Shown here: piece after piece, positions 1-64,000 of the stretch
Layout: every line of letters starts with the position of its first letter
How positions within the stretch are numbered: the first letter of the stretch is position 1
NCBI GenBank assembly: GCA_035610835.1
Contig: CM069449.1
Span: forward strand, 60,031,619 to 60,095,618
Direction: 5' to 3'
Length of the DNA stretch: 64,000 bases
Source: Ophiura sarsii
Taxonomy: Eukaryota > Echinodermata > Ophiuroidea > Amphilepidida > Ophiuridae
Program-made: the position numbers and the translations under genes
The notes under the pieces: model-generated
What the model saw: the letters and a program-made list of their open reading frames with translations, nothing else
Database searches by the model: none
Told to the model about the DNA's origin: nothing

Positions 1-1940
1 AACGCAATTTGGTTAAAATAGTTTTAACATTGAAGTCACGATTTTAATAAGAAGATAGGCTTGAAATTGCACGATATTCGGCTATATGATTGAGATATAT
101 GTCAAGATTATATAACCAACAAATCATACTATTTTGAAAACGGTAAGCAAAAATAGGCACGCGGATGTACATGAAAGCATACCCAAATATGAGTGATGTG
201 TATTCAGTCAGTAACTTTCGACGAATAGGGAAGTGAGTGTTGCGAGACTTGATGAAATAAGGTGGGAATTTCATCTTGGAAAACGAATAATATTTTTTTC
301 TTACCAAATCTATGTTAAAATAACCCATTGCATTACAGGCATTGTAATTGTAATTCGGACATTGCCAAATTTGAGTAATGCTTTTTTCTCAAATCTGGTC
401 CGTGCTACTGCGCGAGTCGAGTACGCGACTCCCGAGCCCGACTCCCGAGCCCAGCAATATACTCGAGTTTGGCTCAAGTTCTCTGTGATCTAAGTGTGTT
501 GTACATACGAAAGGTATGATACCAACAATTTTTTTTGTAAAACTTGCACAATTTGTTCCCGTCAGCAGCTGAAATCTTGATAAGTGGGGTGGGTGGGTGG
601 GTGGTGGGGGGGGGGGGGGGGGGGGGGGGGCTGCTATAGTTCTATAGCCAGCTTGCCTGCTATAGTTCATTCAACATAATATGAAACATGACCATTTATG
701 ATATATAATTATTTTGCAATGTGAATTACTGAAAACACTGAAAAACTGAATAGACATTAAGTTCTATAGTTTATTCGCCATAAAATAGCGCATGATTTTT
801 GATATTTTACATCATTCTTTTGCAGTAATGTTCCTTCTCACATTGAACAGACTATAGAATATAGCTAGCTGTTATATAATACAGGACTACTAGTTGGTAT
901 TGTATACAAATCCGTTTTTAAAGAGGTCAAACACACACACAACAGGACTTGAGGTTGCCAGTATATAGCCCAATTGTGTCATCAGTTTGAGTTAGAGCTT
1001 TATTTATTGTTTTAGAAAATAGTTGGGCTACAAACAACTCTTGTTGGGTGCATTAACATGTATATCATGGAAACATTGATGAAATGAAGAACAAATAAGC
1101 ATGCAGTCTGCCTTACTTAAAACAGACAGCTATAACACTGGTATTAGATCATTCGCAATGTTCTATGTGCCTACAACGTTACTCTAAATGTAGCTAGGCA
1201 CTGTACTGTGCAATCCAATGGACTATGCAGCGGAACAAAACGCATCACAAAACTTTATTTGGACCGATGTCTTCGGCTACTTGAAATAGTATGTTTACGT
1301 TGAATGAAAGGAAACAGATGTTTGTGCATTGTTTGCTTTGTTTTGTTCTGTGCTGGGGACTACTGGTACTGCATGCATAGACTTGACACGGACATTGCAA
1401 CATTACGCACACTTTCGCATGTCTCCGAGACATGAAAGCGTACTTACATTGCATGACAAAACTGTATGTGAACCGATGACGTAAACCGCTTGAAATAGTG
1501 CGCTAACATTGAAGTAAAACATGTTTGTTTTTTTGCCTTGCATTGTTGTTGTTTTGGCCCATTTGGGCTTGTAATGAACAACCTTGGCAAAACTGTAAGC
1601 CCAATAAGAATAGCAAGATGGAAACACCTAGAATGATATCATTCTTCTCTACACATGTTTTGTATTGAGGAAATGTACTCTCTTCCAATTATATGTGATG
1701 TGTGTGTGCACTCAATTTAAAAAATAAAAAAAATTGGAAGAGGGAAAATTTGAAAATTTGAAAATTAATTTGAAGAAAATGAGTGAACTTATCAGAATCC
1801 AGATTGACAAAATATCCAGTTACCATTAAACAACACTTTTGATATGTCAAATTTCTAATATAGTGGAACCAAATAGTTAGCTTTAGACAATTGACATCAG
1901 AGCAAGCTACCATTGATGTTTAGCTGTGGTTCGATTCCTA
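1..1940. other. Intergenic stretch, no gene seen
   Basis: No convincing coding exon was found on either strand. There is a long G tract at about 607-630, preceded by GGGT repeats from 586; open frames across it are low-complexity proline/glycine artefacts. Segments near 1241-1340 and 1452-1540 look like a diverged direct duplication: both begin GCAT-ACAAAACT, continue ACCGATG and share CTTGAAATAGT. Confidence 0.6.
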
Positions 1941-3062
1941 TTGTTCATCATCATCATCATTCATCATTGGTCGTCCGTGGACGAAATGGAGGAAGCATCG
2001 CAACATACTGAGACTAGATTTTCATGGCATTCATGAGTTGGCGGATCTCTGGTGGATCTAAACCCATATCGTTCTTGACGGTATCAGGATACTGAAGGGG
2101 TCTTCTGCCTCTGTTAGCTTTTCAACCAGGAGGAGTCCAGAAAATTAGACGGGAGATAGGCTGGTTGGTTGTTCGTATGCATATCCAGCAAATCTAAACG
2201 GCGCTGCCTGATTATTGATGTTATAGATAGAGGGATATCGCCATATAACACGCTGTTTGGAATGTGACCCCTCCAACTGATGTTAAATATTATACGCAAC
2301 AGTTGAGTATAGCATCCGTTTATTCGGTCTTCAATTTTCCTGCTGATGGTTCATGTTTCAGAGCCGTACAACAAAATGCTTTCTACGCAGGCTTTGAATA
2401 ATCTGATTTTTATTGTTCTTTCGAGATCAGACTTCCAGATCTTCTGTAGTTTATTGCAGGCAACCCATGCTTGTGCTTTCCTGCATTTTAATTCCTGAGA
2501 TGTGTCTGGAACATAGACCCCATAGTATTTGAAATTGGATACGTTTTCCAGCTATACTTCTTTGCTGGTCTTTACACTGGCTGAGGTGGTAATATTAGTA
2601 AGGAGGCTTTTGTTTTCCTTCATTCAAATATAGGCCAACTGCATTTGATGCGGCCTCGACACTCTGTAACAGTGATCCCGCTTCATGGATTGATGTTGCT
2701 AGGAGAGTTATAACGTCTTGCGAAATCGAGATCGTGAAGACGAATTTCAGGATAGCGTCTACTCCTCCTAGGCTCCAGAAGAATACCTATTTCATCAAGG
2801 ATGTCTGTCACGCACAGCGCAGTATATAGTCAAGAATTGTGATGAAGATGAAGGGTGCCAAAGTGTCACCTTGAAGAACACCAGCTAGAATCTTGAAAGG
2901 TTCCGTCTCCCCATCGGGCGATATGACAATAGCTGAAGAGTTGTCATACATTAATTTGATTGCCTTGACAATGGTGTCAGTGATACCATAGGAGCTGAGG
3001 ATGTCAAACATGCGATTACGGTGTATTGAGTCAAAAGCCTTAGAGAAGTCTATGACCACGGC
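1940..3062 (-). pseudogene. Decayed non-LTR retrotransposon (LINE) reverse transcriptase
   Basis: The clearest part is an open frame at 2808-3059 (minus) with reverse-transcriptase core motifs: VIDFSKAFDSIHR, which carries the first catalytic Asp region of RVT_1, and GVLQGDTLAPF, the conserved QGD(T/S)LSP block. Downstream on the same strand (lower coordinates) the C-terminal end can be followed in broken frames: NRGRRP near 2115 and an RCFLHFVHGRP-like tail near 1985, which resemble the usual last residues of many LINE ORF2 proteins. Stops and frameshifts interrupt the frame, and the YxDD block was not found intact. This is a dead element, not a host gene. The LINE clade cannot be settled from so little sequence. 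Confidence 0.75.
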
Positions 3063-3686
3063 AGCCAGTGGAAGGTTTTTATTGTTCAGCTGATGGCTAG
3101 TGGGCGCTGCATTTGATGTCCGTTATATTATTGCGGTAGCACTTGGGTAAAATATCCGAAGATAAAAATAATATCCGACGTTTCGGTCGAGAGACCTTGA
3201 TCATAGAGTGGAGAGTGTGTGCGAAAGCGGATTAAATTCAAAATAATAATGATACAAGAAGAAATACGCACGTAAGCAAGAGCGTCAGACAATAAGCATA
3301 ACGCAACACAAATGGGGCGTAAGCGCGGCTATAAGCGCAACACGCAGGCTCAAACACTATCCACGTGAAGATTAAATGCAAAAGAGAGAAATGAAAGAGA
3401 AGAGAAAAAGAGAGAAGAGGGAGAAGAATAGGATAGGAGAGGAGTAGATAAAGAAAATGACGGAGAGGAGGAGAGGAGTAGAGGAGAGGAGAGGAGTAGA
3501 TCAATAAAACAGAACCTGAAAGTATTAGAAAGTGATATCAAAATATAAACATGATTAAGGAAAAAAAGTCATGGTTAAGACAACATGAGAATGGAGATCA
3601 GAAAGCCACGGGGTATGTGTAGGGGGTAGAGGGGTTAAAGATGATGCGATGTAAACAGGAGGAGGGAGTTATGATTTGAAAGCTGT
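3063..3686. other. Retroelement-like 3' end and GA-rich low-complexity DNA
   Basis: At 3175-3215 the minus strand reads ATCAAGGTCTCTCGACCGAA followed by ACGTCGG, a phrase often seen at the ends of Penelope-like and other retroelements; this is a weak call. From about 3365 to 3500 the plus strand is almost pure purine (GAGAGG/AGAAG repeats). The serine/leucine-rich open frames on the opposite strand are artefacts of that composition. Confidence 0.4.
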
Positions 3687-3957
3687 AAGGGCTATTGCCC
3701 TTACTCTCAACCTCTCTTAGCTCGATCTTAGATCGCGCTTTTTAAATCTGCTCGTTCCAGAGTCGTAAAATGTTTATGTTCACCGCCGATCAATAGCTAA
3801 ACAATACTAAGGCTTCAACATGTATCTGGTCGTATAGACATATCAATTAGGCTCATCGACCATTCACGGGTGTGAAATGTTGATACTCTCGCTCTATTCA
3901 TTGATAGCTCTAGAAATAATCTAATTATTATTCTAGTCTTCCGCGCAGTATTCATTC
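3687..3957. repeat. Dispersed repeat, copy 1 (pair with 29084-29365)
   Basis: About 270 bp are shared in the same orientation with 29084-29365. Common blocks include CCCTTACTCTCAACCTCTCT, GTCGTAAAATGTTTATGTTC, ACCGCCGATCAATAG, TCTCGCTCTATTCATTGATA and TTCCGCGCAGTATT. No terminal inverted repeat or coding capacity was seen, so the class is unknown. Confidence 0.75.
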
Positions 3958-4025
3958 AGCTCCGGATTCAGAGCCCGTTTCACTTGAGGGCGCTACAAAT
4001 TGGCGGGTGTGCGTCACCGTGGTAG

Positions 4026-4125
4026 NNNNNNNNNNNNNNNNNNNNNNNNNNNNNNNNNNNNNNNNNNNNNNNNNNNNNNNNNNNNNNNNNNNNNNNNNNN
4101 NNNNNNNNNNNNNNNNNNNNNNNNN
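4026..4125. other. Assembly gap (100 Ns)
   Basis: Exactly 100 undetermined bases, which usually denotes a gap of unknown size. It lies just downstream of the last visible exon of the minus-strand kinase gene, so missing 3' exons of that gene may lie in it. Confidence 0.98.
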
Positions 4126-4269
4126 GATGACAATTGACCATGTTGATGTAAAAATATCTAGAAGCTCTTTTCTAGATGGTTTCTCAAAATAATATGTCTC
4201 GAAATAAACCAATCAGATACAATATAATATGCTGATAATGCTCATTGAGTGACTCATAACATACATTTG

Positions 4270-4580
4270 TAAAGTCTGGTTAGTGTACTATAGGCCCTAG
4301 ATACTGGTATACCAGTAGAAACTGGTATAACAGTATCGGTCATTACTGAAACATTAAAGTTGCTAGTATGTTCCAGCAAATTGTGTTCAAGTATCGAGCG
4401 ATACTTGTACACGTGATATCAGTGAGATTTGGCCCGGTCTGAACAATACTGGTACATAATGTTCCAGTATCGCCCGATACTCGACCATTTTATATGTTTC
4501 AGTATCGGCCTATACTGGAACACGGACTTTGTACCAGTATCGGACGATACTAGTACAGTCCAGAATCTGGTACCCAAAGT
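4270..4580. repeat. CGATACTGG-type palindromic element, copy 1
   Basis: Dense imperfect palindromes of the form CCAGTATCGnnCGATACTGG are spaced by AT-rich linkers. The right edge (AGTCCAGAATCTGGTACC) matches the right edge of the 17020-17165 copy in the same orientation. Related copies lie at 17020-17165 and 26840-27370. This is probably a non-autonomous DNA element built of short inverted repeats; it has no coding capacity. Confidence 0.75.
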
Positions 4581-4616
4581 TCATTTTTTCCGGTAAATTC
4601 TGTAACAGTGACTTAC

Positions 4617-4753
4617 TCGTAGATGTCCCATGATGTTGTCGCTTTTTTCACTTCGCCACTCCATGATTCCGGTGGGAGGTGTGATGCCGTTCCAAAGAGC
4701 TTGTCGCTATCATGCATCGTTGTATTACTCGATGATAGTCCAAGATCACCGAG
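4617..4753 (-). CDS. RIPK/MLKL-like kinase, exon 4 (activation segment)
   Basis: This 137-nt exon is too short to stand out as an open frame and was found by following the kinase. The intron ends TTTTAAG before it (acceptor at 4754-4755). The exon encodes LGDLGLSSSN through GTASHLPPESW to SWDIY and ends at a consensus donor GTAAGT (4611-4616). It enters in phase 0, matching exon 3, and leaves in phase 2. Motifs: Asp of the magnesium-binding triplet as DLG instead of DFG (about residue 333 of the joined protein), PPE in place of APE (about 357-359), and the helix-F Asp in WDIY (about 373). RIPK1 also has DLG. The C-lobe beyond helix F and the stop codon were not found; the next exon may be in the gap at 4026-4125 or outside the window. 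Confidence 0.85.
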
Positions 4754-7700
4754 CTTAAAACAATAATTGATTTGGTTTTAAATATCAATATATTTTGGAG
4801 TGACTCCGTGACATTTTAATTTATGATGAATCTCATAAACAGCCCAGGAACAAATGCTTTATGGTTGATAATTTTGATCACGTGGTCTGTAGCCATACTT
4901 ATTAACGTGAATGAAAAGAGAATAACTATTATTATATGGTCACGCGTTATGAACTCGCCTCCCAATAGGGTGGTCCTGTTACACTTTTTAGTTTTATGCT
5001 GTCATATTCCTTAAATATTTTTAAAACGACAAAAGCTATCTCAACAGATTTGGTATCATTTTTAAGCCCTAATAACAAGCTATAGGGGAGGATGGGGCAA
5101 CTGGACCGGTTAAGCATATTTCATGATATAAAAGCTTAAAGCTCGTGTAAATATTTATGGAATTGCTATGAAAATATCACCCATGTAACTGTTTACATAT
5201 AACATATAATCAATGTTTAAAAATATCCAAACAAAAGGCCAATTACCACTAACTAAAAACTTTACTTGGCACGGTCCAGTTACCCCATCGTTGGGGCAAC
5301 TGGACCTATATGTTCCAACGGTTAGAATACACAGAAATCATTGATTGGCAACACGGTAACTAAGCAGTATTTTCTTTACAAACTCATTTCCATATTATTT
5401 AACGTGTAAAAATGATACAGGTCTCATGAAACCCATGTTTTATACAGTTTTCGTGGTTAACGTGTAAAAAGCAGCAATACTAATGGTGTACAAAGCAAGC
5501 GCAATTTTCGACTGCACGTTTATTATAGATAAAACGGTATGAACCTAGTTAAATGGTTACATGGTTGTGATATTCAGACGCCCCATACATTTGTCTATAT
5601 ATACCCCTTTCTTTAATGATTTTATTTACTTCATATAATCATCATTTAGTATTTATAATAAACCATCTTGATATTTAGCCAGCTTTTCATGTTACAGGGG
5701 AAGTTAGTCAATATGACAATGATGACCCAACGGTTGATATACACAAAAAGCAGTGGATAAAATACATAAATCATGATATTTCGTCATAGCAAATACCTTT
5801 ACAGACACCATTCAAAATATAATAAAGATGTAATTCATAATACCGAGGTTTTAAACCATTCTAAAGCAATTTCATGTCATATTGTAATCCTTCAATATCA
5901 GAAATAATGGTATTAGACCCGAAATGCCCCAAAATGTTTAAGAACTTGAAAGAACTTGAAAGAATGTGAATTATTTCATATTCTATTCACATTTCAATAC
6001 CGAGTCATGTTTTATTGACACTAACAACTCATTTTCAAAATGAATTTTACAATTTTGATTAAGTTTTTGCAGGCGGTCCAGTTGCCCCACACCCCTTTGG
6101 ACCACTTACCCCAACAAATGACGTAGCACTTTGTCGAGATGAAACGTTATTAAAACACGCCTGTGACGTAATACATTTTACGCCAAAATGTTTTAAAACA
6201 TACCACCATTTGTCATAATAATCAATAACTCAATACATTTCAGAAAAAAAGGCAAAACTGCATTTTTGTTTTTAGCCATTACACAGATTTCTGTAGCCAG
6301 TGAGTATCTTTGAATTCGCAAATATTACGGCGTTCGGGTCCTACAAGTAGACGAGTGTCTTTAGATAAGTAAGAAATGGTGTACTTTGTTATTTGCAAAT
6401 TCATGAACTAATAACTCTACCAAATGAATACCCGTGATAATGATTTAAGTTGAAGCATTCTTTAAATGATAATATTGATCGGAAATCCAAACCACCAATG
6501 TCCCAAATTAGCAATATGCGCCATTTTACGGTCATTTCAACCACAACCTATGGTTTTAATCATATTTCGGAAAGTCCCTAAGCACACTACAATATATAAG
6601 CACCCATCAAATGCAATATGCACCTTGTATCTTAAGACGACTGTACTGCATGTATATATTTACTGTTGCATATCTGTCAATCATATAAAGTACATTAAAC
6701 ATGATCTAAACCCATCTTCATATATCGCCCATACTATCTGTGAATTTTCAATCAGTCACTCAAGGAGTTAGCTTCAAAGATATGGAGAAAAATCACATGT
6801 GTAAATACCCTAAAGTTCCAAATATTTTGGATTGTTGAAGGTAAAGATATATGTCAAGTATCAACAAAAGTCGTATTGTTCAAAAGAAAGCAGTATGCCC
6901 ATACAATTACAAAATCCTTCATTTCGGTCCACTTGCCCCACGGTCCAGTTGCCCCATATTCCCCTATGCCTGCAAAATAGCATTGGTATAGCTAATACAG
7001 AAGGGGATATACAGCTGTTTGAAGTTGGGGGACCAGGGGTGGTCCCGGAAGGGGTGCCGCCTGTACAAACTCAATGGGGATAATCCCATGCTTTGTTCTT
7101 TTTACAATAACTAGTCATCCCCTGATGTTACAAACACCATTCTGGTCCCATTTTAAAGGATATTTAGTAGTCTTTAATTATGTGGTTCAACAGACTTGTC
7201 AACTATTTGTAACAACTAATTAATTATGGATAAGACCATGATCATCACCTTTCTTCCTATTCGCTACACAGTCAACATGAATAATCAGCCTCAATTTACC
7301 GGATTTATAAAAATGACTATAAAAAGTTGTCAACCTCTATGATAGCAAAAGTATACATTTTTGGAAAGCTTGTGATTAGAGGAATTCAGAAATGCAATTT
7401 AGATCAGGGCAGGGTACATCCTTAACAAATATTTCTGGAAATTCTAAAAATATATAAAATAAAAAGTCGAGATATTCACTAGCCGGTTATAATTACCTTA
7501 CCGACGGAGTAACCTTTGACAATTATATATCATCGGATGAGTAATTTCATGAGAAATTCAAATATGTAAAGTAAATAATTATAGGGGTAGGTATTAACAT
7601 TATATGGATCTCCAATTAAAATTCAAAAACTCTGATACTTTTTCGAACATTGTGAATCATACCATTTTAGTCCCTGGTAGTACTATAATTTCAATGGCAT

Positions 7701-7970
7701 ATTTGGTTTTCTCATGCAATTTCCCTTCAATAAATGTATACTTTTACTACCTCAGGAGGGGGGGGGGGGGCGGTATACAAGCAAATATAAATGTGTAAAG
7801 TTAAAATCATGCCGCGAAAGCCCAAATCCGTGTGTAACACGAAAGGACGCGAGCTTTTAACACATGACCATATTATGAAAATATAAAAGTGATGTCTCCC
7901 CAATTCTGAGACCATCTGACTCTAGATATTACCTGTCTTTCTTTCTTTTTAGGACCACCTGTATACTTAC
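4754..7970 (-). other. Intron 3 of the kinase gene
   Basis: Bounded by donor GTAAGT (7965-7970, minus strand) and the acceptor at 4754-4755. Most of it is filled by the 1.88-kb inverted-repeat element at 5085-6964. There is a G tract at 7757-7770. No further exon was recognised. Confidence 0.75.
5085..6964. mobile_element. Non-autonomous DNA transposon with TA duplication
   Basis: The left end GGGGAGGATGGGGCAACTGG and right end CCAGTTGCCCCATATTCCCC are inverted repeats of about 25 bp, each flanked by TA (5083-5084 and 6965-6966). The terminal motif GGTCCAGTTGCCCCA is iterated inside near 5270-5310, 6075-6110 and 6926-6955, giving a modular sub-terminal structure. The interior is AT-rich with no transposase frame. 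The TA duplication would suit a Tc1/mariner-type element, but the family is not identified. Confidence 0.75.
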
Positions 7971-8277
7971 CTTTGCCATTAACCCATGGTCAATGAATAT
8001 ATTGCATGCCTTGATGTCCTTGTGTATGATAGGTGGCTTGAGATATGAGTGCAGGTAGTTCATTCCATTGGCGATGTCACAGAGCATGTGCATTCGTCTT
8101 GCCCAGCAGTCACAATTCATGTATTTCATGAAGGATTTCAAACTGCCGTTTTTATAGTAATCCATTACGATTGCATGGCATTCTGGTTCGTCTATGATTC
8201 CAACCAGTCTGACAATGTGCGGTGAATTGATTGCAAGTTGCATTTTGCAAGCTTCCCTTAAAACCAATTGATTGTTG
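7971..8277 (-). CDS. RIPK/MLKL-like kinase, exon 3 (helix C to catalytic loop)
   Basis: This exon spans helix C to the catalytic loop of a protein kinase. Its acceptor is TTTTCAG (8278-8280, minus) and its donor is the consensus GTAAGT (7965-7970). It enters in phase 2 (completing Ser with exon 2) and leaves in phase 0. Motifs in the joined protein: the helix-C Glu in LREACK (about residue 236), which pairs with the VAIK Lys; SPHIVRLVGI, a beta-4 region typical of RIPK/TKL kinases; hinge region VMDYYKNGSL; and the catalytic loop IIHKDIKACNIFID, with Asp about 315, Lys 317 and Asn 320. HKD in place of HRD is also seen in RIPK1. All residues expected of an active kinase are present, unlike vertebrate MLKL, which is a pseudokinase. 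Confidence 0.9.
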
Positions 8278-8755
8278 CTGAAAATTAATGTTTTAATTAT
8301 TTTATTTAAAATGAACTATCAAATGGCATTTGCGTGTCACAAAAAAAAAAGTTTAAAAAGGTAGAGCTGATATCTTTGAAATAACCCAAACCATTTATTT
8401 ATAAGACTCAGAAAGAGTATAATACCAGCATAGTAATGAGGTTAATCTATGACATTTTGAAAGAATTACTTTGGGAACCTTTTGAGATACGCGATGACTT
8501 GTTTACGTTTAATGCAGGCGCAAAAGTTATAATCTTGCTTCATTTTACGTACACGAATCTACGAACTTTAGCTGAGACCAACTCAAATATTTTACGAATC
8601 TTGCCCCTCCCCCCCTCCCCTACCAAGCCCTCACCCTATTCCCACAAACAGTGGAAATGGACTTGTCAAATTAAACAAAATAAATCCGCGTACCACTTCG
8701 TTGATTCGTTGTACCTATTGCTAACAATTACAATCAATGTCACTTAGCGGTGTAC
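8278..8755 (-). other. Intron 2 of the kinase gene
   Basis: Intron of 478 bp with donor GTACAC (from 8755, minus) and acceptor TTTTCAG. It is AT-rich with a short C-rich run near 8605-8625. Nothing else was recognised. Confidence 0.75.
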
Positions 8756-8909
8756 CTTGCTTTGGTGAATATCTTGATAGCAACTTTTCCACCGATTGAA
8801 TAAGTTGCTTCCCACACACTCCCAAATCCACCGTCTCCTAGCGGTCGAATCAGATCAACTTCAGCGAATTTCAATAATGGCAATTTTTCAGCTCCTTTTG
8901 GTTGCTTCG
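8756..8909 (-). CDS. RIPK/MLKL-like kinase, exon 2 (ATP-binding lobe)
   Basis: 154-nt exon encoding the start of the kinase domain. It is entered in phase 1 after acceptor TACTTTAG (8910-8911) and left in phase 2 at donor GTACAC. The G left over at the end of exon 1 plus CG here makes the Ala of AKQPKGAEK, so the frame runs on without a break. Motifs: DLIRPLGDGGFGSVWEA is the glycine-rich loop GxGGFGxV (about residues 201-208), and KVAIKIF carries the beta-3 Lys (about 222). The GDGGFG form and the spacing are typical of TKL kinases such as the RIPKs. The segment before the loop, AKQPKGAEKLPLLKF, is the linker from the N-terminal helical domain. Confidence 0.9.
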
Positions 8910-10434
8910 CTAAAGTAGTGAACATATGAAAACACTAAATGATTAATATAATTCAACCGGGGTCACTAGTTTGGACATGTGATGGCTACGCACCCGGGTC
9001 CTCGTTAACACGTCGAAAAAGGTCATGGTTTTACTGCATGATGCCAACGCTGTCTGTCTGATAAACGGATGTTAGGTAAAGGGATACGCAGTAGCGTTGA
9101 AGATTTCTTTTTATATTTAATTTACTTCAGAGTTCAAGATGAACAAGTTTGGTTACTGGGGAGCATACAATGTTTTGAAACACACATGTGACCTTCTACC
9201 CTAATTCAAGGTCAAGGTCAATCAACCACCCACGTTGGCAAGGATGTACACGTTTTAATTGTACCAACTTCCAAGAACGTGTTGGTTTTTTTACTCCCTG
9301 TGTCAGCCTCGGACTGTGACCGGAAGACCTCTATGCTTCCTATCCTAACTGAAAGAGTGAAATTCTGATCGATTCGATCGAAGCTGTAGATCATAATATT
9401 TGAATTATGTTTTATTGTACAAAGAGGACTGATTTTTCTTAATCCTTATAGGTGTAAGTTCATACATCCCAGTTTGTATCATAATTGAGGGCGCAACATC
9501 CAAGATATCAATGCCTTTAAATAATTTATGAATTCATTGCTTCATCACTTGTATGGTTCCAATGTTCTCGTGCTCTTTAAGTATGATATTATGAGTCAGT
9601 GCAGTGGCTTTTAAACTCCTTTCGGCTCGTTGTTGCCGGGATCGCGGGCAGGGCTAACGATCACCAAGGTCTGCAAACCCTTTCGACGCGATAACGTGGT
9701 TGCATGGATATAACGTGGATATATTTACCCACCATGCATCGCTTCATTTGGATGCCCCCTTAAAAAGTCCTTGCCGCAGCCTGCACAATTATTTAAGAGA
9801 TTATTTAGGTTGCCCCCGTTCAATCCGATAAAGGCCTACTGAAGAGAAATCTCTCTTGCCGTTGTCTAGAAAATCAGAATCAAAATACACATATCTTTTG
9901 AGTGATTTGAGATCTTTTAATTTTGGTTTTAAGTGTGTATTTCGCATTTAATTTTGAATTATTGCAATGCTATATGAATAATGATGTATAAAGAGACACT
10001 TTTTCTGGCCTTATAAAGGTCTCAAATTCTTCCCTGGAACCCCGCAAGCGCGCCTTGCCCAAACATCCTACTAGCGGCCTATTAAAAGTCCGAGGTATAC
10101 TCCATTTCGCGAAGGCGAATTTGTCGCCGCGTCAAATTCGCCCCCGCTTCTTTCGCGCGACAAATTTCTTTTATACTTCACGCGATAAATCAATATTCGC
10201 AACGTTAATGTTGCCGTTGCTTTAACCGTGCTTTACAGTTGCCGTTGCTTGTTTTTAAGATGATGAATTTAGGGATTTGTTTAGAGGGATTTAAATCCAT
10301 GAATGTTTTGGCTTGATAATTTAAAGGATTTGAGTGACGCTTTCACTTCACCATGTTCACAGGAAGGCAATGATGCTATTAAACACATTAAAATGAATTA
10401 AGAACATGTGGTGGTCTTAGAAATAAAAAGGAGC

Positions 10435-10620
10435 CATTCCGAAACCACTGCACCTTATCTTGGGTCATTTGGTGTATTGACTTTTCGCCCGTTGGTTTTA
10501 TTGACATAACAATATACAAAGGAAGTGGGCGGAGTAGTGTTTCTGATATGTGTCACTTTTTGCGATCCCAAAAAGGGAGAATCAATTACTTCACTTAAGG
10601 TAGCCTGGTTACGACATGGC
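10435..10620. repeat. 186-bp direct repeat, copy 1
   Basis: Repeated almost exactly at 11746-11931 (I see two differing bases). Starts CATTCCGAAACCA and ends ACGACATGGC. The near identity within an otherwise decayed intron suggests a recent duplication. Confidence 0.9.
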
Positions 10621-11407
10621 ATGATGGCCGGGAGGAGTATGGAAATACGCAGACTTGAATTATGTCAGCGGCGGCGAATAGAGCGGGGGGGGGGGGGGGG
10701 GGTGGAATTAATCAGAACTTGAATTACGGGAGGAGATAGGGGTGGTGTGGGGGGGGGGGGGGGAGGGGTGGTGTGGAAGTAAACAGAACTTAAATTACAG
10801 GGGGGGGGGGGTGGAAGTAAGCATATCTTTAATTACCAGGATGGGTGGAATTCAAAATTCAAAATTCAAAAAACTTGAATTCAAAATCTTTTTTTTCTTC
10901 TCATTGGCTTGTAATTCTTTTAAAATTGTATTTTTGATATTTTAAAAAATCGAAAATGAAAGCCTTATATTTCTGCCATTTCGATAAACAAAAACATGTT
11001 AAACTTTAAATCGTTTTAAACAATCATTGGTGCCTAGGGCACGTGTCCGAGAAGTGACAATGTCGCAGGATCTTGCATTAAAATACAGTGGTGTGGAGAA
11101 AATGAGCTTTTATACACAGCTCTATGGAGAAAATTTTACATAATCGTCCATATCTCGAAAAGAAAATCATTAATTACACATTTTCTTTTTTCAAAGTAAC
11201 TTTTTTGGGCAGCCTATATGCAAATCTTTTCTTTAAAAAAAAAGAAAAAAAGAAAGAAGTTTTTTATATAATTTTAATCCTCCAATTAGTCCTACTTTAC
11301 TCAAATTGAATTTATTTATATTTCATGTCACATCACACCTATCTCGATCCTAAAAACCGGAACACACGTCATCACCCCGCCTACCCCACCTCATGTACGT
11401 CACTTCC

Positions 11408-11669
11408 TAACACTTTCCACGCGGCAGGCGTCTGCAGACGACATTCAGAAATTTCACAAAATGTTTAAAAAACAAAATATTGTATTGACTTTCTATACCC
11501 TATTTAGAATCACTATGAGAAACGCATTGAAAGAATTTTAGTTGAAAGAAGTACAAACATACCTAGTCTTGGTTATGTTATCCTTGAGGTATACTTTTAA
11601 AATTGGGAAAGGTTTCTGAAAAATCTGTTTTGTTTAATGTCATAACTAATTGCCGCGTGGAAAGTGTTA
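11408..11669. mobile_element. MITE with AACACTTTCCACGCGGCA ends, copy 1
   Basis: The left end TAACACTTTCCACGCGGCA is mirrored at the right as TGCCGCGTGGAAAGTGTTA. About 260 bp with an AT-rich non-coding interior. A second, more decayed copy is at 63076-63325. Confidence 0.8.
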
Positions 11670-11745
11670 ACTTCAACCCATTTTGGGTGGTTTTCTCAGT
11701 TTTTTAAACTCACTAGTAAAAAATATTGCCTGTCTGTATCTACAT

Positions 11746-11931
11746 CATTCCGAAACCATTGCACCTTATCTTGGGTCATTTGGTGTATTGACTTTTCGCC
11801 CGTTGGTTTTATTGACATAACAATATACAAAGGAAGTGGGCGGAGTAGTGTTTCTGATATGTGTCACTTTTTGCGATCCCAAAAAGGGAGAATCAATTAC
11901 TTCACTTAAGGTAGCCTGGTTATGACATGGC
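11746..11931. repeat. 186-bp direct repeat, copy 2
   Basis: Second copy of 10435-10620 in the same orientation, offset by 1311 bp. Confidence 0.9.
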
Positions 11932-12934
11932 AAAAGGCCAACATAAAAAATCGTACACTTTTTGGAGTTCTGGGTTTCAACATGGATGCAATTTTTGGAG
12001 TTCTGGGTTTCTTGTTTGAGTTTTGGCTTTATAGGTACGTAATATTAAATATACCAACCTTTTGGGGCTCTGTTTTTTTTTCAACGAAAAGGCATGTAAC
12101 GATCTATGAACATGATGAACCACATTTACTAACAAAAATGGCTCCGGGTTTCACTTCCTAGACCAGGGACTATTTGACTACCACGAATTATTTTTCATGT
12201 TCAGATCTTTATAATCTTTTCGTTGCAGGTCATACAGATGGATACTCCTGCATCGAGTTTATCAGTTTCTCCTTAAAATGCACCCATGTTGAATGAAATT
12301 GGGGATGTTTAACAGCGTGATTCAGGATGAGATAACCCGTTGACCAATATGTCCAGCCAATCGGAATCGTTTGTCGCGCGCGAATTGTAGCTAGAGTTGA
12401 ATTATTTCAACTCTAGCGAATTTGTTGCGCGAAAGGTTTTTCTCTCGCGGAGATACGATTTTCTTTCGCGAAGGTCGTAAAATTCTACCCAAAAAGTTGT
12501 CGCAGCGACAAATTCGCGTCCGCGAAATGGAGTATACATTGGTCGTTAAGAACCAAGCCGACAAGTGCTTCGCCACTAGAACCCAACAGGGGCACCTTGG
12601 CCAAATCACATAATGATGATTTGCATTAAAATATTCTCTACGAATATCTTTAGAAATTTCATTTTTGAGGTGAAAAAACTGTTTTTGGATGATCATTTGG
12701 CAAACGTTATATACGGTAATCTGTCACATTGCTTTGGGAAGCTGACAAAAGACTGCTATTGTGTGTTTATCAAATTCGTCGCAATGATAATAATCACGTG
12801 GTAGGCGAACATGCCCCGGAACGTACCATACCATTATCAGTGTGTTACGTAGATTTGTTGGTACGTTGGTATGCAGTTTCCATAGTAATCGTTTAGGCTT
12901 ATATTTAATGAAATTATTTAAATTAATGCCCCAC

Positions 12935-13463
12935 CTGTTATGCCACCGGAACGTTGATGTCCTTCTACGGAGCTTGCCGAGGTTGCTGAGAAAGCACCGC
13001 TATGTCTCGCGTGTTTGAGAAGCGATTGCATTACATCGGCCCCCTTGTTGCAGTCTCCTTTGATCTCTGTTAACACCGCAAACTGGATAGATTTCTGCAG
13101 TTCGTCAATCTCCCAGGCTAATTCATCGTACGTTGTCTGAACCCAACCTCTTTTAGTTAATTTTTGCATGTTATTCATTGCTTTGACATTCTCGATGAAA
13201 TCTTGAACTTTCGTGATACAAACTAGGATTTCGGATAATGAATTAGCAAACAAGTGCAGTTGCGGGTCTTGTTTGCAATTCTTATTAAGCACACCTCTCT
13301 GAGATCTCAAAGTTGACAAGACATCAAGAGTAGGCTTCATGTGCTGAATTTTAAAGTCCAATTTCTTTAAAGGTTCTGGGAATGCTTTCACTTCTTTGAC
13401 AGTTTTGTGAATGTAAATTGTCAATTTGATGATTTCCCCTATAATAGCTATCGGATCGGCCAT
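12935..13463 (-). CDS. RIPK/MLKL-like protein, exon 1: N-terminal helical (4HB/HeLo-like) domain
   Basis: The exon encodes about 176 residues starting at ATG 13463 (MADPIAIIGEI); the open frame extends to 13514 without another ATG. The sequence is predicted to be almost all helical: GEIIKLTIYIHKTVKEVKAF, LKKLDFKIQHMKPTLDVLST, a segment around LSEILVCITKVQDFIENVKA and WEIDELQKSIQFAVLTE. The helix order, the early IHK motif and the KPTLDVL pattern resemble the four-helix bundle of MLKL, and the MADPIAIIG start resembles HeLo domains of fungal and plant cell-death proteins. In those families the bundle inserts into or disrupts membranes. The exon ends ATAACAG at donor GTGGGG (12933-12934) in phase 1, which fits the kinase exon 4 kb downstream. 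A cell-death executor role is an inference from domain likeness. A related helical fold such as an NLR N-domain is the main alternative. Confidence 0.65.
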
Positions 13464-13608
13464 CTTGATGGATATCTTATATTTCCATATCTCTGATCGA
13501 TACAATTTGGTCAATTTTCCTGAACAATCACAAACAAAACAAAAATAAAGAAAATAAGAATAAATTAATTAGAATGTATCTACATGCAGCTCGTTGGAAT
13601 GTAAAATA

Positions 13609-14046
13609 CAGGGATCGAAATAAGACCCGCCCGACCTCCCATAGCGGGTAACTTTCGTGTCGGGCGGGTGAAGATTCAAAGGTACCCGTCCGACTGGCGG
13701 GTAACATTTTTGAAGCTCAAAGTGTATTAAAGTAGCAGTAAGTTCAGGGTAATTTCATCATCAGATGATCGTATGATAGAGGAGATCAGGGTGATAGGAG
13801 ATTAAAGAGAGTATTGGATTGATGAACATGATGAATACGAGGAGCTGTTACGGGCTAGGTTTACAGTGGAACATCGTACAATAAAGACAAAAACATGTAA
13901 ATGTAGTTTAAAAATAGTCTTGCATTTGTTTGCTGCAAAATGTTATGAAAAAACCTTGGGCTGGTAGAATTCTTTTCGGGCAGGTAGATTCTGTGAGTTA
14001 CCTGCCCGACTGGCTAGTTGAAAAAAAATCTGAAGTTCCATCCCTG
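13609..14046. mobile_element. hAT-like non-autonomous element with exact 8-bp duplication
   Basis: Begins CAGGGATCGAAATAAG and ends TTCCATCCCTG (imperfect inverted ends), flanked on both sides by GTAAAATA (13601-13608 and 14047-14054). The 8-bp duplication and CAGGG-type end fit the hAT superfamily. Internal GGCGGGT/ACCCGCC modules repeat near both ends. No transposase. Confidence 0.85.
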
Positions 14047-14199
14047 GTAAAATAAATTGGCAATCTTGTATTCACGGTACTAGTTACTAACAAATCAGAT
14101 TATTCTCAGTGTATTGTTTCGTACCATCTCCAAATACCCTTGTTGTAAGTATTTGGACATAATAATAGCTATAACAAACGCTAAACTTTCGAAGCTTCT

Positions 14200-14500
14200 G
14201 CATTTCACAACCTGACCATGTACGGGATGGGATTTCTGGCATATCTCTGAGTACGAGCCTTGGGGACTGATAGGAGGTTAGAGTTACGCAACGACCCGTC
14301 ACTATCCTCCCCTCTAGTCTTAGGCACCCAGCTGCGGAATGCAAGAGTCTTCAAAAGCGTGTCCATGAACTGGAGGCAGATTTGCTCACGACGAGACCTA
14401 AGGTTGGTGAGCTGACACTGGTCACGAGCATCTACATATGATTTATACTTTTTCCCTAATATAATTCTGCAAGCACGCTTTTGTACTTTGCCCTACATTG
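14200..14500 (-). pseudogene. LINE reverse transcriptase C-terminal remnant
   Basis: On the minus strand, the sequence upstream of 14340 reads VQKRACRIILGKKYKSYVDA, then LRSRREQICLQF and, after a frame change, RTQRYARNPIPYMVRL. This is the common C-terminal signature of jockey/CR1-type ORF2 proteins (QRRALRIIL...DRR..LC..F...RY..SPIPYL..LLN). Frameshifts show it is dead. Confidence 0.75.
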
Positions 14501-15091
14501 TCCCATCCTTAGCCACGTGATCTGCGATAGCCAATTTATTTGTTCCCAGGTATGAGATTACAGTACATGAACTTACCAGGTATTGTACAATTACAACAAT
14601 ATGATTGTAGTTTCTTTAATTCAAGATGTAAGGATTGGTTAATGATGAGTAAGCTATGTTTCAAAACCCACAACAAGTTTTCCATTTTTGCTCTTGTTTT
14701 TATAACATACAACCTCTGTGTACATGTGTATACAGAAACTTATATAACTGGTAGCGGCAGCGCATCGGCAAATATAAAGTTGATAATGATCGGGGATGTT
14801 TCCACCGATGAAAACGCCCCAAACGCATTACTATCCTGCATTTTAAAAAGCCAAGTGTAAAAAGTAAAACGGTAACTTGTTTCATTATTTTAGTTGTAGC
14901 TTTATTATAAGAAAACCAATCTACGTGCAATATCGCATATGAAAGAAGTGAAATCACATGGTTTGATTTACAATTTTCAGAATTATTTATTACCTGGTAA
15001 GTTTCTGTTAGTGAGCACGGTACACACTGATATGCGCTTTATGGTGATCTGGTGTATTCAATTACAGCATGTATGATCCACCTGCTGACAC
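14501..15091. other. Intergenic, no gene seen
   Basis: AT-rich. Short open frames near 14540-14957 overlap on opposite strands and show no recognisable family. Confidence 0.5.
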
Positions 15092-15468
15092 TATACACCT
15101 AGCACATAAAGTCCCTGACCAGGTGCTTTGAGGTTAGCTAATTCAAAATAGATAATCAGTACCAAAAATCTGAGATATACATTGAATGAGCAAATTTCTT
15201 CTCCGCAGTTTGATACCTCATTCAACAAAATCGAATGGATACTTTTAAAGTTATGGCGATTTCAATGACCGCGCATGCAACAGGAAAGTTGGACTAGGTA
15301 TAGGAAATCATTGATTTGTATCCATTCGATTTTGTTGAATGAGGTATCAAACTGCGGAAAAGAAATTTGCTCATTTAATGTATATTATAGATTTTTTGTA
15401 CCGATTATATAATTTGAATTAGCGAACCTCAAAGCACCTGGTCAGGGACTTTATGTGCTAGGTGTATA
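15092..15468. mobile_element. Foldback MITE
   Basis: The left arm (15092-15241) begins TATACACCTAGCACATAAAG; the right arm (15300-15468) is its near reverse complement and ends CTTTATGTGCTAGGTGTATA. The loop of about 58 bp contains a GCGCATGC palindrome. The arms also share CCTGACCAGGTGCTTTGAGG and TTGATACCTCATTCAACAAA. TA-rich ends suggest a TA target duplication. Confidence 0.9.
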
Positions 15469-15476
15469 ACTCAGTA

Positions 15477-16478
15477 CACACAAAATAATTTCTGAGTCAG
15501 GTGACTCATTTCGGGTGTTTTGGCATGAGTCATTGGGTATCTGACTCATTTTTTTAAAGAACTGAGTCATCATTGATTCATTAAACTGACGACAACGAGT
15601 CAAGAACACAATGACTCATTTCAGAAGGAGTAAGTTGACTCTAAATAGATGGCAAGATGAGTCAATTACGACTTTTGACTCGGGAGCATTTTCGAAATGA
15701 GTCAACGAAGTCGAAAGCGAGGCTGCAGGTCACGCATGTTTTTTACCAATTTTTGGAAGCGAAGTGGGAGAGCGAGTTGTAGGTGAGTAAGTGGTCTCAT
15801 TTCCTTAGTCGTAATTCAGTATCTTTTAACAATGTTCAATCCACCAAACCTATAGAAATAGTGACGGATGTTTTTGTGATCTTTTTTACAACATCGAACT
15901 TGTAATGTAAGCTTCCAATTTTAATAATAGATACTTTTCATATTGTTCGACAACCAGACGACAATGTGCTGTCTGCCGAATTTTGCACCTGTGGAAAGTT
16001 AATACAGTGTCACTGCCAGTTACGTATCAACACTTAGTTTGCATGTTGTGTACTATCATGATATCATAAATTACAAGTTTGATGTTGTAAATAAGATCAC
16101 AAAAACATCCGTCAATTATTTCTATAGGTTTGTTGGATTGAACATTGTTAAAAGATACTAAATTACGACTAAGAAAATGAGACCACTTACTCACCTACAA
16201 TCAAGTGAGTCAAATGGCTCATTCTAAACCGAATCCGAGTCTTTTGACTCATTTAAGACATCTAAACTGAGTCTTTCGCTTGTCTCCACAGTAACACCTT
16301 TGGTTTTGCAAATGAGTCATTTGACTCACATAAATGAGTCAAATGACTCAGTACGTGAGTCAAATGACTCGGTACAAGCGAGTCAAATGACTCGGATAGA
16401 ATGAAAAGAGTGTTACTGTGGAGACAAGCTAATGACTCAGATATCTGAGTCAAAGTGACTCCTTAAATATTTTGTGTG
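15477..16478. mobile_element. Element packed with TGAGTCA motifs, nested inverted arms
   Basis: The termini CACACAAAATAATTT and AAATATTTTGTGTG are inverted and flanked by TA (15475-15476, 16479-16480). Between 15490 and 16452 I count 17 exact TGAGTCA/TGACTCA heptamers plus near matches, in two outer clusters (15490-15710 and 16203-16452). The centre holds a second inverted pair, 15777-15905 and 16071-16200 (about 130 bp each), and a third, GTCTCCACAGTAACAC near 16282 against GTGTTACTGTGGAGAC near 16411. TGAGTCA is the AP-1 (TRE) consensus. No coding capacity. Confidence 0.85.
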
Positions 16479-16482
16479 TATA

Positions 16483-17019
16483 CTATCAGTAAACAAATCT
16501 ACTAGGCTCGTACACCAATATTCATTACTTTAAAATTTAAATATACAACAATACAATGTTCATAACTTGTACAAGTATAAAGCAAAAAAACTACTATTTA
16601 TGTGCATGTGCATATTTATTCTCAAGAAAAAACATTATAGAGTCATCACAATTGTTAAAATATTAGAATAAATGTTGCTAACATTTAAAAACAGCGAACA
16701 GAAGGTCAACCCATGTTGAACTCAAAGCAGCGGTGAAGTCAAATCAATTGTATGATCATGCTCTTTAAAGTCCCTTTATCAATAGGAGGTAATTGGGTAG
16801 TTTTATTTTATTTATTTATTTATTTATTCGGAAAAAAACTTTCAAGGCAGCAGCACCCACCTGAAGGTGGTGCATCCAAAACGGATACAAGAAAAGAGTC
16901 AATACAATGTACAATATGATAAGACAAAAGAGAGAAAATGAGCAAAAAAATAGAATAGAAGTTGATCAATACTAACTGCCATGGTGTAGAGTATAAGAGT
17001 ATAAGGAAAGTACATAATT
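16483..17019. other. Intergenic with a LINE-type tail on the minus strand
   Basis: At 16800-16870 a (TTTA)n run followed by GGCAGCAGCACCCACCTGAA reads on the minus strand as the 3' end of a LINE with an (AATA)n tail. The rest is AT-rich and shows no gene. Confidence 0.4.
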
Positions 17020-17165
17020 GTGTTCCAGTATCGTTCGATACTGGTACATTTTATATGTGCCAGTATCGGACGATACTGGAACACTGACTTTGTACTAGTA
17101 TCGAACGATAGTGAGTGTTCAAGTATCGGATGATACTAATACAGTCCAGAATCTGGGACCTAAAT
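17020..17165. repeat. CGATACTGG-type palindromic element, copy 2
   Basis: Same order of modules as 4440-4580: CCAGTATCGTTCGATACTGG, CCAGTATCGGACGATACTGG, then AGTCCAGAATCTGGGACC. Truncated on the left. Confidence 0.8.
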
Positions 17166-17192
17166 ACACTGTTTCCGACTATAATAGTGAAG

Positions 17193-17847
17193 TATAAGTT
17201 AAAAGTTTAACGGGTTCGCCGTCGGACGAGTTTTAATCTGTCAAGCTTTCGTCAGGATTAGCTCTGACTTCTTCAGGACCAAATTATTATAATATTAAAC
17301 AAAACATAGAGATTGCCACTTCTCTTGTTATCATCATTTGGGCTGCCCCTTGCCCGATGATTTGAGAGTAGGTGCCCTTTCCTACGTGTGAAAGAATTGG
17401 TGGCTCTGAAAAGAGCAGTCACCGCACTACAGTGCATTAGACTTTTGTAGTCTGTAGTAGACAAGGGGCAGTCTCTACGTTATTTCCATTGGTCAAGGGG
17501 CAGTCCTTTGGAGGTTCTATTAGAACCACATTTATATAGGCCAGTGGCAACCTACGTGTTCAGTGGAAGCGGCAATCCAACTGAACGGCTCTTTTCAGAG
17601 CCACCAATTCTTTCACAAGTAGGAAAGGGCACCTACTCTCAAATCATCGGGCAAGGGGCAGCCCAAATGATGATAACAAGAGAAGTGGCAATCTCTATGT
17701 TTTGTTTAATATTATAATAATTTGGTCCTAAAGAAGTCAGAGCTAATCCTGACGAAAGCTTGACAGATTAAAACTCGTCCGAGACGGCGAACCTGTTAAA
17801 CTTTTAACTTATATTATGAATACCCGTCGTAAAAGCCTATCTCACAA
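17193..17847. mobile_element. Inverted dimeric retroelement-like insertion with 13-bp target duplication
   Basis: The left arm 17194-17416 and right arm 17588-17812 are near-perfect reverse complements (about 223 bp each) around a 171-bp centre. TATAATAGTGAAG flanks the whole insertion directly (17180-17192 and 17848-17860). The right arm is followed by about 35 bp absent from the left, so the two halves are not the same length. The right arm carries the run GACGAAAGCTTGACAGATTA then AACTCGTCCGAGACGGCGAA, a phrase I associate with 3' parts of Penelope-like elements. Partial inverted copies are known for that class. Class assignment is inference; the dimer and the duplication are directly visible. 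Confidence 0.75.
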
Positions 17848-18214
17848 TATAATAGTGAAGGTTAATTTTTCAACATTAAAAACACACAATTTGAGCTCAG
17901 TAGTTACACTGTGTAGCCGCGGTATATCAAAATAGATAGTTTCTCATATCTGATGTGATTAGTTACCAGGTTATAGTCCAATCAAGCGCTGTAGGTAAAT
18001 TCATGTCGTCACTCTAATTTAACTTAAATTAGTGGGGGAAGGGAGTTAACCCTAAAAATATAAGAATTGTAACTGTAAATTTTGAACTTTTGAGTATTAA
18101 TGTGATGTTGCAAAATAACAGCTAAGTCTGTCCCAGTTCACTTTGTCCACGGGTACTGATTTCGCGACGTATTCTAGAGATACATGATCAATTCAGTTAC
18201 AAGAGTGCGAATTG

Positions 18215-18624
18215 CCCGGGGGGGGGGGGGGGGGCACTCAACTTTCTTTTGGGTAGGGGTGTGCCGCACAGGGTCTCAAAAAGGGGGGCTAAAGAACTGA
18301 ACTGAGTGGATTTTATGACGAAAAATAGGGTCTTAGGAACTGATTTTTTTTCTAAAAAGTAGGTCTTGAGAACTGGCCTACAGTTCAATTTTGATTAGCA
18401 AGAACGCACATTTTTTTTTGGTTTTAGAACGCAAAATTTTCGAAGAATTGGGGCTTTGGAACGCAAAATTTCGCGAATTTTGAATTTTCAATAAAATTAG
18501 GGTCATAAGAACTGATGCAGGCTCAAAAGGGAGGTCATAAGAGCTAGCAGCAGAGGGTGAAAAAGGGGGTCTTCAGCGCGGCACATACCTATACCCTTTT
18601 CCAATGTCAGTGCCCCCCCCCGGG
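18215..18624. mobile_element. hAT-like MITE with CCCGGGGG ends
   Basis: Begins CCCGGGGGGG...GCACTCA and ends AGTGCCCCCCCCCGGG, flanked by CGAATTG on both sides (18208-18214, 18625-18631; 8 bp if the shared G is counted). The interior is non-coding, with repeated AAGAACTGA and GGGTCTTA phrases. Confidence 0.8.
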
Positions 18625-21600
18625 CGAATTGTAGACTGTAGTGGAAGATGTATTTAAAGTCCAACAAGAATACTAGTTTCGAGAAATAAGCGTTTACAGT
18701 TTTGGAAATTTAACACACACGCTATAAACGTTGTAGTATAAAAGTCTTATTTGGGGAAGTAGTCAAAACCATAAGAGGATCATTTTTGGCAATACAATGT
18801 TATTTGCAATTATCGATTTCTTGAAATCAATAGTCTCTTTTATGGACTTTTAAGTCCATAAAATGGACATCAAGTTGGATATCGTCATTATTGTGGAGAT
18901 ACATTAAACTTAAAAGTACATCTCACAATAATCACGATCCAAATCGAAACAAATGTAATTATTTCAAAACTGACTGTTCAAATAATTTGAAAGTATATAT
19001 TTTTGGAATGCCCATGGTATCCTAAACAATTGATTTAATAGTACATTAGTTTGATCCTTCATTGGCTTGTCCCTGGTTATATAGTAACCCTATAAATACG
19101 TCCTCTATCAAACACACTTCATCCCATTAAATTGCACCCTGTTACTCTACAGATGACCAATTCAGTGAAAAGAGTGCGAGTTACATTTGTACCACTTTTA
19201 AACAGGAATTGGATGCTATTTGAAAAAAGGTGCTGTTGAGATTCCAACAAATGATTTATAGGACACTTCAATGTATTGTTTAAAAAAACATTTATACCAT
19301 TCAAATATTCTGTGGTTCGTCATAGATAATATGGATAGAAACATGTGTTTCTACTTACATTGAACTAATTATCAAGATTTAGATTATTATTGATTTTATC
19401 GATTATTTTAAATAACTCACTGAATGAGTTATCTGCACATGAAAAGTTATCAAAGCCGATAGAGCTGCTATTATTGGATAACGAAAGCCTTAGCTTCAAA
19501 GCTTTTTTGAAACGCTCTTTAGTTCGCGTTTATATGAAAGTGCAGTTTTATAGTTTGAATAACTTTCATCTGTACTCTGTTAGTTTAGTACCAAAATGCT
19601 TCTTCAAGTCTTCTCTTTCCAAATATGATTTCAGTATTATATTGCGAAATATTTTACCGAAGATATAAAGTTTTAAAAATGTATCCAATCTTTTGAGACA
19701 CCTTGTACAAGACACAATTGTAAATGTTTATTTATTTTGTTCACTTAGTTTAAAATCCCCATAAGTAGGCCTGAACTTTCACGTACGCTTCGTACATACT
19801 CAAATGGCGACAATTGAGGACGAATGTTTAAAGAATAAAATTTAACTTACCCCGGTAACTTACCTACTTGATATCCAATGTATATGAATGGCGTATGATA
19901 ACACGAGCGGTTCCAGTCCAGCGTCTTTTTTTCAAAAATCGCCAATTTCAGATTCGTCAAAAATCCTTATTTAGTCCTCCCTGCCAAGGCAGTGGCAAAC
20001 TAACGCTACACTTTTTAACGCCGTGTTGACTGGATGGTCGATATAAGAGAAAAACAAACTTATTGTAACAGGTACATAATTGGATCCCTGCACATTTATG
20101 GTCAAGGTCCAGAGTATAATACAGGGTGTCCCAGAATCAGTGTGGTGGGCGATATCGCCTCTTTAGTTAAACAGGGTGTCCCAGAAAACCTGCAACTTAT
20201 TTTGACAGAGCTCTAGTTTTACTGTTTAGCCATGGATTTTAATCATGTTTATCTGGAAACCTTAGGATCTCTACATTTACGAGTTGAAATGGAAATTAAT
20301 AACGATTAATCTGTTTTGACCCACAGCATCGCTCCGTTCATTTCTTAATGATTTGTAAATAAATGATATTTGTTTATTTGCAATATTGAACAATGAATAT
20401 GTATCTATTTTATTCATGTACTCGTTAAAACCTATTCAACCTATTTGACGGGAAAATTATATTCTACTGTTCAATAACGTCCACCAATAAAACTTGCAAC
20501 TAACATTGACGGCGTTTTAGATTCACTTTCCCACCATGGATTGTAATCATGTTTATAAGTTCTTGAAGCCCTAAAATCCCCAAAAATACAATAGTGAACA
20601 AAAAAAAAATCAACTTTGTTAGAAATCACGTGCGATAAGGGAGATAAACTAATTCGACCAATTTTACAGAAAATTATACCGTTACATTGATTTGGAGCCA
20701 TATGACTCAAAATTAACCGCACCAAGTCTGCTTATCGCTTATCGGTATTGCTGTTAATATAAACGGTATAGTAGCAACATCCATCAGTTTACTTTCAATA
20801 TTATCAAATCAAAGTGTCAATGTTTAGATTTAATATGAATTGAAAATCAGATGTGGTTGAGCTGATAAACTTATCTGTTTATGTATAAAAATATCAAAAT
20901 TGTGTTTCAATTCACATCAAATCTAAGTTCATACTTCTTCTAAAATGCCATAATTCTAACAATAGAAATGTGTAATCAATGTGAGCTGCTTCCTATCTCC
21001 TATGGTATACTAGTCTCAGGTCTTTTCCTCCAGCAAGTATTGGAGCTCTTTTAATTAAGAGCTCCAATTTTAAAATTAAAAATCTTTTTAAATCTTAATC
21101 CCTCAAATTTATCCCTTTATCTGTATATCATGCATGCAAATAACGTACACGTTGTTGTGGCACCCAAATATTTGCCTATTTTGTGATCAACGATAATGTA
21201 TAAAACACCATTTTCGGTTAAGAGACAACTACAAGGAAATTAAATTGCTTGGACCCAGATTTAGCATGGAAATGAAAAATTAAATTAGATACCATCTTTG
21301 TTCTCAACACTGATTATATTTTGACTGTCAACTTTCCTTATTTCCTTGCAGCACCATGAGCCATGGCTTTTCTCTAACATTATAGAACAAATCATTCGCA
21401 AACAATATAATTATGTTTTAATTTACAATTGGATATACGAACTGCTCCATCAGATATTCCGTTTGAATTGTCACTTTTATGGTACGAAAACTTCTTTTAC
21501 GAGAGAATACCTTTTAATGAATTAATTAATTAATTTAATGTATTTACCTCAGCACATAGCAATGTTTAGCATTCAAACCAAACTGCCAATTAATATTAGG

Positions 21601-22484
21601 GTCAATTTGTGTGTGTAAATCATTGCAATTATTCAAATGTTTTTACTTTCAATTTGTGACTTTCTGTGAAAATAGAAAGTAAACAATAGTTTAAAGTGCC
21701 ATGGGCATTTAGTAGTATTCTCATGATGCCGATAGCTCTGCTACAGAGTCTCTCTTAGTCCCACCCCTTCATCAACACAATCTCCCCCTCCCCTACACCA
21801 ACCATACACTGATGCATGTACACCATAACAGCATGTACAGACTATGTACAGCCATAGCCAATCACTGGCACCTCTACTGACACCAGTGACCAGACCAAAG
21901 ACAAACTGCACACATTCCTAATATAGCTGCTATAGTACTGAAATCTGATGATTTTGCAGAAATCCAAGAGCTCTGCATATTACACCATAACTTTTATGAC
22001 CTGTTATGATGTAATGAAATTTGCCCCTAGGAGCTATCCTAATTAGGACACTTTCCACCTTCTCGAGATGCAATAAACCAAATGCCAAAGTATCCCCATT
22101 GTCATGATTGTTGAAGTAAGTGAAACTCATTATCTCTGATAGTCAGTCATGTCCAATGTATTATAGCTGCCATTCTTCCATGGTTACATGGAGGATAGTA
22201 TGTATGCCGAGCAATGTATAAAAATCAAATTCAACTATGAGAGGCTAAAAAGCAGTCTTTGGCAAAAGTAAAACTACAAATAATAACTAATAACCATTGA
22301 CTTCTGAGCAACAGATACTTCCATGGTCTGAACGATAAAAGAAGCAAAAAACGGTATTCATGCTAGATTTAGTTAGTATGTGAAAAGCAAATTTCCTAAG
22401 CTTTAGTAGTTATTTATAAGATAATTTCTTCTTTTTTTGTAATGTATTTTTCATTTGAGCATATCACTATGATCTCTAAAGCCT
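18625..22484. other. Gene-poor stretch
   Basis: No coding exon was recognised on either strand over 3.8 kb. Small features: two ACAGGGTGTCCCAGAA motifs at about 20122 and 20173 (mariner-type end remnants), and a short hairpin ATTGGAGCTCTT/AAGAGCTCCAAT near 21040-21069. Open frames here are under 95 codons and family-less. Confidence 0.5.
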
Positions 22485-23095
22485 ATATATGAAGAGGTTT
22501 TTTGCAAAAGGGCCTTCATCCACTTTGGCTCTTATTGAGAAAAGGTCAAAAGCTGTTTCTAAATATTCAAGTTGAGCAATTGAAAAACTGAATGAATTAT
22601 GAAAGAGGTACACTACATACTAATTTAAATTGACATAAATTTCAAATGTGCTAGTTTTCAATTTTTTTAAAATCATGTTTACATTTTTAGAAAATTTGGA
22701 TGTAGGCCCTTTTGCAACAAAACTCCATCTGTTTGTACATACAGAAAAAATAAAACACAACAAAATTATTTATTTTAATCATTTAAAAAAAGAAGAAGTT
22801 TGATATAGAAATGTATAGGTTATTTTTTCAAAAAGACCTACATCTCATTGTAAACAGCCATTGAAGTTGTTGTTTTGTTGCAAAAGGGCCTGTATCCAGA
22901 ATTGAATCGGGATGCAGGCCCTTTTGCAACAAAACAACAATTTCAATGGCTGTTTACAATGAGATGTAGGTGTTTTTGAAAAAAAATGACTTTGTTTCCT
23001 TGAAACATATGATTTTTCCCTATACATTTCTACATCAAACTCATTTTTGAAAAAAAATGCACCATAGCCCTTTTGCAACAAAGCTCTTCATATAG
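22485..23095. mobile_element. Inverted-repeat element with a long internal hairpin
   Basis: The outer ends TATATGAAGAGG...TTGCAAAAGGG and CCCTTTTGCAACAAAGCTCT then TCATATA are inverted. Inside, 22837-22896 and 22911-22970 are reverse complements over 60 bp with two differences and a 14-nt loop; weaker pairing continues to 22799 and 23040. The phrase GGCCCTTTTGCAACAAAAC recurs at the ends, at about 22707 and in both hairpin arms. Non-coding. Confidence 0.85.
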
Positions 23096-23483
23096 TGAAT
23101 AGCGGTTAACAGATGGATTGGGTATACAAAATAGCATTATTGTTTGAAATTTATAATTGGAAAACATAACTTCATACTTTTAACAATAACTTCCTCATTT
23201 TGGTAGCAACTAATTAATGTTCAAAAAATATAGTGAAAACTCAGAAAATTGTAGACTAAAATAGCGTGGGTCTCCTTCTTTAAAACAATAATTTACTGAC
23301 TAAATATTTGATGTTGGCTAATTATGCCGTTCGGTAACATCACCTTTTAAAACATGATAAGGGTCCCCCGGGATAAGGGTAAATACATAAATACTATCTA
23401 TATTTAAAAAAAAGTTTTTCAATTCACAAAAATAACTAATAGCAAAACAAGCAATTTTGCCTGATTTGGCAATATGTTTCCAG

Positions 23484-23850
23484 AGTCGAAAACATTTCTA
23501 ATGACTATCTACGTCTTCAATACCCTATCACTAGAGTTCTAGCTGGTGATAGAACTTTCACAGTGTTGGCGTCAAAAGAGTGGAATAAGCTAACTATCTG
23601 TATTAGACAATCATCATCTACAAGTGTGTTAAAAAAAGCTCTTAAAACTCATTTGTTCCCTGAAACAGTTTTTCTGTTTATATTTTGTTTCTAATCTATT
23701 TTGTAATTATTATATTATATTTTACTATGCTCATGTTACATTCACATTTTGTAGTTTGAGTTGTAATTTTAAGGTTTTTATCTTGTGAGCGCTCTGAGCC
23801 TTTTGGAAATGGCGCAATTAATGCTTTCTGTATTGTATTGTATTGTATTT
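23484..23850 (+). pseudogene. L2/CR1-like LINE C-terminus and 3' end
   Basis: Plus-strand translation gives RVLAGDRTFTVLASKEWNKL then RQSSSTSVLKKALKTHLF, the usual last block of L2/CR1 reverse transcriptases (RAFSVAAPK.WN.LP..IR...S...FK..LKTHLF). It is followed by GCGCTCTGAGCC...AAATGGCGCAATTAATG and a (TGTAT)n tail, typical of the 3' ends of these LINEs. Only the 3' truncated copy is present. Confidence 0.85.
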
Positions 23851-23869
23851 CGCAGATTGCCGTTTTTGG

Positions 23870-24410
23870 CAGTTTGCCCTGACTGTTAAATGTTTTAAAA
23901 CTAGCCCAAACTTGGCTGAAAATCAACCCGTGTGCCAAGTCAAATGGTGATATTGTAGATAGACTTAATTAAAAATTGTGTGATTTCAGATTTTGTCAAA
24001 ATATTAAGTTCAAAATTCAAAAGAAATTACGATATATAGCAGATTTAAGTTTTAAAACTAGCCCACATGTGGATTAAAAGTCATCACGTGTGCCTGTGGC
24101 GAGATTGCAGATAGACTGCCTTGGCCAATGTCTCCCCGGCATGCTGCGGTCAATGGTGTTCGATTGAACAATTCTTGGGTGGAACATAGAGCCCAACACG
24201 CAACTTTTCAAAGTTGTTGTTGAAATTTGTTTTGTTAAGAAATTCAATGTGTGAACTTCAATTTGTTTAAAAACTAGTGCGATTTCAGATTTTGTCAAAT
24301 ATAAAGTTCAAATTTCAAGAGAAGTTACGATTTACAGCAGGTTTTAGTTTAAAATGTAGCCCAATGGGGCTAGAGATCGACACATATGCCAATAAGGCAC
24401 ATCGCTGGGT
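23870..24410. repeat. Diverged direct repeat, about 300-bp period
   Basis: GATTTCAGATTTTGTCAAA...AAGTTCAAA...AGAA(A/G)TTACGAT is present at about 23980 and 24280, each followed by TAAAA..TAGCCCA; a partial third copy of that block starts near 23893. Confidence 0.6.
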
Positions 24411-25498
24411 CGTCTAGACAGTGGTCCAGAGGACACACCATTCACACCATGTTCGGACAGTTAAACCTGTCAGCCCTCCTCCTATCAGTGATATCTCAAA
24501 CTTGAGCTCAAACTATACATGCCTCTGGAACGTAATGGGAAAATATCTAGGGTTGGTTTCCAATATCACATTCGGCTACCCTAGAATAATTGCTGAAGAC
24601 AGTATATACTACACTTTTGAAAGATATTGAATTAAATACTTCTGTCTTTACTTTATCGTTAGGAAAACGTCACAAGTCATGTGGCTGCATTCCAAGCTTG
24701 TTCCTATAACTCACTTGTTATGCCTGTTTATGTTTGTGGTGCCTACCCTTTGACTGTTCATTGTCGTTAAAATTTAAAATACACCATCTCCAGTACCAAT
24801 TGGATTGCATTTAAATGTGATGAGATGTATTTTTAAAATTGTTCAGACCAAGAAAGCTGCCATAATTGAAATGACTTTGGAGAATATTCTATATATTTGG
24901 CAACACCCGGGGCAACACCATGAGTCATTTTGCTGCATGCGTCGATGAGAGTTTTTTTGGCATAAATCTAAAGGTCGTATAAAAGAGCACTATCCAATTG
25001 TACAATGCCACAAGAACCTTTGTACCGTCAATATGTACTCTTGTGATAGTCTGCTATACAATATTAAATCATATTATTAGTATTGAAGATTATATGAAGA
25101 TTATATGAAGATACTGTTTCAAGATAAGTGATCGATCGTCACTGAAACCCGACTGTACACATTATGTCAAGTGTTGACAATCGATTTTAAGGAGTTTAGG
25201 CCTAATATTTTACTTTTTGGCAAACATGTTAAATGACATTTATAGTGAAGTACGTAATATACCGTAAAATAAACCGTTGTACCATAGCTGCAGTTGTAAC
25301 ATTATAATAAAATACACGACATTTTACTGGTGTTTTATTAATCCTATATAACATTGACTTTTCACGTACTCTTCATAGATATATTACAGTTATTCTCCAC
25401 ATGATGTCTAATGTTTTCTTTGTTGTTTTTATAACTGCTGATACCTTGATTTATGGAGGCAATTTAACCGCTATTATCCACATAAAACCGACTAGAAG
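24411..25498. other. Intergenic, no gene seen
   Basis: No exon or repeat family recognised. A 69-codon frame at 24421-24630 has no known motif. Confidence 0.5.
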
Positions 25499-25506
25499 TT
25501 TACTGC

Positions 25507-25675
25507 CAGGCGCGTAGCCAGCATTGTCATTCCGGGGGGGGGGGGGGGGCAAGCATCAATATCGTCCCTATTTTTTTATTTTTTATGTCCCTAAAATTTT
25601 CGTAAAAGGTTGCCCCAATTTTTTTTCTAGTCACTTACCTCGTGAATTTCACGTAAGTGTGTGTGTGTGGGGGGT

Positions 25676-25709
<34 letters not shown>

Positions 25710-26012
25710 GAGGTCAAAAAATGTGGCAGTCCCCAAAAAAATCGCACAGTCAAACAGAATCGCACAGTAAATGTACTACATGAACAATTTCTTGTCCCCA
25801 TTTTTTAGCTTCTCCGTCCCCATTTTAACAAAAAATTTCGCACAGTCCCAAAAAAATCGCACAGTCCAAACAAAATCGCACAGTCAAACAAAAATCGTAA
25901 AGTAAATGTATTACATGACCAATTTCTCGTCCCCATTTTTTCCGCTTCTCCGTCCCCATTTTAGGTGTCTGGGGGGGGCAGTCTGCCGGTCCCCCCACTG
26001 GCTACGCTACTG
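25507..26012. mobile_element. hAT-like element with GCGTAGCCAG ends and 8-bp duplication
   Basis: Begins CAGGCGCGTAGCCAG and ends CTGGCTACGCTACTG; the direct duplication TTTACTGC flanks it (25499-25506, 26013-26020). The interior has long G tracts near 25534-25549 and 25670-25708 and repeats of AAAATCGCACAGT. No transposase; glycine-rich frames are G-tract artefacts. Confidence 0.88.
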
Positions 26013-26079
26013 TTTACTGCTTTTGTGGGTAATATGTAAGATATCGCTATAGGAAATATGATAAACCACCCGTGGTTAT

Positions 26080-26300
26080 TTTTCCGATCACCGACCACTT
26101 AAAGGACAAAACCATACTATCGACTGGGAGGAGGCAGAGATCGTAGGCAGAGAGGAAACTAGATACAAAAGCTTGATCAAAGAGGCAATCGCGATTAGAA
26201 AGCAGAGCAAGACAATGAGTAGAGACGAGGGGCACTATTATCTAAGTCACGTGTTTGACGATCTACTGATTGCTGATAAATCATCTAACATCACCACTGC
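26080..26300 (+). pseudogene. Penelope-like retroelement C-terminal (GIY-YIG region) fragment
   Basis: The plus-strand frame reads NHTIDWEEAEIVGREETRYK, then SLIKEAIAIRKQSKTMSRDE and GHYYLSHVFDDLL. The order IDW..A.I..RE..R....IKEAI.IRK......RDEG...LS...D.LL is the hallmark C-terminal part of the endonuclease region found in Penelope-like elements. The reverse transcriptase is absent and the frame ends in low-complexity sequence, so this is a relic. Confidence 0.8.
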
Positions 26301-26839
26301 AACTAAGCAAACAACATCAGCAGATCGTCATCACTCCACATCAAATGTTGATAAAGGAAATAGCTCGTTTCCGACACGTCCACACGTAAGTTGTTTTACT
26401 TGGACTAGATAATATAAAGAAATTCAGCAATCAACAATACCAATCGTATAAGTCTTAGGTTAATGTCACTTATATCGCATGCGCCAAATGTACTACATGT
26501 TGTTAAAGCATTTCATTTATTACATTTCCTGTACGTTGATAACGTCTTTCCGTAGATAACGTGTTTGAAATATAAAATTAACTTTACCATATCTACTGGT
26601 CAGGATATTTTATATTGTATTATCATACATCATCGAATCATATCTATTTCTGCACACGGACTGGTTATGGTTTTCCGCAGATCCAGCCTTAGGTTATGAA
26701 CTAGACATCACCATTGGCGCTAGTAGTGACGATGAATTGAAAGAAAAAGCTCCAATGTCAAAAGTGATCATTTTTATCCTTATGGTGTGAAGGAAGATAA
26801 TCCTTTGGCATAATTTGTGCCAACCTTAGGAGAAAGTGT

Positions 26840-27370
26840 ATCTTCTAGGTCCTATATTCTGAACTGTACTAGTATCGGCCGATAGTATCGTTCGATACTG
26901 GTAAATATCAGTGTTCCAATGTCGGACGGCACTGGCACATATAACGTGTTTCAGTATCGGGCGATACTGGAGCACAATTGTGTAGCGATCAAGCGGAATT
27001 AGTCTTCTGTCTTAAGCAGGTAAAAAATGCCACCTAATGGTCAAAACCCCACTAAAATCGATCTTCTAGTTGTTAACATACAAACAGTTTACCAATTAAG
27101 AAAACAATGTAAAGCATAATAATTTGTCATTTATTTTTACCTGTCACTCAAAACCAATATTTCCTACATAAATACTCTTTCCGCTTGATCGCGTCACAAT
27201 TATAATGTACCAATATCGTTCAATACTGGGACAAATCAATAATAGTGGTAGCATGTGTACCAGTATCGCCAATACAGGAAAATAAAATCGTTCCAGTACT
27301 GTACGATATTCAAGTATCGAGCGATACTGGCAACTCTCATGTGCCAGTATCAGGGATCTAAAGTAATCGA
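26840..27370. mobile_element. CGATACTGG-type element, full inverted form
   Basis: Two clusters of CCAGTATCG/CGATACTGG palindromes (26868-26972 and 27205-27352) face each other around a spacer whose edges are inverted: GCGATCAAGCGGAA near 26986 and TTCCGCTTGATCGC near 27179. This copy suggests the complete architecture of the family seen at 4270-4580 and 17020-17165. Confidence 0.75.
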
Positions 27371-27990
27371 ATCTTACACTTTTCCGATATGTCTTATTGT
27401 GTGATATAAATTTATATAGTTTATAAAACAAAAATCGAATTTGAACTTTTCATGGCTGCCATTTGAATTAATCATAGAAATACATTTAGTTTTCTTATGA
27501 AGTTAAGATTTATGAAAAAGTTCTCATAAAAGTTACTTTTATAAATTCTAAATTCCACGTTTGACTGATATTATGTCTTGTTAAATCGATTAAACCACTA
27601 TTATGTTCGGCACACAGTTATTTGGTATGACCTGTTTTAATTTCCCCAAAAAAGGAGATAGATCAACTTTTCGTGATGTTTATGAAACAATGTTTGAATG
27701 ATGGAAATGAATTGTTCAACTTAGGTGACTTACTCCGATCCTTTCTTTGCCGGCAGTTTGAATAGTTTGAAATCGACTTAAATCAAGTTTTCACCGATTA
27801 TCAATATAAATGTCATGCCACACCAAAGTGAATAACGATATGATATCTGATGAAATGAACAGAACCTGACATGCTTAAGACGCTAAGAAAAATTCCATCT
27901 CACCATTATCATTTCCATTATTGCTCGTTCAAGACCAGGAGGATTTTCTACGCAAAACCAAAAGAGACACTATTCCAGATAATCCATCAG
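27371..27990. other. Sequence upstream of the first visible TRPC exon
   Basis: AT-rich, no exon recognised. The exons for ankyrin repeats and S1-S3 expected of a TRPC gene were not found upstream in this window. Confidence 0.5.
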
Positions 27991-28004
27991 TGATTTTTCA
28001 TCAG

Positions 28005-28479
28005 CACCAGACCTTGACCAAAGCAGTACCAATCACACCAATGATCCCCTTGTTCTTCACCGAGTACCAACTCTGCCAGTAAACAGAATATCGAAACCTG
28101 GAGTAGCAACTGGCGGTAGACAGGATGAGGATTTATCCCAAAAATATCGCGAGATAAAAGATCTAGTATTCCGCCAGTTCAATAACTACTCCTGGTGGCA
28201 TCTGCATTTGATCTCCACCGGATTGTTTGCAATTGCAACGGTGTTAGCGTTACTTCGGATGCTACCATATGTGGTGGTCAGTGACGTCATCGGACCGCTT
28301 CAGATCTCGTTGGGGACGATGGTGTCACAGACATTACATTTCTTTGTCTTTATCGGTGTAGTGTTTTTGGCATTTGCTGTAGGACTGACTTACATTTACT
28401 CGTATTATGATGAGGTGAATTTACAGATTTGTGTGAAAGTAAATAGCGCAAACAACTGTCAATCTGGAAATTTCGCAAA
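28005..28479 (+). CDS. TRPC-type channel, exon with S4, S4-S5 linker and S5
   Basis: First visible exon of a TRPC-family, calcium-permeable plasma-membrane cation channel. It encodes a polar stretch of about 65 residues (S3-S4 loop), then LISTGLFAIATVLALLRMLP (S4), GPLQISLGTM (the S4-S5 linker signature of TRPC channels) and TLHFFVFIGVVFLAFAVGLT followed by YIYSYYDE (S5). The donor at 28480 (AAA before GTAAGT) leaves phase 2, which fits the next exon. The exon start is uncertain: AG acceptors at 28003-28004 (after TTTTTCATCAG) and 27989-27990 are both possible, and an in-frame stop lies just upstream of both. The long loop is unusual for the family. Family call is firm; subfamily is not. Confidence 0.88.
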
Positions 28480-29584
28480 GTAAGTTAGTTTTATTTGTAT
28501 CGTGTTGAAAAAGGACAGAAATGGTATCTCATGTGGTTTTGCATAACTAGAAACTGCGTTTAAGAAAAGTTGCTATTTTATATAACACGTTTATTTTTTT
28601 GCTATGAGCGCTAATATTCCTACCCTAACCAGTCGAACTGTGTATTCTTGAGCAGGTTATTAACAATCATCTTGCTAAAGGTGGTAATATTGAAAAAGTA
28701 AATGGAGAATTTGTCTAGATAACCTAGGAGCCAAGTCTTGTGATATAAAATTGTCTTGTATAATTCATCAAATCGTATGCAAAAGAAATACAATCGACTT
28801 AAGCGCTCAGCATACTCCACAACGCTTGGCCGCTGAGCGCAAGCGTTAGCCACCGTTCTCCAATCAGGTTTCGTCTTTTTGTTATGACGGAGTTACCACG
28901 CATGTGCGAGAGCGCAAAGACATAGAGCGTAGTGAAGTCTGCTGAGTGCTTAATGTTAAAGGTTTTTCTGTTTCATATGAACCACTTTGTTCTATAAAGA
29001 ACGGAACAATCCAAATGTGCACACGAAGCTGTACACGCCTACGTCATTGTGCGAATGGTATATACATGTACATGTATACGTTTTAGGGCTGTGGCCCTTA
29101 CTCTCAACCTCTCTTATCGCGATCTTTCATCGAGCTTAGCGCTTTTTAAATCCACTCCTTCCGCGGTCGTAAAATGTTTATGTTCACCGCCGATCAATAG
29201 TTAAACAATACCAAAGGCCTCAACATGTATCTGGTCGTCTAGACATATCTATAAGGCTATTGACCCATCACGGGTGTGAAATTGTGTTTACTCTCGCTCT
29301 ATTCATTGATAGCTCAAGAAATAATCTAATTATTATCCCAGTCTTTGTGTTCCGCGCAGTATTGCCATGGTCTGGTGAACGGTACTATAATATTTCTATT
29401 GTTAACGCCAGACAAGTAGAGTGGCGGCTCAGCGGGGTGTTAATCACAGATCTTTTTGCGATCCTTAGAAAAACGGATAGCGCTATCTATTGCCTAAAAA
29501 AGGCAAGAGCCCTTATCTGACGTGCCATGTTGCTGCACCGGTTACATTCTTCTTTGATCTAACACAAGGTTTTTTTCATTGCAG
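28480..29584 (+). other. TRPC intron containing a dispersed repeat
   Basis: Intron of 1.1 kb from donor GTAAGT to acceptor TTTTTTTCATTGCAG. It contains the repeat at 29084-29365. Near 28798 and 28952 there are weak inverted matches around GCGCTCAGCA/TGCTGAGTGC. Confidence 0.8.
29084..29365. repeat. Dispersed repeat, copy 2 (pair with 3687-3957)
   Basis: Same orientation and block order as 3687-3957, with small insertions and substitutions. Lies wholly inside a TRPC intron. Confidence 0.75.
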
Positions 29585-29780
29585 TCTGTTTTTCGGTACT
29601 GTTTATCTCTACTGGTCTGTGTTCGGATTGAAATCTATAGATGCCCTGCACCTTGGTCGGCAGTCGGTACTACTAGAGATAACGGGGTATTTGTTGTACG
29701 CCATGTTTTATATATTACTCATAGCAATTCTTTTGAACGCCTTAGTGGCTGTTATGAGTAGTAGCTTCAATCAAATCGAA
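29585..29780 (+). CDS. TRPC-type channel, pore and S6 exon
   Basis: 196-nt exon with acceptor TTCATTGCAG and donor GTAAGT after ATCGAA. It enters in phase 2 and leaves in phase 0. LFFGTVYLYWSVFGL contains the pore-helix and filter phrase WSVFGL of TRPC channels; VLLEITGYLLYAMFYILLIA followed by ILLNALVAVMSSSFNQIE is S6. The LLN-L-A-M-SS pattern corresponds to the S6 gate region of the family. It is an in-frame continuation of the S5 exon. Confidence 0.92.
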
Positions 29781-30401
29781 GTAAGTAGGGGTTTAATACA
29801 CAGGTTTTTTTTGGTAAAACAGAAGAACACTATCTATTCAAAATAGGGGAAGGGAGGGCTGGGGTGGGAATCTTAAACTGTAAGATGATTATCTCTAGGG
29901 TGCCATTAAAGTATAAACAGATCATTTCAAATCGAAATAGATTGCGGTACCAGGGGGGAATCCACTTCAGTCATGCGTGCCCGTAACAATAGGTTCTCGT
30001 TCTCGTAGTATTCGTTGCTCAGAACAATTCAATGCACGACCTTCAAAGAATGAACTACATTTGGTGGGCTATTTTGAAATAAGTATGTGTTGGTGTTGGT
30101 CACATATATATCGGCGGAGTTGATGTATTTAAATTCTGAAACAGACTTAAGTTCCCGCAAATATGGCCGATACATGGATTACCTCTATACTTGCGACCTC
30201 ATGAACCTTTGAAATTAAAAACACGTTTGGTTTGATAATTCATCTAATCATGTTTCGAATCATTACGATTTGGAGCGATTTATACCACGGGACTTTTGTG
30301 GAAATGATAGCGTTCAATAATAACTATTACCTATTTTATAAGTGCACGTGTTTTTGTGTAATGATATATTTAGTGATATTTACTCCTCTGTATAAAAACA
30401 G
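29781..30401 (+). other. TRPC intron
   Basis: 621-bp intron from GTAAGT to AAAAACAG. Nothing else recognised. Confidence 0.8.
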
Positions 30402-30611
30402 GAAAATGCCGACGTTGAATGGAAGTATGCTACGGCATCGATGTGGATGTGTTACATGGTTGAAGGTGATATAGTCCCGCCACCTTCCAATATATTACCG
30501 TCAACACAACGCATTGTTCATCTTTATAAAGAGATGCGACAAAAGTGGCAACGTCGGAAGTCCTCTCATGTCAGGAGGGAACGAGAATTGCAGGATGACG
30601 CGACACATAAG
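30402..30611 (+). CDS. TRPC-type channel, TRP-box exon
   Basis: 210-nt phase 0-0 exon, exactly 70 codons. ENADVEWKYATASMWMCYMV contains the TRP box (EWKFAR-like) directly after S6; DIVPPPSNILPS is the second TRP box (LPPPFNIIPS-like). A basic stretch follows (KEMRQKWQRRKSSHVRRERE), in the region where TRPC channels bind calmodulin and IP3 receptors. The donor is GTACAT after CATAAG. Continuation in the other frame to 30975 is not coding for this family. Confidence 0.9.
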
Positions 30612-32490
30612 GTACATGGTTGATAATCAATCTTACAATATGATTACCGTACATGTATACTACTATAGTATATTTGGCCATCACGAGACAGTGACGGAAT
30701 TACTGCGTATTTTACTAATCGCAGCCAATAACGCGCGCGCCTACTTGAGGCGCTGGCGTATACATACGAGCGTTGAAAGACGGAAGATACATACGCGTGC
30801 GTATAAGCTGCGCCTGTTAAGTTATGTCACTGTCCCTAGGAAGCCAAATAGAATATACACGAGCATACTGAAACCGTACTGCTTCATATTTCGAGCACCA
30901 CTTCCAATCCAAGAAACGCTCCCGTTGCGAGAACCACGGTCAATCACAGAACCATTCCATGTTGTTGTAAAATGATACATAATTCAGTGTTTCGAATCTT
31001 AATATTTCGCTTTAATATAACTTTAGAGAAATAAATGTCCAAATGGGAGGGATGTTTTCAAACATCATCCCATTTGCATTGGGACATTTATTTCTTTAAT
31101 GTCAATATATGCAGTTATAAAACCCGCATTTATTGATCAAAGTCCCCTCACTCTGCATAATTGTTTTTTATTCAGAAAGTAAAAGATTTAATAATACAAA
31201 TCCATTTTTTTTCGAATTTTCATATGGCTGAAGCGGTATTTGGTGAAAGTATCCCGATTCACAGTATTTAAGGAGTTGTTAATTGATGCATGTTGCATAC
31301 TGACTAAATGCGGTTGATGTTAAGCAAACAAGGACTCGCTTTATTGGCCTACTCATAACTTGCGAGAAGAAAAAAAATATGAAAAAAGCAAGAAAAAAAG
31401 CTTGACTCCGAATTTGCTGTATGAGTAGACAGGATACATGTTTTACTGTTTAGGTAAAACAATTTGCTAGAGAAATATGAATGTGTTTAAAGTGCAAAAA
31501 TGCAAGAAAGTCAGAGTTAGGTAAAAGCATTCATTTACTAGTAGTTCAGAACTTATTGGAAGAGAGTTTCTGAGACACACGATTATAAAAACTGCAACAT
31601 TATTATATTAATCGAGATCATATCTGTCAAATGCATAGGACAGCGAAATCTTGAGCTTGTAAACAAAGGTCAAACTTGCGCTATACGCTAGATGAATCGC
31701 GTAAGTGTTGTCCACACGGTCAGTTCCTTAACGGTGGAGCTACGCGACATACGCGGAGCTACTAGGTTCCCTTTTGAATGATGTCATGTCAGACAACAGG
31801 GGGTGTCTTTGATCATGCAATCAAATCCTTGTGAAAGGTTGATCTAGGTAATATTTTCATGTTGAGTCTGGGTTGATCCTTGTTATTTTCCTGGAGTTTG
31901 AATGTCCCTGAACGATGTTCCCTTCTGCACTAGATCAGACAACAGGGGGTGTGGGGTCCTTGGTGGTCCTGTCCCATTTATGTGAACAGCTGATCCTGGT
32001 TATTTTCCTGGAGAGTGAATGACCCCGAACGTTTTGTCGTTCCCAATTGTATTTGTCATAGAAGGAATCGTGCTATCACAATTTTACAATTACACGTTGT
32101 CAAAACTATATAAGTGAGCCAAAAAAAGCGTTATAAACATTTGAACTTTTGACGATTTTGTCACACTGAATGTTAAATATGATAGTATATTGACGCCTTT
32201 ACTTTGAACCTTTGTAAGTACATTATAAGCCTAAAGCATGTAAGAAAAAAGGAGTTAACTACGTTTTGTTATACAACTCTCTTTAACTTCGTCTATTTTG
32301 AATATCTTGTATTTCAATAACTTTTCGATTTTTAATTTAGCAACCGTTTGGATCGCCTTGGTACCAGCTTCATTAACTGGTTTTTCGATTTTGTTTATTA
32401 CTACTATTGTTTACAGCTTCAACGATCATTACTACTAAACAAACAGAAAAAGAGAGAAGACATTCAGTATCAGGTACACAAATATTTCAA

Positions 32491-32854
32491 CCCTGTACAA
32501 TGAGCTGTGTGGTATAAGCCCTGTACAATGAGCTGTGTGGTATAAGCCCTGTACAATGAACTGTGTGGTATAAGCCCTGTACAATGAACTGTGTGGTATA
32601 AGCCCTGTACAATGAACTGTGTGGTATAAGCCCTGTACAATGAGCTGTGTGGTAAAAGCCCTGTACAATGAACTGTGTGGTATAAGCCCTGTACAATGAA
32701 CTGTGTGGTATAAGCCCTGTACAATGAGCTGTGTGGTATAAGCCCTGTACAATGAACTGTGTGGTATAAGCCCTGTACAATGAACTGTGTGGTATAAGCC
32801 CTGTACAATGAACTGTGTGGTATAAGCCCTGTACAATGAACTGTGTGGTATAAG
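32491..32854. repeat. 28-bp minisatellite, 13 units
   Basis: Thirteen head-to-tail units of 28 bp (CCCTGTACAATGARCTGTGT plus GGTATAAG) with only A/G and one T/A variation, starting every 28 bp from 32491. Each unit contains the palindrome TGTACA. Since 28 is not a multiple of three and no frame has a stop, long frames appear on the minus strand; they are artefacts. Confidence 0.98.
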
Positions 32855-33184
32855 GGCATCTTAAATCACTTAATTATTATCTACATTTGTCACGAAGATG
32901 CTTTTCAGAATAATATTTGTCAATAATGTCTATAAAAGTAAAATTATGGATATAATATGATTAATAATGTCAAAAGACAACAATAATCCAAAATCGGATG
33001 GAGGATACCGGTAGTCGCTTAGCGTCTCTGGTACTTAACGGTGTGTTAGCAGTCCGGGTGCGAATTTATTAACAGTACACACTTACTGTATAAATGTATT
33101 GCTGTACAATGTACATGTGCTATGCGCTTTACTCCCTCTAGGATCAAATGTTGTTTACGGTAACGAACATCGCGTCCGGGGTAA

Positions 33185-34009
33185 CCCAGCGGGCACTCAA
33201 CCATGAATCAACGTAGAAATATGGTTGCGTTGTTAAACAACATGATTTCAACATCTTATTTTGTGCTTTGTTGAAGTAACGTTGAATATTGACGTTGATT
33301 CAACGTTGTTGAATGGAGTTGTTAAATTTCATGTTTACAACGATCAGTCTTGAGCTAATATGCATATTTTACTTGGCCCTATATATGTAAATTATGCAAA
33401 TGATCTCATTAGCATAATTGCAATGGTACAAATATGAGCCCCGGTGCTCATTTGTTCCATTGCAATTCGAATCGCAAAACTGACGCCTCCTATAATATGG
33501 ACATGAGGGCTTGAGTACGCGCGATGTAACTCTTGAAATGAGGGCGCTATCTTGACATCGCTATGATTGACAGCACGAAAGTCCTTATAAGGGACATTGA
33601 GACACGCAATGTAACTCTTAAAATGGGGGCGCTGGCACACAAGAGGTTGCTAGAGGCATTAATCTCGGCAATGGGAAGTCTGTGTACAGTGGTACTGGCC
33701 TTGGCCTGGTTGTATCAAGACATAGTCATCAAAGAGTCAACGCCGCCCTTTGTGCAAGTTGTCCCCGGCTGCCAAGGATTGACAATGCGTTATAAAACTT
33801 CACCAAGCACATTTAAAAGAAGAATTCAACAAAGTATCAGTCAAATTTCTACTATATATCAACCAAATGTCAACTACGTAACTGGATTCAACATTGAATC
33901 AACGTTGAAATATGACGTTGAATCAACATTGAAATCTATGGTTGATATAAATACAATGTTTTGTGCAACGATATTTCAACGTTGTTACAACGTCATTTTG
34001 CCCGCTGGG
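33185..34009. mobile_element. CCCAGCGGGC-ended MITE, copy 1
   Basis: Starts CCCAGCGGGCA and ends TGCCCGCTGGG. Sub-terminal DNA is rich in TTCAACGTTGAA-type palindromes. Shares terminal and central blocks (ACTTGGCC, TAATTGCAATGGTACAAA) with 42056-42756. Confidence 0.88.
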
Positions 34010-34310
34010 AAACGACCATTGAAGCTAATTGGTCAGCACTATCGCTGATAGCTACCCCCTTAACCTTGAATTTTATAATGTGATTTGATTGATTGTGTGA
34101 TAATTGAGTTGTAGGCTAATGCACATGTCAATTGATATGTGTATAAGTATTCAACAAAGAGAACATATCCGAAATGTGAGCACTAGTTTGTTTCGAAGCC
34201 ACAAATATACGATCCATACACCAAGGCATATGGCGGGAATAGGACTATAACGTGAAATCACAAAACCAAATGACGACATCGGTTGGATTCAGAATATAAC
34301 ACAATTATTT

Positions 34311-35550
34311 AACAAGGGTCAAATATGGGTCAAAATTCAAATATATTCCAATCGAGTTGATATGCATATCAAATTACTCGTCTAGTCATGAGGATGCTAA
34401 AAATGTATAGTTTGTTATACTTTCGACCTTAAATGCCAAAAACGTCGTAAGGTCAACGCACTTTTTACTGGCGGTCAAATTCACCAAAACAGTTAACATT
34501 GTCCGATTTTAATGATTTTAGTGTCTAATAATATGTTTTTTGACATGGCAAATTTAATTATACAACTTTCAAATTTCACTGAAAGGTATACGTAATAGTT
34601 TTATAGAGGAGGTCGAAAGGAAAATGTTTAACTCCATTCCGTTCGGTCGATATGGCCTTCCAAAGTATGACGACCTTTGCTAAGAATGGGCTAATATATA
34701 TAAATGTTCCACAGTTTAAAGTACCTACTTTGAAGGGGGTTTTCTCAGCAACTAGAGGACTTGTGATCTTTGTCTTAGTGTTCGGAACTGTCCACTGTGC
34801 TCTAAATAGGAAAATGTAAAATAATAGAGCTTCGCGCATTTCGAATTTTAGGGGGTGCTCAAAAATGGCCTGTTGAGCTTTCTGACATGACTTTATCAAA
34901 TGTTGGTGGGTGGGTGGTGCAGCCTCTATACCTTTAAGGACCTTATTAGTCATGTTTATGTACTCACTGGTGAATAGTAACAAAAATACCAGAAAATATC
35001 ATTTCGCATGCCCCCTTGGAAAATGGGCCCCCTCAAAAGTGGTCCAGCCACAAAAACGTGAAATAGGTGATATATCTCGATGCAGCCACCTCTTATGAAT
35101 TTCTAGTCTTTTTGCATGCAAAAGAGCACGTTAACATGTTATCGGAAATGTATGTCTTAATTTGTATAGTATGAACAAGGCGACACAAAAATGATTGAAA
35201 AGTTCAGAATCTGGCAAAAATGCTGGGTTTTGGCTCCAATGATCATTTTTAAGGGAATTTTCGCATGAATTAGATCAATTGAAACCCAAAAATCATGTCT
35301 GAGTACTGTCCATTCAACCAATAAGTGTAATATGTAGAGATAATCAGGGTCACATACTACATTTAGGATTTTAAGGGGGTCAAAATGGCATCTCGTCCAT
35401 CTCGCGACTATATTGGCAGTTACCAATATTAAGGTCGGAGGTATAACAAACTATACATTTTTAGCATCCTCATGACTAGACGAGTAATTTGATATGCATA
35501 TCAACACGATTGGAATATATTTGAATTTTGACCCCTATTTGACCTTTGTT
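34311..35550. mobile_element. 1.24-kb foldback element with long inverted ends
   Basis: The ends AACAAGGGTCAAATATGGGT and ACCCCTATTTGACCTTTGTT begin inverted arms of about 120 bp (34311-34433 and 35431-35550), which share ATGCATATCAA(A/C) and CTCGTCTAGTCATGAGGATG then CTAAAAATGTATAG. Two minus frames of 135 and 89 codons lie inside (34576-34983, 35157-35426) but show no transposase or other motif. Confidence 0.85.
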
Positions 35551-35728
35551 GACCCCTACCGGAAATTCCTGACATTTTTCAAGAGGTTAGACCAAGTCAA
35601 ATGTTCAGTATTCATCAGGGAACACAAAACACTTTATATATATATATATATTTGTTACCAGGATTTTGTCATGGGACCTACAGGTTGGTCTCCTACTAGT
35701 AACATTTGAGTGGAAAATCAGTCCCCGC

Positions 35729-35796
35729 ATGCGCCTGGGATCGAACCCGGCCGCGTGCGTGCAAGTCTGAGATTCTACCGATTAAGCTAACCGGGT
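35729..35796 (-). ncRNA. tRNA-like module (SINE head or tRNA relic)
   Basis: The minus strand has an A-box-like TTAGCTTAATCGGTAG and a B-box GGGTTCGATCCC at normal tRNA spacing, but the acceptor ends do not pair. This fits a tRNA-derived SINE head or pseudogene inside the TRPC intron. Confidence 0.6.
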
Positions 35797-35990
35797 CAGC
35801 TTCAAAAACTTAAGTTTTTGTCTCCTAAAGTTGAACGCCTGTCGGAGCGTGGCACGAACATGACCGGGCGATCGATTGTAGTAGTGTGAGTGTCGGGTTT
35901 TGGTTGTGTGTAAGAGGGTTAGGGTTAAACTTGGATTATATACGCCCTCTTAAAATAACATTGTTTCTAAATTATGTATTTTCTCCAAAG

Positions 35991-36112
35991 CGTGTTATAG
36001 CTCATTTAGTGGAACGTTATGTTGCAGCAAAGACTGCGGACGAGGTTAGCGTAGAAGCGGATCTAACAATCGCCGACATCAGAGCTCTCAGAAATGATCT
36101 TCTTGCTCTCAA
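35991..36112 (+). CDS. TRPC-type channel, cytoplasmic C-terminal exon
   Basis: 122-nt exon; acceptor TTCTCCAAAG gives phase 0, matching the TRP-box exon, and donor GTAAGT after CTCAA leaves phase 2. It encodes RVIAHLVERYVAAKTADEVS through IADIRALRNDLLALK. This aligns with the TRPC C-terminal block (VM..LV.RY......DEV......EIK.D...LR..LL), which forms the rib helix and the start of the vertical coiled coil. Confidence 0.85.
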
Positions 36113-36627
36113 GTAAGTGCTATAAGGAAGATTTATTCCGGGACCATGACCTTTTTTGAAATGCTGAACAATACAATTTATGAGCAAATACGAGACATCA
36201 TTCAATTATTCAACTTTCATCAAATGGGATCGTTTTGTTTTTCTTTCAATACTTTCTTAAACAACTAGATATCTTTGTTCTAATGAGGTCTAAAAGTGGT
36301 CATAATCATTTCTTTGCATTCATTAACAGCATAAAGGTATTTGATACCAATTACCCTGTTCAAAGTATTTTTGATTTATAGCAAACAGTTTACCGACTTA
36401 ATGAGGTTTTTCTAGTAACTGACTTGTTTCAGTATTTCAAATAGTGCATATTGTATAATAATAGTGCTACATGGACAACAAAAATCAAAAACAAAACAAA
36501 ACGAGCAAATGAAAAACACCCTATACTCAAATCCCTAAGCATACTCCACCAGCTTCTAATACCACTGTATTGTAAGTTATCATAAGCAACATGTTTAAGC
36601 ACCGCATCATTTTTCTTATTTAATCAG
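36113..36627 (+). other. TRPC intron
   Basis: 515-bp intron, GTAAGT to TTTAATCAG. Nothing else recognised. Confidence 0.8.
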
Positions 36628-37294
36628 GCTGGAGATGTTTCAACGCCTACACGATACTACAAGTAACATCGACAATACGATCGGAACAACTCTCGTCGTT
36701 AGAGAAAAATCAGAGCATGCAAACAAAGTCTTCAGACAAACAGAAGAAATTTTCTCGGTCGTTGACGGCCACATGGACACCGCGACGCATTTCAAATCGG
36801 AAGTAGAAGAAAAAGTGGTATACGGCGAGGTGGAAGCGGTACGTCTTGTTGAAGAAAAAATTGCATCGCTTTTTGAAAAACATAGCCAGACCGAATTTTT
36901 TCTATTTCAGCGAGAAATATCAACACAATGTGACGAGTTACCTACGAACGAGGACTCTACACAAACCGTGATACATTTGAACGACGAGTTTGCGCAGACC
37001 GATGATTTGCCAGTAAATGATGAGTCTGCGCAGACTGACGCCACACGTAGAACAACCAGATGGACCCAAACGCGTAGAGCAATTGCAGCAGCTGCGGCAG
37101 CGAGACCAGCACCGAATTCTTTTAAAGTGGCCGTTTCGGGTGTGATGGATAAAAAGATCAAGAAACGTGCACAATCATTAACAGCAGCCGCTGTAACAAA
37201 ACCCGTAGCATCGAGTTCTTTCAAAGTGGCTGTTTCAAATGTGACGGATAGAAAGAACAAGAAACCGTCACAACCATCTGGATGGAGGTGTTAA
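36628..37294 (+). CDS. TRPC-type channel, last exon with repetitive tail
   Basis: The last exon continues the helix (KLEMFQRLHDTTSNIDN) in phase with the previous exon and runs to TAA at 37292-37294. After about 90 residues of charged, probably coiled-coil sequence, the tail shows two internal repeats. The first is acidic: STQCDELPTNEDSTQT, EFAQTDDLPVND and ESAQTD. The second is basic: NSFKVAVSGVMDKKIKKRAQ against SSFKVAVSNVTDRKNKKPSQ, about 35 residues apart. The tail is unlike the vertebrate TRPC C-terminus and looks like a lineage-specific scaffold or binding region; its function is unknown. Continuity with the channel rests on splice phase and on the coiled coil running across the junction. 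Confidence 0.85.
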
Positions 37295-38570
37295 GGTTTA
37301 TGATCTTATTAAGGGTGAATATTATGTAGGCCTAGGCCTATTTCACGTGATAAGGATGGTTAAAATTGTAGACACACCCCGATATGTAAATGATCAAACA
37401 ATTAAGCTATGCCCCGATGAACATGCAGAGTTTTGTGATCACACATGCTTATTATTCTAACCACGACCTTAATAAAAGTAGTCAATATTTGTGTAAACAT
37501 ACCAGGGCCCTATTGCATAAATGTTAAAATTCATCTTAAGAAAAGGGATTTTTCTTTAGTTAACAACTCTTCATTTAATAATTCATATTACAAACTTCAT
37601 GAAATAGGACACATGTCAAATTTTAGACCTGTGTCTAACTTAATAAAGCTCAATTTAGGAAGAATTCTTAAACATTCTTCTAAACAAGGCTTGAGAAGAG
37701 TTCAAGAATCACTCTCCTTAAGTGTAAATATGAAGATTATTAACTTTTTTGAAATAAGGCCCAGAACATATTTGATTGTTGTTCTTTGTTTGGTATTAAA
37801 GAAACCCACATTTCAATTCGACCTTCTATTAAACCCATTAAACAATCCACTCATCACAAAGAGACCACGATAGTTGAAGAACTGTAACTGTTGGTATCGT
37901 CAGTAACTGTTCGGGTGATACCAATAGGCGATGATGCAAATCGAGTTTTCAGCCTCCATGTTATTATACTTTAACATTTGTTTACTTCAAGATGTTAAAG
38001 TGAGTCAAATCATTGTACTTTACTTAGAAAGACTATTTCCTGACAACCGATATTGACCGGTTTCTTTGACAGTCTACGATTCACGCAAGTTGCATGTACA
38101 TAACAATGTTCATGATATTGCGCGTTATGTAAACAATCATTTCCGCTCGTGTAAAACATTAAGGTGCCTCAAAAAGGTTACAAATTTGGTATGGAACAAA
38201 TTGTACAAGTGTTTCCTATCCAAATATATTTTCAAATTGATAGTGCGAATTATTTTACCGGATGTATACAGCTTCGAAATGGTTTCTAAACTGTTGGGAC
38301 ACCCTGTACATAAATACGTACTCGTGTCAGAGAGACTGGAAGTCCTGACTATCCATTTGTAGCGGCTCGTGTTAAATTATACTCACCAGATGACATCGTC
38401 TATATCGGTTAAGGATAGTGTTTTAAGCAGTTTACTCTTTTGTTCTTATACAACTTAACATATGAACCCATGAAATGTGTTTAGGATTCAAACATTCAAG
38501 TGTTCGTATGCCAAAAAGCGTAATCTCAAATGACTGATCTATAAAGAATGTACACACTCATTGGATGGAG
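37295..38570. other. Downstream of the TRPC stop; MITE-like 37505-37762
   Basis: The stretch starting GGGCCCTATTGCATAA (37505) and ending GAAATAAGGCCC (37762) has imperfect inverted ends and internal TTCATGAA palindromes; the 142-codon frame over it is not gene-like. A GGGACACCCTGTA motif at about 38299 is a mariner-type end remnant. No gene seen. Confidence 0.45.
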
Positions 38571-39006
38571 CAGTGGCGTAACTAGACTTTTTCATTTGGG
38601 GGGGCAAGAAGGGGCAGCGACTTGAAATGGGGGGGCTCGTAAGATTTTTGGAGTCAAGAGATGCGGGCGTAGCGCGCGAAAATTTTCGACTTGACAGCTA
38701 TTTTTTAGACAATTGAGCTACATTTTGGCTCTAAACAAGCTTGTACCAAAGAATATTTCATTTTGGGAAGACATATGCGCGCGTAGCGCGCGAAATTTTT
38801 TCATATGTGTACTTTTGACCATCATAATTCCATGATTCCTGCCAATCTCAACCGACACGATGTCATTATTGGGGGGGATTTGGTGTGTACTTTGTTTTTT
38901 ACAGCCGTACTTGATTTCATTTGGGGGGGGGGGGGCAAGCGGGGGGGCAAGGGTTCCAAGTGGGGGGGCTCCCGCCCCCCTGCCCCCCCCGCTGGTTACG
39001 CCACTG
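38571..39006. mobile_element. hAT-like element with CAGTGGCGTAAC ends and 8-bp duplication
   Basis: Starts CAGTGGCGTAACTAG and ends CTGGTTACGCCACTG, flanked by GGATGGAG on both sides (38563-38570, 39007-39014). The interior is G-rich (GGGGGGGCAAG) with two GCGCGCGAAA-type phrases. No transposase. Confidence 0.92.
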
Positions 39007-39091
39007 GGATGGAGAGATCATATCTCTGAATATGCAGGCTCAAATGTAACAAATTACAAGGTTACAAGCTCTAACACAGTTGCAAGACTCC

Positions 39092-39640
39092 AGAATATAA
39101 TAATATAATAGAATATAATAATATGAATAATAATAATACAAGCATTTATATAGCGCCTAGTCAAAGGAGGTCAAAGCTTTTTACAAAGTTAACAAAATAA
39201 AAACAATACCCAGCAAAAACACATTAAAAGGAATACTTAAAGTACAATGCCTTAATCAAGTGCAATGCTTTAATCTACAATTTCAGTTATACACAACCTT
39301 ACATAAATCGAGTAAAGTACATCATTAATTAAAAACATCATTAAAAACAGCAATTAGGCGGAGGGCATTTAACTGACAGGAAAGAGGTGCGTTTTCAGGC
39401 TCTTCTTGAAAGTAGCGATGGATTAGGATTGGCGGATATGAATGGATAAAGAGTTCCAAAGGCGAGGCACGACGGTCGCAAAGCCCACGTCACCATAAGT
39501 CCGTTCAGTGCGAGGTATAACCAGAAATGTTGTGTCATTACCGGATCTCAGGTTCGGCCTAGATGGAATATAGCGGCAAAGGAACTCACTGAGGGTAGCT
39601 TGATAGAGTCCATGGATGCTCTTAAATGTAAAAAGCATTA
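39092..39640 (-). pseudogene. L2/CR1-like LINE C-terminus and 3' end
   Basis: The minus frame reads LFTFKSIHGLYQATLSEFLC, then RSGNDTTFLVIPRTERTYGD and VGFATVVPRLWNSLSIHIRQ, the standard C-terminal block of L2/CR1 ORF2. Downstream is GGCGCTATATAAATGCTTGT and an (ATT)n tail ending near 39092. 5'-truncated copy. Confidence 0.9.
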
Positions 39641-39872
39641 GCTTGAAGATGACACGTGAACCATCCGCCGAAACATCCCGTGCATACAGTAAACAAAGTA
39701 TCAGATCAATATTACTTGTGCATGTAATGCATTTTGCTTAATCATACAATATGTGACATTTGGAACAGCAGACTGTTTCATAAATCGTTATAAATCATTG
39801 GTGTTAATTAAGGTATTATAATGGTGCTAAAGATTTCTTCAATGTTCAACATATAAGTTATATCATCATCTA

Positions 39873-40545
39873 CAGAGTGAGTAAAATAAAAAGAAAACTG
39901 CAATAGTGGAAAGAAGCCATCTTGTTTTCAAACAAAGTTAAAGTTTGAAATTTCTTAAACGTTGCAATAATGATATATTTGTTCCTAACTTTATGTGAAA
40001 AAATGAAGTCAATCGCATTTTCATTTGACTTTGGTGAACCTTTTTGCTGCACAACCCAATCTACTTGTTTGTCCACGAGCATAGTGATTTTCAATTGAAG
40101 TTGCACACATTTTATGTTCATATTTGAATACCCGCCAACAAATATTTGGAATAATTTCATTTTCATTCAAATTTTGAACATTATATAAGCAATTCATAGC
40201 ATGTGTTGTGTTATATGAATTGATTATTTTATCTCCCGTGTGAACAAGAAAGGATGCATTAAATTCCAATTACGTCACAAATTTACTCACATTTTCACAT
40301 GCTCATGAAAGACGCATTTTGCAATATTACGCATGTTTTGGGTGTCTCGTGGACAAGCATGTGAAATGGGTTCGTTGGTAAAAGTGTCACCAAAGGCAAA
40401 CGAAAAATGCGATTAATATAATTTTGTTCACATGAAATTAGTATATATGTTATTCTTATAACGTTTTAAAAATGTCAAACATCAACTCGGTTTTGAATAC
40501 AAGATGGCTTCTTTCCACTATTGCAGTTTTTTTTAACTCACCCTG
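39873..40545. mobile_element. Mariner-type inverted-repeat element
   Basis: The ends CAGAGTGAGT...AAACTGCAATAGTGGAAAGA and TCTTTCCACTATTGCAGTTT...ACTCACCCTG are inverted over about 55 bp, flanked by TA (39871-39872, 40546-40547). CAGGGTGAGT-type ends and the TA duplication suggest mariner/Tc1. Frames inside are short and family-less. Confidence 0.82.
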
Positions 40546-40549
40546 TATG

Positions 40550-42055
40550 ACGATAAGATGAGATTCAAAGTTATAACCTTTCGATCGAATGAGTGTGAAC
40601 TTTTTGAAGCGGAGTTTAAAATGCACGCAGATACTATAAATCTCAATAAGTCGATATTGTAAAATCATGTTTGATGTGAAGCATATCTTCTTGTCGTAAA
40701 TCACCAATTGGAATGGTATGAATTCATTTTGAATTGGAAATATTATAGTAATGCACAGCAGTTGGTTACCATCAGACACGTAGTAACAATTCGTATGTCA
40801 TAATTTAGATTTCGGCAGCAATGAGAAGAAAAATGAAGATTGAAGATCCATAAAATGTAACTCGGAGGATTTTATTCACGATTGACAGTTTCGTATGTTA
40901 TGGTCTAGACACTTCATCAGAATGACCTCATTTGACTAGTGTTTGTTTTTGAAAAATGAAAATCTCAATTATTTGTTCCTGCAAACCATGTGAATTTATT
41001 CAAAGATGGAATATAGATAATTATAGATCAGCAAGTTGTTATTGTAAGTGTAGTGTGACATTGATGATATTTTGACGGGCATTTATTTATATATGTACAT
41101 AATAAAGATCATATCGACTGAATAAATATATAATGATTCAAGAAAAATATGGTTTCCGTTTTATCTTTAAATAAGATTCTGTATTGTAGAATATGTTCAT
41201 AATCTCATGTTTACTTCCACGTATTACTAGATGTATTTGATGCACTGTCACACCTCAGCCGCTAATACTATCACCCCAAACTGTTCTCTTGTTCAAAATC
41301 TTGCTTTTTGTAAATTTTCCAGTCTATTTGGATTGAAGTTCAGCGTATTTTGCTTAATTTTTAAAGAAAAAAACACCTCGCACATTATATTGTGTGTGTT
41401 TCCAATCAGTTCACAAGACCACAAAGAATCAAAATGTTCTATTCTGGTTGATTTTCGTCAGATCTGTCTGTCACTTGGTACAACCATTTTCCTTTGTATT
41501 GATCAAGCCTTCGAACCAAATAATAGAAGTGCTATACATACAGGGTGTACCAGAATGAGTTATACCTGGAAAGGTGCATTTATTTAGCTATAAAATGCTA
41601 TTGCTATTGATCAAAGTTCTTATGATTCTATAATATCTTCATAATATTTACCTTTCTTAATCTTAAGAATAGGACGTTTCTGACAGAAATTATGGACTCT
41701 TTTGTAAACATGGTATATTCCAAGTTTGACAACAACAACAAGAGAAAAAAGAAGCTCAATATACATGATATTCAGGTTATTTGGTGTGTCCTCTTTTGAT
41801 TTCCACTACAAAATTAGTAGAAACCATTCTGAAGCCATATTTGAATGGTGTTAGGGAATTGTTCTGCTTGAGCGATTTATATAATACTTTCTTAAACGGC
41901 AGTTCCGTGTGAGTCTTATCAATTCAATACGCTAAAAGTGAAAAACAGGTTTTCACCGATTTTCATTAAGGTCATGCCATATCGAAACGGATAAAGATAT
42001 TTTGATGAAAGTAACAGAGTAAGTATATAGGGAACATGTTCTTCATGATATTGCA
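40550..42055. other. Intergenic, no gene seen
   Basis: AT-rich. A CATACAGGGTGTACCAGAAT motif near 41538 is a mariner-type end remnant. The 118-codon frame at 41231-41587 has no recognisable domain. Confidence 0.5.
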
Positions 42056-42756
42056 CCCAGCGGGCACTAAACCATATTTCAACGTTGAATCAATGTTGAA
42101 ATATGGATGCGTTGTTGAACAACATGATTTCAACATCTTTTCAACTACATTTTTTTTGCTTGAAGTAATGTTGAATATTGACGTTGTTGAATGGAATTGT
42201 AAAAATCATGTTTCCAAAATTTTTCATATTTTACTTGGCCTTATATTAGCCGAGTAAATTGCGCAAATCGCTCATTAGTATAATTGCAATGGTACAAAAA
42301 TTAGCACCGGAGCTCGCTTGTACCATTTCAAATATGCTAATGAGCTAATTTGCACCGTTTATTCATTAAAACCTATTATTTTATTTGAATTTTAAAAAAG
42401 TCGATTCAATAGTTTAACACCATGAAATATATATTAATATCATATTTCGATTTTCTCACTGGTTTTCAGAAAAGGAAGTGATTGTTCACTAAATAAATGC
42501 ATATACATTTTGCAAGAACATAAACATCAGAGAGTCAATGCCCCTGCAGCCCCCCCCCCCCCCATGTTGAATTCTGCTAACGTAGTTGAAATTTGGTTGG
42601 TATATCAACCAAATTTCAACTACGTGACCAAAATTCGGCATTGAATCAACGTTGAAATATGACGTTGATTCAACGTTGATATGGTTGGTCCAAACTTTCA
42701 AAAACAATTCTAATTCAACGATACAACGTTGTTACAACATAATTTTGCCCGCTGGG
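42056..42756. mobile_element. CCCAGCGGGC-ended MITE, copy 2
   Basis: Starts CCCAGCGGGCA and ends TGCCCGCTGGG. It has the same TTCAACGTTGA palindromes as copy 1 (33185-34009) and a nested inverted pair around GCTCATTAGTATAATTGCAA and ATATGCTAATGAGC. Confidence 0.9.
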
Positions 42757-43199
42757 CAGGCATTAGAATTTGACTGCAATGTTGTTTTTATATTTTCCTT
42801 TTTTTTTTAGCACGGTATAAATCATTCAGGGACACCTTGTATCTCAAATACGGGAAGAGTCAGAATGATTTATATGTGTATGATTTCAAATGATAGACTC
42901 ACAAGAATTCCTTATCGTTATACAAATCTTGGACTAAAAACAATTATCACTTCACAAACATTACCAACAGTTGACATTAGACAACATTTTAGTGGAACTT
43001 AAACTAGATTGTTACTATTACTTGAATAACGTTTTCGCCCGTCAAATATAAGGGGGGGGGGGGGGGCCGCAGGCGCCCTGTCAAAATGGCGCCGTATCAA
43101 AATAAGGGGGGGGGGGGGGGGGGGGCGCAGGCGTCTTGTCAAAAAGGCGCAGTGTCAAAAATGCGTCCCTGATGGTATTGATTGCCAATTATGTAATGG
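42757..43199. repeat. Duplicated G-tract module
   Basis: A G tract followed by GCAGGCG(C/T)C(C/T)TGTCAAAA(T/A)GGCGC occurs twice, from about 43050 and 43107, and may be a short tandem duplication. The rest is AT-rich with no gene. Confidence 0.5.
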
Positions 43200-43444
43200 T
43201 ATTGATCTCACCAAAAATATATCTGTGGTGCTGATCAAGTACGGCGATCTGTAATATATAAGCTGGAATATCTCCCAGAAAAAGTCGGTGAAAGATAGGG
43301 CATGTATTAGGATATTACTCGAATTTGTTCGCAAACTCGGAAACTTGGCGAAACAATTATTGTCATCGAATTTGCGATGATGGTAACTAACTGGATGATA
43401 AACAATAGGGAAATCGACATAATCTCTAGATAGTTTGAGGCCAT
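43200..43444 (-). pseudogene. Broken copy of the neighbouring GPCR (TM1 to TM3)
   Basis: From ATG 43444 the minus strand reads MASNYLEIMSISLLFIIQLV then TIIANSMTIIV, matching the start and TM1 of the intact receptor at 45258 (MASDTLFVACSVFFCIIQLA then TIITNSMTIIA). A small deletion after TIIV shifts the frame. Nucleotide likeness then resumes as SNILIHALSFTDFFWE (TM2) and fades near GEI at the start of TM3. Downstream exons or sequence for TM3-TM7 were not found. It is a truncated, frameshifted paralogue in opposite orientation, about 1.8 kb from the intact gene. Confidence 0.85.
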
Positions 43445-43509
43445 ATAATGATCAAAAACAAAAAAACGGCCCCTAGCGTTTAAAACCGCTTTCTTGATGA
43501 GTACATTTA

Positions 43510-43684
43510 GAGAATAAAATATAGCTCTTTGCTGTTTTGCTATATACGATGGTCTTATAATGTATAATATATATGTACCATATTTGGAGTCGGCGGCCAT
43601 ATATGACGACACAAATATGGTACAGCCTATACATTATAAGACCATCGTCTATAGCAAAACAGCTAAGAACTATATTTTATTCTC
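43510..43684. repeat. Long hairpin (inverted repeat)
   Basis: The arms 43510-43585 and 43610-43684 are near reverse complements (GAATAAAATATAGCTCTTTG; CGATGGTCTTATAATGTATA; ACCATATTTG) around a 24-nt loop that contains GGCGGCCATATATG. Possibly a MITE. Confidence 0.85.
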
Positions 43685-45257
43685 ATTCTTATCTAGTTAA
43701 TTGGTTATTTTTATCTTTATCATAAAATAACGCAGTTTGTTAGATTTATTTTAATCAAACAACAACAAATTTCCCCCTTTATAAAATAGGCAAATCCAGC
43801 GAGCTGTTTACCAACTTCCTGCTTCGAATTAGTCACGTTCTTTAGCACACGCGCACATGGCAACGCTGCGTTATACGCACAACGCATACGCCGGCGACTT
43901 TGTGTAGGGAACGCTAACGCGATGATCATACGCACAGAAGGTATTATTTTTCTAATGAATTAAACCCCGCCCAATTCTATACACCATTGTCTGATAATGT
44001 ATGGGCGTATCAAATTGTCTGCTGACATCCCAAACCACACCCACTATATAAGAATTGCTTAATAATACCTGAATGTAAAATCGTGAATTGCATCTCTCCC
44101 CTATTATTGACGAATTAAAACTATTTACGGCACAATCATTTGAATTCCAGGGTAGTATTTCGTTCAGATTATTTGTTAAATGGTATACATCATTGTTTGA
44201 TCCATCACAAATAGCTTGAAAGGATCATACTATTGCGTTACAATTTCTGTGATTGCTTTAGTTGCTATGGAGACGTATACTTTGTAATATTGATCATGTG
44301 CATACAATTTGTTTGAAAAATTACGTAGGAAGGGGTATCAACGTTTATTATCTTTTTAATCTTAAAGATTTTATTTGAAATGTTTGGACGTTTTTGAAAT
44401 TTTATTTGAACAATTTAAAGACAAGATTTAAAGAAAACGTTGAATAAATTAAAACAACCGACCGAGCGACCGACCATACCGTAACTTATTAGGTTGATGA
44501 TCATTTTTGTTATGCCGTATTTTAAGACCTTCGCCGGACTCAACGGTTTAATATGCCTGAAGGCCATCTTTGACGGCATGCTTCTACCGTCTTGTTTAGA
44601 ACATTTTGATTTATATTTATGCCGACCTTGCCACAACTTTACTGTGACATTGAGTTTGGCTAGCCATAGATTCTGCTAGAATCATACTCATATGCCAACA
44701 TGTATATCTGCTAATCGTATATTATGAAATGTGTGAGGATAACATCGGCATATATAGGAAAACATAACTTGACCACCCCTAAACCGTTATTTGTAACCTA
44801 AAGTAAAAAGGTTGGAAACTAACAATCGGACTCATTGTAAATGAAGGCCTGTCAGAGGTCCGTTCGCCCGTAAACAGGGTTTAAAATCTATATTATTTTG
44901 TGTTTACGTAATTAGATTAAGCGCCTTCATTACTATTCATAATGAAGGAATGGCGCTGTATTTGGTCATAAAGTGTCATTATTTCAATAAATATTGCTAG
45001 TTGTAGGTTTCCATACCAACCATGTTTACGATTCAGGAAATGAGTTATAGATAATCTATATTTTAAGAGCGCTTTTACTTATTACTGTGCCGTAGTTTCC
45101 ATACGTCAATACCACAGGTCGACTACAAATCGCGATTTTAAGCACAAAATTGCTTCACGTGTACACGGTTTATTATGTCATGACGGTTTATCAAAAAGAG
45201 AGCGTTAACCTATTGTTATTTTGCTGCTAGAGTTACTTCGTTTTAGTACGCATCGCC
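43685..45257. other. Upstream region of the GPCR gene
   Basis: No exon recognised. GATCATTTTTGTTATGCCGT and similar AT-rich DNA without repeat families I know. Promoter elements cannot be assigned. Confidence 0.5.
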
Positions 45258-46247
45258 ATGGCCTCAGATACATTATTTGTTGCGTGTAGTGTATTTTTTT
45301 GTATCATCCAATTGGCAACCATCATCACAAACTCAATGACAATTATCGCTTTCGCTAAGGTTCCAAGTTTGCGAAAACATTCAAGTAATATCTTGATACA
45401 TGCACTATCAATAACTGACTTATTCTGGGGTATATCTCAGTTTGTATATTACGGAATACCTTTCATGTTTGGTACTGGGTATCTCTTTGGCGAAATCGGA
45501 TGCATGATTGCAGTGCCTTTGGAATATGTTTACAGTGTAGGTAATATGATGTTAGTAGCGATCAGCATTGACCGAGTGCTGCTTGTATCTTTGGATTACG
45601 CAAAGTATGTTAAAATGGTGACCACATGGCGTCTTAAAGTGGCAATACTTATATGCTCTCTGATCTGCTTCGCCAGTTCCATAGTTGAGTTGAGTTTGTG
45701 GAATTTTGCGAAAAGAAATAACGCAATTGCTGCCAGCATCGACTTTAATCGGGCCTGCTTGTTCCCACCTCGCCGGATGAAATGGATAGGACTCTACATC
45801 TCTGTGTGTTTCTTTGTTTTGCCACTACTCTTAGTTGGTATCTTCAGCGCTGTGTTTGTTAATCGTCTTCTAGTCAGGATACGCCACAGTAGGCGGATTG
45901 GGAACGTGCCGAGTGCCAGCATCGCTAGCAGCTCCACAGCAGGTTCTACTAATGCAAATGAAAGCTCTGTTAATGTCAGAAAGCGCTATATTAAACCCGC
46001 GGTAACACTAGCGGCCCTAGTGTCTGCAATGTGTGTTAGCATGCTACCGTACTCTATTTATCTCATTGTAGTGGCTGTATATGGTAGTTTTAGTTTCGAT
46101 GTTACTGCAATTATGTGGACTATTGTACAATTGAATCCGTTACTTGACCCGGTGTTTTACGCCGCAACACAAACAGGGATTCGAGAATTCTATCGGAATA
46201 AGATCACGGGGTTGTTCCGCACGTTTCGTTCATGTCAAAATCCGTAA
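45258..46247 (+). CDS. Class A (rhodopsin-like) GPCR, intronless
   Basis: Complete 329-codon frame, a seven-helix plasma-membrane receptor. ATG in good context (CGCCATGG). Landmarks: Asn25 in TM1 (TNS), Asp54 in TM2 (LSITD), Cys82 before TM3 and Cys167 in the second extracellular loop (likely disulfide), DRV at 105-107 instead of DRY, a Ser/Thr-rich third cytoplasmic loop (about 217-240), Pro of TM6 in SMLPYS with Met where the toggle Trp usually sits, and DPVFY (297-301) for NPxxY. There is no signal peptide and only a very short N-terminus, so a small-molecule or otherwise buried ligand is more likely than a large-domain ligand. The family is class A, possibly an invertebrate-expanded orphan group; ligand unknown. 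A broken paralogue lies upstream on the other strand. Confidence 0.95.
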   Translation: MASDTLFVACSVFFCIIQLATIITNSMTIIAFAKVPSLRKHSSNILIHALSITDLFWGISQFVYYGIPFMFGTGYLFGEIGCMIAVPLEYVYSVGNMMLVAISIDRVLLVSLDYAKYVKMVTTWRLKVAILICSLICFASSIVELSLWNFAKRNNAIAASIDFNRACLFPPRRMKWIGLYISVCFFVLPLLLVGIFSAVFVNRLLVRIRHSRRIGNVPSASIASSSTAGSTNANESSVNVRKRYIKPAVTLAALVSAMCVSMLPYSIYLIVVAVYGSFSFDVTAIMWTIVQLNPLLDPVFYAATQTGIREFYRNKITGLFRTFRSCQNP

Positions 46248-46774
46248 CTGTGAACACTAATTTCATTATTTCGTTATAAATGCTTGACACGCCACCACAT
46301 CTATAAACTGACATTGAAATTAAATGACAATATACCAATATGTATGCTACATTATTGATACGATTGAATCGTTTTAACGTATTATTTAGCGTATTAAAAT
46401 ACGGTGATCGTAACTCGTTCGTGGATTTATGTAATAGTAGATAGTTGATCATCCGTTTCCTTTCATCGATGCAGTGATGTCATTTTAAGGAAGCAATATT
46501 GTCTCATTACGCGTATGATCATATTTTTACGTGTTTTGTCCAATATCATCACACGATTTTGTATTTCGATCAATTGTTTGGTTTATTATGTTTGTATTTT
46601 TGTCGTATGCGTCTACTTTGCCATGATTAAGTCGCTAATATCAACATATTTCTGAAAGACGTACAAGATCTGGAGTGTTCGAAACAAACACTCCTGGAAA
46701 AATATTTGACAGCTTCAAAATCACAAAGGATCAGTTCTGAGTCTATTGCATCTTCTGCTAAAGTGTTGTAACAT
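46248..46774. other. Downstream of the GPCR
   Basis: No gene seen. AATAAA-type signals are not obvious close to the stop. Confidence 0.5.
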
Positions 46775-47641
46775 CGGCCGAGTGCACCAATGACGGGTAA
46801 CTTAATAGGGAGGTAAGCGACCTCCCTAGTGCTCTAACTGTAGCGTAACTTACTAACGATGTAATTCCTAGAGCATAACTGACGAGTAACACCAGAATAG
46901 CAACTAGCGAGGTAAATATCCACATTAATCAGCATCATCCCCTTACAAAATTATTTGGCGCATATGCCAAGTGTTAACCTATAGTTTACTGTTACATTTT
47001 GACGTGAATGGTCCTCCGTAATATTAAAAACGTGTCGTCACTCGCTAGGTCATAGGTGAGTTTAAATCAAGAATCACGTGGAGTCGGCCTGCGATCCGGA
47101 AAAAATGATGCCATTTTATGGCCAAAAATTTCGAAGTTTGTTTACCGCTTTTTCAAAAATAAGGACTATCATGACATTACAAACATATTTTGGGCGAGGG
47201 GCACATACAAACATTGCACCAAAAAGCACAATTTCAATGACAAACACAAGCACCCGATGGAAACAATTATATACAATTATAACACATCTCTTAACACAAA
47301 TACTTCCGTGTGGCGTGGATACCTTGTCCTTCGCTTGTTTAAACCGCAGAACCCCGGTTCGATTCCCAGCACGCACGGCACGATATGCTTTTTTTCTTCT
47401 TTTTCGTTCTTCTAGTTCTACCCTTCCACTCACAATAATGTTGAAACTTGGCTTTATCAGTTTTTAATTAATAAAAACAATAATAAGTTTATTTATTTAG
47501 TCATTATTTTAAGATCCTTGGACAATTAGTACATATTGGTCAAAATATGACCCAAAGTCGGTGCGATAAGTGTTTAAATGGGCAAAAGGAGTTGATCTAA
47601 ATTTTGACTAAAAAAATCACCAAATTGCATGGATGGATTTC

Positions 47642-47672
<31 letters not shown>

Positions 47673-47992
47673 TCAGCTTATGAGGGGTCACATTCCACTT
47701 CAAATAGACACCCCCTGCCCCTGGGCATGCAAGCGCAATTGGTCTTTCAGCATCAGCGAATCATCCCCTCCAATGTTCACAACAAATTTACGCTACTGGT
47801 AGAATCGACTGACTTGTGGCATAAAACGTTATGCCCCAACTTACTCTTGGGTCCGGTCAGGTATAACATTTAGCGTAAATTACCCGCCAGTTACTAGCCA
47901 AGTAGCTTACCCCTCATTGGCGCTCTCAAAATGTTGGGTTACGCCTCAGTTAGCGCTATTCTTCAGCTACCCGTCATTGGTGCACTCTGCCG
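46775..47992. mobile_element. 1.2-kb inverted-ended element with tRNA-like module
   Basis: The left end CGGCCGAGTGCACCAATGAC then GGGTAA is mirrored at the right by CTACCCGTCATTGGTGCACT then CTGCCG. Sub-terminal phrases GTTACCCGTCATTGG/TTACCCCTCATTGGCG recur. The interior contains a poly-A tract (47642-47667) and the tRNA-like module at 47306-47378. Open frames of 119-129 codons overlap in three frames and are not gene-like. Confidence 0.7.
47306..47378 (+). ncRNA. tRNA-like module followed by a T run
   Basis: There is a perfect B box GGTTCGATTCC (47356-47366), a GTGGATACC phrase at the A-box position, and ends CCGTGTG and CGCACGG that can pair over 7 bp (one G-T). A T run, which would terminate Pol III, follows within about 12 bp. 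The T-arm pairing is imperfect, so this is more likely a tRNA-derived SINE or pseudogene than a working tRNA. Confidence 0.5.
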
Positions 47993-49374
47993 TAAAATGA
48001 CAATGTTGCAATTATATTTTTTGTTGATATTTAGACGACGATGGGCACGAATAGCCGTACATTTTTAATATCCGTTTGTCTCGATGTAAAAATGGATTTT
48101 GATTAGATGACCCATCAAAACTCATCGCACTTTGGAACTAAGTTATTCTTCCTAAAACCGCTGGATTTGGTTTTAAATTATGGGGAACTATGACAAATTC
48201 ATGAATATATAAAGTAAACATTTCATCTTTGATACATCTTCTATCTAACCAAAGACTCAAAATGCATGAAAATGAAAAGTTAAACTACGTTTTGGGGTAC
48301 CTAATTTTCATTTAATCCATTGATTTGTTAACAAAACCAAAACTTTCAATGCTCATAACTTGATTTGTATTTGATGTTTTGAGACAAAGTGATTTTCAAT
48401 CAACTGTAACTTTGGTTTGGAATGTGGTATAACATTGACTTTGGTTCCAAAATGTCCCTTAATGTATACATAATTTCATGATATCAATAACTCAATATTC
48501 ATGTTTACCTCATTGTACCTCCCTAACTCGCGTTGGGTCACAAATGGCCAATGTGAGTACCCAAGTTCCTCACTCCGGGACTTTAAGCCATCACATAAGA
48601 ATTTAAAACCGTTAACAGATCGCCCCATTCACTACATCACGTCACCGTGTACGCATCATTTAACCTTGAACGAATGTGAACGAGGCCATGTCCGATATCA
48701 TCTATTGGTATTTAGGACATGATCGCAATGATCACCGTTCTCACTTAATTTAGGAATGCTACATACACATGGAATATCTTTGGTTTTAAACTGTTTCCAA
48801 AAAAGCGAAATTAGGCGATGCTCTTAAAAACACCCATCCAATGTTTGTATTCCTTATGTTATTTATTACAATTCCTAAATTGGTTTGTATTCTATTATTT
48901 ACAAATATGAGGAAAAGGGTGGGGATATGAAATATCAGGATTAAAAATGGGAAATTATTTTGTTTACATTTCAATTTGAAGAAATTTAATAACCAACCGA
49001 GTGCTCATTTCAATCCTCTTCTGCAAAACATTTGCTCACAAGGACATGAATATATTATAATATAACATGATATAACACCACGGAGATTGTAACAAAAGAA
49101 ACTCACCTGATTATAATTTGTCAGAATCACACGCATCAACAAAAAAAGATGAATTAAACAATTTCAAAAATTATCATTGTCATAACTAAATTATACTATT
49201 CATATAAGGTATCTCCACGGCAGAATAATAGCCGTTTCGGATATGAAGATGATATCACATTTGACGAATGGTTGACTAGGCATTCATAAATAGAATGAGG
49301 TGAAGTACGCCTTTCTATTGTATAGCAGTATATTATGGCAGTATATTATGGTAAGTATATTGCACAATAGAACA
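47993..49374. other. Intergenic, no gene seen
   Basis: AT-rich; frames up to 73 codons without family likeness. Confidence 0.5.
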
Positions 49375-49785
49375 GAAAAACCTGGGTTTTCGTCGATAAA
49401 CCTGTTTTTTTGCCGATAAACTTGGTTTTCAATTCGATTGTCATAGTTTATCGAATTCTAAAAACCTGGTTTTTCGATCGAAAACCAGGTTTATCAACAA
49501 AACCACTATGACAATCGAATTGAAAAACCAAGTTTATCGGCGAAAAACAAGGTTTATCGGTCGAGAAACCGGGTTTTCAAATACTATGACAATCGAATTC
49601 GAAAAATCTGATTTTTCAATCGAAAAACCAGGTTTATCAAAAAAACTATGACAATCGAATTGAAAAACCAAGTTTATCGGCGAAAAAACAGGTTTATTGG
49701 TCGAGAAACCTTTTTTTTTATTTTAAACTATGACAATCGATTGAAAAATCAGGTTTATCAAAACAACTATGACAATCGCATCGGG
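49375..49785. repeat. Palindromic satellite-like block
   Basis: Repeated modules: CTATGACAATCGAATTGAAA at about 49507, 49644 and (variants) 49582, 49728, 49766; AACCAGGTTTATC and TTATCGGCGAAAAA between them; and the inverse TTTCAATTCGATTGTCATAG at about 49432. The first part is inverted relative to the rest. CCTGGTTTTTCGATCGAAAA then CCAGG near 49465 is a local palindrome. Confidence 0.88.
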
Positions 49786-50192
49786 TCAAAATTGTCCGAG
49801 AAGAAAAAGTACGCCGTTTTCCAAATCTACCGCTATGACCTGGCTATGTTATTGTACAGCGCGATTCGCCGATTCTGATCACGTGGTACGCCTTTATGTG
49901 GACATTGATACCCAAATATGGAGTTCGACTCCAAATATGGTGTTGCTCTTGAATAATGACTTTAGCATGATAATTTCATTTAAAACACAGACTCATCCCC
50001 ACATTTGTTTTGATTTTTTTCGGGAGGAGGGGTGGGGGTGGGGAGGTTGTCAAAAGTGTACCCTGTTTCCAAAATGTACACCATTTAACCAAATTAAAAA
50101 TAATTGAGGGAACCTTATTTTGGATATTGTTTTGAGGGGGTGCCCTGCCTCCTTCCCCCTCCCCTTTACAACACATGGTTGGGTTTATCTCA

Positions 50193-50487
50193 TAAGGCCA
50201 TATAAAAATTATAATTAGTTTCTCGTGCTAACTTTTGGAGGATGAGGGCACTTTTTTCTTTTTCTTTTAGTAAACACTGCGAATTGGCATTACCAGCGTG
50301 GAATTGCGTGATTGCTTGTGCAACCTGAAGACAGCAAGGCCTTTATAAAATCAGTATGTTTCATGGTCGGGGGGGGGGGGGGGGGGGTAATTATTGTATA
50401 AAAATGTCAGCTTCTTAAATATTGTAACCAAAATAAAGGATGCGCAAGGGGACGAGAAACTACTTTATTTTTTACTTGGCCTTACAG
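50193..50487. mobile_element. GTTTCTCGT-ended MITE, copy 1
   Basis: The left end AAGGCCATATAAAAATTATA then ATTAGTTTCTCGT is inverted at the right as ACGAGAAACTACTTTATTTT then TTACTTGGCCTT. A G tract lies inside (50369-50387). A related copy is at 63381-63595. Confidence 0.65.
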
Positions 50488-50841
50488 GTGATATCGACGA
50501 AAAAAATGATATTTCGGAACATTTTGAATTTGATTGCAAAATACAATTGTATTTTTGAAGAAAGCAATGTGGTTCTATTAATTGTATTATGGTTGGATGC
50601 CCATAGCAGGCCTTGGTTGGTGATTTCAAGTCCATGGTGAAAGTGGCGAGGGGAAATCAGGGGCAACGTGGAAGTATTTAGAGAAAAGAGGTCGTCCATC
50701 ATTATAGATATGCACAACAAACTACGAAGAAGAATCGCACTACAGGCCTATTCTACATGCATTTGAATTGGTTCACGACTTCTTATTTTGCCCAGAAATG
50801 GGTTCAGTGTCCATTAATTATGACGAAACAATTGAATGTTC

Positions 50842-51499
50842 TACGTGGGGCATTCAATAAATACCTGCAACCATTGAAAATCTCTGAACCGTGACATGTG
50901 TCAATAACATAAACTTATGATACATAAAAACTGTAAGCCTTACCCCTTTCTCACGGAAAAATTCAAACATGTGGGTCATTTTTATCATGTAATTTCAGTA
51001 CTATAAACATCATGGTCTCTGGGCACTGAAAATTGACAAGAATCAGCATTATAAATCAAGCGCCAATATTAACACTGTTAACGCATATAAACACTGCACA
51101 CAAATATTAACCACTTTTTTCGAGATACCCTGTGTTTAATTTCTAAGACCCTTAATAAATTCGAAATATGACACCTCATTTGTCACAATAGCACCAATAT
51201 TGATGAAGCAGTGGCCATTTGAATTACAAATGATGCAGTTTCCAATGTTGCACTTAATGCATGCCATAAACTTGTCTTTCAAATTTCCCGCCATTGTAAC
51301 ATTTAATTCCCTATCCAGTGCCCTGAGATCACGGTATTCACAGTGCTGAAATGTAATGATATACATTACCTACGTGTTCGAGATTTTCTGTGAGAAAAGA
51401 GTAAGACTTGTAGTTTAAGTATCATAAGTTTATTTTACTGACACGTGTCACGGTTCAGAGATTTTCAATGGTTGCAGGTATTTATTGAATGCCCCTCGT
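50842..51499. mobile_element. Mariner-type element with 80-bp inverted ends
   Basis: ACGTGGGGCATTCAATAAAT...CTCTGAACCGTGACATGTGT at the left is mirrored by ACACGTGTCACGGTTCAGAG...ATTTATTGAATGCCCCTCGT at the right. TA-CG(A/T)GGGGCATTC ends resemble mariner termini. A 76-codon minus frame inside (51136-51366) is Cys-rich (CIKCNIGNCIIC) but unrecognised. A solo end of the same type (TACGAGGGTCATTTAATAAG) lies at 52522. Confidence 0.78.
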
Positions 51500-51673
51500 A
51501 TGTTTTATTGACATTTCTATTCCAATCATGGGCATCATAATACCGAAGGTGGTGACATGGTGTTTCCTCTATTGTTCCCACATGAAAAATAATGGTGATC
51601 GGATGACATGGATCATCTTCCTGAAGGAACTTTCGTATAGCTTCCGAAGAGTGGCACCAGGAAGTGTTCTTTA

Positions 51674-52355
51674 GGCTGAGTTCACATAGGAGTATACTAT
51701 TCGGGTATACGGTGCACGTTTTGCAGGGCACGCGTATAGCTTAAATCGAAACAATGTAATTTCATAATACCGGGTCACATAAGACAGCACTATTCTAAAA
51801 GGCCGTATACCTGCGTATAGTGTAGTATAGTATAGTATACCGGGAATCGTGCGTGTTCGATTTTCGTGCACCGTATACCGTCCTGTTTGGATGTGGCGGG
51901 CTGCAATTCGTGTGTACAGGCGTTCCGAATTTACCCTATCACGATTTATAAACAATTTATTGCGTAGAATAGGGTAAGTTAGAACAATAGGACAATAGGA
52001 CTCCTTTGTACTATGCTTTTTCGGAATCCTTGTGCTCAGCCGAACAATTTGGTGTGCTTTTTATCTTAATTAAAGCCATTTGAATTTTTGGCCCAGTATG
52101 GCGGCCATTTTGGTTTTTTTGCTATAAAAGACGAACATTCCCGTCACTTTTGAGAAATGCATGGGACCTCATTTTCTTTTAAAATGGTTCTAGTTGACAA
52201 GTTCACTAAGAAACTAAGGTAATGACTCTACTACGAGTAGGGCTCGCGTGCTACCCTATGTGACTCGCCGTGCCCGTATAGCGTATAGCGAATACCGAAT
52301 AGCGTATAGCGAATACCGTATACCGTATACCGTATACTCCTATGTGAACCCAGCC
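51674..52355. mobile_element. PIF/Harbinger-like MITE with TTA duplication
   Basis: The ends GGCTGAGTTCACATAGGAGT (then ATAC) and GTATACTCCTATGTGAACCC (then AGCC) are inverted over 24 bp with one mismatch; TTA flanks both sides (51671-51673, 52356-52358). The interior carries runs of GTATACCGTATAGCG-type short palindromes near each end. The 3-bp TTA target duplication fits PIF/Harbinger. Confidence 0.88.
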
Positions 52356-52772
52356 TTATACATCAATGGCGACTGATGGCGATGTCATCGTCCCAGAAAC
52401 GACAATGCAAATTCTGGCAGCCTGGTAATAGAAAACACCGTAAATCCGCGCAAGACATCCTGGTAAGCCGGGCCGCCGGGTGATGACCTGAAATTTAAAA
52501 AAAAGGGGATTGACAAAAATTACGAGGGTCATTTAATAAGTTCTACCTCCTACCTCATAACTTTACTATTATATAAGCCAGTCGTATGAAATATTCCACA
52601 AATGTAGCTTAGAATGACAGATACAAATTCATGGTAAATTAGTCTGAGTACTGATTGTACTTTTCTAGAGATGCAGTAAAATCCAAACGTCCATTTAATG
52701 CGACGGAAACGGACAAAAAAACAGCAACATTTCTCCTAAGTGCTATTCAAGCATGGGGGGGGGGGGGGGGGG
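52356..52772. other. Spacer before the tandem array
   Basis: Contains the solo mariner-type end at 52522. No gene. Confidence 0.5.
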
Positions 52773-53497
52773 TTGAGAGGGATGGCAGCTGCTTTACATA
52801 AACTAGTTTTGACTATCATACTTTCAACTGACAGCTTTTTACTAATTTTGAAAGATATTTGATGCACACGTGTATAGTGTCCCAACAGGTTTTGAACAAG
52901 ATTGTAATAAAGCATTGTAAAAATAATGTACTAAATTCATATAAGTCCTTGTAACTGCATTAAATAAGTTCCAAATTATCTTATATTTGGCAATATTAGA
53001 GAGCGATAATGTGCCATTAGTATCGTTTATTTAAGAAAAGAATGGGTTAGTAATGTCTTCAATTTAAAGGGGCATTGTCTGAATTACGCACCTAAATGGT
53101 ACTTTTGAATAAAGACTTATTTCATAAGATATAGGTAAAACAAATAATGTCAATTAAATTTAATAAACTAATGATTGTGTTATTGTGGTAGGGTGGGGGT
53201 GTTGTGGGGGTGACCGTTTATTTCGGATTAATATACTCTTAATTGAAGCATGTTAATTGAGACGCCATAATAATTAAGATTCGTATTCGTATTTGTATAG
53301 AGGTAGATGTCAACCAACACAAAATATCCATTTGACAACGTAATACATCACCTATAAATCGCATGTTATTATTAAACACATTATACCAATTCGTAAGGTC
53401 CGGAAAAATTAAATTAACTTTAGAATAAAAAAATACAAACATTTCTAAAATGAAATACAAAACTAAACAAACGCAAACAAAACCATAAAAACAAGAA

Positions 53498-53569
53498 TCT
53501 ATCGAGATTCGAACCAGCAATCTACTTATTCTAAGACAGGAAACATACCACTGAGCTAACTGGGGAGTC
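53498..53569 (-). ncRNA. tRNA-like module of array unit 1, minus strand
   Basis: The minus strand reads CCCAGTTAGCTCAGTGGTAT (A box TTAGCTCAGTGGT) and, at tRNA distance, GGTTCGAATCT (B box). The acceptor arm does not pair well. Equivalent B boxes are at about 55004, 56504, 58008 and 59498 in units 2-5. Confidence 0.6.
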
Positions 53570-53902
53570 AGCTTTTTGAAGAGGCATTTTGCTTATTAAC
53601 TCTAGCACCGTATTGATCAACCACGGTCAACCCATCAATTACAATAGAACCCTATGTACGGTCTACCAGAATGAATAGAAAGGAAGTATTGATCATCTTT
53701 TAAGATATTATTGGTAAACCGTGGTTAATCGTGTTGAATTCGCAAAAATGATTATTATTTTGAACAGTATGAAAGTGTATATAATGTTAACCGTGGTAGA
53801 CCGATAATAATAAGTGTATTTCCATACTTAATCATCTCAAGAAGAATATTAGTTTAACAAGATAAATTGTTATACCTTATCTTCTTATACTAGTACAACG
53901 TA

Positions 53903-53973
53903 TTGCCCTACTAGTGTAGTGGTTTCGACTGACACCGCAGACTCTGTCCATGGGTTCGAATCTCAGCGCGGCA
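53903..53973 (+). ncRNA. tRNA-like module of array unit 1, plus strand
   Basis: TGCCCTACTAGTGTAGTGGT holds an A box (TAGTGTAGTGG), and GGGTTCGAATCT (from 53952) a B box. The ends TGCC and GGCA pair, and GACA/TGTC can form an anticodon stem with an overlong loop, so it is a degenerate tRNA or SINE head. B boxes in units 2-5 are at about 55451, 56951, 58448 and 59945. Confidence 0.6.
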
Positions 53974-54202
53974 GTTTAGTTACATTTTAATTTTTACTTC
54001 AAATGTTTAAACAATTAAGATTTGAAATAAATGAATTGATCAGGTTTGTACAACATGTTTTTTTCGTCGCCTTGACGCACCGCCACTTGATGCAATCGTT
54101 TGAAACACTCGCCGCTGTAAATTAGATACTTTGAAACTATGACACTTTATCAAAATACACGTTATTTATGTATTTCATTAAATATGTATACGTAATTAGA
54201 CT

Positions 54203-54398
54203 AAACTGTTGGGACACTTCCTGCATGTCCTGTGAAACGGTGGTCCCTCCCCCTGGGGGGGGGGGGGGGGGGGGGGGTTGAGAGGGATGGCAGCTGCTTT
54301 ACATAAACTAGTTTTGACTATCATACTTTCAACTGACAGCTTTTTACTAATTTTGAAAGATATTTGATGCGCACGTGTATAGTGTCCCAACAAGTTTT
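54203..54398. mobile_element. Small inverted-ended element inside the array unit
   Basis: AAACTGTTGGGACACT at the left and AGTGTCCCAACAAGTTTT at the right are inverted ends about 196 bp apart, with CCCCCT and the G tract in the middle. The junctions between array units fall within this element's G tract. It recurs in each unit. Confidence 0.7.
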
Positions 54399-55777
54399 GA
54401 ACAAGATTGTAATAAAGCATTGTAAAAATAATGTACTAAATTCATATAAGTCCTTGTAACTGCATTAAATAAGTTCCAAATTATGTTATATTTGGCAATA
54501 TTAGAGAGCGATAATGTGCCATTAGTATCGTTTATTTAAGAAAAAAATGGGTTAGTAATGTCTTCAATTTAAAGGGGCATTGTCTGAATTACGCACCTAA
54601 ATGGTACTTTTGAATAAAGACTTATTTCATAAGATATAGGTAAAACAAATAATGTCATTAAATAAACTAATGATTGTGTTATTGTGGTAGGGTGGGGGTG
54701 TTGTGGGGGTGACCGTTTATTTCGGATTAATATACTCTTAATTGAAGCATGTTAATTGAGACGCCATAATAATTAAGATTCGTATTCGTATTTGTATAGA
54801 GGTAGATGTCAACCAACACAAAATATCCATTTGACAACGTAATACATCACCTATAAATCGCATGTTATTATTAAACACATTATACCAATTCGTAAGGTCC
54901 GGAAAAATTAAATTAACTTTAGAATGAAAAGTTACAAACATTTCTAAAATAAAATACAAAACTAAACAAACGAAAACAAAACCATAAAAACAAGAATCTA
55001 TCGAGATTCGAACCAGCAATCTACTTATTCTAAGACAGGAAACATACCACTGAGCTAACTGGGGAGTCAGCTTTTTGAAGAGGCATTTTGCTTATTAACT
55101 CTAGCACCGTATTGATCAACCACGGTCAACCCATCAATTACAATAGAACCCTATGTACGGTCTACCAGAATGAATAGAAAGGAAGTATTGATCATCTTTT
55201 AAGATATTATTGGTAAACCGTGGTTAATCGTGTTGAATTCGCAAAAATGATTATTATTTTGAACAGTATGAAAGTGTATATAATGTTAACCGTGGTAGAC
55301 CGATAATAATAAGTGTATTTCCATACTTAATCATCTCAAGAAGAATATTAGTTTAACAAGATAAATTGTTATACCTTATCTTCTTATACTAGTACAACGT
55401 ATTGCCCTACTAGTGTAGTGGTTTCGACTGACACCGCAGACTCTGTCCATGGGTTCGAATCTCAGCGCGGCAGTTTAGTTACATTTTAATTTTTACTTCA
55501 AATGTTTAAACAATTAAGATTTGAAATAAATGAGTTGATCAGGTTTGTACAACATGTTTTTTTCGTCGCCTTGACGCACCGCCACTTGATGCAATCGTTT
55601 GAAACACTCGTCGCTGTAAATTAGATACTTTGAAACTATGACACTTTATCAAAATACACGTTATTTATGTATTTCATTAAATATGTATACGTAATTAGAC
55701 TAAACTGTTGGGACACTTCCTGCATGTCCTGTGAAACGGTGGTCCCTCCCCCTGGGGGGGGGGGGGGGGGGGGGGGG
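54278..55777. repeat. 1.5-kb tandem array, unit 2
   Basis: 1500 bp, nearly identical to unit 3 by eye. tRNA-like B boxes at about 55004 (minus) and 55451 (plus). Confidence 0.95.
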
Positions 55778-57281
55778 TTGAGAGGGATGGCAGCTGCTTT
55801 ACATAAACTAGTTTTGACTATCATACTTTCAACTGACAGCTTTTTACTAATTTTGAAAGATATTTGATGCGCACGTGTATAGTGTCCCAACAAGTTTTGA
55901 ACAAGATTGTAATAAAGCATTGTAAAAATAATGTACTAAATTCATATAAGTCCTTGTAACTGCATTAAATAAGTTCCAAATTATGTTATATTTGGCAATA
56001 TTAGAGAGCGATAATGTGCCATTAGTATCGTTTATTTAAGAAAAGAATGGGTTAGTAATGTCTTCAATTTAAAGGGGCATTGTCTGAATTACGCACCTAA
56101 ATGGTACTTTTGAATAAAGACTTATTTCATAAGATATAGGTAAAACAAATAATGTCATTAAATAAACTAATGATTGTGTTATTGCGGTAGGGTGGGGGTG
56201 TTGTGGGGGTGACCGTTTATTTCGGATTAATATACTCTTAATTGAAGCATGTTAATTGAGACGCCATAATAATTAAGATTCGTATTCGTATTTGTATAGA
56301 GGTAGATGTCAACCAACACAAAATATCCATTTGACAACGTAATACATCACCTATAAATCGCATGTTATTATTAAACACATTATACCAATTCGTAAGGTCC
56401 GGAAAAATTAAATTAACTTTAGAATGAAAAGTTACAAACATTTCTAAAATAAAATACAAAACTAAACAAACGAAAACAAAACCATAAAAACAAGAATCTA
56501 TCGAGATTCGAACCAGCAATCTACTTATTCTAAGACAGGAAACATACCACTGAGCTAACTGGGGAGTCAGCTTTTTGAAGAGGCATTTTGCTTATTAACT
56601 CTAGCACCGTATTGATCAACCACGGTCAACCCATCAATTACAATAGAACCCTATGTACGGTCTACCAGAATGAATAGAAAGGAAGTATTGATCATCTTTT
56701 AAGATATTATTGGTAAACCGTGGTTAATCGTGTTGAATTCGCAAAAATGATTATTATTTTGAACAGTATGAAAGTGTATATAATGTTAACCGTGGTAGAC
56801 CGATAATAATAAGTGTATTTCCATACTTAATCATCTCAAGAAGAATATTAGTTTAACAAGATAAATTGTTATACCTTATCTTCTTATACTAGTACAACGT
56901 ATTGCCCTACTAGTGTAGTGGTTTCGACTGACACCGCAGACTCTGTCCATGGGTTCGAATCTCAGCGCGGCAGTTTAGTTACATTTTAATTTTTACTTCA
57001 AATGTTTAAACAATTAAGATTTGAAATAAATGAGTTGATCAGGTTTGTACAACATGTTTTTTTCGTCGCCTTGACGCACCGCCACTTGATGCAATCGTTT
57101 GAAACACTCGTCGCTGTAAATTAGATACTTTGAAACTATGACACTTTATCAAAATACACGTTATTTATGTATTTCATTAAATATGTATACGTAATTAGAC
57201 TAAACTGTTGGGACACTTCCTGCATGTCCTGTGAAACGGTGGTCCCTCCCCCTGGGGGGGGGGGGGGGGGGGGGGGGGGGG
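55778..57281. repeat. 1.5-kb tandem array, unit 3
   Basis: 1504 bp; the length difference from unit 2 is mainly in the G tract. tRNA-like B boxes at about 56504 (minus) and 56951 (plus). Confidence 0.95.
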
Positions 57282-58771
57282 GTGAGAGGGATGGCAGCTG
57301 CTTTACATAAACTAGTTTTGACTATCATACTTTCAACTGACAGCTTTTTACTAATTTTGAAAGATATTTGATGCGCACGTGTATAGTGTCCCAACAAGTT
57401 TTGAACAAGATTGTAATAAAGCATTGTAAAAATAATGTACTAAATTCATATAAGTCCTTGTAACTGCATTAAATAAGTTCCAAATTATGTTATATTTGGC
57501 AATATTAGAGAGCGATAATGTGCCATTAGTATCGTTTATTTAAGAAAAAAATGGGTTAGTAATGTCTTCAATTTAAAGGGGCATTGTCTGAATTACGCAC
57601 CTAAATGGTACTTTTGAATAAAGACTTATTTCATAAGATATAGGTAAAACAAATAATGTCATTAAATAAACTAATGATTGTGTTATTGTGGTAGGGTGGG
57701 GGTGTTGTGGGGGTGACCGTTTATTTCGGATTAATATACTCTTAATTGAAGCATGTTAATTGAGACGCCATAATAATTAAGATTCGTATTCGTATTTGTA
57801 TAGAGGTAGATGTCAACCAACACAAAATATCCATTTGACAACGTAATATATCACCTATAAATCGCATGTTATTATTAAACACATTATACCAATTCGTAAG
57901 GTCCGGAAAAATTAAATTAACTTTAGAATGAAAAGTTACAAACATTTCTAAAATAAAATACAAAACTAAACAAACGAAAACAAAACCACAAAAACAAGAA
58001 TCTATCGAGATTCGAACCAGCAATCTACTTATTCTAAGACAGGAAACATACCACTGAGCTAACTGGGGAGTCAGCTTTTTGAAGAGGCATTTTGCTTATT
58101 AACTCTAGCACCGTATTGATCAACTACGGTCAACCCATCAATTACAATAGAACCCTATGTACGGTCTACCAGAATGAATAGAAAGGAAGTATTGATCATC
58201 TTTTAAGATATTATTGGTAAACAATCGTGTTGAATTCGCAAAAATGATTATTATTTTGAACAGTATGAAAGTGTATATAATGTTAACCGTGGTAGACCGA
58301 TAATAATAAGTGTATTTCCATACTTAATCATCTCAAGAAGAATATTAGTTTAACAAGATAAATTGTTATACCTTATCTTCTTATACTAGTACAACGTATT
58401 GCCCTACTAGTGTAGTGGTTTCGACTGACACCGCAGACTCTGTCCATGGGTTCGAATCTCAGCGCGGCAGTTTAGTTACATTTTAATTTTTACTTCAAAT
58501 GTTTAAACAATTAAGATTTGAAATAAATGAGTTGATCAGGTTTGTACAACATGTTTTTTTCGTCGCCTTGACGCACCGCCACTTGATGCAATCGTTTGAA
58601 ACACTCGCCGCTGTAAATTAGATACTTTGAAACTATGACACTTTATCAAAATACACGTTATTTATGTATTTCATTAAATATGTATACGTAATTAGACTAA
58701 ACTGTTGGGACACTTCCTGCATGTCCTGTGAAACGGTGGTCCCTCCCCCTGGGGGGGGGGGGGGGGGGGGG
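57282..58771. repeat. 1.5-kb tandem array, unit 4
   Basis: 1490 bp. Lacks a few bases after TATTGGTAAAC (58221) compared with the other units. tRNA-like B boxes at about 58008 (minus) and 58448 (plus). Confidence 0.95.
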
Positions 58772-60419
58772 TTGAGAGGGATGGCAGCTGCTTTACATAA
58801 ACTAGTTTTGACTATCATACTTTCAACTGACAGCTTTTTACTAATTTTGAAAGATATTTGATGCTTACGTGTATAGTGTCCTAACAGGTTTTGAACAAGA
58901 TTGTAATAAAGCATTGTAAAAATAATGTACTAAATTCATATAAGTCCTTGTAACTGCATTAAATAAGTTCCAAATTATGTTATATTTGGCAATATTAGAG
59001 AGCGATAATGTGCCATTAGTATCGTTTATTTAAGAAAAGAATGGGTTAGTAATGTCTTCAATTTAAAGGGGCATTGTCTGAATTACGCACCTAAATGGTA
59101 CTTTTGAATAAAGACTTATTTCATAAGATATAGGTAAAACAAATAATGTCATTAAATAAACTAATGATTGTGTTATTGTGGTAGGGTGGGGGTGTTGTGG
59201 GGGTGACCGTTTATTTCGGATTAATATACTCTTAATTGAAGCATGTTAATTGAGACGCCATAATAATTAAGATTCGTATTCGTATTTGTATAGAGGTAGA
59301 TGTCAACCAACACAAAATATCCATTTGACAACGTAATACATCACCTATAAATCGCATGTTATTATTAAACACATTATACCAATTCGTAAGGTCCGGAAAA
59401 ATTAAATTAACTTTAGAATGAAAAGTTACAAACATTTCTAAAATAAAATACAAAACTAAACAAACGAAAACAAAACCATAAAAACAAGAATCTATCGAGA
59501 TTCGAACCAGCAATATACTTATTCTAAGACAGGAAACATACCACTGAGCTAACTGGGGAGTCAGCTTTTTGAAGAGGCATTTTGCTTATTAACTCTAGCA
59601 CCGTATTGATCAACCACGGTCAACCCATCAATTACAATAGAACCCTATGTACGGTCTACCAGAATGAATAGAAAGGAAGTATTGATCATCTTTTAAGATA
59701 TTATTGGTAAACCGTGGTTAATCGTGTTGAATTCGCAAAAATGATTATTATTTTGAACAGTATGAAAGTGTATATAATGTTAACCGTGGTAGACCGATAA
59801 TAATAAGTGTATTTCCATACTTAATCATCTCAAGAAGAATATTAGTTTAACAAGATAAATTGTTATACCTTATCTTCTTATACTAGTACAACGTATTGCC
59901 CTACTAGTGTAGTGGTTTCGACTGACACCGCAGACTCTGTCCATGGGTTCGAATCTCAGCGCGGCAGTTTAGTTACATTTTAATTTTTACGTCGCCTTGA
60001 CGCACCGCCACTTGATGCAATCGTTTGAAACACTCGCCGCTGTAAATTAGATACTTTGAAACTATGACACTTTATCAAAATACACGTGATTTATGTATTT
60101 CATTAAATATGTAAACGTAATTAGACTATGAAGTTCAACTCGAAATGTTACAGAAGCAATGTTCTTCATTTCTTAAAAAGAATGGTTAAAATCGAAGCTA
60201 CCGTTTTCGAGATATAGCGATTTTTGTATTTTTTATAGCTCATTTTTCCACTCCCTTAATACAATCATGTTCAAAACTGTTGGGACACTTCCTGCATGTC
60301 CTGTGAAACGGTGGTCCCTCCCCCTAAACTCAATGTTGGTCCATATAAAAGCATCGTCCAGCAACGGGCTGTGTTATATATATATCAGCCCCAACATTGG
60401 TTTGGGGGGGGGGGGGGGG
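58772..60419. repeat. 1.5-kb tandem array, unit 5 (rearranged)
   Basis: 1648 bp. A block of about 70 bp after TTTAATTTTTAC (59990) is missing, about 143 bp of unrelated DNA is inserted after ATTAGACTA (60129), and about 75 bp with inverted edges (AAACTCAATGTTGG and CCAACATTGGTTT) separate CCCCCT from the G tract. tRNA-like B boxes at about 59498 and 59945. Confidence 0.92.
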
Positions 60420-60553
60420 TTGAGAGGGATGGCAGCTGCTTTACATAAACTAGTTTTGACTATCATACTTTCAACTGACAGCTTTTTACTAATTTTGAAA
60501 GATATTTGATGCGCACGTGTATAGTGTCCCAACAGGTTTTGAACAAGATTGTA
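60420..60553. repeat. 1.5-kb tandem array, truncated last unit
   Basis: Matches the first 134 bp of a unit up to GAACAAGATTGTA, then departs into unique sequence. Confidence 0.92.
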
Positions 60554-61381
60554 GGCCTATTATATATGCTCCATTTCTTTCTTGCATTGATAAAAACAAA
60601 ATATTGATTGGAAAATAAAAATCGCAAAATAATAATTGATCGATAAAATGTTGGTCAAAAGTATACACCAGATCGCACCAAATGATTTCGAAAATTGAAA
60701 AATAAATTTCAATTCTGATGGGAGGGGGGGGGGGGGGGACCCTCATACTCCGGCACTGTTTGAACTTTTTAAGGGGGCTGTGCACCTTCGTACAGCCTCC
60801 GTAAAACTGCCGTAACTTCTTCATTATTCATTTAATCTAGATAAAAGTATACATTTTTTTGCAGGAAAGGGTTCAATGAATCCAGCTATGATCATGAAAT
60901 TGACCATTTTGGAGAAAATTATAAAAAACACGTTTTTTGACCCATTTTAGGTTTGGAAAAGATAACTCAAAATATATTTTGTCAAATTTTGTCATACTAG
61001 TTTTATTATATTCCTCATACAATTCCCTAGGAATCGGTTTTTTTTTGTTGAAAATATTTATTATTTTTTGAATTAGAGACCAAAAAGTGCTAAAAAACAT
61101 TTTTTGGCACTTTTTGGTCTCTAATTCAAAAAATAATAAATATTTCCAAAAAAAAAAGAATGATGCACGGTACGGCCATGCACGCGTCAATATACATTGT
61201 ATCGCAATTAGTAATGAATTGTAAGTGAATGGGGAACATGCGGAAAAAAGCGTAACTAGAGTTTTCATATTTTCTCACACTGCGTTTTTAGTATAAAAAC
61301 TACACGCGCGATTACATTTTCATTTAGTCCTTTTAATAGTCCCGCGGGTGCCAAGTTCATGCAATAAACATCATGTTACAA
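60554..61381. other. Intergenic with a perfect hairpin
   Basis: 61052-61090 and 61107-61145 are exact reverse complements (39 bp) with a 16-nt loop; T-rich and A-rich flanks could extend pairing. A G tract lies at 60722-60738. The open frames on the minus strand (60489-60824, 60873-61268) show no domain. Confidence 0.7.
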
Positions 61382-61941
61382 CAGGGGCGTAACAGAGGTT
61401 GGTTGTCAGGGGGGGGCACAGCCAAAAAAAATCCTGGTTAGAATTTTTCGTAAAAGGTTGCCCCAAATTTGTTCACAGTCAGTCACCTCGTGAATTTCAC
61501 GTAAGTGTGGGGGGGTGGGGGGGGGGGGGGGGGGGGGGGGGGGGGAGGTCAACAAATTTCGCACGGTCACAAAATTACGCAAGGTCACAAATTTCGCACG
61601 GTCACACAATTTCGCACGATAACAACATTTCGCACGGACACAACATTTCGCAGTACAAAAAATACAACAGTCAACAATTTGTTGACTGTTGTCCTTTTTG
61701 TACTGCGAAATTGTCTTTTTTTCTTTCTTTCAATTTCTTCGTTTCTTTCTTTCCCCTTTTTTCTCCTTTTCCTTTTTCTTTTTCCTCCCTTTTTCCTTTC
61801 TCTCTCTCTTTTCTTTCCCTTTCCTCTTCTTTTCCTCTTTTCTATTCCCCCCATTTTTCCTGGTGGGTAGGTTTGAATTTCCTGCTGAGCACCTTCAGGG
61901 GGGGCACTGTGCCCCCCTGCCCCCCGGTTGTAACGCCACTG
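61382..61941. mobile_element. hAT-like element with CAGGGGCGTAAC ends and 8-bp duplication
   Basis: Starts CAGGGGCGTAACAGAGG and ends CGGTTGTAACGCCACTG, flanked by TGTTACAA (61374-61381, 61942-61949). Inside: CGTGAATTTCACGTAAGTGT then a long G tract as in the 25507-26012 element, TTTCGCACGGTCACA repeats, an inverted pair near 61655-61708 (CAGTACAAAAA / TTTTTGTACTGCG) and a CT-rich run (61715-61860). Long frames here are low-complexity. Confidence 0.9.
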
Positions 61942-61949
61942 TGTTACAA

Positions 61950-63075
61950 GGGACTGTGCATCGGGGATGGTGTTTATAAAGACCAGATTTATTATAACGT
62001 ACGAAATCAGGAATAAAACGGTCCGTTTGGCCATTTAAATTGCTCAAATATTTGTTTTAAAAAAATAATAGAAAATAAAAAATAATGCGGTCGGCACCAA
62101 GGTACACAGTCGGTCGGACGTGGACAAACAAACATTTTTTTTGGGCCTTAGGCAGAGGCACTTAGCATATTATTAGATACGCTATACAATATCGACCAGA
62201 TATACTTTTAAAATTCGACCACATCCGAGCAAGGACAATTGAAGGCGGTTATTATATTTCAATCACAAGCGCTGATCATACTAAGCAGAACTATATCAAT
62301 ACATTTATTTTACTTATCCATCAATATACTTCTAGCCCTTTTCCTTTGTCATGTTATCCATTGTATTCCTTTTGTTTCCATCTTACTGCAGAGCCTGTTA
62401 TATCTGGTAACTTGAAAAATAACAGTCTCGGCAGAGGCTGTTATCTTTCAAGTGGAAAAATAACAGGCTGTGCGATGAAGTGTGATGAAAGAAATCAGTG
62501 GTCAATATAGAAACACCAAAAAGGTTATTACAAGTGATGCATTGCCAAGTACATAATTCAACTATGTTAACAAAATAATTAGAATGAATAATGAAAAGAA
62601 AAAGCTTAGAGATTAACTGTTAAATATCAATTGTTAATCAATATCATAAATGTGTTACAAATAGAGCGCCATTAAATTCCATGTGAAGGGGTGCAGGGAA
62701 TGTATATATTCTTTCTCATAATAGTGTTAAAAGTAAATTCAAATTAATCATAGTTTCTCATAGCACTGGTTTTTTTTGAAATTTGAAGTTTTTTTGGTCA
62801 ATTTAAAGATAAACACAGTTGACATTTAATATGCCTGAAAGTGAGAAGGGAGGCTTTTTAAAAACACACACAAAAAAACTACATTTTTAATTGGCTTTAC
62901 ACAAAGAAATGTGACCCTATTTTACACTTTACATGATATAGTGATAAAAGTAAAATTATACACATAAGTTTCCCTCCAGCTCACATTTTATGTATCATAT
63001 TCGTTATATAAATATGCATATAAATGGTTTGAATTCCTTTTTAACAAAAGAACAATGAAATTTGTCATATATCTT
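61950..63075. other. Intergenic, no gene seen
   Basis: AT-rich. AACAGTCTCGGCAGAGGCTG near 62420 is a short palindromic patch. No exon recognised. Confidence 0.5.
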
Positions 63076-63325
63076 AACACTTTCCACGCGGCAGGTGTCT
63101 GCAGACGACATTTCAAAATTTCACAAAATGTTTCAAAAATTTCAAAATTATTGAATTTAATTACCATATTTAGAATCACCATGAGAAATGTTTTAAAATA
63201 AGTACAAACTTGTCTAGTATTGGTTCAGAAATCCTTGAGATTGATCTTGAAAGTTGGGAAAAGTTTCTGAAAATTCTGTTTTGTATTAAATGTTGGTAAA
63301 ACCAAGAGCCGTATGGAAATATAAT
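63076..63325. mobile_element. MITE with AACACTTTCCACGCGGCA end, copy 2
   Basis: The left end TTAACACTTTCCACGCGGCA and following GTCTGCAGACGACATT match 11408-11669; the right end (GAGCCGTATGGAAATATAAT) is decayed. Confidence 0.75.
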
Positions 63326-63380
63326 ATCTCAGAGTCAAAATTATTTGTTTTGAATTTGTGTACTAAATAATATGCAGTTA

Positions 63381-63595
63381 TTGGGCCAAACAAAAATAAT
63401 AACTAGTTTCTCGTCCTAACCCTCGGGGAAAGGGACTTAAAGCATATTTATACCAAGATATGAGCTTCATAAATATTTTATCCAAGCAATTATGGAAAAA
63501 TATAGAAAAAAAGAACATTACAGAATTCCAGAAAAAAAATGTTTGAGGGGGTGAGAAACTACTTTATTTATTTTTAATTTACCTTATGTTTCCAT
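63381..63595. mobile_element. GTTTCTCGT-ended MITE, copy 2
   Basis: GGGCCAAACAAAAATAATAA then CTAGTTTCTCGTCCTAAC at the left; GTGAGAAACTACTTTATTTA at the right. Related to 50193-50487. Confidence 0.55.
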
Positions 63596-64000
63596 TTGAC
63601 ATACAAAATTAGTAAAATAAAATCAATATCAAAAAATATTGTTTATACATTTTGAACATTTTTTGGTGACAGAATTCCACTGTTCTTGAATTTCAATAAC
63701 ATTTTTTGATATTTAGGCCAAATAAAACAAAAAAAAGGTTTTGCATCCCCGCCCGCTTCCTTTTTTGAGGCCGCATGGATTTATTTTTATTTCAAAAAAT
63801 AAAGAAGGTTTTTTGGTGTGTTTTTTCTTTAATCCTATCCTAGCATCAATATCTACTGATCTGCATTGAATTTGATACTCAGAATTGAAAAACATGGTGC
63901 TAAACACTATTAAAACAATTTAAATATGTATCATAATTAACAATAACATAGCGCTAACACTATTAAAACAATGTAAAAATAGAAGAAATAGAAAATTGAA
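63596..64000. other. Intergenic, no gene seen
   Basis: AT-rich, with A and T runs. Nothing recognised. Confidence 0.5.

Follow-up and report, generated by a model that had tools for sequence, protein, structure and literature searches.

Vertebrate necroptosis divides its labour between separate proteins, a sensor kinase (RIPK3) and an executor (MLKL, a dead kinase). A locus in the brittle star Ophiura sarsii raises the question of whether one animal protein might carry both a killer domain and a kinase whose catalytic residues are in place. The DNA analysed here, a 64-kb stretch of contig CM069449.1 (the window), holds four exons that bear on this question. With a probability of about 0.5, we read them as the 5' part of an animal MLKL-type gene coding for a four-helix killer domain, a short brace or linker, and a RIPK-like kinase that keeps its catalytic residues. 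The product most likely belongs to the MLKL-type executors of invertebrates and has an intact-looking kinase, which would make it a variant within a protein type already known.

Exons and splice sites

The four exons proposed in the preliminary description (Table 1) were borne out: their phases at the junctions are 1, 2 and 0, every intron edge is GT/AG, and the joined minus-strand model reads through 375 residues without a stop. When scored with a matrix built from general metazoan splice-site frequencies and ranked against all GT or AG sites in the window, the donors of exons 1 to 4 fall within the top 0.1, 6.7, 0.0 and 1.7%, respectively; the acceptors are weaker, those of exons 2, 3 and 4 falling within the top 11.6, 40.1 and 52.9%. 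An additional acceptor at 13519, absent from the preliminary description, ranks within the best 0.5% of the window's AG sites by the same consensus matrix, and a 5'UTR exon is therefore likely to lie further upstream.

Table 1. Features of the locus, in window coordinates; a slash marks the exon boundary at splice sites.
Feature	Position	Strand	Remarks
Likely 5'UTR portion of exon 1	13464..13519	-	strong acceptor TTTTGTTTGTGATTGTTCAG/G, first exon base 13519; frame open to 13568
Exon 1	12935..13463	-	ATG, residues 1-176; putative MLKL_N-like helical domain (about 1-136) and linker; donor CAG/GTGGGG, phase 1
Exon 2	8756..8909	-	kinase start, GDGGFG loop, VAIK; K222 codon 8775-8773; donor AAG/GTACAC
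Exon 3	7971..8277	-	helix C (E236), hinge, HKDIKACN catalytic loop (D315, N320); donor AAG/GTAAGT
Exon 4	4617..4753	-	DLG (D333), Ser/Thr-rich activation loop, PPE, WDIY; donor CGA/GTAAGT, phase 2, gene continues
In-frame ATG just 5' of exon 2 acceptor	8923..8925	-	possible kinase-only start, weak context
Assembly gap, 100 N	4026..4125	.	downstream of exon 4

Exon 1 looks genuinely spliced. Its ATG lies in a good start context (AAGATGG), and the stop-free frame surrounding it extends over 216 codons, a length found in 0 of 60 Markov-simulated windows (mean longest frame, 145). The donor sits about 15 nt ahead of the stop of this frame at 12918; a stand-alone, intronless gene ending at that stop was considered and is unlikely because the donor is very strong. 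Codon-position GC is alike in exon 1 (0.46/0.335/0.438) and the kinase exons (0.462/0.382/0.452). Profiles from 20 other kinases each found exon 2, 3 or 4 as their sole significant match in the window (E = 1.8e-8, 1e-27 and 4e-5, respectively, the next best lying at 1.2 to 2.2), and these profiles are not fully independent, since 16 of the 20 rows behind them had been found by use of the window model. Judged from the sequence, the exons are best read as parts of one spliced gene, with the join resting on splice sites and phase. A reverse transcriptase fragment is present downstream of exon 4, at 2808-3122.

The two domains of the predicted protein

The domain that follows the N-domain is, by its sequence, certainly a kinase. 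In the joined model, this kinase-fold domain (PF07714, 1.3e-28) starts near residue 195, in one chain with the helical domain. It possesses K222 of VAIK, E236 of helix C, D315 of HKD, N320, D333 of DLG, E359 of PPE and D373, and a pseudokinase-type loss of catalytic residues, as in vertebrate MLKL, is not seen. The gene runs on past 4617, in phase 2 after ...WDIY, and the kinase C-lobe (about 90 aa) was not found in six frames of the 64-kb window (best E 5.9) with a method that does recover exons 2-4 there. The kinase had been described as catalytically intact; this stands for the residues observed, among them K222, E236, D315, N320 and D333, and extends to those residues only, because the window contains just part of the kinase.

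A RIPK1-like identity had also been proposed for this kinase. HKD and DLG are indeed common to RIPK1 and the window kinase, but the scores against RIPK3 (31% identity, 87.0 bits) and RIPK2 (33%, 86.7 bits) exceed that against RIPK1 (29%, 74.3 bits), and a 21-row kinase tree does not place the kinase, none of its starred groups containing it. The human MLKL kinase domain scores 60.8 bits (28% identity). A plant kinase (P0002) matches at 87.4 bits, level with RIPK3, and in the list of PDB matches plant CERK1 (76.1) and an EGFR chain (74.2) both precede RIPK3 (73.3). The end of the window kinase segment, KKATTSWDIY, resembles RKASTASDVY of RIPK3.

The N-domain encoded by exon 1 is predicted to be helical, with helices at 4-26, 30-54 (with a break), 56-62, 67-98, 105-136 and 138-154 in a low-confidence model. 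MLKL_N is the best of 24,736 Pfam models for this domain and matches from profile position 1, at 14.9-15.4 bits (E 0.013-0.019) and below the cut-off of 27. None of 9 decoys matched MLKL_N, and one reversed decoy hit another family at E 0.01. Human MLKL aligns collinearly with residues 1-125; its global score was equalled by 0 of 1000 full shuffles, and among 1000 shuffles that preserve the hydrophobic pattern the score was equalled by 34 in global and 104 in local alignment. As a lone query against the window, the human MLKL N-terminal domain did not single out exon 1, which came fifth in the list at E 11, and when exon 1 was searched against PDB sequences, every match lay at E 0.5 or worse. 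A single-sequence model of exon 1 (pLDDT 51) forms a helical bundle resembling generic four-helix bundles, and MLKL is not among the 50 matches listed in either fold comparison of this model. Pfam contains HeLo, HELL and SesA models; none was listed for exon 1 up to E 10, weak matches being filtered, and no death-fold model was listed either. Residues 1-98 have a calculated pI of 9.2 and residues 1-140 one of 8.73, compared with 9.66 for human MLKL 1-117. The sequence weakly suggests a resemblance of exon 1 to the MLKL N-domain: the exon is predicted to be helical, as had been claimed, and its best family is MLKL_N, with a match that falls short of the family cut-off.

A protein search with the full model (1955 candidates, 10 matches) returned no orthologue, the named matches being plant kinases and a Clarias SRK3 kinase. 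Residues 1-176 gave 0 matches up to E 10 among 248 candidates, and residues 190-375 gave 6 among 190, the named ones being plant kinases and one kinase/RCC1 protein, with no orthologue. Distant orthologues may escape such searches because exact shared words are required. Rfam and tRNA scans of the window returned nothing.

Comparison with known MLKL and RIPK proteins

RIPK1-5 are built of an N-terminal kinase with RHIM, death, CARD or ankyrin parts behind it; the kinase of the joined window model, in contrast, is not N-terminal, and any C-terminal parts fall outside the window. The RIPK1-3 chains compared here differ from the window protein in that no helical domain stands ahead of the kinase, and to our knowledge the same holds for the whole RIPK1-3 proteins. 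With human MLKL, the window protein shares the predicted order of its parts (helical N-domain, brace, kinase fold) and MLKL_N as its top Pfam model. Human MLKL is, however, a pseudokinase with HGKIRSSN and no DFG Asp, whereas the window protein carries HKDIKACN and DLG.

Published MLKL proteins come from echinoderms, hemichordates, amphioxus, tunicates and rotifers, with 22 invertebrate MLKLs known (PMC11476962). Published descriptions of the invertebrate deuterostome proteins indicate an architecture and spacing like those of the window protein (PMC11932488, PMC11476962, PMC11507063). AjMLKL of the sea cucumber Apostichopus is reported to have a kinase domain at 209-467, compared with a start near 195 here, and a VVIK-Glu (Lys-Glu) pair that is kept; its 4HB was also missed by SMART (PMC11932488). 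According to the same study, AjMLKL underwent no phosphorylation shift upon infection and was activated by caspase-1 cleavage (PMC11932488). RIPK3 is reported from vertebrates or craniates only and MLKL from invertebrate deuterostomes (PMC11932488, PMC11507063); the sea-cucumber study nonetheless tests a protein named AjRIPK3 (PMC11932488).

The one-chain design is less of a novelty than the preliminary description suggested. MLKL itself already has such a domain and a kinase-like one in a single chain, and it is known from invertebrate deuterostomes as well as rotifers (PMC11476962); the pairing of an executor domain with a predicted active kinase has a precedent in wheat Pm13, which is termed a kinase fusion protein and described as an MLKL N-domain with a predicted active kinase bearing all key residues (PMC10951266). 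The architecture of the window gene is not new. By this description Pm13 resembles the proposed window protein in joining both parts in one chain and differs from it in being a plant protein, and a pseudokinase state would not be required of all published MLKL-type proteins (PMC10951266). The fungal HeLo/HELL domains, some of which occur in proteins with kinase or pseudokinase domains (PMC12881547), offer a further parallel to the proposed pairing of a four-helix killer domain with a kinase domain; exon 1 had no HeLo/HELL match listed by Pfam.

Proposed mechanism and rival readings

If the gene encodes an MLKL-type executor, its product would consist of an N-terminal four-helix killer domain (about 1-136), a brace or linker, and a kinase beginning near residue 195. 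In the resting protein, the helical bundle would be restrained by the kinase domain. Once copies were brought together, or an upstream signal arrived, they could phosphorylate one another in the Ser/Thr-rich activation loop (SSSNTTMHDS), and the resulting change in shape of the kinase domain would free the bundle, which could then attach to acidic lipids of the membrane and make the cell permeable. A more far-reaching form of this proposal, rather unlikely and put forward tentatively, envisions an animal one-protein necroptosis switch, in which the four-helix killer domain shares its chain with a functional RIPK-type kinase and the protein switches itself on by trans-phosphorylation, a state preceding the loss of MLKL activity and a separate RIPK3. 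If true, a live-kinase MLKL-type protein in such an animal would show how the executor could be set off without RIPK3, and one expressed protein would directly test whether MLKL began as an active kinase.

It seems unlikely that the gene is instead an ordinary invertebrate MLKL orthologue, whose kinase acts solely as a shape switch despite its residues and which is activated elsewhere, e.g. by caspase cleavage as in the sea cucumber. The 22 invertebrate MLKLs would be its natural company, and AjMLKL, as described above, keeps a Lys-Glu pair and is activated by caspase-1 cleavage; the window protein, however, keeps the catalytic Asp and the Asp at the DFG position, both lost in human MLKL, and its kinase obtains better scores with RIPK3 and RIPK2 than with MLKL. 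These same scores would suit a RIPK-like signalling kinase that uses an unrelated helical N-domain for self-association and does not kill through the membrane, as would the sub-threshold MLKL_N match, the generic bundles that alone appear among the fold matches listed, and the varied domains, e.g. DEATH and LRR, that amphioxus RIPK-like kinases are reported to carry (PMC9573974). Such a kinase is nonetheless quite unlikely, as the place and length of the N-domain, the order of its helices and its best-scoring Pfam model all favour MLKL_N, and no Pfam death-fold model was listed.

The remaining readings concern the gene model. A very unlikely one divides the locus into two genes, exon 1 belonging to another transcript and the kinase having a separate start codon at 8925 (MFTTLAKQPKG...), which would give it a short N-terminus like those of vertebrate RIPKs. 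The very strong phase 1 donor of exon 1, the matching acceptor phase of exon 2 and the weak start context at 8925 oppose this division, for which one can cite the in-frame ATG itself, the short N-termini before the kinase in RIPK2 and RIPK3 chains, the 4.0 kb between exons 1 and 2, and an exon 2 acceptor of moderate strength (top 11.6%). Equally a matter of gene structure, and highly improbable, is a truncated copy or pseudogene that has lost its C-lobe and whose product is not a kinase. The failure to find a C-lobe exon in 64 kb, by the method that recovers exons 2-4, is in keeping with such a loss, as is the reverse transcriptase fragment downstream, but the 375 codons contain no stop or frameshift, the catalytic residues are kept, and a good donor follows exon 4. 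The introns measure 4.0, 0.5 and 3.2 kb, and the next exon may therefore fall within the N gap or outside the window, past its start.

A gene for a probable MLKL-type N-terminal domain joined to a kinase

The best reading of the minus-strand gene is an invertebrate gene of MLKL type, carrying a RIPK-like kinase that looks intact; gene structure and the content of the window suggest that the source is an invertebrate animal. Its four exons, described previously as fitting in phase (1, 2, 0), do so and join into 375 residues. By a splice matrix, the exon 1 donor lies in the top 0.1% of window GT sites, and the exon's frame meets a stop about 15 nt past it; this makes it highly probable that exon 1 is coding and is spliced to a partner of phase 1, which exon 2 provides. 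Exon 1 resembles the kinase exons in codon-position composition, and a strong acceptor at 13519, ahead of its start, suggests a 5'UTR exon upstream. Because the matrix was built from general metazoan frequencies, its ranks serve as a guide; despite the acceptor ranks of exons 2, 3, and 4 (top 11.6%, 40.1%, and 52.9%), these exons are secure through kinase homology.

Among 24,736 Pfam models, MLKL_N was the top match to the exon 1 product (the N-domain, residues 1-176), aligned from profile position 1 with both a 176-aa query (14.9 bits, E 0.019) and a 155-aa query (15.4 bits, E 0.013), scores below the 27-bit cut-off; with the whole 375-aa model as query the match fell to 12.6 bits (E 0.1). 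MLKL_N was matched by none of nine decoys (one reverse, eight shuffles), but the reversed N-domain matched a different family at E 0.01, so the MLKL_N E-value by itself is not significant. In global alignment with human MLKL, residues 1-125 beat 1000/1000 full shuffles and 966/1000 shuffles preserving the hydrophobic pattern. Local alignment was weaker, its score being reached by 14 and 104 of 1000 such shuffles, respectively. BLASTP paired N-domain residues 11-49 with MLKL 7-45 (18.9 bits), and the human MLKL N-terminal domain as lone query against the window placed exon 1 fifth (E 11). A single-sequence structure model was helical (mean pLDDT 51.3); it drew no Foldseek match at E ≤0.001, and the VIA-align matches listed were mostly generic four-helix bundles. 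According to the portions of the reports available, MLKL_N was not detected in MLKL of sea cucumber and amphioxus (PMC11507063), and the sea-cucumber four-helix bundle was likewise missed by SMART, visible by structure prediction only (PMC11932488). Since these published domains also escaped detection, a faint match is what such MLKLs would be expected to give, and it is no proof of membership.

Identity and extent of the kinase

Pfam recognized the product of exons 2-4 as a kinase (PF07714, 1.3e-28; PF00069, 8.9e-27). The preliminary description called it RIPK1-like, but RIPK1 was not its best-scoring RIPK. In comparison with chains verified letter by letter in PDB, the kinase scored 87.0 bits with RIPK3 (31% identity), 86.7 with RIPK2 (33%), 74.3 with RIPK1 (29%), and 60.8 with MLKL (28%). 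The 16 kinases fetched by similarity gave 61.6-87.4 bits, led by a plant kinase (P0002, 87.4 over 154 columns). Among the PDB matches listed, RIPK3 (73.3 bits), RIPK2 (70.3), RIPK4 (69.1), and RIPK1 (58.8) ranked below plant CERK1 chains (≤76.1) and an EGFR chain (74.2); MLKL was absent from the best 60 of 1891. A 21-row tree gave the kinase no resolved position, its closest row by path and identity being RIPK2 (34%). Because plant and EGFR kinases score alike and the tree leaves it unplaced, 'RIPK-like' denotes a resemblance, not a placement.

The catalytic Lys222, Glu236, Asp315, Asn320, and Asp333 are all present, whereas human MLKL lacks the full set. The gene model ends past subdomain IX. 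No C-lobe exon was found in any window frame with a 20-kinase profile (RIPK1-3 and human MLKL, plus 16 sequences that the gene model itself had retrieved; best E 5.9), while profiles of the same style for exons 2, 3, and 4 recovered exactly those exons (E 1.8e-8, 1e-27, and 4e-5). The gene's end lies past window base 1 or within the N gap at 4026-4125, or is missing.

Relation to published architectures

Joining such an N-domain to a kinase is already known; what is unusual here is an animal gene that has the catalytic set intact. As far as the accessible text of these papers goes, 22 invertebrate MLKLs are reported from echinoderms, hemichordates, cephalochordates, urochordates, and rotifers, and several of their N-domains kill HEK293T cells (PMC11476962); wheat Pm13 combines an MLKL N-domain with a kinase that has all key residues and predicted activity (PMC10951266); some fungal HELL domains occur in kinase- or pseudokinase-containing proteins (PMC12881547); and amphioxus RIPK-like genes carry assorted additional domains (PMC9573974). 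Among the open-access matches listed, no title or abstract opening announced an animal MLKL with the full catalytic set, though one may exist in print. The closest published animal case among them is AjMLKL, from the sea cucumber Apostichopus, whose Lys-Glu pair is described, in the text available, as classical active kinase features, which shows no phosphorylation shift upon infection, and whose activator is caspase-1 (PMC11932488).

Other features of the window

Neighboring frames and repeats are listed below; the two exon-like frames with channel matches are perhaps parts of one TRP-like channel gene.

Further features observed in the window
Feature	Coordinates	Strand	Matches and remarks
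Reverse transcriptase fragment, past the kinase exons	2808-3122	-	RVT_1, 6.8e-9
Two exon-like frames	27983-28483, 29481-29846	+	PKD_channel 0.002, Ion_trans 0.0022; both weak, below cut-off
28-bp tandem repeat, 13 copies	32491-32854		97% matches; open in three minus frames
231-aa open frame, recurring QTD-like motifs	36599-37294	+	No Pfam model matched at E ≤0.01
117-aa frame, five nearly identical copies	53239-59585	-	Large tandem repeat, spacing ~1.5 kb; one copy searched, matching no Pfam model at E ≤0.01
Rhodopsin-type GPCR frame, single exon	45231-46247	+	7tm_1, 9.7e-17
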